Of a stretch of DNA of 43,789 nucleotides, positions 1-43,789 are shown piece after piece (position 1 is the stretch's first letter; each line of letters opens with the position of its first letter). The stretch is from an uncultured Desulfovibrio sp. (lineage in GTDB: Bacteria; Desulfobacterota; Desulfovibrionia; Desulfovibrionales; Desulfovibrionaceae): NCBI RefSeq assembly GCF_944324525.1, contig NZ_CALUWS010000027.1, forward strand, positions 1-43,789, in the 5' to 3' direction. A model generated the notes under the pieces. The model had not been told where the DNA came from. It ran no database searches and saw only the letters and a list, made by a program, of their open reading frames with translations. The position numbers and the translations under genes are program-made.

Positions 1-1032
1 CGCAAGCTTGGCTGTTCACGGCTTGCCTCTCTGGAGGTAAAGCCTCCTGTGCGGCGTTACCAGTGGGAAAAGCCCGGTCTCATGTCGCATATCTTCGCGA
101 ACAAGATCAGGCTGGACGGGCGGGAATGTGTGGTGGGCTTCGTGCTGCGGGAGGACAGAACGGGGAACCGTTTCTATGACCACGAACTGACAAAAATAAT
201 TAACCCCGATTCGCTCAACACGGGCGCGTTTTCTTCCGAAGAAGGCGTAGCTCTCGTGGCCCGAGCGAACCGGGGCGATGTGATGAACATACTCCGTGAC
301 AGGCTGGGTGTCAATGACGGGACGGGGCAGGTGCTTTTTCAGGCGCGGGAAAGCGGCGCGCCCGCTGAGACATTCGGCAGGCTGCATACAGCGCAGGCGC
401 GAGCCTTTGAAACGGCTTACGGCGTTGATGCCGCCGGGCTGATGAAGCGGAGAAGTGTGGAGCTGGGGAGGGGCGACGCCCAGGGCGAGGCCCTGCATCA
501 GGCCGCGCTGTACGAACAGACGCCTCTTGGCGAGACGGCACGCGCCAGTCTGGAACGGGACATCCGCGATTTCGGCACGGCGGTGGACGGCATCGTGGCG
601 GCCGGGAAACTTCCGTCCAGCCCGGTAAAGATGCTTGGGCAGACGCCTCTGGTCATGCGCCTGTTGGGCAGGGATACCGTGACCGGCAAGGCCGCCGCAC
701 AGGGCGGCGTGTACGCCGCGCCACATGTCTTTGACGGTACGCACCCCAATATGACGCCGGAGATGTGGAAGCAGATCCCCGGGGCGCTGGCCGACCCTGT
801 GGCGGTCTTTGATTCCGACAGCCCAAAGGGCCGGGCCAATGGCGATCTGGTCTTCATGCTGGAGCTTACCGACGCCGACGGGGCGACGGTCGTCGTGCCC
901 GTGGCGTTGCAGGCGCGAGGGAAGCTAGGTGCACGTATCAATATCGTGAAGAGCGCTATGCCAAGGAAAGCGGCGGCGTTCCTGCCAACACATGGTTTTT
1001 GCGGCAGCTCAAAAAAAATGCCCGTTATGTGA
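1..1032 (+). pseudogene. Phage polyvalent protein remnant (PBECR/MuF-C-like), partial and frameshifted
   Basis: The frame is open from the window edge, so the 5' part is missing; the GTG at 49 is only an internal codon. Around residues 20-55 a stretch with GLMSHIFANKIRLDGRE and GNRFYDHELTKI resembles the PBECR-type nuclease domain at the end of large phage head or polyvalent proteins. A later block (VFDSDSPKGRANGDLVFMLE) resembles the neighbouring MuF C-terminal type domain. The likely continuation (SAYAKESGG, then NTWFLRQLKKNARYVN) is found one frame away, so a single base appears lost at about 955-957, after AGC at 952-954. The original frame then ends at 1032. Family naming is from motif memory and moderately sure; that it is broken is clear. 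The homologous region continues to about 1480 in the next entry. Confidence 0.6.
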
Positions 1033-3440
1033 ACGGGCAGAAGTGGAAACATTGGCGGGACATCGGCTCCGGAGCTGATTCTCCTTTGGTTGTACCCTCC
1101 AACGCTTCCGGTAATACAGTATACACAGACGCAGATCTTGTCAATTTGCGGCAGGGCAATCCGACGCTCTACCAGTCGGAAGTTTCAGGCGATTCCCCAG
1201 CCCTGCGCGCCCAGGTCAATCTTGACGCTGAAACGGCCGCCATCCGCATCTTCAAGGGCGCTGACCTTTCCTCTATCCCGCACGAGTCCGCCCACATCTT
1301 TGTGGACGACTTGCGGCGTGTGGCTGCCGACGACGGGAGCATGGCCCGCGAGAGCCTGCGCTCCGATCTGGAGCAGGCCGGCATGGACGCAACCCCCTTT
1401 GCGGGTATTTTGTCCGGTGAGGTGGATGCGGAGAGGGCGCGCGCCATGCTGCGGGATGCGCGGGAAGAGCAGGCCATAACGCATATCGATCAGATCCTGG
1501 CCGTGGCCGAAGACGTCGGTCAGCCGGAGATGGTCAGCGTCTGCCGCAGGGCCCTGGCCATGTATCACTTCCTGAGCCGGCGGCGAAAGGAGGCGCGGCG
1601 CATCCTGGCGCTGGACGGCAGGGGCGGGCCGGCGCTGCCGCTGACGGATCCGCGGATGCTGGAGATGCTGGTCAGTCTGGAAAAGGACGGGCCGCCCATT
1701 CCCGGCTATGGCCTGCGGGAGATCATGAGCGAACTGGAGAAGGGGCCAAGCCGCCTCCTGCGCGGGGTATGCCTGCGGCTGCGGGCTCATTTTCCTGAAA
1801 CGCCGGCAAGCGCACGCGGCAGGCTGCTGCGCGAAAGCTGCGAGGAGCTGGCGCGCACGGGCAACGTGCGGGAGGAACTGCTGTCCGTCAGGATGTTGGT
1901 GCAGGCGCTGGAAGAAGAGGGCAGGCCGGAGGATATCCTCGCGTGGAAGCAGAGGGAGAAGACCCTGCTGGCCTCCTGGCGGAGCGATCGCCGGTCCAAG
2001 GAAAAGCCGGGGGAACATGCGGCCTTCCCGGTCTGCGGGCCGTGCCTCAATGCCTTTTTGCGCATCCGGCCCGTCACGCGCGGCAGCGCCATCCGCCATG
2101 TGGTCGGGACGGTGCAGCGGGAGCTGGGCGCGCAACGGGCCATCCTGCTGCGCCTCTACAACGACGAGCGCATGGACTATCTGGAGGCCGTCAACGTCAG
2201 CCTCACCGAATTCGAGGACGCGTCGTTCCACACCATACGCCGGGCGCTTCTGGAGCTTTTGCAGTCCTCGGGCGCAGGGGCGGTCTTTTTCCCGCTCAAT
2301 GATAACCGCAGCGCCTTTCTGCTGGACATCGACGAACAGACCCGCTGGCTGCTGTATCTGGACAGCGAGCTGCCCGGGAGCCTCTTTTCCCGCATCGGCC
2401 AGACGGAGGGCAGCGCCTTCGCCGCGGTGCTGTCCTCGGAGTTCCGCGCGGCCTGGCATCTGCCGGGGGAGGGACGCCGGGCGGGACAGGCGCAGGACGT
2501 GACGCCTTATTTCGGCATCGACATGGACAGGGTGCTGGAACAGGCCACGGAGGCCCTGGTGTCCGATGCGCCCCTGATCATCCACGGCGAGACCGGCACG
2601 GGCAAGGAACAGATGGCGCACTTCATCTACACGCGCGGCGACTACAAGGGGGCGTTCGTGCCCGCCCAGCTGTCCAGCCTGCCGGAACAGCTGTTTGAAA
2701 GCGAGATGTTCGGTCACGAGCAGGGGGCCTTTACGGGCGCACACCGCCGCAAGATGGGCTTCATGGAGCTGGCCCACGACGGCGTGCTCTTCCTGGACGA
2801 GATCGCCGACATTTCCCCCCTGATCCAGGTCAAGCTTTTGCGGGCCCTGCAGGAGAAGCGCTTTACCCGCGTGGGCGGGGTGCAGCAGCAGTTTTCCAAT
2901 TTTCGCCTCATTTCCGCCACCAACAAGGACATCTGGCAGGAGGTGCGCGAGGGCCGCTTTCGCGAGGACCTCGCCTACCGCCTGTGCGTCATCCCGCTGG
3001 AGCTGCCCCCTCTGCGCGAGCGGCCGCATGATCTGGAGGTGCTGATCCGGCAGCTGCACACGCATTTCCTGCGCAAGTACGGCAAGGCGGAAAAGCCGGT
3101 GCGGGCGGAGGACATGCGCCGCCTGCTGGACTATGGCTGGCCCGGCAATATCCGCGAACTGTACAGCATCATGGAGCAGTATGTGCTGTTCGGCTGCTTT
3201 CGCTTTCGCGCGGCGGCGGAGGACAGGCCGGCGGCCCCCTGTGCGAGCGAGGCCGGCGAGTGCTTCGCGGATCTGCCCAGCATGGAGGACATGCAGCAGC
3301 GGTACATCCGTATGGTGCTGCGGCGCACAGGCGGAAAGATCTATGGCCCGGACGGCGCCGCGGCCATCCTGGGGATGACGAAGTCCACCCTTTACCAGAA
3401 GATGAAAAAATACGGCATCAGTCACAGGCACGACGATTGA
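999..3440 (+). CDS. Sigma-54-dependent transcriptional regulator, N-terminus fused to phage metallopeptidase-like remnant
   Basis: The C-terminal two thirds is a bacterial enhancer-binding protein that uses ATP hydrolysis to open sigma-54 promoters. The AAA+ domain has Walker A GETGTGKE near residue 530, the sigma-54 contact loop EQGAFTGA near 574, Walker B GVLFLDEIADI and the arginine-finger region FREDLAYRL. A Fis-type helix-turn-helix (AAAILGMTKSTLYQKMKKYG) ends the protein. Residues about 190-350 are helical and TPR-like, and about 355-480 look GAF-like. The first 160 residues do not belong to this family: they continue the phage polyvalent protein and carry HESAH, an HEXXH zinc-peptidase motif. 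The junction is near 1480, with no stop between. The true start is uncertain: the ATG at 999 lies inside phage-derived sequence, and ATG 1530 and 1560 are in-frame alternatives with weak ribosome-binding sites. No target promoter is visible next to it. Confidence 0.75.
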   Translation: MRQLKKNARYVNGQKWKHWRDIGSGADSPLVVPSNASGNTVYTDADLVNLRQGNPTLYQSEVSGDSPALRAQVNLDAETAAIRIFKGADLSSIPHESAHIFVDDLRRVAADDGSMARESLRSDLEQAGMDATPFAGILSGEVDAERARAMLRDAREEQAITHIDQILAVAEDVGQPEMVSVCRRALAMYHFLSRRRKEARRILALDGRGGPALPLTDPRMLEMLVSLEKDGPPIPGYGLREIMSELEKGPSRLLRGVCLRLRAHFPETPASARGRLLRESCEELARTGNVREELLSVRMLVQALEEEGRPEDILAWKQREKTLLASWRSDRRSKEKPGEHAAFPVCGPCLNAFLRIRPVTRGSAIRHVVGTVQRELGAQRAILLRLYNDERMDYLEAVNVSLTEFEDASFHTIRRALLELLQSSGAGAVFFPLNDNRSAFLLDIDEQTRWLLYLDSELPGSLFSRIGQTEGSAFAAVLSSEFRAAWHLPGEGRRAGQAQDVTPYFGIDMDRVLEQATEALVSDAPLIIHGETGTGKEQMAHFIYTRGDYKGAFVPAQLSSLPEQLFESEMFGHEQGAFTGAHRRKMGFMELAHDGVLFLDEIADISPLIQVKLLRALQEKRFTRVGGVQQQFSNFRLISATNKDIWQEVREGRFREDLAYRLCVIPLELPPLRERPHDLEVLIRQLHTHFLRKYGKAEKPVRAEDMRRLLDYGWPGNIRELYSIMEQYVLFGCFRFRAAAEDRPAAPCASEAGECFADLPSMEDMQQRYIRMVLRRTGGKIYGPDGAAAILGMTKSTLYQKMKKYGISHRHDD

Positions 3441-3447
3441 ACGCGAA

Positions 3448-3480
3448 CCGCCCCGGACAGAGGGTATCCGTCCGGGGCGG
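3448..3480. terminator. Hairpin between convergent genes
   Basis: A perfect 11-bp GC-rich stem (CCGCCCCGGAC with its complement) and an 11-nt loop lie 8 nt after the regulator stop, between it and the convergent DUF4198 gene. No strong T-run follows on either strand, so termination is inferred from position and stem strength. Confidence 0.5.
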
Positions 3481-3530
3481 TCCGTCATCGATGCGGCAGG
3501 GGCGTGCCGCACATAACGATATGGCCGCGC

Positions 3531-4664
3531 CTATTTGTTCTTTTTCTTGGCGGGTTGGGGCTGGGCGGGGCGCAGGCCGTCGGCGGCGTCCACATAGACC
3601 CAGACGGAGCTGCCTATCCGCAGCGGGCGGGGATCGCCGTCATGGCCCTTGAGGGGCGTGCCGTCCATGATGGCGGTGCAGCACCACCAGCCCGGCCGGT
3701 TGAGCGTCAACGCGAATTCGCCGCGCTCATTGGTGCGCACGGTGACGTCTTCATGCCAGCGGCTGGGCACGGGGCAGTTCTCCAGATTGATGCGCTGGGC
3801 GCGGACGATGGTCCCGGCGCTCGGCTTGCCGTGCGCCAGCACGCGCCCGCTGAACAGACAGGGATTGCTCAGGCCGAAGGGGCGGCTCAGGGGGACGATC
3901 TCCACCGGCAGGCCCGCGGGGTATTCCCAGCCGGTCTCCACGCCGTAGACCGGCAGGAAGCTCTTGACGTAGTGCTGGTCGTAACGCTGCGCGGCCTCGT
4001 TCCACCACGGGCGCGTCTCGATGATGAACTGATAGAGGCCGGGCTTGTCCAGCGCCACATTGGCGCCCCAGGCCTTTTTGTCGAGGTACTGGGCCTCTTC
4101 CACGTCGCCCAGAAGATCGACGCGCTCCGGCTGCATCACCCCGTCCTTGGGCAGGGTGTGCTCGTCGAAGCGCAGCACGGCAAAGAGCTGCGGCATGCTC
4201 ATCTCTTCCGCCAGATGCCGGAAGGGATCCATGCGGGTCATCAGCACGTCCACTTCCTGCTCGATGCTGGGGGCCGTGGGCGCGGGCTCAGGGACGGACG
4301 TTTCGGCAGCGGGCGTTTCGGCTGTCTGGCCTTCCGCCGCCGGGGCGGTCTCCGGCGGCGTGCCGGGGGGCGCGTCTGGCGCGGACGTGCCGTCGCGCTC
4401 CGTTTTTTCCGCCGCAGCCGGCTTTTCCGTCGTTTCCGCTTTCTCCGCCGTGGCGGCGGATGGGGCGGACGCGGCCTGCCTGGCGCTCTTGCCGTCGTTC
4501 TTGCCGCTGGGAGCATCGGCCTTGCCGTCAGCTTCCGGGGCCGCGGCGGGCTCGATGCCGGGCTGGCTCGGGATGAGCAGGGTGACCGAGGCCTCGGCCG
4601 GGACGGGCGCGGCCAGACCGCAGAGCAGGCCCGCAAGCAGCAGTGCCGTAAGTGATCGGAACAT
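3531..4664 (-). CDS. DUF4198-type periplasmic protein
   Basis: Predicted exported protein of 377 aa. The start at 4664 is chosen because GGGAGGAA lies 5 nt upstream and the product begins with a signal peptide (MFRSLTALLLAGLLCGLAAP, probable cleavage after AEA). An in-frame ATG 21 nt upstream lacks a ribosome-binding site. Residues about 35-130 are a low-complexity Ala/Pro/Glu/Lys linker. The C-terminal 240 residues look like the beta-rich DUF4198 domain: an ANVALDKPGLYQFIIETRPWW block, then YVKSFLPVYG, and a late segment with GEFALTLNRPGWW. DUF4198 proteins are often found with nickel or cobalt uptake genes, but none are nearby, so the ligand is unknown. It ends in a lysine-rich tail. The gene has its own candidate promoter at 4688-4716 and is separated from the liv operon by a terminator. 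Confidence 0.7.
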   Translation of the reverse strand: MFRSLTALLLAGLLCGLAAPVPAEASVTLLIPSQPGIEPAAAPEADGKADAPSGKNDGKSARQAASAPSAATAEKAETTEKPAAAEKTERDGTSAPDAPPGTPPETAPAAEGQTAETPAAETSVPEPAPTAPSIEQEVDVLMTRMDPFRHLAEEMSMPQLFAVLRFDEHTLPKDGVMQPERVDLLGDVEEAQYLDKKAWGANVALDKPGLYQFIIETRPWWNEAAQRYDQHYVKSFLPVYGVETGWEYPAGLPVEIVPLSRPFGLSNPCLFSGRVLAHGKPSAGTIVRAQRINLENCPVPSRWHEDVTVRTNERGEFALTLNRPGWWCCTAIMDGTPLKGHDGDPRPLRIGSSVWVYVDAADGLRPAQPQPAKKKNK

Positions 4665-4687
4665 TCTTTTCCTCCCTGAGGCCAAAG

Positions 4688-4716
4688 AGCCTAGAACAAA
4701 AGCGGAAAATTGTCAT
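4688..4716 (-). promoter_or_regulatory. Candidate sigma-70 promoter for the DUF4198 gene
   Basis: Read on the minus strand, ATGACA (-35) and TAGGCT (-10) are separated by exactly 17 nt, about 25 nt upstream of the chosen start codon. Confidence 0.45.
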
Positions 4717-4778
4717 CTTGCCACTGTGCCCCCGGCCTTGAGGCGGGGCGGCCTCAGCTTGCGGGAGAACGGAAGGCG

Positions 4779-4808
4779 AAAAAAAAGCCCCTGTCAGATG
4801 ACAGGGGC
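4779..4808 (-). terminator. Rho-independent terminator of livKHMGF
   Basis: A perfect 10-bp stem (GCCCCTGTCA and its complement, 2-nt loop) is followed on the minus strand by a run of eight T. It lies 26 nt after the livF stop. Confidence 0.9.
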
Positions 4809-4833
4809 CGCAGGGAGGCGGATGGCGCGGCGG

Positions 4834-5538
4834 CTACATGCCGAGGTAGGCGGCGCGGATGTCGCTGCTTTCCAGCAGTTTGGAGGCGGCGTCGCTCATG
4901 ACGACGCGGCCGTTTTCCATGACGTAGCCCCGATGGGCGATGCGCAGGGCCTGATTGGCGTTCTGCTCCACCAGAAAAACCGTGGTGCCGTCGGCGTTGA
5001 CCTTCTGGATGATCTTGAAGATCTGCTGGATGATGATGGGCGCAAGGCCCAGGGACGGTTCGTCCAGCAGGAGCAGCTTGGGGCGTCCCATGAGCGCGCG
5101 GCTGATGGCGAGCATCTGCTGCTCGCCGCCGGAAAGGGTGCCGCCCGCCTGCTTGCGGCGCTGGGCAAGGATGGGGAAGAGGTCGAAGACATAGTCCATG
5201 TCGTCGCGGATGCCCTGCTTGTCCTTGCGCAGGAAGGCCCCCAGGTCGAGGTTCTCGCGCACGCTGAGATCCGGGAAGATGAGACGGCCTTCCGGCACCT
5301 GCGAGATGCCGAGTTTGACGATCTCATTGGGCGGCAGGTTGTGGATGGGCTCGCCGTTCCAGAGGATCTCGCCCTTGCGGGGCCGGTTGATGCCGCAGAT
5401 GGTCATGAGCGTGGTGGACTTGCCCGCGCCGTTGGCCCCGATGAGCGTGACGATCTCGCCGTCATCCACGCGCAGCGAAACGTCGCGCAGCGCCTGGATG
5501 TTGCCGTAAAAGGTATCAATGCCCTTGACTTCAAGCAT
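4834..5538 (-). CDS. livF: Branched-chain amino-acid ABC transporter ATP-binding protein LivF
   Basis: Cytoplasmic ATPase of the high-affinity leucine/isoleucine/valine importer, 234 aa, the normal LivF length. Walker A GANGAGKST is at residues 34-42, the signature LSGGEQ at 135-140 and Walker B KLLLLDEP at 154-161, followed by an H-loop region with VFLVEQNA. The VPEGRLIFPDLSVRENL segment is typical of LivF rather than LivG. Its start overlaps the end of livG by 8 nt, indicating translational coupling, and it is the last gene of the operon before a strong terminator. The transported amino acid cannot be fixed from sequence, because Liv-type systems also carry other amides and amino acids. Confidence 0.95.
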   Translation of the reverse strand: MLEVKGIDTFYGNIQALRDVSLRVDDGEIVTLIGANGAGKSTTLMTICGINRPRKGEILWNGEPIHNLPPNEIVKLGISQVPEGRLIFPDLSVRENLDLGAFLRKDKQGIRDDMDYVFDLFPILAQRRKQAGGTLSGGEQQMLAISRALMGRPKLLLLDEPSLGLAPIIIQQIFKIIQKVNADGTTVFLVEQNANQALRIAHRGYVMENGRVVMSDAASKLLESSDIRAAYLGM

Positions 5539-6361
5539 CGTCGCTTTCTCCCAGATAGGCCTGAATGACGCGGGGGTTGCTGCGCACTTCCTCCGGGGTG
5601 CCGTAGGCGATGCGCGAGCCGTATTCCATCACATAGATGCGGTCCGAAAGGGACATGACCATGCCCATGTCGTGCTCGATGAGCAGGATGGAGAGCTTGA
5701 GCCTGCCGCGCAGATCGCGGACAAGGGCCTCCAGTTCCTGCGTCTCGTGCGGGTTCATGCCCGCGGCGGGCTCGTCCAGCAGGAGCATGCGCGGCTCGGT
5801 GGCCAGCGCGCGGGCGATCTCCAGCCGCCGTTGCGCCCCGTAGGAGAGGTTGCGGGCCGATTCGTTCCAGAGGTTCGCCAGATTGACGGTCTCCAGCAGG
5901 GCGTAGGAACGGTCGATGGTGTCCTGTTCTTCCCGGCGGGTGCGGGCGTTGCGGGTGAGCGCCCCCCAGATGCCGGCGTGCGTGCGGCAGTGGCGGCCGA
6001 TCATCACGTTCTCCAGTACGGTCATATCCCCGAACAGGCGGATGTTCTGGAAGGTGCGGGCCATGCCCATGCTGGTGATGATGTGCGGCTTTCTGCCGTT
6101 GAGCAGCTGTTTCGTGCCGTTGACGTCATACAGGAAGATCTGCCCCTCGGTGGGGGTGTAGATGCCGGTGACGCAGTTGAAGAAGGTCGTCTTGCCCGCG
6201 CCGTTGGGGCCGATGAGGGCGACGATCTCCCCTTCGTTGATGGTCACGTCCAGGTCGTTGAGAGCGCGCAGGCCGCCGAAGTCGCGGGAAAGCCCCTCGA
6301 CGACGAGGACCGGGCGGGGGCTGCCGTCCGTCTGCGCGTCATGCTTGGCGAGAATGTTCAT
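5531..6361 (-). CDS. livG: Branched-chain amino-acid ABC transporter ATP-binding protein LivG
   Basis: Second ATPase of the Liv importer, 276 aa. Walker A GPNGAGKTT is at residues 51-59, the signature LSYGAQ at 172-177 and Walker B RMLLLDEP at 191-198, then the LivG-typical PAAGMNPHET. The segment GMARTFQNIRLFGDMTVLENV is also characteristic. The ATG overlaps the livM stop in an ATGA arrangement, so translation is probably coupled. LivG and LivF form the heterodimeric motor under the LivH/LivM channel. Confidence 0.95.
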   Translation of the reverse strand: MNILAKHDAQTDGSPRPVLVVEGLSRDFGGLRALNDLDVTINEGEIVALIGPNGAGKTTFFNCVTGIYTPTEGQIFLYDVNGTKQLLNGRKPHIITSMGMARTFQNIRLFGDMTVLENVMIGRHCRTHAGIWGALTRNARTRREEQDTIDRSYALLETVNLANLWNESARNLSYGAQRRLEIARALATEPRMLLLDEPAAGMNPHETQELEALVRDLRGRLKLSILLIEHDMGMVMSLSDRIYVMEYGSRIAYGTPEEVRSNPRVIQAYLGESDDA

Positions 6362-7581
6362 GCCTGCTCTCCCTTGAGGGCGCTGATGCGGTATTTGCGG
6401 CGTTCGCCGGTGACCAGGCCCTGCGGCCGGAAGATCATCATGATGACCATGATGGCACCGAAGATGAGCATACGGTAGTCCGAAAAGGCGCGCAGGTATT
6501 CCGGGGCCAGGATGAGGATGAGGGCCGCGATGACCACGCCCACGATGGAGCCCATGCCGCCCAGCACCACCATGGACAGGATCATGGCCGATTCCATGAA
6601 GGTGAAGCTGGCGGGGTTGATGAAGGTGTTCTTGGCGGCGAAGATGACGCCGGCAAAACCGGCCCAGCAGGAACTGAGGGCAAAGGCGGAGAGCTTGACC
6701 CGCGCAAGGTCGATGCCCATGGCCTCGCAGGCGATTTCATCTTCACGCAGGGCCTGCAACGCAAGGCCCACTCGAGAGTTCTTCAGACGGGTGATGACCA
6801 CGATGGTCAGGATGACCGCCAGAAGGACAAGGTAGTAGATGAAGATGGTGTTGCCCTCGATGGAGAGCTGCTTGCCGAAGAAGCTGGGGCCGGGGATGTT
6901 CTTGATGCCGCCGGAGCCGCCCGTGAGGCTGGTCCAGTTGAGCAGGGTGAGGCGGACGATCTCGCCGAAACCGAGGGTCACGATGGCCAGATAGTCGCCC
7001 CGCAGGCGCAGCACGGGGAAGCCCAGCGCCAGGCCGAAGAGCACGGCCAGCAGGCCGCCCACGGGCAGACAGGCCCAGAAGCCGAGTCCGAAGAACTGAT
7101 TGAGCAGGGCGTAGGCATAGGCGCCCACGGCGTAGAAGGCCACATAGCCCAGCACGAGCTGTCCGGCGATGCCCACGGCGATGTTCAGGCCCAACGCCAG
7201 CATGACGTAGAGCATGGCCAGGATCATGATGTTGGTCTGGTAGAAGGAGCTCGCCAGCGGCATGGCCAGCATGACGAGCAGCAGCACGGTCAGCGAAACG
7301 GCGCGGCTGCGGCCGTCCCGCAGGGGCAGGCTGCACAGGCGGCCGAGGCGCGCGCCCATGCCGGAGGGCAGGGCGATGAGGGGCAGGCCGCGTCCCTTGC
7401 GGCTGAAACACCAGTTCCAGAGCAGGGAAAGGAAGAAAATGGCCACGCCCAGCAGGATGATGCGGTCGAACTGCCATTCCACGGTCTGCTTGACCGTGTT
7501 GAGCTTGATGCCCATGACCGGGAAGGTCAGGAGCATGAACCAGATGGAGGCAAGGAGGGCTTTGCTGACAGGACGCATCAT
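6358..7581 (-). CDS. livM: Branched-chain amino-acid ABC transporter permease LivM
   Basis: Inner-membrane permease of 407 aa with about ten hydrophobic segments. An extra N-terminal region (about residues 1-110) precedes the conserved permease core that starts near LALGLNIAVGIAGQLVLGYVA. The LivM/LivH family motif GLALQALREDEIACEAMGID, a coupling loop for the ATPases, is present. The start is a double ATG at 7581/7578, with AAAGGTG upstream inside the livH end; only 3 nt separate it from livH. Confidence 0.93.
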   Translation of the reverse strand: MMRPVSKALLASIWFMLLTFPVMGIKLNTVKQTVEWQFDRIILLGVAIFFLSLLWNWCFSRKGRGLPLIALPSGMGARLGRLCSLPLRDGRSRAVSLTVLLLVMLAMPLASSFYQTNIMILAMLYVMLALGLNIAVGIAGQLVLGYVAFYAVGAYAYALLNQFFGLGFWACLPVGGLLAVLFGLALGFPVLRLRGDYLAIVTLGFGEIVRLTLLNWTSLTGGSGGIKNIPGPSFFGKQLSIEGNTIFIYYLVLLAVILTIVVITRLKNSRVGLALQALREDEIACEAMGIDLARVKLSAFALSSCWAGFAGVIFAAKNTFINPASFTFMESAMILSMVVLGGMGSIVGVVIAALILILAPEYLRAFSDYRMLIFGAIMVIMMIFRPQGLVTGERRKYRISALKGEQA

Positions 7582-7584
7582 GGC

Positions 7585-8493
7585 TTACACCTTTTGTACC
7601 TTTGCCTTGCCGAGGATGCCGTCAGGGCGGAAGATAAGGATGAAAATGAGCAGGGCGAAGGCCAGGGCGTCTTCATAGTTGCCGGAGAGGTAGCCGGTGG
7701 TGAAGCTCTCGGCGATGCCGAGCACCAGACCGCCCACCACGGCGCCGGGGATGGAGCCGATGCCGCCCAGCACGGCGGCGGTGAAGGCCTTGAGGCCCGC
7801 CAAAAAGCCGATGCTGAAGTTCACCTGCCCCATGTGGGAGGCGATGAGCACGCCGCCCAGCGCCGCCAGCGATGAGCCGACGATGAAGGTCAGCGAGATG
7901 ATGCGGTCGGCATTGATGCCCAGCAGCAGGGCCATCTTGCGGTTCTGGGCCGTGGCGCGCATGGCCTTGCCCATCTTGGTGTAGCGGATGAAGATCGTCA
8001 GGGCGACCATGGCCAGCATGCTGCAAACGAGGATGAGGAAGTCGCTGGGCCCCATGATGTTGTCGATGTAGTCCAGGAATTCCATGTCCGGCAGCAGGCG
8101 CGGGAAGGGCAGATACTCGGAAGTCTGGGCCAGCAGCACATAATTCTGCAGGAAGATGGACATGCCGATGGCGGAAATGAGCGGCGAGAGGCGCGGCGCG
8201 CCGCGCAGGGGCTTGTAGGCGACCTTTTCCAGCGTGAAGCCGTAGGCGGCGCTCCAGATGATGGCGGCCAGCGCGGCCACCACGAGGATGCCGCCCGCCG
8301 GGAAGCCCATGATGCCCAGCACCCCGGCCACCAGCAGGGCCGTGAAGGCGCCGAGCATGTAGATCTCGCCATGCGCGAAGTTGATGAGCTCGATGATGCC
8401 GTACACCAGCGTATAGCCCAGGGCAATGAGCGCGTAGATGCTGCCGCGGGTAAGGCCGCTGAAGAAAAGTTCAATGAAATATTGGACGTCCAT
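7585..8493 (-). CDS. livH: Branched-chain amino-acid ABC transporter permease LivH
   Basis: Inner-membrane permease of 302 aa. The start at 8493 (MDVQYFIELFFSGLTRGSIY) matches the usual LivH N-terminus; a longer reading to 8529 would add 12 residues of non-family sequence. The upstream ribosome-binding site is weak. Family hallmarks are YTLVYGIIELINFAHGEIYM near the N-terminus, the coupling-loop region AMRATAQNRKMALLLGIN, and GLKAFTAAVLGGIGSIPGA near the C-terminus. It lies downstream of livK, beyond an intercistronic hairpin at 8539-8565. Confidence 0.94.
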   Translation of the reverse strand: MDVQYFIELFFSGLTRGSIYALIALGYTLVYGIIELINFAHGEIYMLGAFTALLVAGVLGIMGFPAGGILVVAALAAIIWSAAYGFTLEKVAYKPLRGAPRLSPLISAIGMSIFLQNYVLLAQTSEYLPFPRLLPDMEFLDYIDNIMGPSDFLILVCSMLAMVALTIFIRYTKMGKAMRATAQNRKMALLLGINADRIISLTFIVGSSLAALGGVLIASHMGQVNFSIGFLAGLKAFTAAVLGGIGSIPGAVVGGLVLGIAESFTTGYLSGNYEDALAFALLIFILIFRPDGILGKAKVQKV

Positions 8494-8538
8494 GCCGTTC
8501 TTGTGTGCTGCGGTTCGCCCGGGGCGCAACGGGCAAAA

Positions 8539-8565
8539 GGGCGCGGAGGCCGTGCCTCCGCGCCC
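8539..8565 (-). terminator. Intercistronic hairpin between livK and livH
   Basis: A perfect 12-bp stem (GGGCGCGGAGGC and its complement) with a 3-nt loop is followed on the minus strand by only four T. It probably acts as a partial terminator or 3'-end stabiliser, giving more binding protein than permease; this role is inferred. Confidence 0.6.
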
Positions 8566-8580
8566 GTGCGCCGATGTCGG

Positions 8581-9711
8581 TTAGTGCAGGGTGATGGTGT
8601 GGTCGGTCTCCACGAACTTGCCGTCCTTGACCACATAGACGGACAGGCCGAGACCGGCGGCGTCGCCGCTCTTGTTGAAGGAGAGCTTGCCCAGCGGGGT
8701 ATCCACTTCGTTGCTCTTGAGGGCTTCGAGCAGCTTGGCGGTGTCGGTGCCGCCGCTGGTCTCGATGGCCTTGAGGATGGCCTGCATGGCGGCATAGGCA
8801 TTGTAGAAGCCGAAGCCGGGCTCGGTGCCGAACTGCTTCACATGGGCTTCGCGGGCCTTCTTGTACATTTCAAGGGAGCTGGTGTCCTTGGGATAGGAGG
8901 CCAGCACGCCTTCGCTGTCCTTGCCGGTCATCTTGAGGAAGGTCTCATCCTTCACGCCGTCGGGGCCCATGAGGGGCGTGTCCACGCGGTCGCGGCGCAT
9001 CTGCTGCACGAGCTTGGAAGCGGTGGGCTGATAGCCGCCGAAGACGAGCACGTCGGCCTTGGCGCGGCGCAGCTTGCGCACCACGGAGGAAAAGTCCACG
9101 GCGTCGGGGGTCACGGCTTCAAAGAGCACGGTCTCGATGCCGGCCTTTTCAAGGATGTTGCGGTTCTGGGTGGCGAAGCCCTTGCCGTATTCGCCGTTGT
9201 CGTGCAGGTAGGCGACTTTCTTGGCCTTGATCACGTCCTTGATGTAGCCGCTGGTCAGTTCGGCCTGGGCGTTGTCATGCGCCACGGTGCGCAGGAAGTA
9301 GGGGTGCTTGCCTTCCAGGGTCAGCGCGGGCGTGGTGGCCGTGGGGGAGATGCTGATGAGCTTGGCGCTTTCGAACATGGGCAGCGCGGCATTGGTGGGG
9401 CCGGAGCAGATGGGGCCCATGACCGCGGCCACGCCGTCGGAGATCAGCTTGGTGGCGGCGTTGGTCGCCAGTTCGGGCTTGCACTGGTCATCCTGGGCCA
9501 CGAGTTCGATCTTCTTGCCCAGGACGCCGCCCTTGGCGTTGGCTTCCTCAATGACGAGCTTGGCGGCATTGAGGCTGGGCACGCCGTAGGAGGCAAGGTC
9601 GCCGGAATGCGCGCCCTGCACGCCGATCTTGATGGTGTCTTCCGCCAGCGCCGGGGCCGCGAGCGCCGTGGTCAGCAGGGCCGCGGCGAGCCAGGAAATG
9701 CCTTTTTTCAT
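8581..9711 (-). CDS. livK: Branched-chain amino-acid ABC transporter substrate-binding protein LivK
   Basis: Periplasmic ligand-binding protein of 376 aa feeding LivHMGF. The start at 9711 has GAGGAG 7 nt upstream and opens a clear Sec signal peptide (MKKGISWLAAALLTTALAAP, cleavage after ALA before EDTIKIG). The mature N-terminus IKIGVQGAHSGDLASYG and the region GKKIELVAQDDQCKPE are typical of type-I periplasmic binding proteins of the Leu/Ile/Val family, as is AVMGPICSGPTNAALP. It is the first gene of the operon, behind the promoter at 9794-9822. Confidence 0.94.
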   Translation of the reverse strand: MKKGISWLAAALLTTALAAPALAEDTIKIGVQGAHSGDLASYGVPSLNAAKLVIEEANAKGGVLGKKIELVAQDDQCKPELATNAATKLISDGVAAVMGPICSGPTNAALPMFESAKLISISPTATTPALTLEGKHPYFLRTVAHDNAQAELTSGYIKDVIKAKKVAYLHDNGEYGKGFATQNRNILEKAGIETVLFEAVTPDAVDFSSVVRKLRRAKADVLVFGGYQPTASKLVQQMRRDRVDTPLMGPDGVKDETFLKMTGKDSEGVLASYPKDTSSLEMYKKAREAHVKQFGTEPGFGFYNAYAAMQAILKAIETSGGTDTAKLLEALKSNEVDTPLGKLSFNKSGDAAGLGLSVYVVKDGKFVETDHTITLH

Positions 9712-9793
9712 CGTGCTTCTCCTCACGAAAAAAAGTTGCACACGACCACGCCGCGGGCCAAACCCCGTGGCGCAGCGTTAAAGTAGAGCAGCA

Positions 9794-9822
9794 ATCCTAG
9801 CCGCAGTACAGGGGCTTGTCAA
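9794..9822 (-). promoter_or_regulatory. Sigma-70 promoter of livKHMGF
   Basis: On the minus strand a consensus TTGACA (-35) and TAGGAT (-10) are separated by exactly 17 nt, leaving a 5' leader of about 75 nt before the livK start. No operator was recognised in the leader. Confidence 0.75.
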
Positions 9823-9832
9823 CGAATCCCCT

Positions 9833-9875
9833 TGTCCGGCGCGGCACTACGGCCTTTTTTCTCTCCTGCCGGACA
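9833..9875. other. Inverted repeat between der and the livK promoter
   Basis: TGTCCGGC at 9833-9840 is repeated inverted at 9868-9875 with a 27-nt spacer. It lies just upstream of the livK -35 and downstream of der. It could be a weak der terminator or an operator; no T-run supports termination. Confidence 0.3.
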
Positions 9876-9921
9876 GGGGCGCGCCCGGCCGCGACGGACG
9901 GGCTGCCGGGAGGCGGTCCCC

Positions 9922-11298
9922 CTATTTTTTGTCCTTCTTGTGGCTGGAACGCAGGCGGATGCGCATGGGCGCATGGCTGATGCCGAAGATCTTGCGCAGG
10001 GAGCGCTCCAGATAGCGGGCATAGCTCTCCGGCACTCGTTCGGCGTCGCTCACGAAGAAAACGAAGGTCGGGGGCTGCGTCTCCGCCTGGGTGAGATAGA
10101 AGAACTTGGCTCGCACGCGCTTGACCACCGGCGGCTGATGGCGGGCCAGCACGTCTTCCATGGCCCGGTTGAGCTGCCCGGTGGGCACGCGCACGCCGCA
10201 TTCCTCATGGATGGTGCGCGCCAGCGGCAGGATCTTCTCCAGCCCCTTGCCGGTGAGGGCGGACACGGGCAGGATGGGCACATGGCCGCAGAAGGCCAGC
10301 ATCTGCCGCACGTTCTTCTCCAGCTGGCGCAGGGCCCCGGCGGGGACGAGGTCGCATTTGTTGATGAGCACCATGAAGGGGATCTTGCGGTTGTCCAGCA
10401 GATCCATGAGGCGCTTGTCCTGCTGGCTCACCTGTTCGGTGGCGTCCAGCGTAAGCAGGGTGACGTCGGCCTTGGTGGTGGACTTGATGGCCGCGTTGAC
10501 CGAATATTTTTCCACGATGTCCGTGATGCGCGTGCGGCGGCGCACGCCGGCGGTGTCCACGAAGATGTAGTCGCGGCCGTCCTTGCTGAAGCGCACGTCC
10601 ACGCTGTCCCGCGTGGTGCCCGCCACGTCGGAGACGATCATGCGCTCTTCGCCGGAAAGCGCGTTGATGAGGGAGGACTTGCCCGCGTTGGGGCGGCCCA
10701 GCATGGCCAGACGCAGGGGGGCGTCCTCCTCGCTCGCCGTATCCGCCTCCTCGCCGTCCGTGTCGGGCAGCAGGGCGGTCAGCTCTTCGACCAGCGCGCG
10801 GATGTTGTGCCCGTGTTCGGCGGAGACGGCCAGCACCGGGAAGCCCAGCGCATGGAATTCGGCAAGCTGCTCGTCCTCGCGCTCGATGCCGTCCACCTTG
10901 TTGACCACGCAGAGGGTCGGCAGGCCCATGCGGCGCACATGGGCGGCCAGAAACTCGTCCAGCGGCAGGAGGCCGTCGCGGGCGTCCACCACGAAGGCCA
11001 CGGCGCGGGCGTCCCGCATGGCGGCTTCGGCCTGACGCAGGATGTCGGCCTCGAAGCCGCGGATGCCTTCGGGCCCCTCGGCCACGGCGGCGTGCGCGTC
11101 CAGCGTGATGCCGCCGGTATCCACCACCTGGAAATCCGGCAGGCCCTTGCGGCGCACGATCCCTTCCATGCGATCGCGGGTGACGCCGGGCCGGTCGTGC
11201 GTGATGGCGCGATTGCTGCGGATCAGACGGTTGAAGAGGGTGGACTTGCCCACGTTGGGGCGGCCCACCAGTACGATGCTGGGCAAGGGTGCTGCCAT
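9922..11298 (-). CDS. der: Ribosome biogenesis GTPase Der (EngA)
   Basis: Essential double-domain GTPase needed for 50S subunit maturation, 458 aa. The two G domains show G1 motifs GRPNVGKS (residues 12-19) and GRPNAGKS (201-208), G3 motifs DTGG (60-63) and DTAG (248-251), and NKVD (133-136) and NKCD as G4. They are joined by an acidic linker (GEEADTASEED, about 182-192). The C-terminal KH-like domain follows and ends in a basic tail (RIRLRSSHKKDKK). The start at 11298 has GAGGA upstream. It is transcribed in the same direction as the Sel1-like genes upstream but separated from them by about 130 nt. Confidence 0.96.
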   Translation of the reverse strand: MAAPLPSIVLVGRPNVGKSTLFNRLIRSNRAITHDRPGVTRDRMEGIVRRKGLPDFQVVDTGGITLDAHAAVAEGPEGIRGFEADILRQAEAAMRDARAVAFVVDARDGLLPLDEFLAAHVRRMGLPTLCVVNKVDGIEREDEQLAEFHALGFPVLAVSAEHGHNIRALVEELTALLPDTDGEEADTASEEDAPLRLAMLGRPNAGKSSLINALSGEERMIVSDVAGTTRDSVDVRFSKDGRDYIFVDTAGVRRRTRITDIVEKYSVNAAIKSTTKADVTLLTLDATEQVSQQDKRLMDLLDNRKIPFMVLINKCDLVPAGALRQLEKNVRQMLAFCGHVPILPVSALTGKGLEKILPLARTIHEECGVRVPTGQLNRAMEDVLARHQPPVVKRVRAKFFYLTQAETQPPTFVFFVSDAERVPESYARYLERSLRKIFGISHAPMRIRLRSSHKKDKK

Positions 11299-11393
11299 GA
11301 CGCTGTCCTCGTTGTCGGGGTTCGGCGGGGGCGGGCGGTGCGCCCCGGCGCGGGAAGTGCACCCCTATAGCATCGAACGTCGCAAGAGGGAAG

Positions 11394-11419
11394 GGCCCGG
11401 CAGGGGACGCCGCCGGGCC
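11394..11419 (-). terminator. Hairpin after the first Sel1-like gene
   Basis: An 8-bp perfect stem (GGCCCGGC and its complement) lies 10 nt past the stop of the gene ending at 11429. The following minus-strand sequence (TTCCCTCTTG) is only modestly T-rich, so it is a weak terminator candidate. Confidence 0.4.
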
Positions 11420-11428
11420 GCCGGTGGA

Positions 11429-12559
11429 CTACCTCGTCATCTGCGCGGCAAAGGCGGCGCGCATTTCCGCAAACATCGGTTGGGCCTTGGCGTACAGGGC
11501 GTCGTGGGCTTCCTTCTTGACGAGCATGTCGGCCTTGATGCGCTCAAATTCCTGTTCCGCCTCGCGAACGGTGTCCTCGTATTCCTTTTGGGTCAGGCAG
11601 ACCTCAGGGTAAAATTCATTGTTGCCTTTCATCATCAGGGAAGCTGAGACAGCGACATCCTGCATGGTTCCTGAAAACATTTTTACACGAAGCGTCATGT
11701 AATATATGGACGACTTGCAATTTTTGTATTCAGGAAATTGCTTGGCGGCACTGATATCAGGGCTGTGTATAGCTTCCAGCATCATGGCGCTATGCGCAAG
11801 GCCGAGGCGCATCGCTTTCGTGTAGTATGCAACTGATTTTTTAATGTTTATAAGGCATTTTTCAGCTAGATACGCACCGCCGAACAGGCCGGTTGCGCGT
11901 GCCGAGCCGTTGGCGGCTGCCGCGCCCATCCAATAGCGGGATTCCGGGGTCTGGCAACCGTATTCCTCGATATCTTGAGGAAGGATGAAGAACTCCAGTT
12001 TATCCGGCAGGCGAAACGTCTTGTCCGGGTAGGTTTCGGAAAGATAGGCCAAGCCGTACATGGCTTCAGGATGCCCGAGCCTGGCCGCCTTGCGCAGGGT
12101 ATCCGTCGCCATCTGCTGCAGCCGCGTTCTGGGGAGGTGGTCCGACTTGGCGCATATAAGCAGGGCCGCGCCGATGCGGAACCAGGCTTCCTTTTCACCC
12201 AGCATACGTACGGCCCAGTCCTCCCAGAAGGCGGCGGGCGCACCGAAGATAGGAGGGCGCTTTTCCGCTTCGGCCAGCCGGCTCAGCGCGGCCAGCGCAA
12301 AAAGGGCATCCATATCGCCGTTCAGGGCCTGCTCACGCAGGGCCGCCGCTCCTTGTGCATCGCTCTCCCGATAGAGAACGGCCGTCCGTGCATAGACGGG
12401 GGACATTTTTTGATTGCTGCTGGTGACAGGGATGATCTGCAGGTCGTCCCAACTATCGTCCGACGCTCCGTAATCAATGATGAACAGGCCTTCGGCGTGC
12501 GGCAGACACGGGACAAGGCAGAGGCAGAGGGCAAGGAAGAGGGTGCGAAAAATCGGCAT
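11429..12559 (-). CDS. Secreted Sel1-like repeat protein, paralogue 1
   Basis: Exported protein of 376 aa with no recognised function. The start at 12559 has GTGAGGT upstream and begins a signal peptide (MPIFRTLFLALCLCLVPC, probable cleavage after PHA). The mature N-terminus GLFIIDYGASD is shared by all three paralogues. Residues about 65-250 contain helix pairs of the Sel1/TPR type (DTLRKAARLGHPEAMYGLAYL; YWMGAAAANGSARATGLFGGAY; YTKAMRLGLAHSAMM). The C-terminal 70 residues are charged and probably coiled (EAEQEFERIKADMLVKKEAH). This is the most diverged of the three tandem copies, especially in the central third. LVPC is not a good lipobox, so a soluble periplasmic protein is preferred over a lipoprotein. 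Sel1-like proteins usually mediate protein-protein contacts. Confidence 0.75.
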   Translation of the reverse strand: MPIFRTLFLALCLCLVPCLPHAEGLFIIDYGASDDSWDDLQIIPVTSSNQKMSPVYARTAVLYRESDAQGAAALREQALNGDMDALFALAALSRLAEAEKRPPIFGAPAAFWEDWAVRMLGEKEAWFRIGAALLICAKSDHLPRTRLQQMATDTLRKAARLGHPEAMYGLAYLSETYPDKTFRLPDKLEFFILPQDIEEYGCQTPESRYWMGAAAANGSARATGLFGGAYLAEKCLINIKKSVAYYTKAMRLGLAHSAMMLEAIHSPDISAAKQFPEYKNCKSSIYYMTLRVKMFSGTMQDVAVSASLMMKGNNEFYPEVCLTQKEYEDTVREAEQEFERIKADMLVKKEAHDALYAKAQPMFAEMRAAFAAQMTR

Positions 12560-12609
12560 AAGGTACCTCACTGGGGATGGCTGAAAGCGTTTTCTCTGTG
12601 GGAGCGACA

Positions 12610-12720
12610 TCATGACAATATGACAGATTTTTCTTTTTCGGTCGAGCGATACCCTGCGGCAGGAGATCCGACGGCGCACGCCGTCCGGGTGGCAGAAAAA
12701 GAGCGGGGCACGCTTCCTGC
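12610..12720. repeat. Duplicated intergenic module, copy 1
   Basis: This stretch resembles 15180-15292: shared blocks include CAGATTTTTCTTTT, GTCGAGC and GGCAGAAAAAGAG followed by GGGGCACGCTTCC. It contains the promoter of paralogue 1 and part of the terminator of paralogue 2, so the array grew by duplicating gene plus flanking control DNA. Confidence 0.65.
12617..12645 (-). promoter_or_regulatory. Candidate promoter of Sel1-like paralogue 1
   Basis: On the minus strand TCGACC (-35) and CATATT (-10) are separated by 17 nt. The same arrangement (TCGACG, 17 nt, CATACT) is conserved upstream of paralogue 3 at 15184-15212, which supports function although each box matches consensus only 4 of 6. 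Confidence 0.4.
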
Positions 12721-12733
12721 GTACTCCCGCTCT
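12695..12733 (-). terminator. Terminator after Sel1-like paralogue 2
   Basis: On the minus strand AGAGCGGG pairs with CCCGCTCT; an inner GTACGC/GCGTGC arm extends the stem and a run of five T follows. It lies 43 nt past the stop at 12776. Confidence 0.75.
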
Positions 12734-12775
12734 GTAAAGGCTGCCTGCCGGTGGGGACAGGCGGAATGTATGGCC

Positions 12776-13930
12776 TCAGTTTGCCGCCTTCTTTTCGGCA
12801 GGAGCGGTCTTTTCCTTTGCCTGCGCGGCAAAGGCGGCGCGCATTTCCGCAAACATCGGTTTGGCCCTGGCGTACAGGGCGTCGTGGGCTTCCTTCTTGA
12901 CGAGCATGTCGGCCTTGATGCGCTCAAATTCCTGTTCCGCCTCGCGGATGGCTTCCTTGTATTCTTTCCGGGTCAGGCAGGCTTCTGGGAAATATTCGTT
13001 GTTGCCTTCAATCATGAGGTTGGCCCACATTTCATTATACTTTAAATCTGTTGTGTCGTCAAGCATTTTTGTCTGAAGGTCTGCGTAGAATATGCCGGAT
13101 TTGCAGCTGACATATTGCGGAACACTGGCTTTTTCATAGGGAGTGCAAATTACTTCCAGTGCCTCTGCGGCAGTTACAAGCCCAAGATGCAGACTTTTGG
13201 AGAACATTTCAAAGCTCTTTTGGTTGTTATAATTGAGAAGCATGACTCCGGCTGTATAACTGGCTCGTGCAGAGCCATAGAAGGCTCCCGCACACACCCA
13301 ATACCAAAACTCGGAAACATCTTCTGGTTCACCTGTTGCTGTGGATGGGTAGATCGGGAAGCCGGGATCCTTCGGCATTTGAAACGAGGTGTCCGGATAG
13401 GGGCGTGAAAGAAACGCCAGAGCAAACATGGCTTCGGGATGTTCGAGTTTGGCCGCCTTGCGCAGGGTGTCCGTCGCCATCCGCCACAGCATAATTTGGG
13501 GAAGGCCGTCCGTCTTGCCGCATTCAAACAGAGCCGCGCCGATACGGAACCAGGCTTCCTTGCCGCCCAGCATGCGCACGGCCCAGTCCTCCCAGAACGC
13601 TGCGGGCGCGCCGAAAAGGGGAGGGCGCTTTTCCGCTTCGGCCAGCCAGCTCAGCGCGGCCAGCGCAAAAAGGGCATCCATATCGCCGTTCAGGGCCTGC
13701 TCACGCAGGGCCGCCGCTCCTTGTGCATCGTTCTCCCGATAGAGAACGGCCGCCCGTGCATAGGCGGGGGACATTTTTTGATCGCTGCTGGTGACAGGGA
13801 TGATCTGCAGGTCGTCCCGACTATCAGTGTCCGGCGCTCCGTAATCAATGATGAACAGGCCTCCGGCGTGCGGCAGACACGGGACAAGACAAAGGCAGAG
13901 GGCGAGCAAGAGAGGGCGGAGCATCGGCAT
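12776..13930 (-). CDS. Secreted Sel1-like repeat protein, paralogue 2
   Basis: Exported protein of 384 aa, function unknown. The start at 13930 has GAGGTAC upstream and begins with the signal peptide MPMLRPLLLALCLCLVPC. It differs from paralogue 3 by only about 20 substitutions over the shared 370 residues, counted by eye, and carries an extra basic/Ala tail (KEKTAPAEKKAAN). Sel1-like helix pairs occupy about residues 65-260 (DTLRKAAKLEHPEAMFALAFL; AGAFYGSARASYTAGVMLL; MFSKSLHLGLVTAAEAL). A charged helical C-terminus follows. Only 74 nt separate it from paralogue 3 upstream, so the two are probably one transcript ending at the terminator at 12695-12733. Confidence 0.75.
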   Translation of the reverse strand: MPMLRPLLLALCLCLVPCLPHAGGLFIIDYGAPDTDSRDDLQIIPVTSSDQKMSPAYARAAVLYRENDAQGAAALREQALNGDMDALFALAALSWLAEAEKRPPLFGAPAAFWEDWAVRMLGGKEAWFRIGAALFECGKTDGLPQIMLWRMATDTLRKAAKLEHPEAMFALAFLSRPYPDTSFQMPKDPGFPIYPSTATGEPEDVSEFWYWVCAGAFYGSARASYTAGVMLLNYNNQKSFEMFSKSLHLGLVTAAEALEVICTPYEKASVPQYVSCKSGIFYADLQTKMLDDTTDLKYNEMWANLMIEGNNEYFPEACLTRKEYKEAIREAEQEFERIKADMLVKKEAHDALYARAKPMFAEMRAAFAAQAKEKTAPAEKKAAN

Positions 13931-14004
13931 GGCGTACCTCGTCGGGAAAGGGGCAGGATGGCGTCCGGCAGATATTCCTATCTTCCACCGGAAGGGAAGC
14001 GCCT

Positions 14005-15123
14005 CTATTTTGCCTGCGCGGCAAAGGCGTCGCGCATTTCCGCAAACATCGGTTGGGCCCTGGCATACAGGGCGTCGTGGGCTTCCTTCTTTGCGAGCAT
14101 GTCGGCCTTGATGCGTTTGAATTCCTTTTCCGACTCGCGGATGGCTTCCTCGTATTCCTTTTGGGTCAGACAGGCTTCTGGGAAATATTCGTTGTTGCCT
14201 TCCATCATGAAGTTAGCCCACATTTCATTATACTTTAAATCTGTTGTATCGTCAAGCATTTTTGTCTGAAGGTCTGCGTAGAATATGCCCGATTTGCAGC
14301 TGACATATTGCGGAACACTGGCTTTTTCATAGGGAGTGCAAATTACTTCCAGTGCCTTTGCGGCAGGTACAAGCCCAAGATGCAGACTTTTGGAGAACAT
14401 TTCAAAGCTCTTTTGGTTGTTATAATTGAGAAGTATGACTCCGGCTGTATAACTGGCTCGTGCAGAGCCATAGAAGGCTCCCGCACACACCCAATACCAA
14501 AACTCGGAATCATCTTCTGGTTCAACTGTTGCTTTGGATTGATAGATCGGGAAGCCGGGATCCTTAGGCATTTGAAACGACGTGTCCGGATAGGGGCGTG
14601 AAAGAAACGCCAGAGCAAACATGGCTTCGGGATGTTCGAGTTTGGCCGCCTTGCGCAGGGTGTCCGTCGCCATCCGCCACAGCATAATTTGGGGAAGGCC
14701 GTCCGTCTTGCCGCATTCAAACAGAGCCGCGCCGATACGGAACCAGGCTTCCTTGCCGCCCAGCATGCGCACGGCCCAGTCCTCCCAGAAAGCGGCGGGC
14801 GCACCGAAGATAGGAGGGCGCTTTTCCGCTTCGGCCAGACGGCTCAGCGCGGCCAGCGCAAAGAGGGCATCCATATCGCCGTTCAGGGCCTGTTCACGCA
14901 GGGCCGCCGCTCCTTGTGCATCGTTCTCCCGATAGAGAACGGCCGCCCGTGCATAGACGGGGGACATTTTTTGATCGCTGCTGGTGACAGGGATGATCTG
15001 CAGGTCGTCCCGACTATCAGTGTCCGGCGCTCCGTAATCAATGATGAACAGGCCTCCGGCGTGCGGCAGACACGGGACAAGACAAAGGCAGAGGGCGAGC
15101 AAGAGAGGGCGGAGCATCGGCAT
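14005..15123 (-). CDS. Secreted Sel1-like repeat protein, paralogue 3
   Basis: Exported protein of 372 aa, function unknown. The start at 15123 is chosen over an in-frame ATG at 15147 because GTGAGGTACGCC sits just upstream and the signal peptide (MPMLRPLLLALCLCLVPC) then begins at residue 1, as in its siblings. The domain layout is the same as paralogue 2. Near-identity at DNA level extends through most of the two genes, pointing to a recent tandem duplication or gene conversion. It is first in the two-gene unit, behind the promoter at 15184-15212, and divergent from the Fur-regulated DUF2325-feoB unit. Confidence 0.75.
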   Translation of the reverse strand: MPMLRPLLLALCLCLVPCLPHAGGLFIIDYGAPDTDSRDDLQIIPVTSSDQKMSPVYARAAVLYRENDAQGAAALREQALNGDMDALFALAALSRLAEAEKRPPIFGAPAAFWEDWAVRMLGGKEAWFRIGAALFECGKTDGLPQIMLWRMATDTLRKAAKLEHPEAMFALAFLSRPYPDTSFQMPKDPGFPIYQSKATVEPEDDSEFWYWVCAGAFYGSARASYTAGVILLNYNNQKSFEMFSKSLHLGLVPAAKALEVICTPYEKASVPQYVSCKSGIFYADLQTKMLDDTTDLKYNEMWANFMMEGNNEYFPEACLTQKEYEEAIRESEKEFKRIKADMLAKKEAHDALYARAQPMFAEMRDAFAAQAK

Positions 15124-15179
15124 GGCGTACCTCACGGGGAATAACAAGGTGAAGCGTCGTGTCGGCGGGAACGCTATCC

Positions 15180-15292
15180 CGGCAGTATGGCAGATTTTTC
15201 TTTTCTCGTCGAGCCATGCGTGGCCGCCGCAGGCCGTCCGGCGGCATACGCTGTGAAGATGGCAGAAAAAGAGTGGGGCACGCTTCCGGCAC
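15180..15292. repeat. Duplicated intergenic module, copy 2
   Basis: Similar to 12610-12720. The part matching the paralogue 2 terminator (GGCAGAAAAAGAG and onwards) is present but its stem is degraded, and no minus-strand gene now ends there. Confidence 0.6.
15184..15212 (-). promoter_or_regulatory. Candidate promoter of Sel1-like paralogues 3 and 2
   Basis: On the minus strand TCGACG (-35) and CATACT (-10) are 17 nt apart, in the same position relative to the gene as the candidate promoter of paralogue 1. Confidence 0.4.
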
Positions 15293-15335
15293 GCCTGCCG
15301 TGGCGGGAGCTTGTCATTTTTTGCACGATTTTTTA

Positions 15336-15365
15336 TTGACTTTGAAATTCTTTTTCAATTATTCT
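15336..15365 (+). promoter_or_regulatory. Promoter with Fur box for DUF2325-feoB
   Basis: TTGACT (-35, 15336-15341) is followed by a 17-bp palindrome TTGAAATTCTTTTTCAA (15342-15358) and then TTATTC/TATTCT (-10, from 15359). The palindrome matches the Desulfovibrio Fur pattern TTGAAAATnATTTTCAA with two mismatches, and it fills the -35/-10 spacer exactly. Iron-loaded Fur would therefore block polymerase, consistent with ferrous iron uptake genes downstream. Confidence 0.75.
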
Positions 15366-15421
15366 CCTCCCAGAAAGGACATCAAACCTGCGCCAAAAGG
15401 CGCAGCTTCAGGAGAAGACCC

Positions 15422-15703
15422 ATGTGCGTTACGCTTATCGGCGGTATGGACAGACTCAAGCCCGAATACATCGCCGCGGCCCGCGAGGGCGGAGCCACCC
15501 TCAAGTGCATCAGCCGCAATGAACGTAATTTCACGGACAAGATCGGCAATCCGGACGCCATCATCGTCTTTACCAACAAGGTCTCCCACGAGGCCCGGCG
15601 CAAGGCGCTGGAGCACGCGCGCTCCCGGCGCATCCCCATCCATATGATCCATTCCTGCGGCGTTTCGTCGCTGCGGGATTGTCTTGCCGCACAACGGGCT
15701 TGA
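15422..15703 (+). CDS. DUF2325 domain protein upstream of feoB
   Basis: Small cytoplasmic protein of 93 aa. The start at 15422 (MCVTLIGGMDRLKPEYIAAA) has AGGAGA 5 nt upstream and matches the usual DUF2325 start; the longer reading from 15311 would cross the promoter and is rejected. The fold is expected to be Rossmann-like: GG.DR at the first loop, ISRNERNFTDKIGNPDAIIVFTN in the middle, and HSCGVSSLRDCL at the end. Its molecular function is unknown. It is the first gene after the Fur box and 90 nt before feoB, so a role linked to iron uptake is inferred from context. Confidence 0.8.
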   Translation: MCVTLIGGMDRLKPEYIAAAREGGATLKCISRNERNFTDKIGNPDAIIVFTNKVSHEARRKALEHARSRRIPIHMIHSCGVSSLRDCLAAQRA

Positions 15704-15793
15704 CAAGCGGCGGCAAATAGCGCATCACACGGTCGGAAATGAATTTCAATTCTTGCTGTGGACAGCAAGAAGGTGCGAGCGAGGAGAGTGGAA

Positions 15794-18016
15794 ATGAGTG
15801 CTGTCATCCAATTCAGCGAGGCAGGGAGGCGCGCGGCCGGACAGCCGCTGCGCATCGCGCTGGCGGGCAATCCCAACTGCGGCAAGACCACGGTGTTCAA
15901 TGCCTATACCGGGGCACGCCAGCATGTGGGCAACTATCCCGGCGTCACGGTGGACCGCAAGGAAGGCGTGGTCAGGCACGGGAGCGAAAGCGTCACCCTG
16001 GTGGACCTGCCGGGGACCTACTCCCTGACGGCCTATTCGCAGGAAGAGATCGTCGCGCGCGCCGAACTGGCCAGCGGCAGGGTGCAGGCCGTCATCAACG
16101 TGGTGGACGCCTCCGCGCTGGAGCGCAACCTGCTGCTCACCGTGCAGATGCTGGAGATGGGCCTGCCCGTGGTGCTGGCCTGCAACATGATGGACGAGGC
16201 CCGCAAGGCGGGCATCCATATCGACATCGACCGGCTTTCGCACAAGCTGGGCATCCCGGTGGTGTCCACCGTGGCCCGCAACGGCGAAGGCCTCAAGGAG
16301 GCCATGAACGAGGCCGTCCGGCTGGCGCAGGCCGGGGAGCGGCGCGTGCTGGAGGTCAACTACGGCGCGGACCTCAACGAAGGCATCACGGCCATGCAGG
16401 CCATCATCGAGCGGGAAAAGCTGCTGCCCAAGTACGCCCCCCGCTGGATCGCCGTCAAACTTATGGAAGGCGACCCCGAACTGCGGCAGGAGCTGCGCGC
16501 GGCCAACGCCACGGCGGCGCAGGAGATGGAAGGCATCTGCCGCCGGGTGGCCGATCATATCCGCACCGGGCACAGCGTGAGCATGGAATCCCACATCACC
16601 GACGCCCGCTACGGCTTCATCCGCGGCCTGCTGCGGGACGGCGTGGTCCGGCAGGATGCGGGCAAGGACCGCCTCGCCCTGTCCGACAAGCTCGACAGGG
16701 TGCTCACCAACGCCTTTTTCGGCCCGCTCATCATGCTGGCCGTGCTCTATGCGGTCTTCCAGATCACCATCGAGATCGGGGCCTATCCCCAGGGCTGGGT
16801 GGAAGACGCCTGCGGGGCGCTCGGCGAGCTCTTCGCGGGCATCATCCCTGAAGGCGACCTCCAGTCGCTGGTGGTGGACGGCATCATCGGCGGTGTGGGG
16901 GGCGTGCTGAGTTTCGCGCCGCTCATCGTCATCATGTTCGCGCTCATCGCCTTTATGGAAGACAGCGGCTACATGGCCCGCATCGCCTATATGATGGACA
17001 GGGTGTTCCGCGCCTTCGGCCTGCACGGGGCCTCGGTCATGCCCTACGTCATCTCCGGCGGCATCGCGGGCGGCTGCGCCATCCCCGGCGCCATGGCCAC
17101 CCGCACCCTGCGCAGCCCCAAGGAAAAGCTGGCTACGCTTCTGACCCTGCCCTACATGAGCTGCGGGGCCAAGCTGCCCGTGTTCCTGCTGCTGGCGGCC
17201 GCCTTCTTCGGCAGTCAGGCCCCCACGGTCATGGTGCTCATCATGCTGTCCGGCTGGGTCTTCGCCCTGCTGGTGGCCCGTCTGCTGCGCTCCACCATCA
17301 TCAAGGGCGAGGCCACGCCCTTCGTGATGGAGCTGCCGCCCTACCGCCTGCCCACCCTGTTCAGCGTGCTCATGCACTGCTGGGAGCGCACGTGGATGTA
17401 CGTCAAGAAGGCGGGGACGGTCATCCTGGCCATCTCCATCATCATCTGGGCCGGTCTGACCTATCCCAAGCTGTCCGATGAGGAGACCGCCGCCTTTGAT
17501 TCCCGCATCGAGGCGCTGAACGTCCAGATGGAAGCCCTGCCCGAAGGCGACGCCGCCCGCGCCGCCCTGGAAGAGCAGGTGACCAAACTGGAAGAGGAGA
17601 AGGGCGCCGCCGAACTGGCGCACAGCTTTGCCGGCCGTCTGGGCAAGCTCATCGAGCCGGTCACCGCGCCCGCCGGTTTCGAATGGCGTACCGACATCGC
17701 CCTGCTGGCGGGCATCGCGGCCAAGGAAGCGGTGGTGTCCACCCTGGGCACGGCTTATTCTCTCGGCGACGTGGATCCCGAAGACGCCAAGCCGCTGGAG
17801 GTCCTGCTCCAGTCCACGCCCGGCTGGTCCAAGGCCACGGCGCTCTCCCTGATGCTCTTCGTGCTGCTCTATTCCCCCTGCTTCGTCTCGCTGGTGGTCA
17901 TCCAGCGCGAGGCGGGCGGCTGGCGCTGGCTGTTCTTCAGCCTCTTCTTCAACACCGCGCTGGCCTATGTGGTCTCCGTGGCGGCCTATCAGATCGGGCT
18001 CGTCGTCTGGAGCTGA
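15794..18016 (+). CDS. feoB: Ferrous iron transport protein B
   Basis: Inner-membrane Fe(II) transporter with an N-terminal G domain, 740 aa. The start at 15794 has GAGGAG upstream. G1 GNPNCGKT is at residues 25-32, G3 DLPG at 71-74 and G4 NMMD at 131-134, followed by the helical GDI-like region. The membrane part contains the two Gate modules: YGFIRGLL.. to SGYMARIAYMMDRVF, with SGGIAGGCAIPGAMATRTL and LPYMSCGAKLPVF, whose cysteines line the proposed path. A charged insert (about 560-620, EALNVQMEALPEGDAARAALEE) precedes the last helices. No feoA was found in the window, which is unusual; a DUF2325 gene occupies the upstream position. Confidence 0.95.
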   Translation: MSAVIQFSEAGRRAAGQPLRIALAGNPNCGKTTVFNAYTGARQHVGNYPGVTVDRKEGVVRHGSESVTLVDLPGTYSLTAYSQEEIVARAELASGRVQAVINVVDASALERNLLLTVQMLEMGLPVVLACNMMDEARKAGIHIDIDRLSHKLGIPVVSTVARNGEGLKEAMNEAVRLAQAGERRVLEVNYGADLNEGITAMQAIIEREKLLPKYAPRWIAVKLMEGDPELRQELRAANATAAQEMEGICRRVADHIRTGHSVSMESHITDARYGFIRGLLRDGVVRQDAGKDRLALSDKLDRVLTNAFFGPLIMLAVLYAVFQITIEIGAYPQGWVEDACGALGELFAGIIPEGDLQSLVVDGIIGGVGGVLSFAPLIVIMFALIAFMEDSGYMARIAYMMDRVFRAFGLHGASVMPYVISGGIAGGCAIPGAMATRTLRSPKEKLATLLTLPYMSCGAKLPVFLLLAAAFFGSQAPTVMVLIMLSGWVFALLVARLLRSTIIKGEATPFVMELPPYRLPTLFSVLMHCWERTWMYVKKAGTVILAISIIIWAGLTYPKLSDEETAAFDSRIEALNVQMEALPEGDAARAALEEQVTKLEEEKGAAELAHSFAGRLGKLIEPVTAPAGFEWRTDIALLAGIAAKEAVVSTLGTAYSLGDVDPEDAKPLEVLLQSTPGWSKATALSLMLFVLLYSPCFVSLVVIQREAGGWRWLFFSLFFNTALAYVVSVAAYQIGLVVWS

Positions 18017-18045
18017 TGCCGCAGGCAGAGTCATCCTCCTCCCGC

Positions 18046-18084
18046 GCCCGCGCCCCCGCCTTGACAAGGCGTGGTGGCGCGGGC
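18046..18084 (+). terminator. Hairpin after feoB
   Basis: An outer 9-bp stem (GCCCGCGCC and its complement) encloses an inner CGCCTT/AAGGCG stem and is followed by ATGATTTTTATG. This is consistent with a terminator, though the T-run is displaced. Confidence 0.5.
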
Positions 18085-18269
18085 ATGATTTTTATGGAAT
18101 GACAACCGGCAGGGCCGCCTCAGCGGCGGCCGTGCGTTGTCCTGAGCCAGGCGTTGCGGCCCCCCCCAGGCGGCAAGGAGAGGTGTTCCCCCGTGCTGTA
18201 CGCAGCCCTTGCCCGGTGCGTGATCATGCTGGAAGGAAAGGGCACCTGGCGTGTGCCGAGGAGGTTCTC

Positions 18270-18761
18270 ATGTGCGCCGTCATGCGGAGTTTACCGTTGC
18301 TGCTCATGCTCTGTCTGCTGGCAGCCGAACCGGTGCAGGCCTTTGTGGCCTATGTACGGAACGTCGAGGACAGCGACTGCATTTCGGTCACCCGCAGTCG
18401 CAGCGGGAAAGGTGAGGCGGAGGTTTATTGTTTCTATGGCATCTCCGCCCCTCGGGGCCGCCAGCCTATGGCCGTGGACGCCAAGGCGCTGGTGCGCCGC
18501 ATGCTCAAGCCGGGGACGCGCGTGACCGTGCAGTCTCCTCTGAAGGACGACAAGGGACGGCAGCGGGCCCTCATCTATGTGGACGGCATCTCCATGAGCT
18601 CGTCCCTGTTGGAAGCGGGACTGGCCTGGGTGGACAGGAAGAACTGCAAGGCCATGTTCTGCCCGCGCTGGTATCGGACGGAACAGGGAGCCGCGGCGGG
18701 CCACAAGGGGATCTGGGGACTGGGCCTCAACTCCATGCCGTGGCAATGGCAGGAAGAATAG
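18270..18761 (+). CDS. SNase-like (thermonuclease family) exported protein
   Basis: Small protein of 163 aa with a signal peptide (MRSLPLLLMLCLLAAEPVQA region) and an SNase OB-fold. The start at 18270 has GAGGAGG 5 nt upstream; the 264-residue reading starting inside feoB is rejected. Family landmarks are GISAPRGRQPMAVDAKALV, KDDKGRQRALIYVDG and LLEAGLAWVDR, with a GHKGIWG close to the end. By eye, the acidic catalytic positions of staphylococcal nuclease (Asp40 and Glu43, in its VDTPE segment) fall on Ser and Arg in GISAPR, while an Arg in KGRQR can match Arg87. Nuclease activity is therefore uncertain. It begins an operon with the next two genes, 12 nt and an overlap apart. Confidence 0.75.
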   Translation: MCAVMRSLPLLLMLCLLAAEPVQAFVAYVRNVEDSDCISVTRSRSGKGEAEVYCFYGISAPRGRQPMAVDAKALVRRMLKPGTRVTVQSPLKDDKGRQRALIYVDGISMSSSLLEAGLAWVDRKNCKAMFCPRWYRTEQGAAAGHKGIWGLGLNSMPWQWQEE

Positions 18762-18773
18762 CAGGAGCTGACG

Positions 18774-19202
18774 ATGGACATCACATGGCCTCAGGAATTC
18801 CAAGATATGCTGGCAGGCTGGCAGGACGACCCCGTGGGGGCCCGTGCGGCTTTTGAAGAGTATGCCGCCCGGCTGGCGGGCCTTGCGCAGGTGACGCTTT
18901 CCTTCAAGGCCCGGCCCGGCGTGAGCTATTCCCTGCGCGCCCGGCACGCGGCGCAGAAAACGCGGGAAGTGTTCGTGCTGGTGGACGTGGTGGATGACGA
19001 CCCGGAAAACCGCTGGCTCTCCGTCTGCTTCTACGCGGACATGGTGAACGATCCCGACGAGCGCGGCGATTTCGTGCCCGGCGGGCTCATGGGGGCGGAT
19101 GCCTGCTGCCTGACGATGGATGAAGATGACGGCGAGATGCGCGCCTACATCGCCGCCCGTCTGGACGAGGCCGCCGCCGCTGCCGCCGAGGGCCGCGAGT
19201 GA
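18774..19202 (+). CDS. Hypothetical protein in the SNase-exonuclease operon
   Basis: Cytoplasmic-looking protein of 142 aa that I do not recognise. It has no signal peptide or membrane segment. It is acidic, with a central beta-rich stretch (TREVFVLVDVVDDDPENRWLSV) and an Ala/Glu-rich helical end (ARLDEAAAAAAEGRE). It starts 12 nt after the SNase gene and its stop overlaps the GTG start of the exonuclease gene, so the three are co-translated. Codon use matches the neighbours, which supports a real gene. Possible roles as an exonuclease partner are guesswork. Confidence 0.7.
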   Translation: MDITWPQEFQDMLAGWQDDPVGARAAFEEYAARLAGLAQVTLSFKARPGVSYSLRARHAAQKTREVFVLVDVVDDDPENRWLSVCFYADMVNDPDERGDFVPGGLMGADACCLTMDEDDGEMRAYIAARLDEAAAAAAEGRE

Positions 19203-19720
19203 ACGACGGCACGGGCATCGCCCTTGACTTCGAGACCTCCGGCTACGGGGCGGACAGCGCCTGCGCCGTGGGTATGGCCCGTCTGGAAGAGGGCAGGGTG
19301 GCGGATCGCTTCTATGCGCTCATCCGTCCGCCGTCTTCCTTTGTCCGCTTTACCGAAGTGCACGGGCTGACCTGGCCCATGCTCAAGGACGCTCCCACCT
19401 TTGCGGAGCTCTGGCCGCAGATGGCCGCCTTCCTGCAGGGGGCGGCCTGGTTCGTGGCGCACAATGCCTCCTTTGACCGGCGGGTGCTCATCGGCTGCTG
19501 CCGGGCCGCCGACATCGCCGAGCCCCGCCTGCCCTTCTACTGCACCCTCAAGGGCTCACGGCGCAGCCTGCCGCTGCCGTCGCATCGCCTGAGCAGCGTG
19601 TGCGAACATTTCCAGATCCCCCTGCAGCATCACCATGCGGGGTCGGACGCCGAAGCCTGCGCCGAGATCTACCTGCGGCTGCGGGCGCTGGGCGTGTCGC
19701 AAGCCCAGATGAAAGCCTGA
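19199..19720 (+). CDS. DnaQ-like 3'-5' exonuclease (DEDDh family)
   Basis: Stand-alone exonuclease domain of 173 aa. The GTG start at 19199 overlaps the previous stop (GTGA), and no better ATG exists in frame. ExoI motif ALDFETSG (about residues 8-15) gives the first Asp-x-Glu, ExoII is AHNASFDRRVL (about 88-98), and ExoIII is HHAGSDAEACAEI with the His and final Asp. This is the DEDDh set for two-metal 3'-5' hydrolysis. It lacks BRCT, UvrC or polymerase domains, so it is not PolC or a full DnaQ fusion. A role in DNA repair or RNA turnover is plausible but not readable here. Confidence 0.88.
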   Translation: MNDGTGIALDFETSGYGADSACAVGMARLEEGRVADRFYALIRPPSSFVRFTEVHGLTWPMLKDAPTFAELWPQMAAFLQGAAWFVAHNASFDRRVLIGCCRAADIAEPRLPFYCTLKGSRRSLPLPSHRLSSVCEHFQIPLQHHHAGSDAEACAEIYLRLRALGVSQAQMKA

Positions 19721-19882
19721 TCAGCCCATCTAGGCGTCATGCCCGGCGCGCGCGTTGCCGCCGGGTACGGCGCTCCGGCGGCTTTCGCCGCATCTCTTTC
19801 TCCTTATAGTCGCCTTTTCCTGTTTTACGCGGGATTTCGTGCTGTGATCACATTTTTCCAAAGAAAAAATGGAAAATGTTGC

Positions 19883-19900
19883 TTGTGATTTGCATCACGA
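19883..19900 (+). promoter_or_regulatory. CRP/FNR-family operator (HcpR-like) before nrfHA
   Basis: TTGTGATTTGCATCACGA matches the pattern TTGTGA-N6-TCACAA known for Desulfovibrio HcpR, with one mismatch in 12 half-site positions. It is 73 nt before the nrfH start. HcpR responds to nitrosative stress or nitrite, which fits a nitrite reductase. No clear -10 could be fixed; TATGCT at 19909 is one option. Confidence 0.65.
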
Positions 19901-19972
19901 TAAGGATGTATGCTATGTCCAAAACAGTCTGAGGAGGACTGTGGTGCGGACTTCAGCATGAAGGAGGATGCG

Positions 19973-20440
19973 ATGAAACGTCCCTGCAATGGTTCATGGC
20001 TCAAGATCTTTCTGGGGGGCCTGCTTGCGGGGGGAGTGGTTCTGGCAGGACTGGCCTACGGGATGCGGGTGACGGACTCCCGTCCCTTTTGCGCCGGCTG
20101 CCACGTGATGCAGGAAGCAGCGGTGACGCACAAGATGTCGACACATGCCGCTCTGGCCTGCAACGAGTGTCATTCACCCCACAATCTGCTGGCCAAATTG
20201 CCGTTCAAGGCAAAGGAGGGCCTGCGGGATGTCCTTGCCAACATGCAGGGCAAGGACACGCCCATGCTGCCGAGCGTTGCGACTCGTGACATCATCAAGG
20301 AAAACTGCATAGCCTGCCATAGCGCGACAAATGCAAACGTGGCAAGTATGGACGCCAAGCCGTACTGTACGGACTGCCACCGCAATGTGGCGCATATGCG
20401 CAGCAAACCCATCAGCGTAAGGACGGTGGCCCATGAATAA
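19973..20440 (+). CDS. nrfH: Cytochrome c nitrite reductase membrane subunit NrfH
   Basis: Tetrahaem NapC/NirT-family quinol dehydrogenase, 155 aa, that anchors NrfA and passes electrons from menaquinol. The start at 19973 has AAGGAGG 5 nt upstream. One N-terminal membrane helix (about 10-31) is followed by four haem sites: CAGCH (40-44), CNECH (63-67), CIACH (112-116) and CTDCH (132-136). The first site reads CAGCHVM, the CXXCHXM signature in which Met is the axial ligand of haem 1 in Desulfovibrio NrfH. The gene overlaps nrfA by 8 nt. Confidence 0.95.
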   Translation: MKRPCNGSWLKIFLGGLLAGGVVLAGLAYGMRVTDSRPFCAGCHVMQEAAVTHKMSTHAALACNECHSPHNLLAKLPFKAKEGLRDVLANMQGKDTPMLPSVATRDIIKENCIACHSATNANVASMDAKPYCTDCHRNVAHMRSKPISVRTVAHE

Positions 20441-21995
20441 TCGAGTTTTTCGCGGCTTCTGCGTGATGTTGTTGTCTTTGGGGCTGCCGCTGCTCAGCGG
20501 ATGCGATGATGTCGAGACGACACTGAAGGTCCCCACCTATTCGACGGCGCTGAAAGAAGATGAGACGCGCATCTCCGTCTTTGAGAAGGATTTTCCCCTG
20601 CAGTACGCCTCGTACATGAAAAACAACGAGAGCGAGGTGATGACGGAATACAAGGGGTCCGTTCCCTTCCATAAAAATGACGGCGTGAATCCGCTGCCCA
20701 AGGGGTGGAAGCACGCCCAGCCGTATCTCAAGAACCTCTGGCTCGGCTATCCGTTCATGTACGAATATAACGAGGCCCGCGGCCACACCCATGCCGTCAG
20801 CGACTTCGTCAATATCGACCGCATCAACCGCTATGCGGAAAAGGGCACGCTGCCCGCGACCTGCTGGAACTGCAAGACCCCCAAGATGATGAACTGGGTG
20901 AAGGAATATGGAGATGACTTCTGGTCGAAGGACGTGAACGTCTTTCGCAGCAAGGAAGCCATCAACGCCATGGATGAGACCATTGGCTGCGCCAACTGCC
21001 ATGATCCCAAAACCATGGAGCTGCGGCCCTACTCCGAGCCGCTCAAGGACTGGCTGAAGCGTTCGGGCAAGGATTGGAACACCCTGAGCCGCAATGAAAA
21101 GCGGTCCCTCGTCTGCGCGCAGTGCCATGTGGAATACTACTTCACGCACAAGGACAACGGGCCGGCGGGTCGTCCGGTTTTCCCGTGGGACAACGGGTTC
21201 AATCCTGAAGATATGTACCAGTACTACAAGGGACATGGCGCCAAGGGCCCGGATGGCAAGCCCTCGCCTTTTGCCGACTGGACGCATGCGGCTTCGGGCG
21301 TGCCCATGATCAAGATGCAGCATCCTGATTTCGAGATGTTCCAGGACGGACCGCACGGGGCGGCCGGGGTGGCCTGCGCCGACTGCCATATGCCGTACCA
21401 GCGCGTGGACGGCAAGAAGGTTTCCAGTCACTGGATGACTTCTCCCCTGAAGGATCCCGAACTGCGCGCCTGCCGGCAGTGTCATGCGGACAAGACCGCG
21501 GATTATCTGCGCGAACGGGTCCTTTACACGCAGAAGAAGTCCTTTGATCAGCTGCTCAAGGCCCAGGAAGCTTCGGTGCGGGCCCATGAAGCCGTCCGGC
21601 TGGCCAATGCCTACGCCGGAGAAAGGGATCCCCGCTATGACGACCTGATGAAGGAAGCGCGGGAGATGGTGCGCAAGGGGCAGCTGTTCTGGGATTATGT
21701 CTCGGCGGAAAACAGCGTGGGCTTCCACAATCCCGCCAAGACCCTGGACACGCTCATGACCTCTATGGAATGCAGCAACAAGGCCGTGGCGCTGGCCGAA
21801 CAGGCCACCCGTTACGGCATCAGCTCCGCGCTGGAAGGCGACATCAAGGAGATCGTGCCGCCCATTCTGGAGTTCAGCCGCAAGATGCAGCAGGATCCCG
21901 CCGTGCTGCAGACCAACCCCTGGCTCAAGCTCCTGCCCGTCCTGCCCAAGGCTGAACAGGTCTGGGTCGGACAGGAAAAGGTGTCCGCTCGCTAA
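20433..21995 (+). CDS. nrfA: Cytochrome c nitrite reductase NrfA (ammonia-forming)
   Basis: Pentahaem periplasmic enzyme reducing nitrite to ammonium with six electrons, 520 aa. A lipobox LLSGC (Cys 24) ends the signal sequence, so it is probably a lipoprotein, as in other Desulfovibrio NrfA. The catalytic haem has the Lys-ligated motif CWNCK (144-148); the others are CANCH (186-190), CAQCH (228-232), CADCH (315-319) and CRQCH (347-351). The active-site and calcium-site neighbourhood CAQCHVEYYF is present, as is GVPMIKMQHPDFEMF with its active-site His. With NrfH it lets a sulfate reducer detoxify or respire nitrite. A strong terminator follows. Confidence 0.96.
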   Translation: MNNRVFRGFCVMLLSLGLPLLSGCDDVETTLKVPTYSTALKEDETRISVFEKDFPLQYASYMKNNESEVMTEYKGSVPFHKNDGVNPLPKGWKHAQPYLKNLWLGYPFMYEYNEARGHTHAVSDFVNIDRINRYAEKGTLPATCWNCKTPKMMNWVKEYGDDFWSKDVNVFRSKEAINAMDETIGCANCHDPKTMELRPYSEPLKDWLKRSGKDWNTLSRNEKRSLVCAQCHVEYYFTHKDNGPAGRPVFPWDNGFNPEDMYQYYKGHGAKGPDGKPSPFADWTHAASGVPMIKMQHPDFEMFQDGPHGAAGVACADCHMPYQRVDGKKVSSHWMTSPLKDPELRACRQCHADKTADYLRERVLYTQKKSFDQLLKAQEASVRAHEAVRLANAYAGERDPRYDDLMKEAREMVRKGQLFWDYVSAENSVGFHNPAKTLDTLMTSMECSNKAVALAEQATRYGISSALEGDIKEIVPPILEFSRKMQQDPAVLQTNPWLKLLPVLPKAEQVWVGQEKVSAR

Positions 21996-22035
21996 TCCGC
22001 TGAAGGGACGGTTTCCGAGCCTTGTCCCATGAAAT

Positions 22036-22078
22036 GGCGCGGGCGGCGGCTGCAGGCCGTTGCCCGCGCCCGCTTTTT
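22036..22078 (+). terminator. Rho-independent terminator of nrfHA
   Basis: GGCGCGGGC (22036-22044) pairs with GCCCGCGCC (22062-22070), further helped by GGC/GCC pairs in the loop, and is followed by CGCTTTTT. It starts 41 nt after the nrfA stop. Confidence 0.85.
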
Positions 22079-22087
22079 GCCGCCCCC

Positions 22088-22232
22088 AGAGCGGTTTTTA
22101 GGTTGAAGCGCTTGGCGTCCCTAACGATACGGCCTGTCGTTTCGCGGAAAAAACGCGGTGTTCCGCTTGGTTTGGGCCGGGCGGCGCTGCGCCGCCGCCT
22201 CGTGTGTTATCTTTGTCAAAGGTAAAACGCTC
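22088..22232 (-). repeat. Interspersed palindromic MITE-like element, copy A
   Basis: About 145 bp whose reverse complement aligns with 31082-31225. Shared landmarks are the GGCGGCG...CGCCGCC hairpin, the GCGGAAAAA...TTTTTCCGC-type hairpin (imperfect here) and GATACGGCCTG. The ends are AGAGCG and CGCTC, an imperfect version of copy B's terminal repeats. It has no coding potential. It lies between nrfA and the convergent polyferredoxin gene. Confidence 0.7.
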
Positions 22233-22274
22233 CGTACCGCCGGAGGAAGGGATCCTTGCGTGCGGCGGCAACGT

Positions 22275-22293
22275 GCGGCCGAAAGGCGGCCGC
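22275..22293 (-). terminator. Small hairpin after the polyferredoxin gene
   Basis: GCGGCC and GGCCGC form a 6-bp stem with a 7-nt loop, 5 nt past the minus-strand stop at 22299. No T-run follows, so this is weak evidence for termination. Confidence 0.3.
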
Positions 22294-22298
22294 GGTCC

Positions 22299-23612
22299 TT
22301 ACGCCATCGCCGTAAAGAGGAAAACGGCATGCAGGGCGGACACGATTACGACAAAAGCCCGTTCGGCGAGACCGTTGCCGCCCTTTCCGGCCCAGCGCAG
22401 ACAGAGCCCGTTATGGGCGCAGGCGGACAGGCAGTCCCGGCAGAGGACGCAGGAAGGTCCGGGTTCCCGGCCCTCGCGAAGCCGGTCCAGCGCCCCGTAA
22501 CGGCAGGCCCGGAGGCAGGCGCCGCATTGCACGCAGGTTGACGTCCGGCGTACGCGCCAGGGGGAGAGCCTGCCCAGCAGACAGGCCAGTATGCCCAGCG
22601 GGCAGATCATGGTGCAGTAGACGGCATAGCCGCGCCGACGGCTGAAGAGCAGGGCGGCGGGAACCAGCGATATGCCCAGCAGCAGGCCGCCCGCCACGGC
22701 CGGCGCGGAGGGCGCGCCGCAGGCGCGCAGCAGCAGCGCGCAGGCGCAGGTCGCCAGCAGGGAGAGGGATCGCAGGCGAAAGGGGTGAGGGTGGGGCGTC
22801 GGGCGTGTGCGCGAGGCGGCCAGCTGATCCCAGGAGCCGAAGTAGCAAAGGTGACTGCACCAGGCCGCGCCTGCTGTCAGTACGGACAGCGTGAACAGCG
22901 CGACCATGAATCCCGGCTGACCACGGTAGAGCGCGCCGCCGATGATGACGCCCGGCACGGGGATGTGCGGTTCGCCGCTCATGGAGAACGCGCTCTGGCC
23001 GGCGAGGCCAAGGGCGAACTGGGCGAAGAAGACAAGGGAAAACAACAGCCAGACCCGGCGGCGGATGACCGGCGCCGTCTGCCTGTCCGACAGCCGCCGG
23101 CACAACCAGGCGCCCCACAGGGCGGCGCAGACGATCTGCAGCGGGCCGAGGCCCGGGAAGAAGCGTTCCAGCAGCAGGGTCCGTGGCGAAAGGACGAGCA
23201 GGGGGAGCAGCAGGGCCGTCACGAGCAGAAAGCAGAGCGCCTGCGCGCCCGCGCTCTCCGCATGGCGGGAAAACCAGCGCCGCCCGCGGCTTCCCCAGAC
23301 CAGCAGCGCCGTCAGCAGGGTCACGGCGGCTGTGGCGGTCAGGATCAGCGCAAGGCGCAGCCACGGCTGATGCCGCATCTGGCGCAGCTGGATGAACTGG
23401 TCAGCCGTCAGGAACCATTCCGCCGCCAGCAAAAGGAGCAACAGCGCCGTCAGGGGCCGCATCCAGGCTGCGCGCCGCAAACTTGCCGACCACCAGAGCA
23501 GACAGGCGAGGGCCACCCCGGCCTGACCAGCGCGCCACCAGTGCGCGGCGGACAGGAGCAGCGTCAGCAGGAGACAGACGGGGAGCAGTGCCCCCGGACG
23601 ATGTGCGGACAT
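22299..23612 (-). CDS. NapH/CcoG-like membrane 4Fe-4S polyferredoxin
   Basis: Integral membrane iron-sulfur protein of 437 aa. The start at 23612 has AAGGAGG 8 nt upstream; the 497-residue reading adds 60 residues of non-family sequence. About nine hydrophobic helices are followed by a C-terminal cytoplasmic ferredoxin domain with two CxxCxxCxxxC sites (CVQCGACLRAC and CVLCRDCLSAC). Two further cysteine pairs, WCSHLCYFG and YCTMICPLG, match the conserved cysteine pairs of the NapH/NosR/CcoG group. Such proteins move electrons from quinol or the cytoplasm to periplasmic redox enzymes, or act in metal-centre assembly. It is convergent with nrfA, but whether it serves nitrite reduction is unknown. 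Confidence 0.75.
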   Translation of the reverse strand: MSAHRPGALLPVCLLLTLLLSAAHWWRAGQAGVALACLLWWSASLRRAAWMRPLTALLLLLLAAEWFLTADQFIQLRQMRHQPWLRLALILTATAAVTLLTALLVWGSRGRRWFSRHAESAGAQALCFLLVTALLLPLLVLSPRTLLLERFFPGLGPLQIVCAALWGAWLCRRLSDRQTAPVIRRRVWLLFSLVFFAQFALGLAGQSAFSMSGEPHIPVPGVIIGGALYRGQPGFMVALFTLSVLTAGAAWCSHLCYFGSWDQLAASRTRPTPHPHPFRLRSLSLLATCACALLLRACGAPSAPAVAGGLLLGISLVPAALLFSRRRGYAVYCTMICPLGILACLLGRLSPWRVRRTSTCVQCGACLRACRYGALDRLREGREPGPSCVLCRDCLSACAHNGLCLRWAGKGGNGLAERAFVVIVSALHAVFLFTAMA

Positions 23613-23981
23613 GGAAGTTCCTCCTTGATTAGGGGGCGGTTCCCCCGTGACGTGGGCCGGCATCGCAGACCGAAGGCTGACGGCAGTCCGACCTGCGGAG
23701 GGGGCGGGCGTCCTGACGGTCGGAGAGGACGTCCGCTGCCGGGGCCGCCTGCCCGTCAGCTTCGGTGGCTGCATCCGTCGCCCGCCGTGCATGTCTGTAC
23801 CCCGGTCGCGTCTCCTGTTCCGTGACGGCGGTCATGCCGGGAAGGCTTTGGATCGTTTTGCCGTGCTGTCCGCCGTCCCCCTGCGGGAGGATGCGTGTCC
23901 GCTGTCGGCACATGGCTTGCCAAAAGGGGAAAAGCCGGAGAAAGTGGGGTTGTCTGTTCTTGTTGCCCTGAAGGAGGCTGC
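23613..23981. other. Intergenic region between divergent genes
   Basis: 369 nt of GC-rich sequence between the polyferredoxin and GNAT genes. Open frames here lack ribosome-binding sites and family signals. The only clear sites are the Shine-Dalgarno sequences at both ends; I see no convincing promoter or operator. Confidence 0.5.
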
Positions 23982-24530
23982 ATGTTCCTGCCGGATATCC
24001 GTCTGCGCCGCATCCGCCGTCAGACGGAACGTTTTCTGCCGCTGCTCCGGCTGGCGGACGATGAGCCCGCCCATATCGACGCCTGGCTGGCGCGGGGGAC
24101 GCTGTACGGGCTTTTTGTCCGGCGGCGGGAACCCGTCAGCCTGGCGGTCCTGACCGACGAAACGGCGGCCTTTGCGCCGGACGGCCCGCGCGTGCGGCAA
24201 TGCTCCGCCCTGCGCGGCAAGCGTGTGGTCGAGTGCCGCCTGCTGGTCACCGCGCCCGCGTACCGGCGCAGAGGGCTGGCCCGGCAGCTGCTCATGCGGC
24301 TGTGCGGCCTGCTGGATACGACGTACGACAGTCTGCTGGCGGGCACGGGGGCCGTTCCCCGCATGGACAGTTTTTACCGGGGCAGCGGCTTTGCGCCCTG
24401 TTTCGCGCTGCCGCACTTTTTTCGTGACAACTCCCCCGCGCCCATAGTGGAGGACGGCGTCCTGCTGGACGACATGCAGTATTATGTCCGCCATATCGGC
24501 AGAGCGGAGCCGGTGCGGACATGTCAGTAA
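23982..24530 (+). CDS. GNAT-family N-acetyltransferase
   Basis: Cytoplasmic protein of 182 aa. The start at 23982 (MFLPDIRLRRIRRQ) has GAAGGAGG 5 nt upstream and is preferred over the longer frame from 23895. The acetyl-CoA binding motif A is ECRLLVTAPAYRRRGLARQL (about residues 108-127), with the R-x-x-G-x-A loop. Motif B-like SFYRGSGFAPCF lies further on. The acceptor substrate is not readable. It ends at a strong terminator and is divergent from the polyferredoxin gene. Confidence 0.8.
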   Translation: MFLPDIRLRRIRRQTERFLPLLRLADDEPAHIDAWLARGTLYGLFVRRREPVSLAVLTDETAAFAPDGPRVRQCSALRGKRVVECRLLVTAPAYRRRGLARQLLMRLCGLLDTTYDSLLAGTGAVPRMDSFYRGSGFAPCFALPHFFRDNSPAPIVEDGVLLDDMQYYVRHIGRAEPVRTCQ

Positions 24531-24559
24531 AGTGACGCCATCCGGCCAACGGAGAAATG

Positions 24560-24592
24560 ACGGCCCTGGAGCTTCGGCTCCGGGGCCGTTTT
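24560..24592 (+). terminator. Rho-independent terminator after the GNAT gene
   Basis: ACGGCCC-T-GGAGC with a TTCG tetraloop pairs with GCTCC-G-GGGCCGT and is followed by TTTT. It begins 30 nt after the stop. Confidence 0.9.
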
Positions 24593-24706
24593 GTCATGTT
24601 TTCCCGCCGTCTTCGCCAATCTTACGACGTCAAAAAATCGTCCCGATGGTGGGGATGTCTGTATAATATGCTGAATATATTTGATTATTTTTAGTGTGGC
24701 ACATGG

Positions 24707-24722
24707 GTTGCTAATAGAGAAG
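24707..24722 (+). promoter_or_regulatory. Sigma-54 promoter of flgB-flgC-fliE
   Basis: TGGCACATGGGTTGCT fits the -24/-12 consensus TGGCAC-N5-TTGCW, with the GG and GC exactly 10 nt apart. It lies 27 nt before the flgB start. Control by RpoN is common for mid-class flagellar genes; the activator is not in this operon. Confidence 0.88.
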
Positions 24723-24749
24723 CAAACCTGTCTTCGGCTGGAGGAAAGC

Positions 24750-25163
24750 ATGAAGAGTCTGTTCAATGATCAGATCGGCCTTGTGGGCAAGGTCATGGAT
24801 ATGCAGCTGCAGCGGCAGAACGTCATTGCCAGCAACCTTGCCAACATCGATACGCCCAACTACAAGCCGCGCGAACTGACGTTTGAAAACGAACTGCAGA
24901 AGGCGCTGGGACTCGACATGCGCGGACGCATGAGCACGACCACGCCGGGGCACATGCCGGCGGCCTTCACGCCCGAGACCTTCGGCGCCGAATGGGACAA
25001 GCAGTTCAAACCCCGTCAGATTCATGGCGAAGACCGCGTGAACCTCGACAAGGAAATGGCCAAGCATGCCAAGAATCAGCTGCATTATACGGCGCTTGCC
25101 CAGGTGATGCAGAAGAATTTTGAAGGGCTGTCTACCCTGATCCAGGACGCCAAGACAGTCTAA
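24750..25163 (+). CDS. flgB: Flagellar basal-body rod protein FlgB
   Basis: Proximal rod subunit of the flagellar basal body, 137 aa. The start at 24750 has GGAGGAAAG upstream; an upstream in-frame start would fall across the sigma-54 promoter and is rejected. The rod/hook family signature ASNLANIDTPNYKPRELTFE occurs at about residues 27-46. A C-terminal helix with QLHYTALAQVMQKNFEGLSTLI completes the usual FlgB layout. It is exported by the flagellar type III system without a cleaved signal. First gene of the rod operon. Confidence 0.95.
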   Translation: MKSLFNDQIGLVGKVMDMQLQRQNVIASNLANIDTPNYKPRELTFENELQKALGLDMRGRMSTTTPGHMPAAFTPETFGAEWDKQFKPRQIHGEDRVNLDKEMAKHAKNQLHYTALAQVMQKNFEGLSTLIQDAKTV

Positions 25164-25200
25164 CCCGTTTCAAGCCTGCGCTTGTAAAGGATGGATGACT

Positions 25201-25638
25201 ATGGACTTCATGACCGCACTTGATATCAGCGCCTCCGCACTTACCGCGGACCGTACGCGAATGAACACCATCGCCATGAACCTGGCGAACGTCAAGACCA
25301 CGCGTACGCCTCAGGGCGGCCCCTATCAGCGCCGTACCGTGGTGCAGGTCTCGACCGACGTGGACGATCCCTTTTCCGTCCATATGCGCTCGGCCCTTGA
25401 CCGCGAACTCAAGGGGGTGCGCGTCATGGCCATCAGCGTGGACAAGCGTCCCCTCAAGCAGGTGTATGAACCCGGTCATCCCGACGCCAATGAGGACGGC
25501 TACGTGTCCTATCCCGACATCAACGTCGTGGAAGAAATGGCGCACATGATGACCACACAGCGGAATTTTGAAGCCAACGTGACCACGGTGGAAGCCCTCA
25601 AGGGCATGTACAACAAGGCTCTGGAAATCGGCCGATAG
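25201..25638 (+). CDS. flgC: Flagellar basal-body rod protein FlgC
   Basis: Rod subunit of 145 aa. The start at 25201 (MDFMTALDISASALTADRTR) is preferred to the ATG at 25195 because AAAGGA lies about 8 nt before it. The N-terminal rod motif MNTIAMNLANVKTTRT follows, then the FlgC-typical GYVSYPDINVVEEMAHMM, and the C-terminal RNFEANVTTVEALKGMYNKAL helix. It is 37 nt downstream of flgB and 49 nt upstream of fliE. Confidence 0.95.
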   Translation: MDFMTALDISASALTADRTRMNTIAMNLANVKTTRTPQGGPYQRRTVVQVSTDVDDPFSVHMRSALDRELKGVRVMAISVDKRPLKQVYEPGHPDANEDGYVSYPDINVVEEMAHMMTTQRNFEANVTTVEALKGMYNKALEIGR

Positions 25639-25687
25639 ATTGTCCGAATATCGTTGTAGAGCATAAGTAGAGAGTAAAGGAGCATAT

Positions 25688-26134
25688 ATGAGCGCGCAAT
25701 TTGTCGGAATGAGAGCCTATGCGGACGCCATGCGTCATTTCAGCACCGTGGAAAGTTCCCTGCAGCAGGGGATGCCCGTCAGCAAGGAGACCCTGTTTGC
25801 CAAGACGCTGGACCAGAGCCTGCTGCGCGACAGCGTGGACCGTCCTGAAAATTTCGGCGCCCAGGGCGACTTCATCAAGATGATGGGGCAGGAGCATACC
25901 CGCCTGGCGCATACCAATGATTTTGCGGAGACCCTTTCCGATTCCCTGAACCGGGTCAACGAACTGCAGACCGAAAAGGCCAACGCCATCGACGCCTTTG
26001 CGTCCGGCCGCAACCAGAACGTGCATGAACTCATGATCACCATGCAGAAGTCCAGCATGGCCATGAAGCTGACCACCGCCGTGCGCGGCAAGGTGCTCGA
26101 AGCCTACAAGGAACTGACCAAGATGCAGTTCTGA
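25688..26134 (+). CDS. fliE: Flagellar hook-basal body protein FliE
   Basis: Adaptor between the MS ring and the rod, 148 aa. AAAGGAG lies 6 nt before the ATG. The C-terminal half is typical FliE: the SDSLNRVNELQTEKANAIDAF helix, HELMITMQKSSMAMKLTTAV, and the final VRGKVLEAYKELTKMQF. The protein is about 40 residues longer than common FliE (roughly 105 aa), with the extra length in the N-terminal half. The operon ends at the terminator just downstream. Confidence 0.93.
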   Translation: MSAQFVGMRAYADAMRHFSTVESSLQQGMPVSKETLFAKTLDQSLLRDSVDRPENFGAQGDFIKMMGQEHTRLAHTNDFAETLSDSLNRVNELQTEKANAIDAFASGRNQNVHELMITMQKSSMAMKLTTAVRGKVLEAYKELTKMQF

Positions 26135-26167
26135 TTTTCTCCCTGGCAACTTTTGTTCCGAAGCGCG

Positions 26168-26200
26168 AAAAACAGGTTGGTTCCGGCCGGCCTGTTTTTT
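26168..26200 (+). terminator. Rho-independent terminator of flgBC-fliE
   Basis: AAAAACAGG pairs with CCTGTTTTT around a GC-rich loop and continues into a T-run. It lies 33 nt past the fliE stop. Confidence 0.85.
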
Positions 26201-26555
26201 GTCGTTGTGATCCGGCGGGAGCGCGTGACGGCATCCCTGCCGCGACCCCGCCACGGCAGGACGGCAGGTGGGGCGGCCAGCTCTCCGACTGGAGACTGTC
26301 GGACATGCGGCGTCTTTGCCGGATGCCGACACGGCGTCAGGGCATTTTTCGTTGGTCCCGGTCTGTTTGCCTGCGTGGCCGCAGGAGAATCGCCCGGGGG
26401 CAAAGGCTGGCGTCAGAAAGATGTCTGCCGTGGCTGGCGGGAAAGGGAAGGAGAGTGTCGCGGGCAGGGCCATACAGGCCGGGTAGGTGTGACGGCAGGG
26501 GCCCCGGGGTCGGGCGGCGGACAGGCTGGAAAACTCTGCGCCGTGCATGACGGGA

Positions 26556-26590
26556 GCGAAGGGAACAGAGACGCGCCCTGTCCCCTTCGC
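26556..26590 (-). terminator. Hairpin after the SsuA-like binding-protein gene
   Basis: A 13-bp stem (GCGAAGGGAACAG and its near-perfect complement, one wobble pair) with a 9-nt loop lies 37 nt past the minus-strand stop at 26628. No T-run follows. Confidence 0.5.
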
Positions 26591-26627
26591 CCGGAAACGC
26601 CCATCGGCGTAACGACAGGGGGGCCGT

Positions 26628-27677
26628 CTACTTGCTTTCCTGCCGCAGGGCCCGCAGGAAGCGATCCGTCACGGCGTCCGGCGCGGCATGACGTGCCGTC
26701 GTGCCGGGATTCATCCGCTCACTGAAGGCGACGATCTCCCGCAGCTGCGCGCCGATGCGCCCGCCGTCCTTGCCCGCGAAGAGCTCCAGCTGCTCGGCAA
26801 GGGAAAAGACGGGATGATCGGTCAGATCCGCCACCGCATCATCCACGCTCAGGCTCCTGTGCATCCATTCCTCGGCAAAGCGGACATAGTCGGGCGCCAG
26901 CGCCCGCGGGCCCTGCCGGCGGATCTCCTCCACCACACGCAGGTAGACCTGCAAAAAGGCCTGTACGGCAGCGGGATCACGTTCGGCAAACTCGCGGTCC
27001 GCCACGAGCAGGACGGGCTGCAGCGCGCCGCAGTCCTGCGAGCGGGCCGCGACCTGGAAGCCCATGTGCTCCGCCTCCCGGGTATAGGGCGCCCAGATGG
27101 ACAGGATGTCGCCATAGCCGTTCTTGAAGACCCCGAGCGCCGGCGTGGGATCGAGTTCCTCGATGACGACGTCCTTTGCCGAAAGGCCCAGCGCCGCCAG
27201 CCAGCGGTCAAGCAGGTAGCGGGCCGATGTCCGCTTGGGGCAGAGCACGATCTTTCCCTTGACGGATGCGGCCGAGCCGAACACATTCGGGAAATCGGGA
27301 TTGCCGCCCTTGTGCCGCAGGACGGGGCTGTCCGGCCGCACGAGGATGGCATTGGCCCGGGACTCGTCATTGGCGATGCCGATGACGGCGATGCGGTCGC
27401 TCATGGTCGCCTGCATGGCGGGCACGGCGCCGCAGCCGGCAATGGCCCAGTCATAGGCCTTGATATTCTCGATGAGGCTCTTGCCGGAGTCGAAGCGCAG
27501 CATGGAGATGTCGAGACCGGCCTCCTTGTCCCAGCCTTTTTCCTTGGCGTACCAGACAAGAAAGGCCTCGTGTTCGCCAAGCCATGCCGTGCGCAGAGGG
27601 GTGGCCGCCGGGGAGGGGGACGCCTGCAACAGGCAGCACAGGAGCGCGCAAACTGCCAACAGTGCCGGGAATCGCAT
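26628..27677 (-). CDS. SsuA/NMT1-like ABC substrate-binding protein
   Basis: Periplasmic binding protein of 349 aa. The start at 27677 has AAAGGA about 8 nt upstream and begins a signal peptide (MRFPALLAVCALLCCLLQAS, cleavage after PAA). Family-like features are LRTAWLGEHEAFLVWYAKEKGWDKEAG, a common opening of nitrate/sulfonate/taurine/thiamine-precursor binding proteins, then YDWAIAGCGAVPAMQA, and the GKIVLCPKRTSARYLLDRWL lobe. No cognate permease or ATPase is next to it, so it is an orphan or uses a distant transporter. It is divergent from the PrpR-like activator with 190 nt between, suggesting shared control. The ligand is unknown. Confidence 0.75.
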   Translation of the reverse strand: MRFPALLAVCALLCCLLQASPSPAATPLRTAWLGEHEAFLVWYAKEKGWDKEAGLDISMLRFDSGKSLIENIKAYDWAIAGCGAVPAMQATMSDRIAVIGIANDESRANAILVRPDSPVLRHKGGNPDFPNVFGSAASVKGKIVLCPKRTSARYLLDRWLAALGLSAKDVVIEELDPTPALGVFKNGYGDILSIWAPYTREAEHMGFQVAARSQDCGALQPVLLVADREFAERDPAAVQAFLQVYLRVVEEIRRQGPRALAPDYVRFAEEWMHRSLSVDDAVADLTDHPVFSLAEQLELFAGKDGGRIGAQLREIVAFSERMNPGTTARHAAPDAVTDRFLRALRQESK

Positions 27678-27867
27678 AACACAATCCTTTGCGTTGAAGG
27701 TGAAGAGGAAGCCGCGAAGCTTCCGGAAATCGCCCCCCCGAAAGCAAAAAATATTCCATACTAGCTGAAAGATCCCGTTTTGCAAAGCCCGAAATGGCGG
27801 CGGACGCTGCGCGCGGACGAGCGGGAAGGGCCGCGCCCGGCGCGCGGCCAGAGGGAGAACGGTGCAT

Positions 27868-29811
27868 ATGCCGTCGACAAGCGAATTCCAGATGACGCTC
27901 ATCGGCCCCTACAAGGGGGTGGATGCCGGCATCTTCCGTCAGGTGGCGCGGGAGCTGCACTGCCATCTGCAGTTTGTGGATGCCGTGTTCGATGAGGCCG
28001 TGGAGCCGGCAAAGCGGCTTTCGCCGGAAACCTGTGACGTGGTGCTCAGCCGGGGCGTCACGGTGGATGTGGTCAAGGCGCATACCTCCATCCCCGTGGT
28101 GCCCATCGATCTGTCGGCCTGGGACGTGCTGCAGGTGCTGCAGCCTTACGCCGGGCGGGTTCGCAAGGCGGCCTTCTTCCGCTACGGCCAGCCTCTGCCG
28201 GGGCTGGCGCGCGTGGGGCAGGCGCTCGGCATGGAGATCAGCGAATACCTGTACACCACGCGCAATCAGATGCGCCTCAAGCTCATGCAGCTTTCGCCGG
28301 TGGACGTGGACCTGTTCGTGGCGCGCGGCAGCCTCATCTGCCAATGGGCGGACGACAGGGGCTTCGCCACGCTGGAGATCATCGATGGCGAGATATCGGC
28401 CAGGCGGACCCTGTTCGAAGCCGTCAACGTGGCCCATGCCCGGCGGACGGAGCGGCAGCGCGTCGCCCGGCTGGAGGCCATCCTCAATGCCGTGGAGGAA
28501 GGCATCGTCGCCTACGATGCGCGCGGGCAGGTGAATCTTGTGAATCCTGCCGCCGAGAGCCTGCTCAAGTGCAGCGGGAAGAAGGCCGTCGGCCGGCATG
28601 TGCGCTCGATCATGCCCGGGGCCTTCCCGCCGGACCGCATAACGGCCCAGGAGCCCGAACATGGCCGCATCCAGACCATACGGGGCACGACGCTCGTCAT
28701 CAACCGTATCCCCATCCTCTTCCAGGGGCGGAGCATGGGCACGGTCTGCTCGTTTTCCGACGCCCGCCGCATTTCCCGCGCCGAAGAGAAGCTGCGCACC
28801 AGCCTGAAAGCCAAGGGCTTCACCACGCGGTACAGCTTCGAGGACATCTGCACCTGTTCGCCGTCCATGCAGCACCTCAAGGAGATCGGCAGGCTGTATG
28901 CCTCCACGAACGCGAGCCTGCTCATCTGCGGCGAGTCCGGCACCGGCAAGGAGCTTTTCGCGCAAAGCATCCATGCGGCCAGCGAACGGGCGGACAAGCC
29001 CTTTGTGGCCGTCAACTGCGCTTCCATACCGGAAGGGCTGCTGGAAAGCGAGCTGTTCGGCTACGAGGAGGGGGCCTTTACCGGCGCACGCCGCCAGGGC
29101 AAGGCCGGGATGTTCGAGCTGGCGCATACGGGGACGCTCTTCCTCGACGAGATCGGGGATCTGCCGCTCCCTCTGCAGGGACGCCTGTTGCGCGTCCTGC
29201 AGGAGCGGGAGCTCGTACGCGTCGGCGGCACGCAGGTGGTCCATCTTGATGTCCGCGTGCTCTGCGCCACGCATCAGGACTTGCGCAGCCTCGTGGAGGA
29301 GGGGCGTTTTCGCGCGGACCTCTTCTACCGCATCAATGTGCTCTCCCTGTATGTGCCGCCGTTGCGCGAGCGCCCGGAAGACATCATGGAGCTTGCCGTC
29401 ACGTATCTTGAGGCCCATCTGGACAATCCCCCGCCGGACGAGGAGCTGCGGCGTCAGCTCAGGACGCCGCTGCTGCGCCACACCTGGCCCGGCAACATCC
29501 GGGAGTTGCTCAGCATCATGGAGCGTCTGGCCATCGTGGCCAACCATATGCGTCAGGTGGACGACTGGGCCGGGCTGCTCGCCCGGATCTGGGAAGTGTC
29601 CGTACAGGAAGCCGGCCAGAAGGAGTACGGCGGCGAGCCGGTCACGCTCCGGGAGCATCTGGCCCGCGAGGAGGCCCGCTTTATCGACCGGACCATCGAC
29701 GTCTGCGGCGGCGACCTCGGCCGGGCCGCCGCCCGGTTGGGCATCAGCCGCATGACGCTTTGGCGCAAGCTGCACCCGAAGGAGGGGAGGGAAGACGAGG
29801 CGGAAATGTAA
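27868..29811 (+). CDS. PrpR-like sigma-54-dependent activator with PAS domain
   Basis: Enhancer-binding regulator of 647 aa. ATG 27868 is chosen (GAGGGAG upstream); a GTG two codons earlier is possible. Residues about 1-190 resemble the PrpR_N/propionate-activator sensory domain (DVVLSRGVTVDVVKAHTSIPVV). A PAS domain follows (about 200-310, RLEAILNAVEEGIVAYDARG). The AAA+ domain has Walker A GESGTGKE near 355, GAFTGA near 401, Walker B TLFLDEIGD near 423 and FRADLFYRINVL. The Fis-type helix-turn-helix (GRAAARLGISRMTLWRKL) closes the protein. It sits directly upstream of tctCBA, with a dyad and a -24/-12 promoter in between, so it is the probable activator of that operon. The inducer is likely the transported acid; this is inferred. 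Confidence 0.9.
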   Translation: MPSTSEFQMTLIGPYKGVDAGIFRQVARELHCHLQFVDAVFDEAVEPAKRLSPETCDVVLSRGVTVDVVKAHTSIPVVPIDLSAWDVLQVLQPYAGRVRKAAFFRYGQPLPGLARVGQALGMEISEYLYTTRNQMRLKLMQLSPVDVDLFVARGSLICQWADDRGFATLEIIDGEISARRTLFEAVNVAHARRTERQRVARLEAILNAVEEGIVAYDARGQVNLVNPAAESLLKCSGKKAVGRHVRSIMPGAFPPDRITAQEPEHGRIQTIRGTTLVINRIPILFQGRSMGTVCSFSDARRISRAEEKLRTSLKAKGFTTRYSFEDICTCSPSMQHLKEIGRLYASTNASLLICGESGTGKELFAQSIHAASERADKPFVAVNCASIPEGLLESELFGYEEGAFTGARRQGKAGMFELAHTGTLFLDEIGDLPLPLQGRLLRVLQERELVRVGGTQVVHLDVRVLCATHQDLRSLVEEGRFRADLFYRINVLSLYVPPLRERPEDIMELAVTYLEAHLDNPPPDEELRRQLRTPLLRHTWPGNIRELLSIMERLAIVANHMRQVDDWAGLLARIWEVSVQEAGQKEYGGEPVTLREHLAREEARFIDRTIDVCGGDLGRAAARLGISRMTLWRKLHPKEGREDEAEM

Positions 29812-29850
29812 CACAAATGTTAAGTTTTGTTGCTGAGGATAACATTTGTG
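29812..29850. promoter_or_regulatory. Perfect 11-bp dyad, probable enhancer site
   Basis: CACAAATGTTA (29812-29822) and its exact inverse TAACATTTGTG (29840-29850) are separated by 17 nt and lie immediately after the activator stop. This is 70-105 nt upstream of the sigma-54 promoter, the usual place for an upstream activating sequence. It could also fold as a terminator of the activator gene, but no T-run follows. Confidence 0.65.
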
Positions 29851-29917
29851 ATATGCGGACAAGGCGCGCCAGACGCGCGAAGAGGAGGGAACGGGGCGAA
29901 AATCCCGGGAAAACGGA

Positions 29918-29933
29918 TGGCATATTTCTTGAT
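29918..29933 (+). promoter_or_regulatory. Candidate sigma-54 promoter of tctCBA
   Basis: TGGCATATTTCTTGAT matches TGGCAC-N5-TTGCW in all but two positions (T for C, and A for the C of -12 GC), with correct 10-nt spacing. It is about 100 nt before the tctC start. Confidence 0.55.
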
Positions 29934-30034
29934 AGACAGGAAACGGCGCGCCGGGGCGAGTGGAGCCGCGGTGCGCCGGACCCCGTGCGGCGGCGTCTGC
30001 CGCGGCACTCCCTATCATGCAAGGATGGACTGCC

Positions 30035-31033
30035 ATGAAAAAACGCCTCGTTGCCACGCTGCTACTTGCCTGTGCCCTGTGCCTCGGCATCACGACCCAT
30101 GCCCGGGCCGAGTATCCCTACGACAAGCCGCTCAACGTCATCGTGCCCTTTGGTCCGGGGGGCGGCGTGGACATTGCGGCACGCATTCTTGCCGATTATT
30201 TCCAGCAGAACTACAACATCACCATCAACGTCATCAACAAGCCCGGCGGGGCGCAGGCCATCGGCATGAACGAGATGCTCCGCGCCCGGCCCGACGGCTA
30301 TACGGTGGCCTTCCCCGGCTTCAGCTCGCTGGCCACCACGCCCAAGCTGACCAACGTGGGCTATTCGCTCAAGGACATCAAGCCCGTGGCCCACATCGCC
30401 GTCATGGAGCCTGTCCTGACCACCCACAAGAGCTCCGGCATCGACACCTGGGAAAAGTTCATCGAGGCCGCCAAGTCCAATCCGGACGGCACCGTGTACG
30501 GCACCACCGGGGCCATCTCCACGCAGCGCCTCTACATGACCAAGCTGCTCGAGCGTTTCTACAAGGGCTTGACCATCCGTCACGCCGCCTACACCAGCGG
30601 TCATGAGGTGAGCACGGCCCTGCTCGGCAAGCATATCACCGCCGGTTGCCAGGTCCCCTCCAATATCCTGCCCTATGTCGCCTCCGGCGACTTCAACGTC
30701 ATCGCCATCGCCCGCAAGGAGCGCCGCGCCGACCTGCCCGATACGCCTACGTTCCGGGAACTGTTCGCCGGTCAGCTGACGCCGGAAGACGAAAAGTGGA
30801 TCGACCTCGGCGCCTGGCACGGCTTTGTCGTGTCCAAGAAGGTCAAGGACGACCGCATCGCCAAGCTGCAGCCGCTGATCGAAAAGGCGCTCAAGGATCC
30901 CGGCGTCATCGAAAAGTTCGAAAAGATCGGTCTGTCCGCCGACTACCTGCCCGCCAAGGAATTCGGCGACCGCATCAAGTCCTCGTCCGACCTCGCCGAC
31001 GAAGTGCTGGCCGGCCGCAAGTCGCTTGACTAG
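30035..31033 (+). CDS. tctC: Tripartite tricarboxylate transporter binding protein TctC
   Basis: Periplasmic binding protein of the TTT family, 332 aa. The start at 30035 has AAGGATGG upstream and opens a signal peptide (MKKRLVATLLLACALCLGIT, cleavage after ARA). The mature sequence has the family opening PLNVIVPFGPGGGVDIAARI, then INVINKPGGAQAIGMNEMLRARPDGYT, both typical of TctC/BugT proteins. Family members bind citrate, other carboxylates, aromatic acids or amides, so the ligand is open. It is the first gene of the tct operon and is separated from tctB by a 144-bp repeat element. Confidence 0.9.
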   Translation: MKKRLVATLLLACALCLGITTHARAEYPYDKPLNVIVPFGPGGGVDIAARILADYFQQNYNITINVINKPGGAQAIGMNEMLRARPDGYTVAFPGFSSLATTPKLTNVGYSLKDIKPVAHIAVMEPVLTTHKSSGIDTWEKFIEAAKSNPDGTVYGTTGAISTQRLYMTKLLERFYKGLTIRHAAYTSGHEVSTALLGKHITAGCQVPSNILPYVASGDFNVIAIARKERRADLPDTPTFRELFAGQLTPEDEKWIDLGAWHGFVVSKKVKDDRIAKLQPLIEKALKDPGVIEKFEKIGLSADYLPAKEFGDRIKSSSDLADEVLAGRKSLD

Positions 31034-31081
31034 CGCTGACGGGGCGGGACGCTGCGGCGTTTCGCCCCTTTTCTTCCGACG

Positions 31082-31225
31082 AGAGCATTTTGCCTTTGAA
31101 AAAGGCAAAATGCGAGGCGGCGGCACAGCGCCGCCCGGCCGAAAGTGAGCGGAAAAACCGCGTTTTTCCGCAAACGCCAGGCCGTATGATTTGGAACGCG
31201 AAGCGGTTCAAACGGAAAATGCTCT
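31082..31225 (+). repeat. Interspersed palindromic MITE-like element, copy B
   Basis: 144 bp bounded by perfect 10-bp terminal inverted repeats, AGAGCATTTT (31082-31091) and AAAATGCTCT (31216-31225). Inside are a 12-bp perfect hairpin (31086-31112, CATTTTGCCTTT), a GGCGGCG...CGCCGCC hairpin, and a 9-bp GCGGAAAAA...TTTTTCCGC hairpin. No target-site duplication is obvious. It sits between tctC and tctB and could tune relative expression. Confidence 0.8.
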
Positions 31226-31237
31226 AAAGGTTCACCC

Positions 31238-31720
31238 ATGAAGAACAAGACCGACTTTTTCATCGGACTGGCCCTGCTCGTCTTTTGCGGCGTCATGGCG
31301 CATCAGATCTACCTTCTGCCGCCGCCCGCGGGCAACGATTTCTTCACGGCCGGTTCCTTCCCCACCGGCGTGACGGCGGCGCTGGCCGTCCTTTCCCTGC
31401 TGCTGGTGTTCCGCTCGCTGCGTGCCGCGCCGGGGGGGGCAGCGGCCTGCTGGCCGGAGCGGGAGATATTCGTCCGCGTCGCCCTCATGGGCGTCTGGAT
31501 CATCCTTTATGTGATCGGCTTCATCATGCTCGGCGACATGGCCTATGATGCCGAATGGCCGGAAGGGACCGGCTTCACCCTGTCCACGCTGGCCTTCCTC
31601 GTGGGCGCGCAGTTCATCACAGGCTACCGCAATATTTTCAAGATAGTGCTCATCTCCATAGCCATCGCGGCCTTTCTCTATGTCGTTTTCGCCATGCTCT
31701 TCAAAGTTCCGCTTCCATAA
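31238..31720 (+). CDS. tctB: Tripartite tricarboxylate transporter small membrane subunit TctB
   Basis: Small membrane subunit of the TTT transporter, 160 aa, with about four hydrophobic segments (FFIGLALLVFCGVMAHQIY at the start, then residues about 45-60, 85-105 and 115-155). The N-terminal pattern matches TctB, the least conserved component. AAAGG, just outside the end of repeat copy B, serves as ribosome-binding site about 8 nt before the ATG. tctA follows after 12 nt. Confidence 0.85.
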   Translation: MKNKTDFFIGLALLVFCGVMAHQIYLLPPPAGNDFFTAGSFPTGVTAALAVLSLLLVFRSLRAAPGGAAACWPEREIFVRVALMGVWIILYVIGFIMLGDMAYDAEWPEGTGFTLSTLAFLVGAQFITGYRNIFKIVLISIAIAAFLYVVFAMLFKVPLP

Positions 31721-31732
31721 AGGGGATATGCC

Positions 31733-33241
31733 ATGATCGACTCGTTTCTTGCCGCCTTCGGCTCCGCCTGTAGTCTGGAAGCGCTCATCGCCAACTTCGT
31801 CGGCGTCGCCCTCGGGATCATCTTCGGCGCGCTGCCCGGTCTGACCGCCGTCATGGGCGTTGCCCTGCTCATCCCCCTGACCTTCGGCTTTGCGCCCGTC
31901 ATCTCCTTTTCCGCGCTGCTCGGCATGTATTGCGGGGCCATCTACGCCGGCAGCATCACCGCCATCCTCGTGGGGACGCCGGGAACGGCCGCGGCCGCGG
32001 CCACCATGCTGGAAGGGCCGCAGTTCACGGCGCGCGGGGAGTCGCTCAAGGCGCTGGAGATGACCACCATCGCCTCCTTCATCGGCGGCATCTTTTCCTG
32101 TCTCATCCTGGCCACGGTGGCCCCGCAGCTGGCCACCTTCGCCCTGGACTTCAGCGCGCCGGAATACTTCTCTCTCGGGATCTTCGGGCTGACCATCGTG
32201 GCCACCCTGTCCGAAGGGGCCCTGCTCAAGGGCTGCATCGCCGCGCTGCTGGGGATGCTCATTTCCATGATCGGCATGGACCCCCTGTCGGGGAACCTGC
32301 GCATGACCTTCGACTCCTCCAACCTCATCAACGGCGTCTCCCTCATCCCCGCGCTCGTGGGCCTGTATGCCCTGTCGCAGGTGCTGATCACGCTGGAGGA
32401 CGTCTTCCGGGGCAAGCGCCTCTCCACCACCCAGATCTCGCGCAAGGGCATCTCCCTCTCCGAGCTCTGGGCCAATCGTGCGGCCCTGCTGCGCGGCTCC
32501 ATCATCGGCACCTTCATCGGCATCGTGCCGGCCACGGGCTCGGGGACGGCCTCCTTTGCCGCCTACAGTGAGACGAAGCGGCACTCCAAGCACCCGGAAT
32601 GCTTCGGCAAGGGCTCGCTGGAAGGCATCGCCGCCACGGAGTCGGCCAATAACGCCGTGACCGGCGGCGCGCTCATCCCGCTGCTGACCCTTGGCGTGCC
32701 GGGCGACGTGGTGACGGCCGTCATGCTCGGCGCGCTCATGATCCAGGGCATGACGCCCGGCCCGCTGCTGTTCCAGGAGCAGGGCACGCTGGTGTACAGC
32801 ATCTTCATCGCCCTGTTCATCGCCAACTTCTTCATGCTGGCGCTGGGCTACTATGCCGTACGTCTGCTGGCCAAGATCGTGCTCATCCCCGGCGGCGTCC
32901 TGATGCCGCTGGTCACCACCTTGTGCGTGGTGGGCGGCTATGCGCTGAACAACTCCAATTTCGATCTGGCCGTGATGCTCGCATTCGGCATCCTGGGCTA
33001 CATCATGACCAAGGCGCGTTTCCCGCTGGCCCCCCTGTTGCTGGCCATGATCCTTTCCGGCATCATCGAAACCAATTTCCGGCGGGCGCTCAGCATCTCC
33101 AATCAGGATTATTCGGTGTTCTTCACGCGTCCGGTCTGCGCGGTCTTCCTTGCCATCAGCCTGTTCATCCTGATCAAGCTGCTCTGGAAGGAAGTGCGCA
33201 AGGCCCGCACCCCCGAGGCGCAGGCGGCCGACCGGTCGTAG
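31733..33241 (+). CDS. tctA: Tripartite tricarboxylate transporter large permease TctA
   Basis: Large integral membrane subunit of 502 aa with about twelve helices. Family signatures are GALPGLTAVMGVALLIPLTF near residues 28-47, YAGSITAILVGTPGTAAAAA near 68-87, and the repeat-like GIVPATGSGTASFAAYSETKR with ATESANNAVTGGALIPLLTLG in the second half. It works as a secondary transporter with TctB and TctC. AAAGGGG precedes the ATG by 6 nt. The amidohydrolase 165 nt downstream may belong to the same pathway. Confidence 0.95.
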   Translation: MIDSFLAAFGSACSLEALIANFVGVALGIIFGALPGLTAVMGVALLIPLTFGFAPVISFSALLGMYCGAIYAGSITAILVGTPGTAAAAATMLEGPQFTARGESLKALEMTTIASFIGGIFSCLILATVAPQLATFALDFSAPEYFSLGIFGLTIVATLSEGALLKGCIAALLGMLISMIGMDPLSGNLRMTFDSSNLINGVSLIPALVGLYALSQVLITLEDVFRGKRLSTTQISRKGISLSELWANRAALLRGSIIGTFIGIVPATGSGTASFAAYSETKRHSKHPECFGKGSLEGIAATESANNAVTGGALIPLLTLGVPGDVVTAVMLGALMIQGMTPGPLLFQEQGTLVYSIFIALFIANFFMLALGYYAVRLLAKIVLIPGGVLMPLVTTLCVVGGYALNNSNFDLAVMLAFGILGYIMTKARFPLAPLLLAMILSGIIETNFRRALSISNQDYSVFFTRPVCAVFLAISLFILIKLLWKEVRKARTPEAQAADRS

Positions 33242-33251
33242 CGGCCCGTTT

Positions 33252-33281
33252 GGCCGTATCCGTTTCCGGCGCGATACGGCC
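33252..33281 (+). terminator. Hairpin after tctA
   Basis: GGCCGTATC and GATACGGCC form a perfect 9-bp stem with a 12-nt loop, 11 nt past the tctA stop. There is no T-run; it may attenuate or protect the transcript before the amidohydrolase. Confidence 0.45.
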
Positions 33282-33406
33282 GATCCTCCATGACACCACG
33301 CGCCGGAAGGGGAGGGGCGCTCTCGTGCAAGGGCGGGAGCTTTCCCCCTCCCTGTCGGGAGCCTCCCGGCCCTGCTCCGTCCACCCATCACCCAAGGAGG
33401 GCAACC

Positions 33407-35056
33407 ATGCAGCAGTTTGCAACCCACATTTACCGTAACGGCGTCATCCTGACGATGGATTCCCGCTGTTCCGTCGCTTCCTGCCTGGCCGTCAACGGCG
33501 AGACCATCCTTGCCGTCGGTTCCGAGCAGGATGTGGCGGCCTTCCGCAGCGCCGCGACCGAGATCGTGGACCTGCGCGGGCAAACCATGCTGCCCGGTTT
33601 TTACGACGGTCACAGCCACTTCATGCGCGCCGGCATGTACAACCGTTATTATCTGGATCTGAACCCCTATCCCATCGGCGACATCCGCACGCATGACGAC
33701 ATCCGCCGCAAGGTGCGCGCGGCGCTGGAAAAACTGCCGGAAGGGGAGTGGCTGCTCTGCTCGGGCTATGACGATACCGCCGTGGCGGAGGCCCGTCATT
33801 TCACCCTGGCCGAACTGGATGAGCTCGCTCCCCGGCATCCGCTGTTCCTGCGGCATATCTCCGGCCACCTTGCCCTGTGCAACAGCCGGGCCTTTGCCGC
33901 CGCCGGCATCGACGGCCGGACGCCGAACCCGGCGGGGGGCGTGTTCCGGCATGACGGGGACGGCGGGCTGACCGGTCTTGTGGAAGAGCCCGCGGCCATG
34001 GAGATGGTCCTGCATGCCGCGCCGCAGATGACCGAGGAAAAATGGCTCGGCGCCGTGGAGCGCGCCACGGCCGATTATGTGGCCAAGGGCGTGACCACGG
34101 CCCATGACGGCGGCGTGACCACGGCCATGTGGCAGAACTACATGACCGCCCATGCGCGCGGCATGCTCCGGAACAGGGTGCAGCTGTTGCCCAAGCACGG
34201 GCAATATGATTTTTCGCTGGCGCCGACCTCCCGCTGCGGCGCGCCGCTCACGCCGGACGGCATGCTGAGCATGGGCGCGGTCAAGCTGTTCCAGGACGGC
34301 AGCCTGCAGGGCTATACCGGTTATCTGACCAATCCCTACCATGTGCAGCAGGCGGGCGGCGGGGACGATCTCTGGCGCGGCTACGCCATCTATCCGCTCC
34401 ATGAGCTCATCGAGATCGTGACCGGCTATCACCGGAAGGGCTGGCAGGTGGCCATCCACGGCAACGGGGACGCCGGCATAGACGATATCCTGACGGCCTA
34501 TGAGGCCGCACAGAAGGACTATCCCCGCACGGACGCCCGGCATCTTGTCATCCACTGCCAGACGGCGCGTGAAGATCAGCTGGACCGTATCGCCCGGCTC
34601 GGCGTGGTGCCCTCGTTCTTCGCCGTGCATACCTACTACTGGGGCGACCGTCACCGCGACATCTTCCTTGGCGAAGACCGCGCGGCCCGTATCGACCCCC
34701 TGCGCAGCGCGCTGCTGCGGCATATCCCCTTCACCTGCCACAACGACACGTCGGTGACGCCCATCGATCCGCTGCTTTCCGTCTGGTCGGCGGTCAACCG
34801 GCTGACTTCCTCCGGCAAGGTGCTTGGCCCGGCCCAGCGGATCCCCGTGCTGGACGCCCTCAAGAGCATCACCATCTGGGGCGCTTACCAGTTCCACGAA
34901 GAGCGGACGAAGGGCAGTCTGGAACCCGGCAAGCTGGCGGATATGGTGGTCCTCGGCGAAAATCCGCTGACCGTCGCGCCGGAAACGCTCAAGGATCTCC
35001 CCATCACGGCGACCATCGTGGGCAACAGGCTCGTGTACGGCTCGCTGGCGGGCTAG
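33407..35056 (+). CDS. YtcJ-type metal-dependent amidohydrolase
   Basis: Amidohydrolase_3 family enzyme of 549 aa. The start at 33407 has AAGGAGG 6 nt upstream; a longer reading begins in non-family sequence. The metal-binding GFYDGHSH gives the paired His near residues 69 and 71. Other family features are the AVKLFQDGSLQGYTGYL segment, the HGNGDAGIDDIL block, HLVIHCQTA, and HNDTSVTPIDPL near the C-terminus, then GSLEPGKLADMVVL. It has no signal peptide, so it acts in the cytoplasm. Placed after tctCBA, it may hydrolyse an imported N-acyl or amide compound; this is inferred from position. It ends before a strong terminator. Confidence 0.88.
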   Translation: MQQFATHIYRNGVILTMDSRCSVASCLAVNGETILAVGSEQDVAAFRSAATEIVDLRGQTMLPGFYDGHSHFMRAGMYNRYYLDLNPYPIGDIRTHDDIRRKVRAALEKLPEGEWLLCSGYDDTAVAEARHFTLAELDELAPRHPLFLRHISGHLALCNSRAFAAAGIDGRTPNPAGGVFRHDGDGGLTGLVEEPAAMEMVLHAAPQMTEEKWLGAVERATADYVAKGVTTAHDGGVTTAMWQNYMTAHARGMLRNRVQLLPKHGQYDFSLAPTSRCGAPLTPDGMLSMGAVKLFQDGSLQGYTGYLTNPYHVQQAGGGDDLWRGYAIYPLHELIEIVTGYHRKGWQVAIHGNGDAGIDDILTAYEAAQKDYPRTDARHLVIHCQTAREDQLDRIARLGVVPSFFAVHTYYWGDRHRDIFLGEDRAARIDPLRSALLRHIPFTCHNDTSVTPIDPLLSVWSAVNRLTSSGKVLGPAQRIPVLDALKSITIWGAYQFHEERTKGSLEPGKLADMVVLGENPLTVAPETLKDLPITATIVGNRLVYGSLAG

Positions 35057-35135
35057 CCCGTACGCCCGGGGACCGGCAGGCGGCACAAGCCGCGTGTCCG
35101 TCCCCGATGCGGACAGCGCGGATAACGGCAAAACA

Positions 35136-35168
35136 GGGGGAGCGTTGGCGGACGCTCCCCCTTTCTGT
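35136..35168 (+). terminator. Rho-independent terminator after the amidohydrolase
   Basis: GGGGGAGCGT pairs perfectly with ACGCTCCCCC across a 6-nt loop and is followed by TTTCTGTT. It begins 79 nt past the stop. Confidence 0.85.
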
Positions 35169-35171
35169 TCC

Positions 35172-35480
35172 CTGCGCGGGCCGCCATTCGGTCGCGCTCT
35201 GCTGTCGATGCTCGTAGCTTCCTCCGTCGCAACGAGCACGGCCCTGCGGGCCGCCTTTCGGTCGCGCTCTGCTGTCGATGCTCGTAGCTTCCTCCGTCGC
35301 AACGAGCACGGCCCTGCGGGCCGCCATTCGGTCGCGCTCTGCTGTCGATGCTCGTAAGGCTTCTGCGTCGCCCAACGAGTACGGCCCTGCGGGCCGCCAT
35401 TCGGTCGCGCTCTGCTGTCGATGCTCGTAGCTTCCTCCGTCGCAACGAGCACGGCCCTGCGGACCGCCTTTCGGTCGCCG
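35172..35480. repeat. 70-bp tandem repeat block
   Basis: The unit anchored by CCGCCATTCGGTCGCGCTCT recurs at 35181, 35251, 35321, 35394 and (diverging) 35464, giving periods of 70, 70, 73 and 70. Each unit holds two short inverted repeats, CGGCCC-TGC-GGGCCG and GCTCGT...ACGAGC. The third unit carries a 3-nt longer variant of the second loop. All six frames stay open over long stretches, but nothing resembles a protein. The block is not CRISPR, since it has no unique spacers. Confidence 0.85.
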
Positions 35481-35857
35481 TCGGCGCGGGAGGGCCCAGC
35501 CATTTCGCAGCGAAGCGGGGCATGACGCTCTCGCCATCTTTCCCCCGGGCCTCCCATCCCTTCCCCAGCGCGTTTTTGCCGGGAGAAGAGTCCGGGACAC
35601 GAGGCAAGCCTGCCACAAACGGCAGGCGGAGGACTGTCCGCCGCATCCGCCACGTCTTTTTTCTCGACCTCCCGGCGCAAGTTTGGCATGCTCCCCTTCG
35701 TATCTTCCCCGTCGCAGGCCGGCCCTCCGGCTCCAGCCCGCGGCCGGGGACAGGAAAGGCGCGCCGCCGCAGGCCCTTCCGCCACGGCAGGCGGAGCCTG
35801 TCCGCCGCAGCGTTGAGCCTGCGTCCCCGGACGGGAAGGAAGCAACAGGAAGAGAGT
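35481..35857. other. Intergenic region before the SIS gene
   Basis: 377 nt without a recognisable gene. It contains a GCCTGCC/GGCAGGC hairpin (35609-35628) and a pair of near-identical 24-nt segments starting GGCAGGCGGA at 35621 and 35786, each able to fold by GGCGGA/TCCGCC pairing. No promoter was recognised. Confidence 0.5.
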
Positions 35858-36535
35858 ATGGACGCTCTGATAGAAACGTTCTGGCGGGATCTGTGCGCGC
35901 GCTGTCCCCAGTGGCAGGGAGCTGCCGCCGCCTTTGGCGCGGCCGTGCGCCTGCTGGCGGAGTGCGTTGCCGCCGGCGGGAAGATCCTGCTGTGCGGCAA
36001 TGGCGGGAGCGCCGCCGATGCCGAACATATCGCCGGGGAGCTGATGAAGTCCTTTCTGCTGCCGCGGCCGCTGCCGGAGGCCTTCCTCCGCCGCGCCTGG
36101 AGCGCCTATCCGCAACAGGCGGCGGAGCTGGCGCGGCTGGAAGGGGGCATAGCGGCCATCCCGCTGGTTTCCGGGGTGGCGCTGCCCACGGCCTTTGCCA
36201 ATGATGTCGACGGACGTCTGGCTTTCGCGCAGCAGGTCTATGCGCTGGCCCGCCCCGGCGACGTCGTCTGGGGCATAAGCACCTCGGGCAATTCGGCCAA
36301 CGTGAACCAGGCCCTGCGCACGGCGCGTCTGCTCTCCTGCCGGACGCTGGGACTCACCGGCAGGGACGGCGGGGAGATGGCCGGGCTGCTGGATGTGGAG
36401 CTGCGCGCGCCGTCCTCGCGGACGCCGCAGGTGCAGGAGCTGCATCTGCCCATGTACCACGCCCTTTGCGCCTGTCTGGAAGCTGTCGTCTTCGGCGGCC
36501 CGGCACAGGCGGCCGCCGCGACGGATGCGGGATAA
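35858..36535 (+). CDS. SIS-domain sugar-phosphate isomerase (GmhA-like)
   Basis: Protein of 225 aa with one SIS domain. The start at 35858 has AGGAAGAG upstream; the long frame starting in the tandem repeats is rejected. The phosphosugar-binding loops are LLCGNGGSAADAEHIAGELMK (about 45-65) and WGISTSGNSANVNQAL (about 135-150), as in GmhA, which isomerises sedoheptulose 7-phosphate for heptose synthesis. It is longer than typical GmhA (about 190 aa), with an insert around FLLPRPLPEAFLRRAWSAYP. The C-terminal QELHLPMYHALCACLE helix carries the conserved region near the active-site His. With the following glycosyltransferases it points to surface-glycan synthesis, though the exact sugar is unsure. 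Confidence 0.75.
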   Translation: MDALIETFWRDLCARCPQWQGAAAAFGAAVRLLAECVAAGGKILLCGNGGSAADAEHIAGELMKSFLLPRPLPEAFLRRAWSAYPQQAAELARLEGGIAAIPLVSGVALPTAFANDVDGRLAFAQQVYALARPGDVVWGISTSGNSANVNQALRTARLLSCRTLGLTGRDGGEMAGLLDVELRAPSSRTPQVQELHLPMYHALCACLEAVVFGGPAQAAAATDAG

Positions 36536-36732
36536 GACGCACGGCACAGCGGCCCGGCGCGTTTCGCAGCTGGCGGCGGGATAAAGAACGCATTGTATTT
36601 GTTTGATATTTTTCAGATGTTCCGTTAGAGGGAAAAAACGGCTATGCTGCCTGCCGGCATGCCAAGCGGCTGCCTGGCCGGAAAAGTTCTCCAGCCGGGA
36701 CGGCGGCGGGCGGGCATGTCGTGGGGACGCAG

Positions 36733-36751
36733 GGGAGCGGACGCCGCTCCC
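36733..36751. other. Short perfect hairpin upstream of the first glycosyltransferase
   Basis: GGGAGCGG-ACG-CCGCTCCC, an 8-bp stem with a 3-nt loop, ends 12 nt before the ATG at 36764. It could mask the translation start or end a short leader; no T-run is present. Confidence 0.35.
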
Positions 36752-36763
36752 GCATCATGAACC

Positions 36764-37759
36764 ATGCGAGTCAGGGAAAGAAGGACCGTGTGCGACCATC
36801 CGCCTCCAGCAAAGATTTCTCCCCGCGATCCGGCGCGGGAGACGCCGCTTTTTTCCTTGTGCATCCCCGCCTTTGAGGATGCCGCAGCGGTCGAGAGGGC
36901 CCTTGCCTGCCTTCGCAGGCAGTCCGTGACGGACTGGGAGTGTCTGGTCAGCGACGATTCCCGCTCGGATGCGGTGGCCGAGGTGGTGCGCGCGTGCGCC
37001 GATCCCCGCATCCGCTACGAGAAAAACACGCCGGCTCTGGGCGTGCCGGCGAACTGGAATCAGGCCCTCGCGCAGGCGCGCGGCGAATACGTGAGCCTGC
37101 TGCATCAGGACGATTTTTACCAGCAGGAGACCGTGTTGGAACAGGTGGCCGGACTGTTCGTCCGCGAACGGTGCGACGTGGTCGTCTGTGCCTGCCGCCG
37201 CTGGCAAGAGGGCAGGGAATGCGGACGCCATACCGGCGGCGCGCGGCATCTGCGGCACTTTTTGCGGGACTTCCCGGGACGTTCGCTCGTCGTCAACAGG
37301 ATAGGACATCCCTCCGTATTGTTTCTTCGCAGAGAAAAAGGTATCCCTCTTTTCGATGCCAGCCTGCGTTACTTCCTGGATACGGACTGGTACGCGCGCA
37401 TCCTGAAGCAGGGCGGACGCGCCTGCTTCCTGTCCTCGGCCTTCGTGGATGTGGAGTCAGGACGGCAGCATCAGCTTTCTGCGTCATGCACGCAGGCGCT
37501 GGAGCGGACCGCGGCGGAGCTGCGCCATGCGCTGGAGCGCAACGGGGCCACGGCGGCACAGACGGCACAGGCCTATGCCCGCTTCTATGCGTCCCATGCG
37601 CGGCACTGGCGTTCGGGCTGTTCCGCCGCGCTGGGCAGGACGCTGCGCGCCTTTGGCTGGGCGCAGCGCGGCGTATTCTGCCTGTACTTCACGGCATGTC
37701 TTGTCCATATGGGATACAGAGGCCTGAGGAAATTCCTGGGCTTTTCCGCATGGAGATAA
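36764..37759 (+). CDS. Family 2 glycosyltransferase
   Basis: GT-A fold glycosyltransferase of 331 aa. The opening LFSLCIPAFEDAAAVERALA and CLRRQSVTDWECLVSDDSRSD are typical of GT2; the DXD-type metal site is HQDDFY near residue 115. A later block FDASLRYFLDTDWYARILK resembles the acceptor-side region. The C-terminus holds a short hydrophobic, possibly membrane-associated stretch (GVFCLYFTACLVHMGY). The start is uncertain: ATG 36764 lacks a ribosome-binding site, whereas GTG 36788 lies after AGGGAAAGAAGGA. The next gene begins 1 nt after the stop, so the two are coupled. Donor and acceptor sugars are unknown. Confidence 0.82.
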   Translation: MRVRERRTVCDHPPPAKISPRDPARETPLFSLCIPAFEDAAAVERALACLRRQSVTDWECLVSDDSRSDAVAEVVRACADPRIRYEKNTPALGVPANWNQALAQARGEYVSLLHQDDFYQQETVLEQVAGLFVRERCDVVVCACRRWQEGRECGRHTGGARHLRHFLRDFPGRSLVVNRIGHPSVLFLRREKGIPLFDASLRYFLDTDWYARILKQGGRACFLSSAFVDVESGRQHQLSASCTQALERTAAELRHALERNGATAAQTAQAYARFYASHARHWRSGCSAALGRTLRAFGWAQRGVFCLYFTACLVHMGYRGLRKFLGFSAWR

Positions 37760-37760
37760 G

Positions 37761-38600
37761 ATGCAGGTTGACCTCCTTCTGACCACGCAAAATCGCCATG
37801 CGGAGATGCGGCGTCTGCTGGATTCGCTCTGTCGGCAGCGGACGCCGGCCTTTCGCCTCGTCGCGGGGCTCCAGGATGCGGACGAGGCCATGTGCGCGCT
37901 GCTGGCCGCCTATGCGGACCGCCTGAGCATCGAGATCGTCCATCTGCCGCGCTGCAGCCTTTCCCATGCCAGGAACCGCCTCCTTTCCCATCTGCGCAAC
38001 GATATCTTTGCGCTGACCGATGACGATTGCGTTTATGCCCCGGATACGCTGTCCCGCTGTCTGGCCTTTTTTGCCGGACACCCGGATGTCGCGGCGTGCG
38101 TCGGTACGCCTGTCGATCTGGACGAGCAGGGGCGGGCTTTCGACGACCGGCAGGACCGGGCGGAAGGCCGGAACAGACGGATTTCCCGCACGGGGGCCTT
38201 TCTTGCGGCGCCGTCGTATGTGCTGTTTTTCCGCCGGAGCGTGGCCGGGAAGGTGGGGGCCTTTGACGAAGAGCTCGGCGTGGGCGCGCCGACGCCGTGG
38301 CAGTCCGGCGAGGAGACGGACTACCTCCTGCGCTGCATGGACTGCGGCGGCAAGGTCATGCGCGTCCCCGGCATCCGCGTTGCCCATCCGGCTGCCGTCT
38401 TCAGCCCGGAGAACGCCGGCAAATGGTACGCCTATGGCCGCGGAAGGATGCGTGTGCTGCACAAGCACCGCTTTTCGTTCCCCATGCGCCTTGTCCATGT
38501 GGCGCATCCGCTGCTGCGCCTGCTCCGGGAGCCGTTCCGCCCCAGGTGGGGCCTTGTGCGCATGTTCAAGGGCCGCCTTGACGGTCTCTTCCATCCTTAA
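37761..38600 (+). CDS. Family 2 glycosyltransferase (second)
   Basis: GT2 protein of 279 aa, starting 1 nt after the preceding stop. The N-terminus VDLLLTTQNRHAEMRRLLDS and the nucleotide-binding region SLSHARNRLLSHLRNDIFALTDDDC contain the DDD metal site near residue 94. A late SGEETDYLLRCMDCGGKVM matches the (E/D)D..ll.r pattern. It ends with an Arg-rich amphipathic region (LLRLLREPFRPRWGLVRMF). The ABC flippase gene follows after 21 nt, so these three genes look like one transcript for glycan assembly on a lipid carrier. Confidence 0.82.
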   Translation: MQVDLLLTTQNRHAEMRRLLDSLCRQRTPAFRLVAGLQDADEAMCALLAAYADRLSIEIVHLPRCSLSHARNRLLSHLRNDIFALTDDDCVYAPDTLSRCLAFFAGHPDVAACVGTPVDLDEQGRAFDDRQDRAEGRNRRISRTGAFLAAPSYVLFFRRSVAGKVGAFDEELGVGAPTPWQSGEETDYLLRCMDCGGKVMRVPGIRVAHPAAVFSPENAGKWYAYGRGRMRVLHKHRFSFPMRLVHVAHPLLRLLREPFRPRWGLVRMFKGRLDGLFHP

Positions 38601-38621
38601 CTCTTCAGCGACAGACTCCGT

Positions 38622-40442
38622 ATGCGTTTTGACTGGCAGAATTTTTTCGATCTCAAACGACTGCTGGGCTGCATCGGCAGGAAGGACAAACAGAAGGCCT
38701 TCCTGCTGTTCTCGTTCATGGTGATGCAGGCGGCCCTCGAACTCTTTTTCATCCTGCTGCTCAGCTTCCTGCCGCGCGCCCTGACGGCTCCCGAAAGCAT
38801 CAATGCCCATGCGGCCCTGCAATATGTGTATGGCGTCTTTCCCTCAGTGGGGGAACTTGCCCGCAATCCGCGCTTTTTCGTGCTCATGGTCGGGGTGCTC
38901 ATCGTCATCGTCTCGATCCTGAAGAACGTGTTCAACTACATCACCGCGCGCATGACGGCGACGCTCAGCGAAAACATCTCCATCGCCATCGCGCGCGAGA
39001 TCATGTTTCGTTATCTGTACTGTCCCTATCTCTGGCATCTTTCCGCGGACGGCGGACATATGTACCAGTGCATGCAGTGGCGGCGGCATGTGGCCAATGC
39101 CGTGATGTACCTGCTGTCCATGGCCTCGTACCTGCTGACCATCACGGTGCTTTTTCTCTGTCTCCTCACCACGGAGATCCTGCTGACCTCGATGGTGGTG
39201 GGCATCACCGCACTGGTGGGCGTCGTGTTCTACAAGGGACTGCGCCGCCGCATAGATCATGCCGCCCAGCGGACGGCACAGGCGGAACACAAGGAGAATC
39301 AGGCCGTCCTCTGCGCCACGCACGGCATTCGCGACGTGCTGATCTACCGGCAGCAACCGGCTTTCCTGGGCGCTGTGGAGCGCGCGGTGGAGGAGGGGCA
39401 GTCGTCCCGGGTGTTCACCAGCATGGCCCCGACCATGCCCACCTGGGTGCTGGAGGCCACGGGCTTTGCGGCCGTCATCTGCGCGCTGGCCTATCTGATC
39501 TGTGTGGAACAGGCGGAGACCGCGCGCATCGTCGGCGTGCTGGGGCTGCTCATCCTCACGGCCTGGCGCGTCCTCCCCTACGCCAACCGCATCGTGGGCT
39601 TCCAGGTGTCGCTGCGGTCGGAGCGGCCGCGCCTCGTGGCGGTGCTCGATCTGCTGGAGACGCTGCGCCGGCGTCAGGTCGAGCGGATGGCGGAACCTGA
39701 TCCGGATTTTCGTTTCCGGGAGCGCGTCTCCCTGCGGCATGTGTCCTTTCGCTATCCCGGGGCGGAGCGGGACAGCCTGTGCGACCTGACGTTCGACATC
39801 CCCATCGGGGCGAAAGTGGGCATCGTCGGCTCCTCCGGCGCGGGCAAGAGCACGCTGGTGGCCCTGTTGAGCGGCCTGCTCCAGCCCACCAGCGGGGAGA
39901 TCCTCGTTGACGGTCAGGAGCTTACGCCCGGGCGCGCCGCCGCCTACGCGCAAAAAGTGGGCTATGTCCCTCAGCAGCTCTTTCTTTTTGAAGGCACGCT
40001 GGCCGAGAACGTCGCTTTCAGCCAGTGGGGCAGGGGCTGGGATGAGGAAAAGGTCCGCACGGCCTGCCGGCTGGCGGCCATCGACTTCATCGACGCCCAT
40101 CCCAAGGGCCTGCTGCGCCCCATCGGCGCCAACGGTTCCGGGCTTTCGGGCGGACAGGCGCAGCGGGTGGGCATAGCCCGCGCCCTGTATGCCGACCCTG
40201 AACTGCTCATTTTCGACGAGGCGACGAGCGCCCTTGACCAACAGAACGAGGCGCACATCCAGGCGACCGTGGACAGTCTGGCGGAACGCATGACGTGCAT
40301 CATCGTGGCGCACCGGCTGACGACCATGGAGAGTTGCGACATCATTTTCTGGATCGACAAGGGAAGGCTGGTCATGTCCGGCCCGGCCGGGACGGTGCTC
40401 GAGAGCTACCGGCAGGGAACCGCCGGCGAGCGCACGGCGTAG
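38622..40442 (+). CDS. ABC exporter, PglK-like lipid-linked oligosaccharide flippase
   Basis: Half-size exporter of 606 aa with fused membrane and ATPase domains. About six hydrophobic helices lie in residues 25-340. The nucleotide-binding domain has Walker A GSSGAGKST near 403, a Q-loop in VGYVPQQLFLF, the signature LSGGQAQR near 507, Walker B ELLIFDEATSALD near 527 and the H-loop IIVAHRLTT. The overall pattern, with TLSENISIAIAREIMFRYLY in the membrane domain, resembles Campylobacter PglK/WlaB, which flips lipid-linked glycans, rather than MsbA, but this is by eye. Position after two glycosyltransferases supports a flippase role. Confidence 0.82.
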   Translation: MRFDWQNFFDLKRLLGCIGRKDKQKAFLLFSFMVMQAALELFFILLLSFLPRALTAPESINAHAALQYVYGVFPSVGELARNPRFFVLMVGVLIVIVSILKNVFNYITARMTATLSENISIAIAREIMFRYLYCPYLWHLSADGGHMYQCMQWRRHVANAVMYLLSMASYLLTITVLFLCLLTTEILLTSMVVGITALVGVVFYKGLRRRIDHAAQRTAQAEHKENQAVLCATHGIRDVLIYRQQPAFLGAVERAVEEGQSSRVFTSMAPTMPTWVLEATGFAAVICALAYLICVEQAETARIVGVLGLLILTAWRVLPYANRIVGFQVSLRSERPRLVAVLDLLETLRRRQVERMAEPDPDFRFRERVSLRHVSFRYPGAERDSLCDLTFDIPIGAKVGIVGSSGAGKSTLVALLSGLLQPTSGEILVDGQELTPGRAAAYAQKVGYVPQQLFLFEGTLAENVAFSQWGRGWDEEKVRTACRLAAIDFIDAHPKGLLRPIGANGSGLSGGQAQRVGIARALYADPELLIFDEATSALDQQNEAHIQATVDSLAERMTCIIVAHRLTTMESCDIIFWIDKGRLVMSGPAGTVLESYRQGTAGERTA

Positions 40443-40912
40443 AGGCCGTCCGCAGACCACACCTCTTTGCCGCCCGTTCGCAGCTCTTGGCGCTATGCGC
40501 TGTCTGCGAGGGGTTCCCCTTCCCCCCCAAAGCAAATCACGATGGCGTTCCCCCCTGAACGCCGGGCGCGTATCCTCTCCGGGGTCGGGAGGGCATACGC
40601 GTGTTTTTTGTTGCCACAGCGAGGCGTTTGGCATAGGCTACCTGCCCTTTCCGGGCGCGTCCCTTGACAAAAGAGGGGGCAGGCCGTATGCGAAAGTGAG
40701 GTCGCGTGCGCGGCGAGCGGGGAGGCCGGTCAGGCGCGCCCGCCGCACGCCGGCATTCGGGAGGGCTGGAAGCGCCGGACGGCGTCCTCCGCCCGGCCGG
40801 GAGACCCTCACCGGCTGCGCGTACAGGGCCGGCGGTCTCTTTTGGGGAGTGCGGGCGGCGTGCTGTGCGCATCCGCCGTTATTTGCCGCAGGGCATGAGG
40901 AGTGTGTTGCTG
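40443..40912. other. Intergenic region before rfbG
   Basis: 470 nt between the flippase gene and rfbG. Apart from the candidate promoter at 40664-40692 I see no gene, repeat copy or terminator. The CCTGCCC/GGGCAGG inverted pair (40641-40647, 40677-40683) overlaps that promoter and might be an operator. Confidence 0.5.
40664..40692 (+). promoter_or_regulatory. Candidate sigma-70 promoter of rfbG-rfbH
   Basis: TTGACA (-35) is followed after exactly 17 nt by TATGCG (-10, 3 of 6). It would give a leader of about 210 nt, unusually long for this region. Confidence 0.4.
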
Positions 40913-42019
40913 ATGGAAAACAGGCTGAAGGATCTGTTGCCCCTGTACAAGGGGCGCAAGGTTTTTGTGACGGGGCATACGGGCTTCAAGGGATCGTGGC
41001 TGACGCTCTGGCTGAAGCAGCTGGGCGCGGACGTCATGGGCTACTCGCTGTCGGAGTATGACAGCCCCTGCATGTTCAAGGCGCTTGAGCTGTCTGGCGT
41101 ATGCCGCCATGTCGAAGGTTCCGTGGCGGACTACCGGGCGCTCAGGGCGGCCGTGGAATCGTTCCAGCCTGAGATCGTCCTGCATCTGGCGGCGCAGCCT
41201 CTGGTGCGTCCTTCCTATGACGACCCGCTGGGCACGCTCGAGACCAACGTCATGGGCACGGCCATGCTGCTTGACGCCTGCCGCTTCACGCCGTCGGTGC
41301 ATGCGGTGGTCATCGTCACCAGCGACAAGTGCTATCGCAACAACGAATGGGTCTGGCCCTACCGGGAGAACGATCCCATGGGCGGGCACGATCCCTACAG
41401 CGCCAGCAAGGGCTGCGCCGAACTGGTGACGGCTTCCTACATCAAATCTTTCTTTGCGCCCGAGCGTTACGGCACGGATCATCATGTGGCCGTGGCCTCG
41501 GCCAGGGCGGGCAATGCCATCGGCGGCGGCGACTGGGGCAAGGACCGCCTCATCCCCGACTGCTTCCGCGCGCTGCACGAGGGGCGTACCATCAGGATCC
41601 GCTATCCCCGCGCGGTGCGGCCCTGGCAGCACGTCCTCGAGTGCCTGAGCGGCTACCTGCAGCTGGGCGCGCAACTGCTTGAACACGGGCCCAAATTCGG
41701 CTGCGGCTGGAACTTCGCGCCCATCGACATGGGCGACGTCTGGCCGGTGGAGCGGGTGGTGCGCTTCATCTGCGAAAAGTGGGGCAACGGCAGCTACGAG
41801 GTGGACAGCACCCCGCAGCCGTACGAGGCCAGCATGCTTTGCCTGGACTGCACCAAGGCCAACATCGAACTGGGCTGGCGGCCCCGTTACCCTGTGGCGC
41901 GCGCGCTTTCCGAGACGCTCAGCTGGTATAAGGAATGGTCGGTCAACGGCGATGCCGCGCATATGCGCGAGTACACCCTGCGGCAGATCGAGGCGTATGT
42001 CGATGCCTTGCCGCAGTAG
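40913..42019 (+). CDS. rfbG: CDP-glucose 4,6-dehydratase
   Basis: NAD-dependent short-chain dehydratase of 368 aa converting CDP-glucose to CDP-4-dehydro-6-deoxyglucose. The start at 40913 (MENRLKDLLPLYKGRKVFVT) follows GAGGAG; an ATG six codons earlier is possible. The Rossmann motif TGHTGFKGSWL (residues 20-30) is diagnostic of this enzyme rather than dTDP-glucose dehydratase. The catalytic YSASK lies near residue 161 in HDPYSASKGCAEL. Other features are SARAGNAIGGGDWGKDRLIP and RPWQHVLECLSGYL. It is followed after 50 nt by rfbH, the next enzyme in the CDP-3,6-dideoxyhexose pathway. The cytidylyltransferase rfbF is not in the window. Confidence 0.93.
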   Translation: MENRLKDLLPLYKGRKVFVTGHTGFKGSWLTLWLKQLGADVMGYSLSEYDSPCMFKALELSGVCRHVEGSVADYRALRAAVESFQPEIVLHLAAQPLVRPSYDDPLGTLETNVMGTAMLLDACRFTPSVHAVVIVTSDKCYRNNEWVWPYRENDPMGGHDPYSASKGCAELVTASYIKSFFAPERYGTDHHVAVASARAGNAIGGGDWGKDRLIPDCFRALHEGRTIRIRYPRAVRPWQHVLECLSGYLQLGAQLLEHGPKFGCGWNFAPIDMGDVWPVERVVRFICEKWGNGSYEVDSTPQPYEASMLCLDCTKANIELGWRPRYPVARALSETLSWYKEWSVNGDAAHMREYTLRQIEAYVDALPQ

Positions 42020-42069
42020 GCGGACAAGGCGCGCGCAGTCACCGCAACCGGAGACGAAACGAGGATCAG

Positions 42070-43365
42070 ATGCAGAACGAAGAATTGCAGGCGGCCATCC
42101 ATGCGCTGCTGGAACACGTTCCTGATGTAAGCCCGGCCTTTGAGCCGGGCAAGACGCCCATCCCCGCCTCGGGGAAGGTCGTCGGCACGCCGGAAAAGGC
42201 GCTCATGATCGAGGCCGCGCTTGACGGCTGGCTGACCACCGGCCGTTTCAATGATGCGTTCGAGGCGGAGCTTGGCGGCTTTCTCGGCGCAAAGCATGTC
42301 CTGACGGTGAACTCGGGCTCCTCGGCCAACCTTGTGGCCTTTTCCGCGCTGACCTCGCCCCGCTGGGGGCAGCGCGCCATCCGGCCCGGGGACGAGGTCA
42401 TAACCGCGGCGGCCGGATTCCCCACGACCATCGCGCCCATCATGCAGTTCGGCGCCATCCCGGTATTCGTGGATGTGAACGCCGATACCTGGAACGTCGA
42501 TGTGGAAGCGGTGGAACGGGCCATCACCCCCAAGACCAAAGCCGTCATGCTGGCGCATACGCTGGGCGTTCCCTTTGATGCGGAGCGGCTCGCCGCTCTT
42601 TGCCGGGAACGGGGCCTCTGGCTGGTGGAGGATTGCTGCGACGCGCTGGGCGCCCGCTGGAACGGGCGGCTCGTGGGCAGCTTCGGGGATATCGCCACCC
42701 TTTCTTTCTATCCCGCGCACCACATCACTACCGGCGAGGGTGGGGCGGTCTTCACCAGCAATGACGAGCTGGCCCAGGTCGCCGAATCCTTCCGCGACTG
42801 GGGCCGGCACTGCCACTGCCGGCCGGGGCAGGACAATGCCTGCGGCAGGCGCTACAGCGGTCAGTACGGCGAACTGCCCGAAGGCTATGATCACAAGTAC
42901 GTCTACGCGCATGCCGGGTACAATCTCAAAATGACCGATCTGACGGCCGCCTGCGGACTGGCCCAGATGCGCCGTCTGCCCGGATTCATCGAAAAGCGCA
43001 GGCAGAATTATGCCTATCTGCACAACGGGCTTGCCGGCTGCGCGCATCTGCGCTTCCCCGTCACGCCTGAACAGGCTGATCCTTCCTGGTTCGGCCTGCC
43101 CGTCATCCTCAAGGAGAGCGCCCCCTGTTCGCGAGTGGACTTCCTCAAGGCGCTCAACCGTCGCCGTATCGGGACGCGGCTCATGTTTGCCGGCAATGCC
43201 GTGCGACAGCCGTTCATGGAGGGCCGTCCCTACCGCGTGGCGGATGTCCTGACGCAGACGGATCTCATCATGGAGCGCGGCCTCTGGCTGGGCGTCTGGC
43301 CGGGACTCAGCCAGGAGATGCTGGATTACGTCATCGAAAGCGTACAGGCTATCCTGTCGGCCTGA
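42070..43365 (+). CDS. rfbH: CDP-6-deoxy-4-keto-glucose 3-dehydrase (E1, RfbH/DdhC)
   Basis: PMP- and [2Fe-2S]-dependent dehydrase of 431 aa that removes the 3-OH in CDP-3,6-dideoxyhexose synthesis. The start at 42070 has GAGGATC upstream; the long frame from within rfbG is rejected. The fold is aminotransferase-like, but the PLP-Lys is replaced by His in SFYPAHHITTGEGG (His 217), the hallmark of E1. The iron-sulfur cysteines fit C-X57-C-X-C-X7-C exactly: Cys190, 248, 250 and 258 (CHCRPGQDNAC). A matching E3 reductase was not found here. It is probably used for an O-antigen-like sugar. Confidence 0.94.
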   Translation: MQNEELQAAIHALLEHVPDVSPAFEPGKTPIPASGKVVGTPEKALMIEAALDGWLTTGRFNDAFEAELGGFLGAKHVLTVNSGSSANLVAFSALTSPRWGQRAIRPGDEVITAAAGFPTTIAPIMQFGAIPVFVDVNADTWNVDVEAVERAITPKTKAVMLAHTLGVPFDAERLAALCRERGLWLVEDCCDALGARWNGRLVGSFGDIATLSFYPAHHITTGEGGAVFTSNDELAQVAESFRDWGRHCHCRPGQDNACGRRYSGQYGELPEGYDHKYVYAHAGYNLKMTDLTAACGLAQMRRLPGFIEKRRQNYAYLHNGLAGCAHLRFPVTPEQADPSWFGLPVILKESAPCSRVDFLKALNRRRIGTRLMFAGNAVRQPFMEGRPYRVADVLTQTDLIMERGLWLGVWPGLSQEMLDYVIESVQAILSA

Positions 43366-43462
43366 GCGGCTGTGCCGCCTGCGGCCTCCGAGTCCTTGCG
43401 GAGATGTCGGGCGGATCACCTTGCCTTACCGGGGGCGCGCCAGCGGGCGCGCCCCTTTCCGT

Positions 43463-43532
43463 TGCGAGCGGCGGCACAGCGCCGCCCGGCCAAACGTAAG
43501 CGGAAAAAGTGCGTGTCATCTTTTTCGTGAAA
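43463..43532 (+). repeat. Interspersed palindromic element, partial copy C
   Basis: TGCGAG followed by the CGGCGGCACAGCGCCGCCC hairpin, CCGGCCAAACGTAAGCGG and AAAAAGTGCG align with the centre of copy B in the same orientation. The outer parts and terminal repeats are missing or unrecognisable; the match may continue, interrupted, to CTTTTTCGTGAAA. Confidence 0.7.
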
Positions 43533-43561
43533 ATTTTTATTTTGTATTATTATATAATTAT

Positions 43562-43590
43562 TTCAGAATATTATATGTGATTGCTATAAT
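43562..43590 (+). promoter_or_regulatory. Promoter-like sequence in AT-rich DNA
   Basis: A perfect TATAAT (43585-43590) is preceded by TTCAGA (4 of 6 to TTGACA) with 17-nt spacing. The surrounding stretch (43530-43620) is strikingly AT-rich, so chance matches are likely. Confidence 0.35.
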
Positions 43591-43594
43591 TTTT

Positions 43595-43618
43595 ACCCCT
43601 AAAATCAACCCCTAAAAT
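43595..43618. repeat. Short tandem repeat, period 13
   Basis: ACCCCTAAAAT occurs at 43595 and again at 43608, separated by CA. It lies just downstream of the TATAAT box. Confidence 0.7.
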
Positions 43619-43624
43619 TACTGG

Positions 43625-43789
43625 ATGCTTTTGGCTGTATCAGGTCGATTTGGGATAATCACCAAAAAGGCGCGAAATCTAAAAACGGAAATTGTGGCTT
43701 TTGGCATAGTCTGGGTAGTGTCCAGAATTTTTCGCAGATTTTTTGAGGCAGTCCAACAAGTCAAGCAGGATTTCCCGGCACGGTCCTTG
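43625..43789 (+). other. Unresolved open frames at the right edge
   Basis: A plus-strand frame opens at ATG 43625 (MLLAVSGRFGIITKKARNLK) and stays open to the window end, 55 residues, without a good ribosome-binding site. A minus-strand frame of 36 residues entering from the right edge ends at a TAG at 43679-43681 (AKSHNFRF). Neither matches a family I recognise. An insertion-sequence end is possible but unproved. Confidence 0.2.

Follow-up and report, generated by a model that had tools for sequence, protein, structure and literature searches.

At the level of transport, the closest described systems are the tripartite tricarboxylate transporters (TTT), such as TctCBA and, for sulfolactate, SlcHFG, as listed in the accessible part of PMC5812351. 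At the level of gene organization, the closest is the DVU2827 regulon of Desulfovibrio vulgaris Hildenborough: in the accessible part of PMC4641369 it comprises a sigma-54 enhancer-binding protein (EBP), sigma-54 promoters, the amidohydrolase DVU2820, a PFL-like enzyme and a C4-dicarboxylate transporter, with an MFS carrier in the corresponding neighbourhoods of D. desulfuricans and D. piger. The enzyme itself resembles BwBSH1 and BwBSH2, the metallo-bile-salt hydrolases of Bilophila wadsworthia (PMC13081902, a preprint of April 2026). BwBSH1 cleaves other N-acyl taurines too, and taurocholate is weakly cut by five of ten short B. wadsworthia relatives (H2-H11), the weakly active members forming a separate uncharacterised cluster; characterised members are a minority in the amidohydrolase superfamily (PMC13081902). 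The propionate regulator PrpR combines PrpR_N, AAA+ and Fis-type helix-turn-helix (HTH) domains. NaaS is the N-acetyltaurine amidohydrolase of Cupriavidus necator.

The window analysed here is a stretch of 43,789 nucleotides from an uncultured Desulfovibrio sp. Like the TTT systems it has TctC, TctB and TctA, but here these are linked to an amidohydrolase and to an orphan ABC-type binding protein, a linkage that sets it apart from the systems in the accessible part of PMC5812351. Like the DVU2827 regulon it has an EBP, sigma-54-like promoters, an amidohydrolase-family gene and an exchangeable carboxylate carrier; however, the carrier is a TTT, and no PFL-like gene was found in the host genome. 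The initial annotation had not recognised this combination. EBP-linked amidohydrolase-transporter loci were in fact already published for Desulfovibrio, although with carriers other than TTT in the accessible part of that source (PMC4641369). A literature search combining tripartite tricarboxylate transporter, amidohydrolase and Desulfovibrio returned nothing, and one for an orphan binding protein with TTT and amidohydrolase turned up, in the accessible parts of the sources, only Bordetella quinolinate binders.

Organization of the locus

The features of the locus are as follows.

26628..27677, minus strand: orphan, divergent gene for a periplasmic solute-binding protein (SBP); Pfam NMT1_2, SsuA-TauA-like
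27743..27758, minus strand: sigma-54-like site TGGAATATTTTTTGCT, 5' of the SBP gene (sigma-54 site scan)
27868..29811, plus strand: activator, a sigma-54 EBP; Pfam PrpR_N, PAS, AAA+ (GAFTGA) and Fis-type HTH
29807..29824, unstranded: putative operator 1, TGTAACACAAATGTTAAG; 12/14 to TGTAACA-N4-TGTTACA
29838..29855, unstranded: putative, degenerate operator 2; 9/14 to the same consensus
29918..29933, plus strand: -24/-12 element of tctC, TGGCATATTTCTTGAT, i.e. TGGCAT-N5-TTGAT, with GA at -12
30035..31033, plus strand: tctC, periplasmic receptor of the TTT; Pfam TctC, 123.8 bits
31041..31068, plus strand: terminator-like hairpin directly 3' of tctC (terminator scan)
31081..31230, unstranded: one copy of a structured, dispersed ~147-bp repeat in the tctC/tctB gap (blastn and folding)
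31238..31720, plus strand: tctB, small membrane subunit; Pfam TctB, 51.4 bits
31733..33241, plus strand: tctA, large permease; Pfam TctA, 491.9 bits
33407..35056, plus strand: gene for a metal-dependent amidohydrolase of the YtcJ type; Pfam Amidohydro_3, 345.6 bits

All four genes that the initial annotation had named tctCBA and a YtcJ-type amidohydrolase were matched by Pfam, the three TTT subunits being present in order. The best solved match of TctC is 2dvz, which the accessible part of PMC5812351 lists under BugE, a glutamate binder. The description of positions 27868-35056 as self-contained did not hold, because the divergent orphan SBP gene, which lies beyond them, belongs to the set. 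The SBP is syntenic in the corresponding locus of Bilophila faecipullorum (L026; 72-73% identity). It scored 79.7 bits with SsuA_fam, under the cut-off of 163.5, and the three solved relatives that it matched are aliphatic-sulfonate, taurine and nitrate binders. The open reading frames flanking 26628-27677 on either side include no permease or ATPase of an ABC sulfonate/taurine importer; at another place in the host genome (L164) a pair of SBP homologues is accompanied by a complete ABC set, and the genome also has a second, parallel gene set away from this locus.

The same scan that found the hairpin after tctC finds one in L026 and none in L029, a related locus in one other genome (G007). 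The ~147-bp repeat (fold z -5.4; 62 blastn rows in the compared DNA, overlapping loci being counted repeatedly) is absent from the tctC/tctB position in both loci, and is an accessory insertion. Because the hairpin and the repeat both stand between tctC and tctB, a single transcript is not assured. Rfam gave no match in 26000-36600 at gathering thresholds.

We propose that the whole is probably a sigma-54-controlled uptake-and-hydrolysis cassette, with an N-acyl amino acid or an N-acyl taurine as its substrate. The PrpR-type activator, probably sensing a small acid, would bind the pair of palindromes that lies where its own gene ends and switch on sigma-54 polymerase at the -24/-12 element ~100 bp downstream, leading to expression of tctCBA and the amidohydrolase. 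TctC and TctAB would then import an acidic, amide-bearing compound, which the cytoplasmic binuclear-metal amidohydrolase would split, releasing an acyl acid together with an amino compound whose head group is acidic (an amino acid or taurine). The orphan SBP, probably under the same control by way of a sigma-54 site of its own, would collect the same or a related ligand. Induced import followed by cytoplasmic hydrolysis had been suggested from the start: the activator does adjoin its likely target operon, and the order EBP-tctCBA-amidohydrolase is kept in L026 and L029. What the sequences show is the gene content and its conservation, the sequences of operators and promoter, the catalytic residues and the recurrent linkage; induction, ligand and reaction, together with DNA binding, transport direction and enzyme location, are what we infer.

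The amidohydrolase and the taurine question

The amidohydrolase (549 residues, starting MQQFATHIYRNG) carries, besides its Amidohydro_3 domain, a complete set of six metal ligands (H69, H71, K293, H351, H383 and D447), which are kept in 31 of the 31 short rows aligned. No signal peptide was seen by eye at its N-terminus, and the enzyme is probably cytoplasmic. In common with BwBSH1/2 (PMC13081902) it has the domain, the six ligands, the catalytic histidine and the four proposed sulfonate contacts: S194, Q381, N443, H544 and the catalytic H196 of BwBSH1 (numbering transferred via the Bilophila homologue L104) correspond to S152, Q301, N353, H408 and H154. The aligned solved relative 3igh has different residues at the four contacts. 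Unlike BwBSH1/2, however, the window enzyme is short: it lacks the extra C-terminal domain, shows no export signal and falls well below the ~900 residues of these hydrolases (869-1049 in 19 homologues), being similar in size to H2-H11 (PMC13081902). The aligned core is 35-37% identical to those of three metallo-bile-salt hydrolase homologues, and a midpoint-rooted tree places the metallo-bile-salt hydrolases among the short enzymes (fork support 88/87).

It is possible, though doubtful, that the substrate is more narrowly an N-acyl taurine such as N-acetyltaurine; once imported, it would be hydrolysed to an acid and taurine, and the taurine would enter sulfonate respiration through Xsc. The window enzyme would then be a cytoplasmic equivalent of the secreted metallo-bile-salt hydrolase. 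The matched contacts and catalytic histidine, the differing contacts of 3igh and the nesting in the tree all point this way, as do the activities of BwBSH1 on other N-acyl taurines and of the short relatives on taurocholate (PMC13081902), the metalloBSH homologue and Xsc encoded by the host genome, the resemblance of the SBP to SsuA/TauA and the TTT carriers for sulfolactate in the accessible part of PMC5812351. However, the sulfonate contacts of BwBSH1 come from docking (PMC13081902), and the same residues occur in three plasmid homologues (Cupriavidus, 47% identity, Leisingera and Ruegeria; 3 examined of 272 records). These adjoin M81 peptidase genes, with no taurine gene recognised there; as the contact residues are also found in homologues without a sulfonate context, taurine is unproven. 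Xsc, considered as a marker of taurine use, is present in the host, yet not associated with the enzyme: Xsc was found in 11 of the 20 genomes that have the enzyme and in 8 of the 20 that lack it (Fisher p 0.53; the comparison set of 20 was hand-picked from the same genus). Moreover, no PFL-like glycyl-radical enzyme, and therefore no IslA, was found in the host genome. As for NaaS, named for Ruegeria too in the accessible part of PMC9870897, the resemblance considered here is in the proposed reaction.

A modular family of loci

The full gene order is kept in L026, with the SBP and at identities of 71% (EBP), 81% (TctC), 68% (TctB), 90% (TctA) and 80% (amidohydrolase). L029 keeps the order EBP-tctCBA-amidohydrolase (EBP 53%, TctA 82%); it has no SBP within its 15.5 kb compared, which speaks against the cassette as we propose it. 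Among 10 close amidohydrolase loci (at least 55% identity, partners counted within 10 kb), an EBP is present in 9 and an SBP in 7, whereas the carrier varies (TTT in 5, GltS-like in 3, MFS in 3), as does the type of regulator. In two related TTT loci an M20 peptidase replaces the amidohydrolase, a swap that points to amide-bond substrates. These sequence comparisons place the window set, as one variant, in a modular family whose loci recur in related bacteria with different parts. A search of 395 genomes sampled from the phylum matched 9, the 8 besides the host lying outside its family, at 45% identity or less.

A more speculative and rather unlikely extension is that amide conjugates from the host or the diet are captured by this family of sigma-54 cassettes in gut Desulfovibrionaceae. 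The fixed part would be a short amidohydrolase belonging to the metallo-bile-salt-hydrolase lineage, accompanied in most cases by an orphan SBP, and around it the carrier, the sensor and (through M20) the hydrolase would be exchangeable; the window version would bring in N-acyl taurines and release taurine in the cytoplasm for Xsc-dependent sulfonate respiration, as a complement to the metallo-bile-salt hydrolase that the host genome also encodes. Alternatively, the amidohydrolase might cut a cyclic or other amide (lactam, imide or carbamate), the operon serving a carboxylate unrelated to acyl conjugates. The uncharacterised state of most of the superfamily (PMC13081902) and the carboxylate binders among the solved proteins nearest TctC in sequence leave some room for this; it is nevertheless improbable, as its pocket matches that of an enzyme shown to cut N-acyl taurines and not that of the solved YtcJ relative 3igh, and the M20 exchange favours linear amides. 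If the N-acyl conjugate cassette that we prefer is correct, an uncharacterised branch of gut amidohydrolases would be tied to defined carriers and inducible control, with a short list of substrates (N-acyl taurines and N-acyl amino acids), in import cassettes whose carrier, sensor and hydrolase are swapped round a fixed core. Certain relatives of these bacteria turn taurine into hydrogen sulfide in the gut.

The activator, its putative operators and sigma-54-like promoters

The activator (stop codon TAA at 29809-29811) is a sigma-54 EBP by its AAA+ interaction domain (Sigma54_activat, 230 bits), with the GAFTGA loop read in the sequence, and its Fis-type HTH (HTH_8, 35.3 bits). The host genome has one RpoN gene found. 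The label PrpR-like stood as regards domains, PrpR_N included; membership of the PrpR equivalog (TIGR02329) was rejected, the score being 440.8 bits against a curated cut-off of 499.2. Unlike PrpR, the window activator has no prp genes recognised beside it.

The 11-bp perfect dyad reported by the initial annotation is real: its arms, CACAAATGTTA (29812-29822) and TAACATTTGTG (29840-29850), are separated by 17 nt and start at the first base past the activator stop codon. In the 2.9-Mb genome the complete dyad has a single occurrence. A perfect 11-bp inverted repeat with a spacer of 3-40 nt arose in 6 of 5000 dinucleotide shuffles of the intergenic stretch. In the window as a whole there are 9 such repeats, where 20 shuffled windows average 1.1, so a perfect dyad by itself is nothing unusual in this DNA. 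Orthologous loci without the dyad or the promoter had been named as grounds for abandoning the proposal: the exact dyad is absent from L026 and L029, whereas an 18-bp palindrome and the promoter are kept in both. A better reading of the dyad is two copies of the palindrome TGTAACA-N4-TGTTACA, namely the putative operators 1 and 2, which lie 31 bp apart centre to centre and together contain it, operator 1 overlapping the stop codon. Operator 1 matches 12/14 in the window, 14/14 in L026 and 13/14 in L029, scores reached jointly in 0 of 5000 shuffle rounds, with a consensus picked after the sites had been seen; this and the weak second operator (9/14) count against our reading. Genome-wide, up to three mismatches gave 29 places per strand versus 28 for a reversed-pattern control, so the search is uninformative for a wider regulon, and all 8 matches looked at lie inside one dispersed repeat. 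It is very improbable that the dyad terminates transcription or arose by chance and that the operon is read constitutively: the transcribed dyad does fold (-16.2 kcal/mol), but with a z of only -1.7 (12 of 200 shuffles as good), no T run follows, the terminator scan finds nothing there, the palindrome and not the perfect dyad is kept in two relatives, perfect dyads arise rarely in the shuffles above, and a simple consensus scan of 29600-31300 shows no sigma-70-like site.

The distance from dyad to promoter was rightly said to suit an enhancer, the enhancer-like site being ~100 bp upstream of -12. The -24/-12-like promoter is present and kept in L026 and L029, but in all three as GG-N10-GA and not the canonical GG-N10-GC; the spacing and most remaining consensus positions fit sigma-54. 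The element TGGCAT-N5-TTGAT has a single exact match in the host genome. With one mismatch there are 55 matches versus 5 in the control, the majority uninspected. The tctC site scores 11.7, and 10 of 114 control upstreams, tctC included, reach at least 11.5. The SBP-gene site has GC at -12 and a counterpart, AGGAACGCTTTTTGCT, at the corresponding position in L026; its score of 12.2 out of 14.2 only equals the highest among the 114 control upstreams, so that alone it is not exceptional. As neither site outscores the best controls, both rest on conservation. The non-canonical -12, these scores and the poor sites at other scanned targets (L169 tctB and SBP, 10.5 each; L030 tctB, 9.2; SBP genes of L164, 10.7 and 10.0, L165, 10.0, and L090, 10.2) weigh against the cassette reading. 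In favour of it, sites in related cassettes outscore every control (maximum 12.2): such scores were obtained for the C6 SBP (13.2) and amidohydrolase (13.7) genes of the host's own genome, the L163 SBP (13.7) and the L086 MFS (13.2) genes, and in L091 a full-score site (14.2) is found 35 nt ahead of the MFS gene that opens the MFS-tctCBA-amidohydrolase-SBP operon. A further point of interest is that the -12 element of the sigma-54-like tctC promoter is both non-canonical and conserved. In L030, a relative of the activator (45%) is preceded by a gene of the PEP_mutase/isocitrate-lyase family.

Gene content and conservation of the putative cassette

The initial annotation had read the locus as an activator followed by tctC, tctB, tctA and an amidohydrolase gene, and Pfam supports all five. 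The window genes to which we refer are:

26628-27677, minus strand: divergent solute-binding protein (SBP) gene
27868-29811: activator, a sigma-54 enhancer-binding protein (EBP)
tctC, tctB and tctA: genes of a tripartite tricarboxylate transporter (TTT)
33407-35056: amidohydrolase gene

The activator, which had been called PrpR-like, combines PrpR_N, PAS, a sigma-54 AAA+ domain that contains GAFTGA, and a helix-turn-helix of Fis type; scoring 440.8 bits against the PrpR model, short of the cut-off of 499.2, it resembles PrpR without counting as PrpR under this model. A search of the genome holding the window (own genome) turned up one RpoN gene. An ORF at 999-3440 (plus strand) of the window matches the Bilophila enhancer-binding protein (that of locus L026, below) at 39% over 305 aa.

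The same gene order is present in Candidatus Bilophila faecipullorum (locus L026), with identities of 71% (EBP), 81% (TctC), 68% (TctB), 90% (TctA) and 80% (amidohydrolase), and with a divergent SBP gene (72-73%). For locus L029 (genome G007) the values are 53%, 66%, 56%, 82% and 68%; there an MFS gene comes after the amidohydrolase gene, and no SBP was found in the 15.5 kb fetched. The flanks are unlike: the window has flagellar rod genes on the far side of its SBP gene, an FlhB gene adjoins L029, and no L026 ORF outside the unit has a clear counterpart in the window. Because the unit is kept while its surroundings differ, it would appear to behave as a cassette. A partial amidohydrolase copy (333 aa, 80% identical) lies at L087 7158-8159 (G089 C16) of Bilophila faecipullorum.

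TTT carriers, PrpR-type regulators and YtcJ enzymes are each known. The TTT-amidohydrolase combination was not found for Desulfovibrio in the open-access literature searched; amidohydrolase-carrier loci linked to an EBP and sigma-54 are already described for Desulfovibrio in PMC4641369.

A terminator-like hairpin follows tctC in the window and L026; the same scan found none in L029. Between hairpin and tctB the window carries a copy of a ~147-bp dispersed repeat with strong predicted folding (z -5.4), and the tctC-tctB gap in L026 and L029 is only about 60-80 nt. A surplus of tctC over tctBA message, if there is one, would be in keeping with a binding-protein role for TctC. Repeats in the window are:

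31081-31230, 22095-22232 and 43463-43514: ~147-bp dispersed repeat
35176-35478, directly after the amidohydrolase gene: 70-bp unit, 4.3 tandem copies

Many copies or fragments of the ~147-bp repeat occur in the fetched loci, own genome and others; an Rfam scan of 26000-36600 gave no match to the copy at 31081.

Putative operators and sigma-54-like elements

The perfect 11-bp dyad noted in the initial annotation is present, and chance would seldom place one there (6/5000 shuffles), but it is not kept in L026 and L029, which instead keep an 18-bp palindrome, TGTAACA-N4-TGTTACA, common to all three loci. The best sites match 12/14 (window), 14/14 (L026) and 13/14 (L029) positions, and each locus has at least one weaker second copy (9/14, 12/14 and 11/14, respectively). 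No round of 5000 shuffles reached the three best scores together, with a consensus picked after the sites were seen.

The proposed promoter element, TGGCAT-N5-TTGAT, lies 101 nt (window), 100 nt (L026) and 32 nt (L029) upstream of tctC. It departs, by an A at -12, from the Desulfovibrio sigma-54 consensus tGGcacg/tTGCt given in PMC4641369. A sigma-54-like site of the GC type precedes the divergent SBP gene, TGGAATATTTTTTGCT in the window and AGGAACGCTTTTTGCT in L026. The window sites (tctC, 11.7; SBP, 12.2; maximum 14.2) do not stand out by score alone, since ten of 114 control upstreams, taken from mechanical ORFs and including a few target genes such as tctC, reach 11.5 and the highest scores 12.2. 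Sites in related loci score above all controls:

Own-genome paralogue, contig C6: SBP site 13.2, amidohydrolase site 13.7
L163, SBP: 13.7
L086, MFS: 13.2
L091 (genome G272), operon: 14.2, the full score, 35 nt before the leading MFS gene

The opposite trend is seen for L169 (tctB and SBP, both 10.5), L030 (tctB, 9.2), L164 (SBPs, 10.7 and 10.0), L165 (SBP, 10.0), L090 (SBP, 10.2) and L081 (11.0). At L091 4427-11480 the order is MFS-tctCBA-amidohydrolase-SBP, divergent from an EBP of ~1000 aa. The C6 paralogue belongs to a second own-genome cassette with strong sigma-54 sites (L080, contig C6, 32000-50000), in which the genes for an SBP and a 1038-aa EBP are divergent from those for the amidohydrolase (56%) and a GltS-like carrier. 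A GTTAACACAAATTTTACA-like sequence recurs within a longer dispersed repeat of own genome (L068, L071-L075, L077, L079), possibly an insertion-element end.

Amidohydrolase loci across the family

Amidohydrolase matches (E 1e-120 or better) occur in 20/288 family genomes; with up to four candidates scored per genome, own genome has at least four. Among at least 34 matches, ten are complete at ≥55% identity, the partial copy in G089 being left out. Within 10 kb, nine of these ten close loci have an EBP, the contig of the tenth ending early on that side, and seven have an SBP, one further locus being cut by a contig end; carriers are TTT (5/10), GltS-like (3/10) and MFS (3/10). At ~7 SBP genes per 2.9 Mb, a locus would have one within 10 kb with a probability of about 5%, which puts 7/10 by chance at about 1e-7, a rough figure because the loci are related. 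SBP homologues in general are common (69/288 genomes). Among the 21 of 23 less similar matches inspected, short contigs included, two have an SBP and five a GltS-like carrier within 10 kb. Outside this count, an SBP adjoins the enzyme in G072, by match coordinates, and a metallo-bile-salt hydrolase (metalloBSH) adjoins it in G086 C113, with no SBP in its 6 kb.

The EBP is of PrpR type in three of nine close loci and of ~1000 aa in the other six; the four of these scanned gave no PrpR_N match, and the other two share 83% and 90% identity with scanned proteins. In L030 and L169 an M20 peptidase gene, flanked by TTT genes, takes the place of the amidohydrolase. In L164 and L171 homologous SBPs adjoin a complete ABC importer, and the L171 cluster also has an amidohydrolase gene; an importer of this kind might also serve orphan SBPs.

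The enzyme and its candidate substrate

A preprint (PMC13081902, April 2026) describes secreted metalloBSHs of B. wadsworthia, together with ten short relatives in an uncharacterised cluster, five of which showed weak taurocholate hydrolysis. BSH activity of B. wadsworthia is reported to have looked constitutive, which argues against assuming induction of metalloBSH. With the numbering of the B. wadsworthia enzyme BwBSH1 mapped via a Bilophila homologue (L104) by named residues and spacing, the six metal ligands, the catalytic His and the four proposed sulfonate contacts are all conserved in the window enzyme; the solved YtcJ relative 3igh, in a HMMER alignment, differs at all four contacts. 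The contacts are nearly constant in 31 short rows, window included (29/31, 30/31, 31/31 and 30/31), and the catalytic His (BwBSH1 H196) is Trp in 10/31 (L045-L051, L059-L061), with the metal ligands kept. In a midpoint-rooted tree with two very long branches, metalloBSHs fall among the short enzymes (fork support 88/87). MetalloBSH matches occur in 14/288 family genomes, own genome included (75% to the query); this homologue (L166 4546-7365, contig C56) adjoins another EBP gene and has an upstream sigma-54-like site scoring 12.7.

We commit to an acidic N-acyl conjugate as the substrate. That it is specifically an N-acyl taurine is unlikely, for three reasons. First, plasmid homologues of Cupriavidus, Leisingera and Ruegeria (the three examined of 272 records), which adjoin M81 peptidase genes together with either a receptor gene of TctC type or an ABC transporter encoded by several genes, share the contact residues; with such neighbours, these residues may hold acidic head groups in general. 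Second, own genome has Xsc, taken as a marker of taurine use, but no PFL-like enzyme was found in it. Third, Xsc shows no association with the enzyme, occurring in 11/20 genomes that have the enzyme vs 8/20 that lack it (p 0.53).
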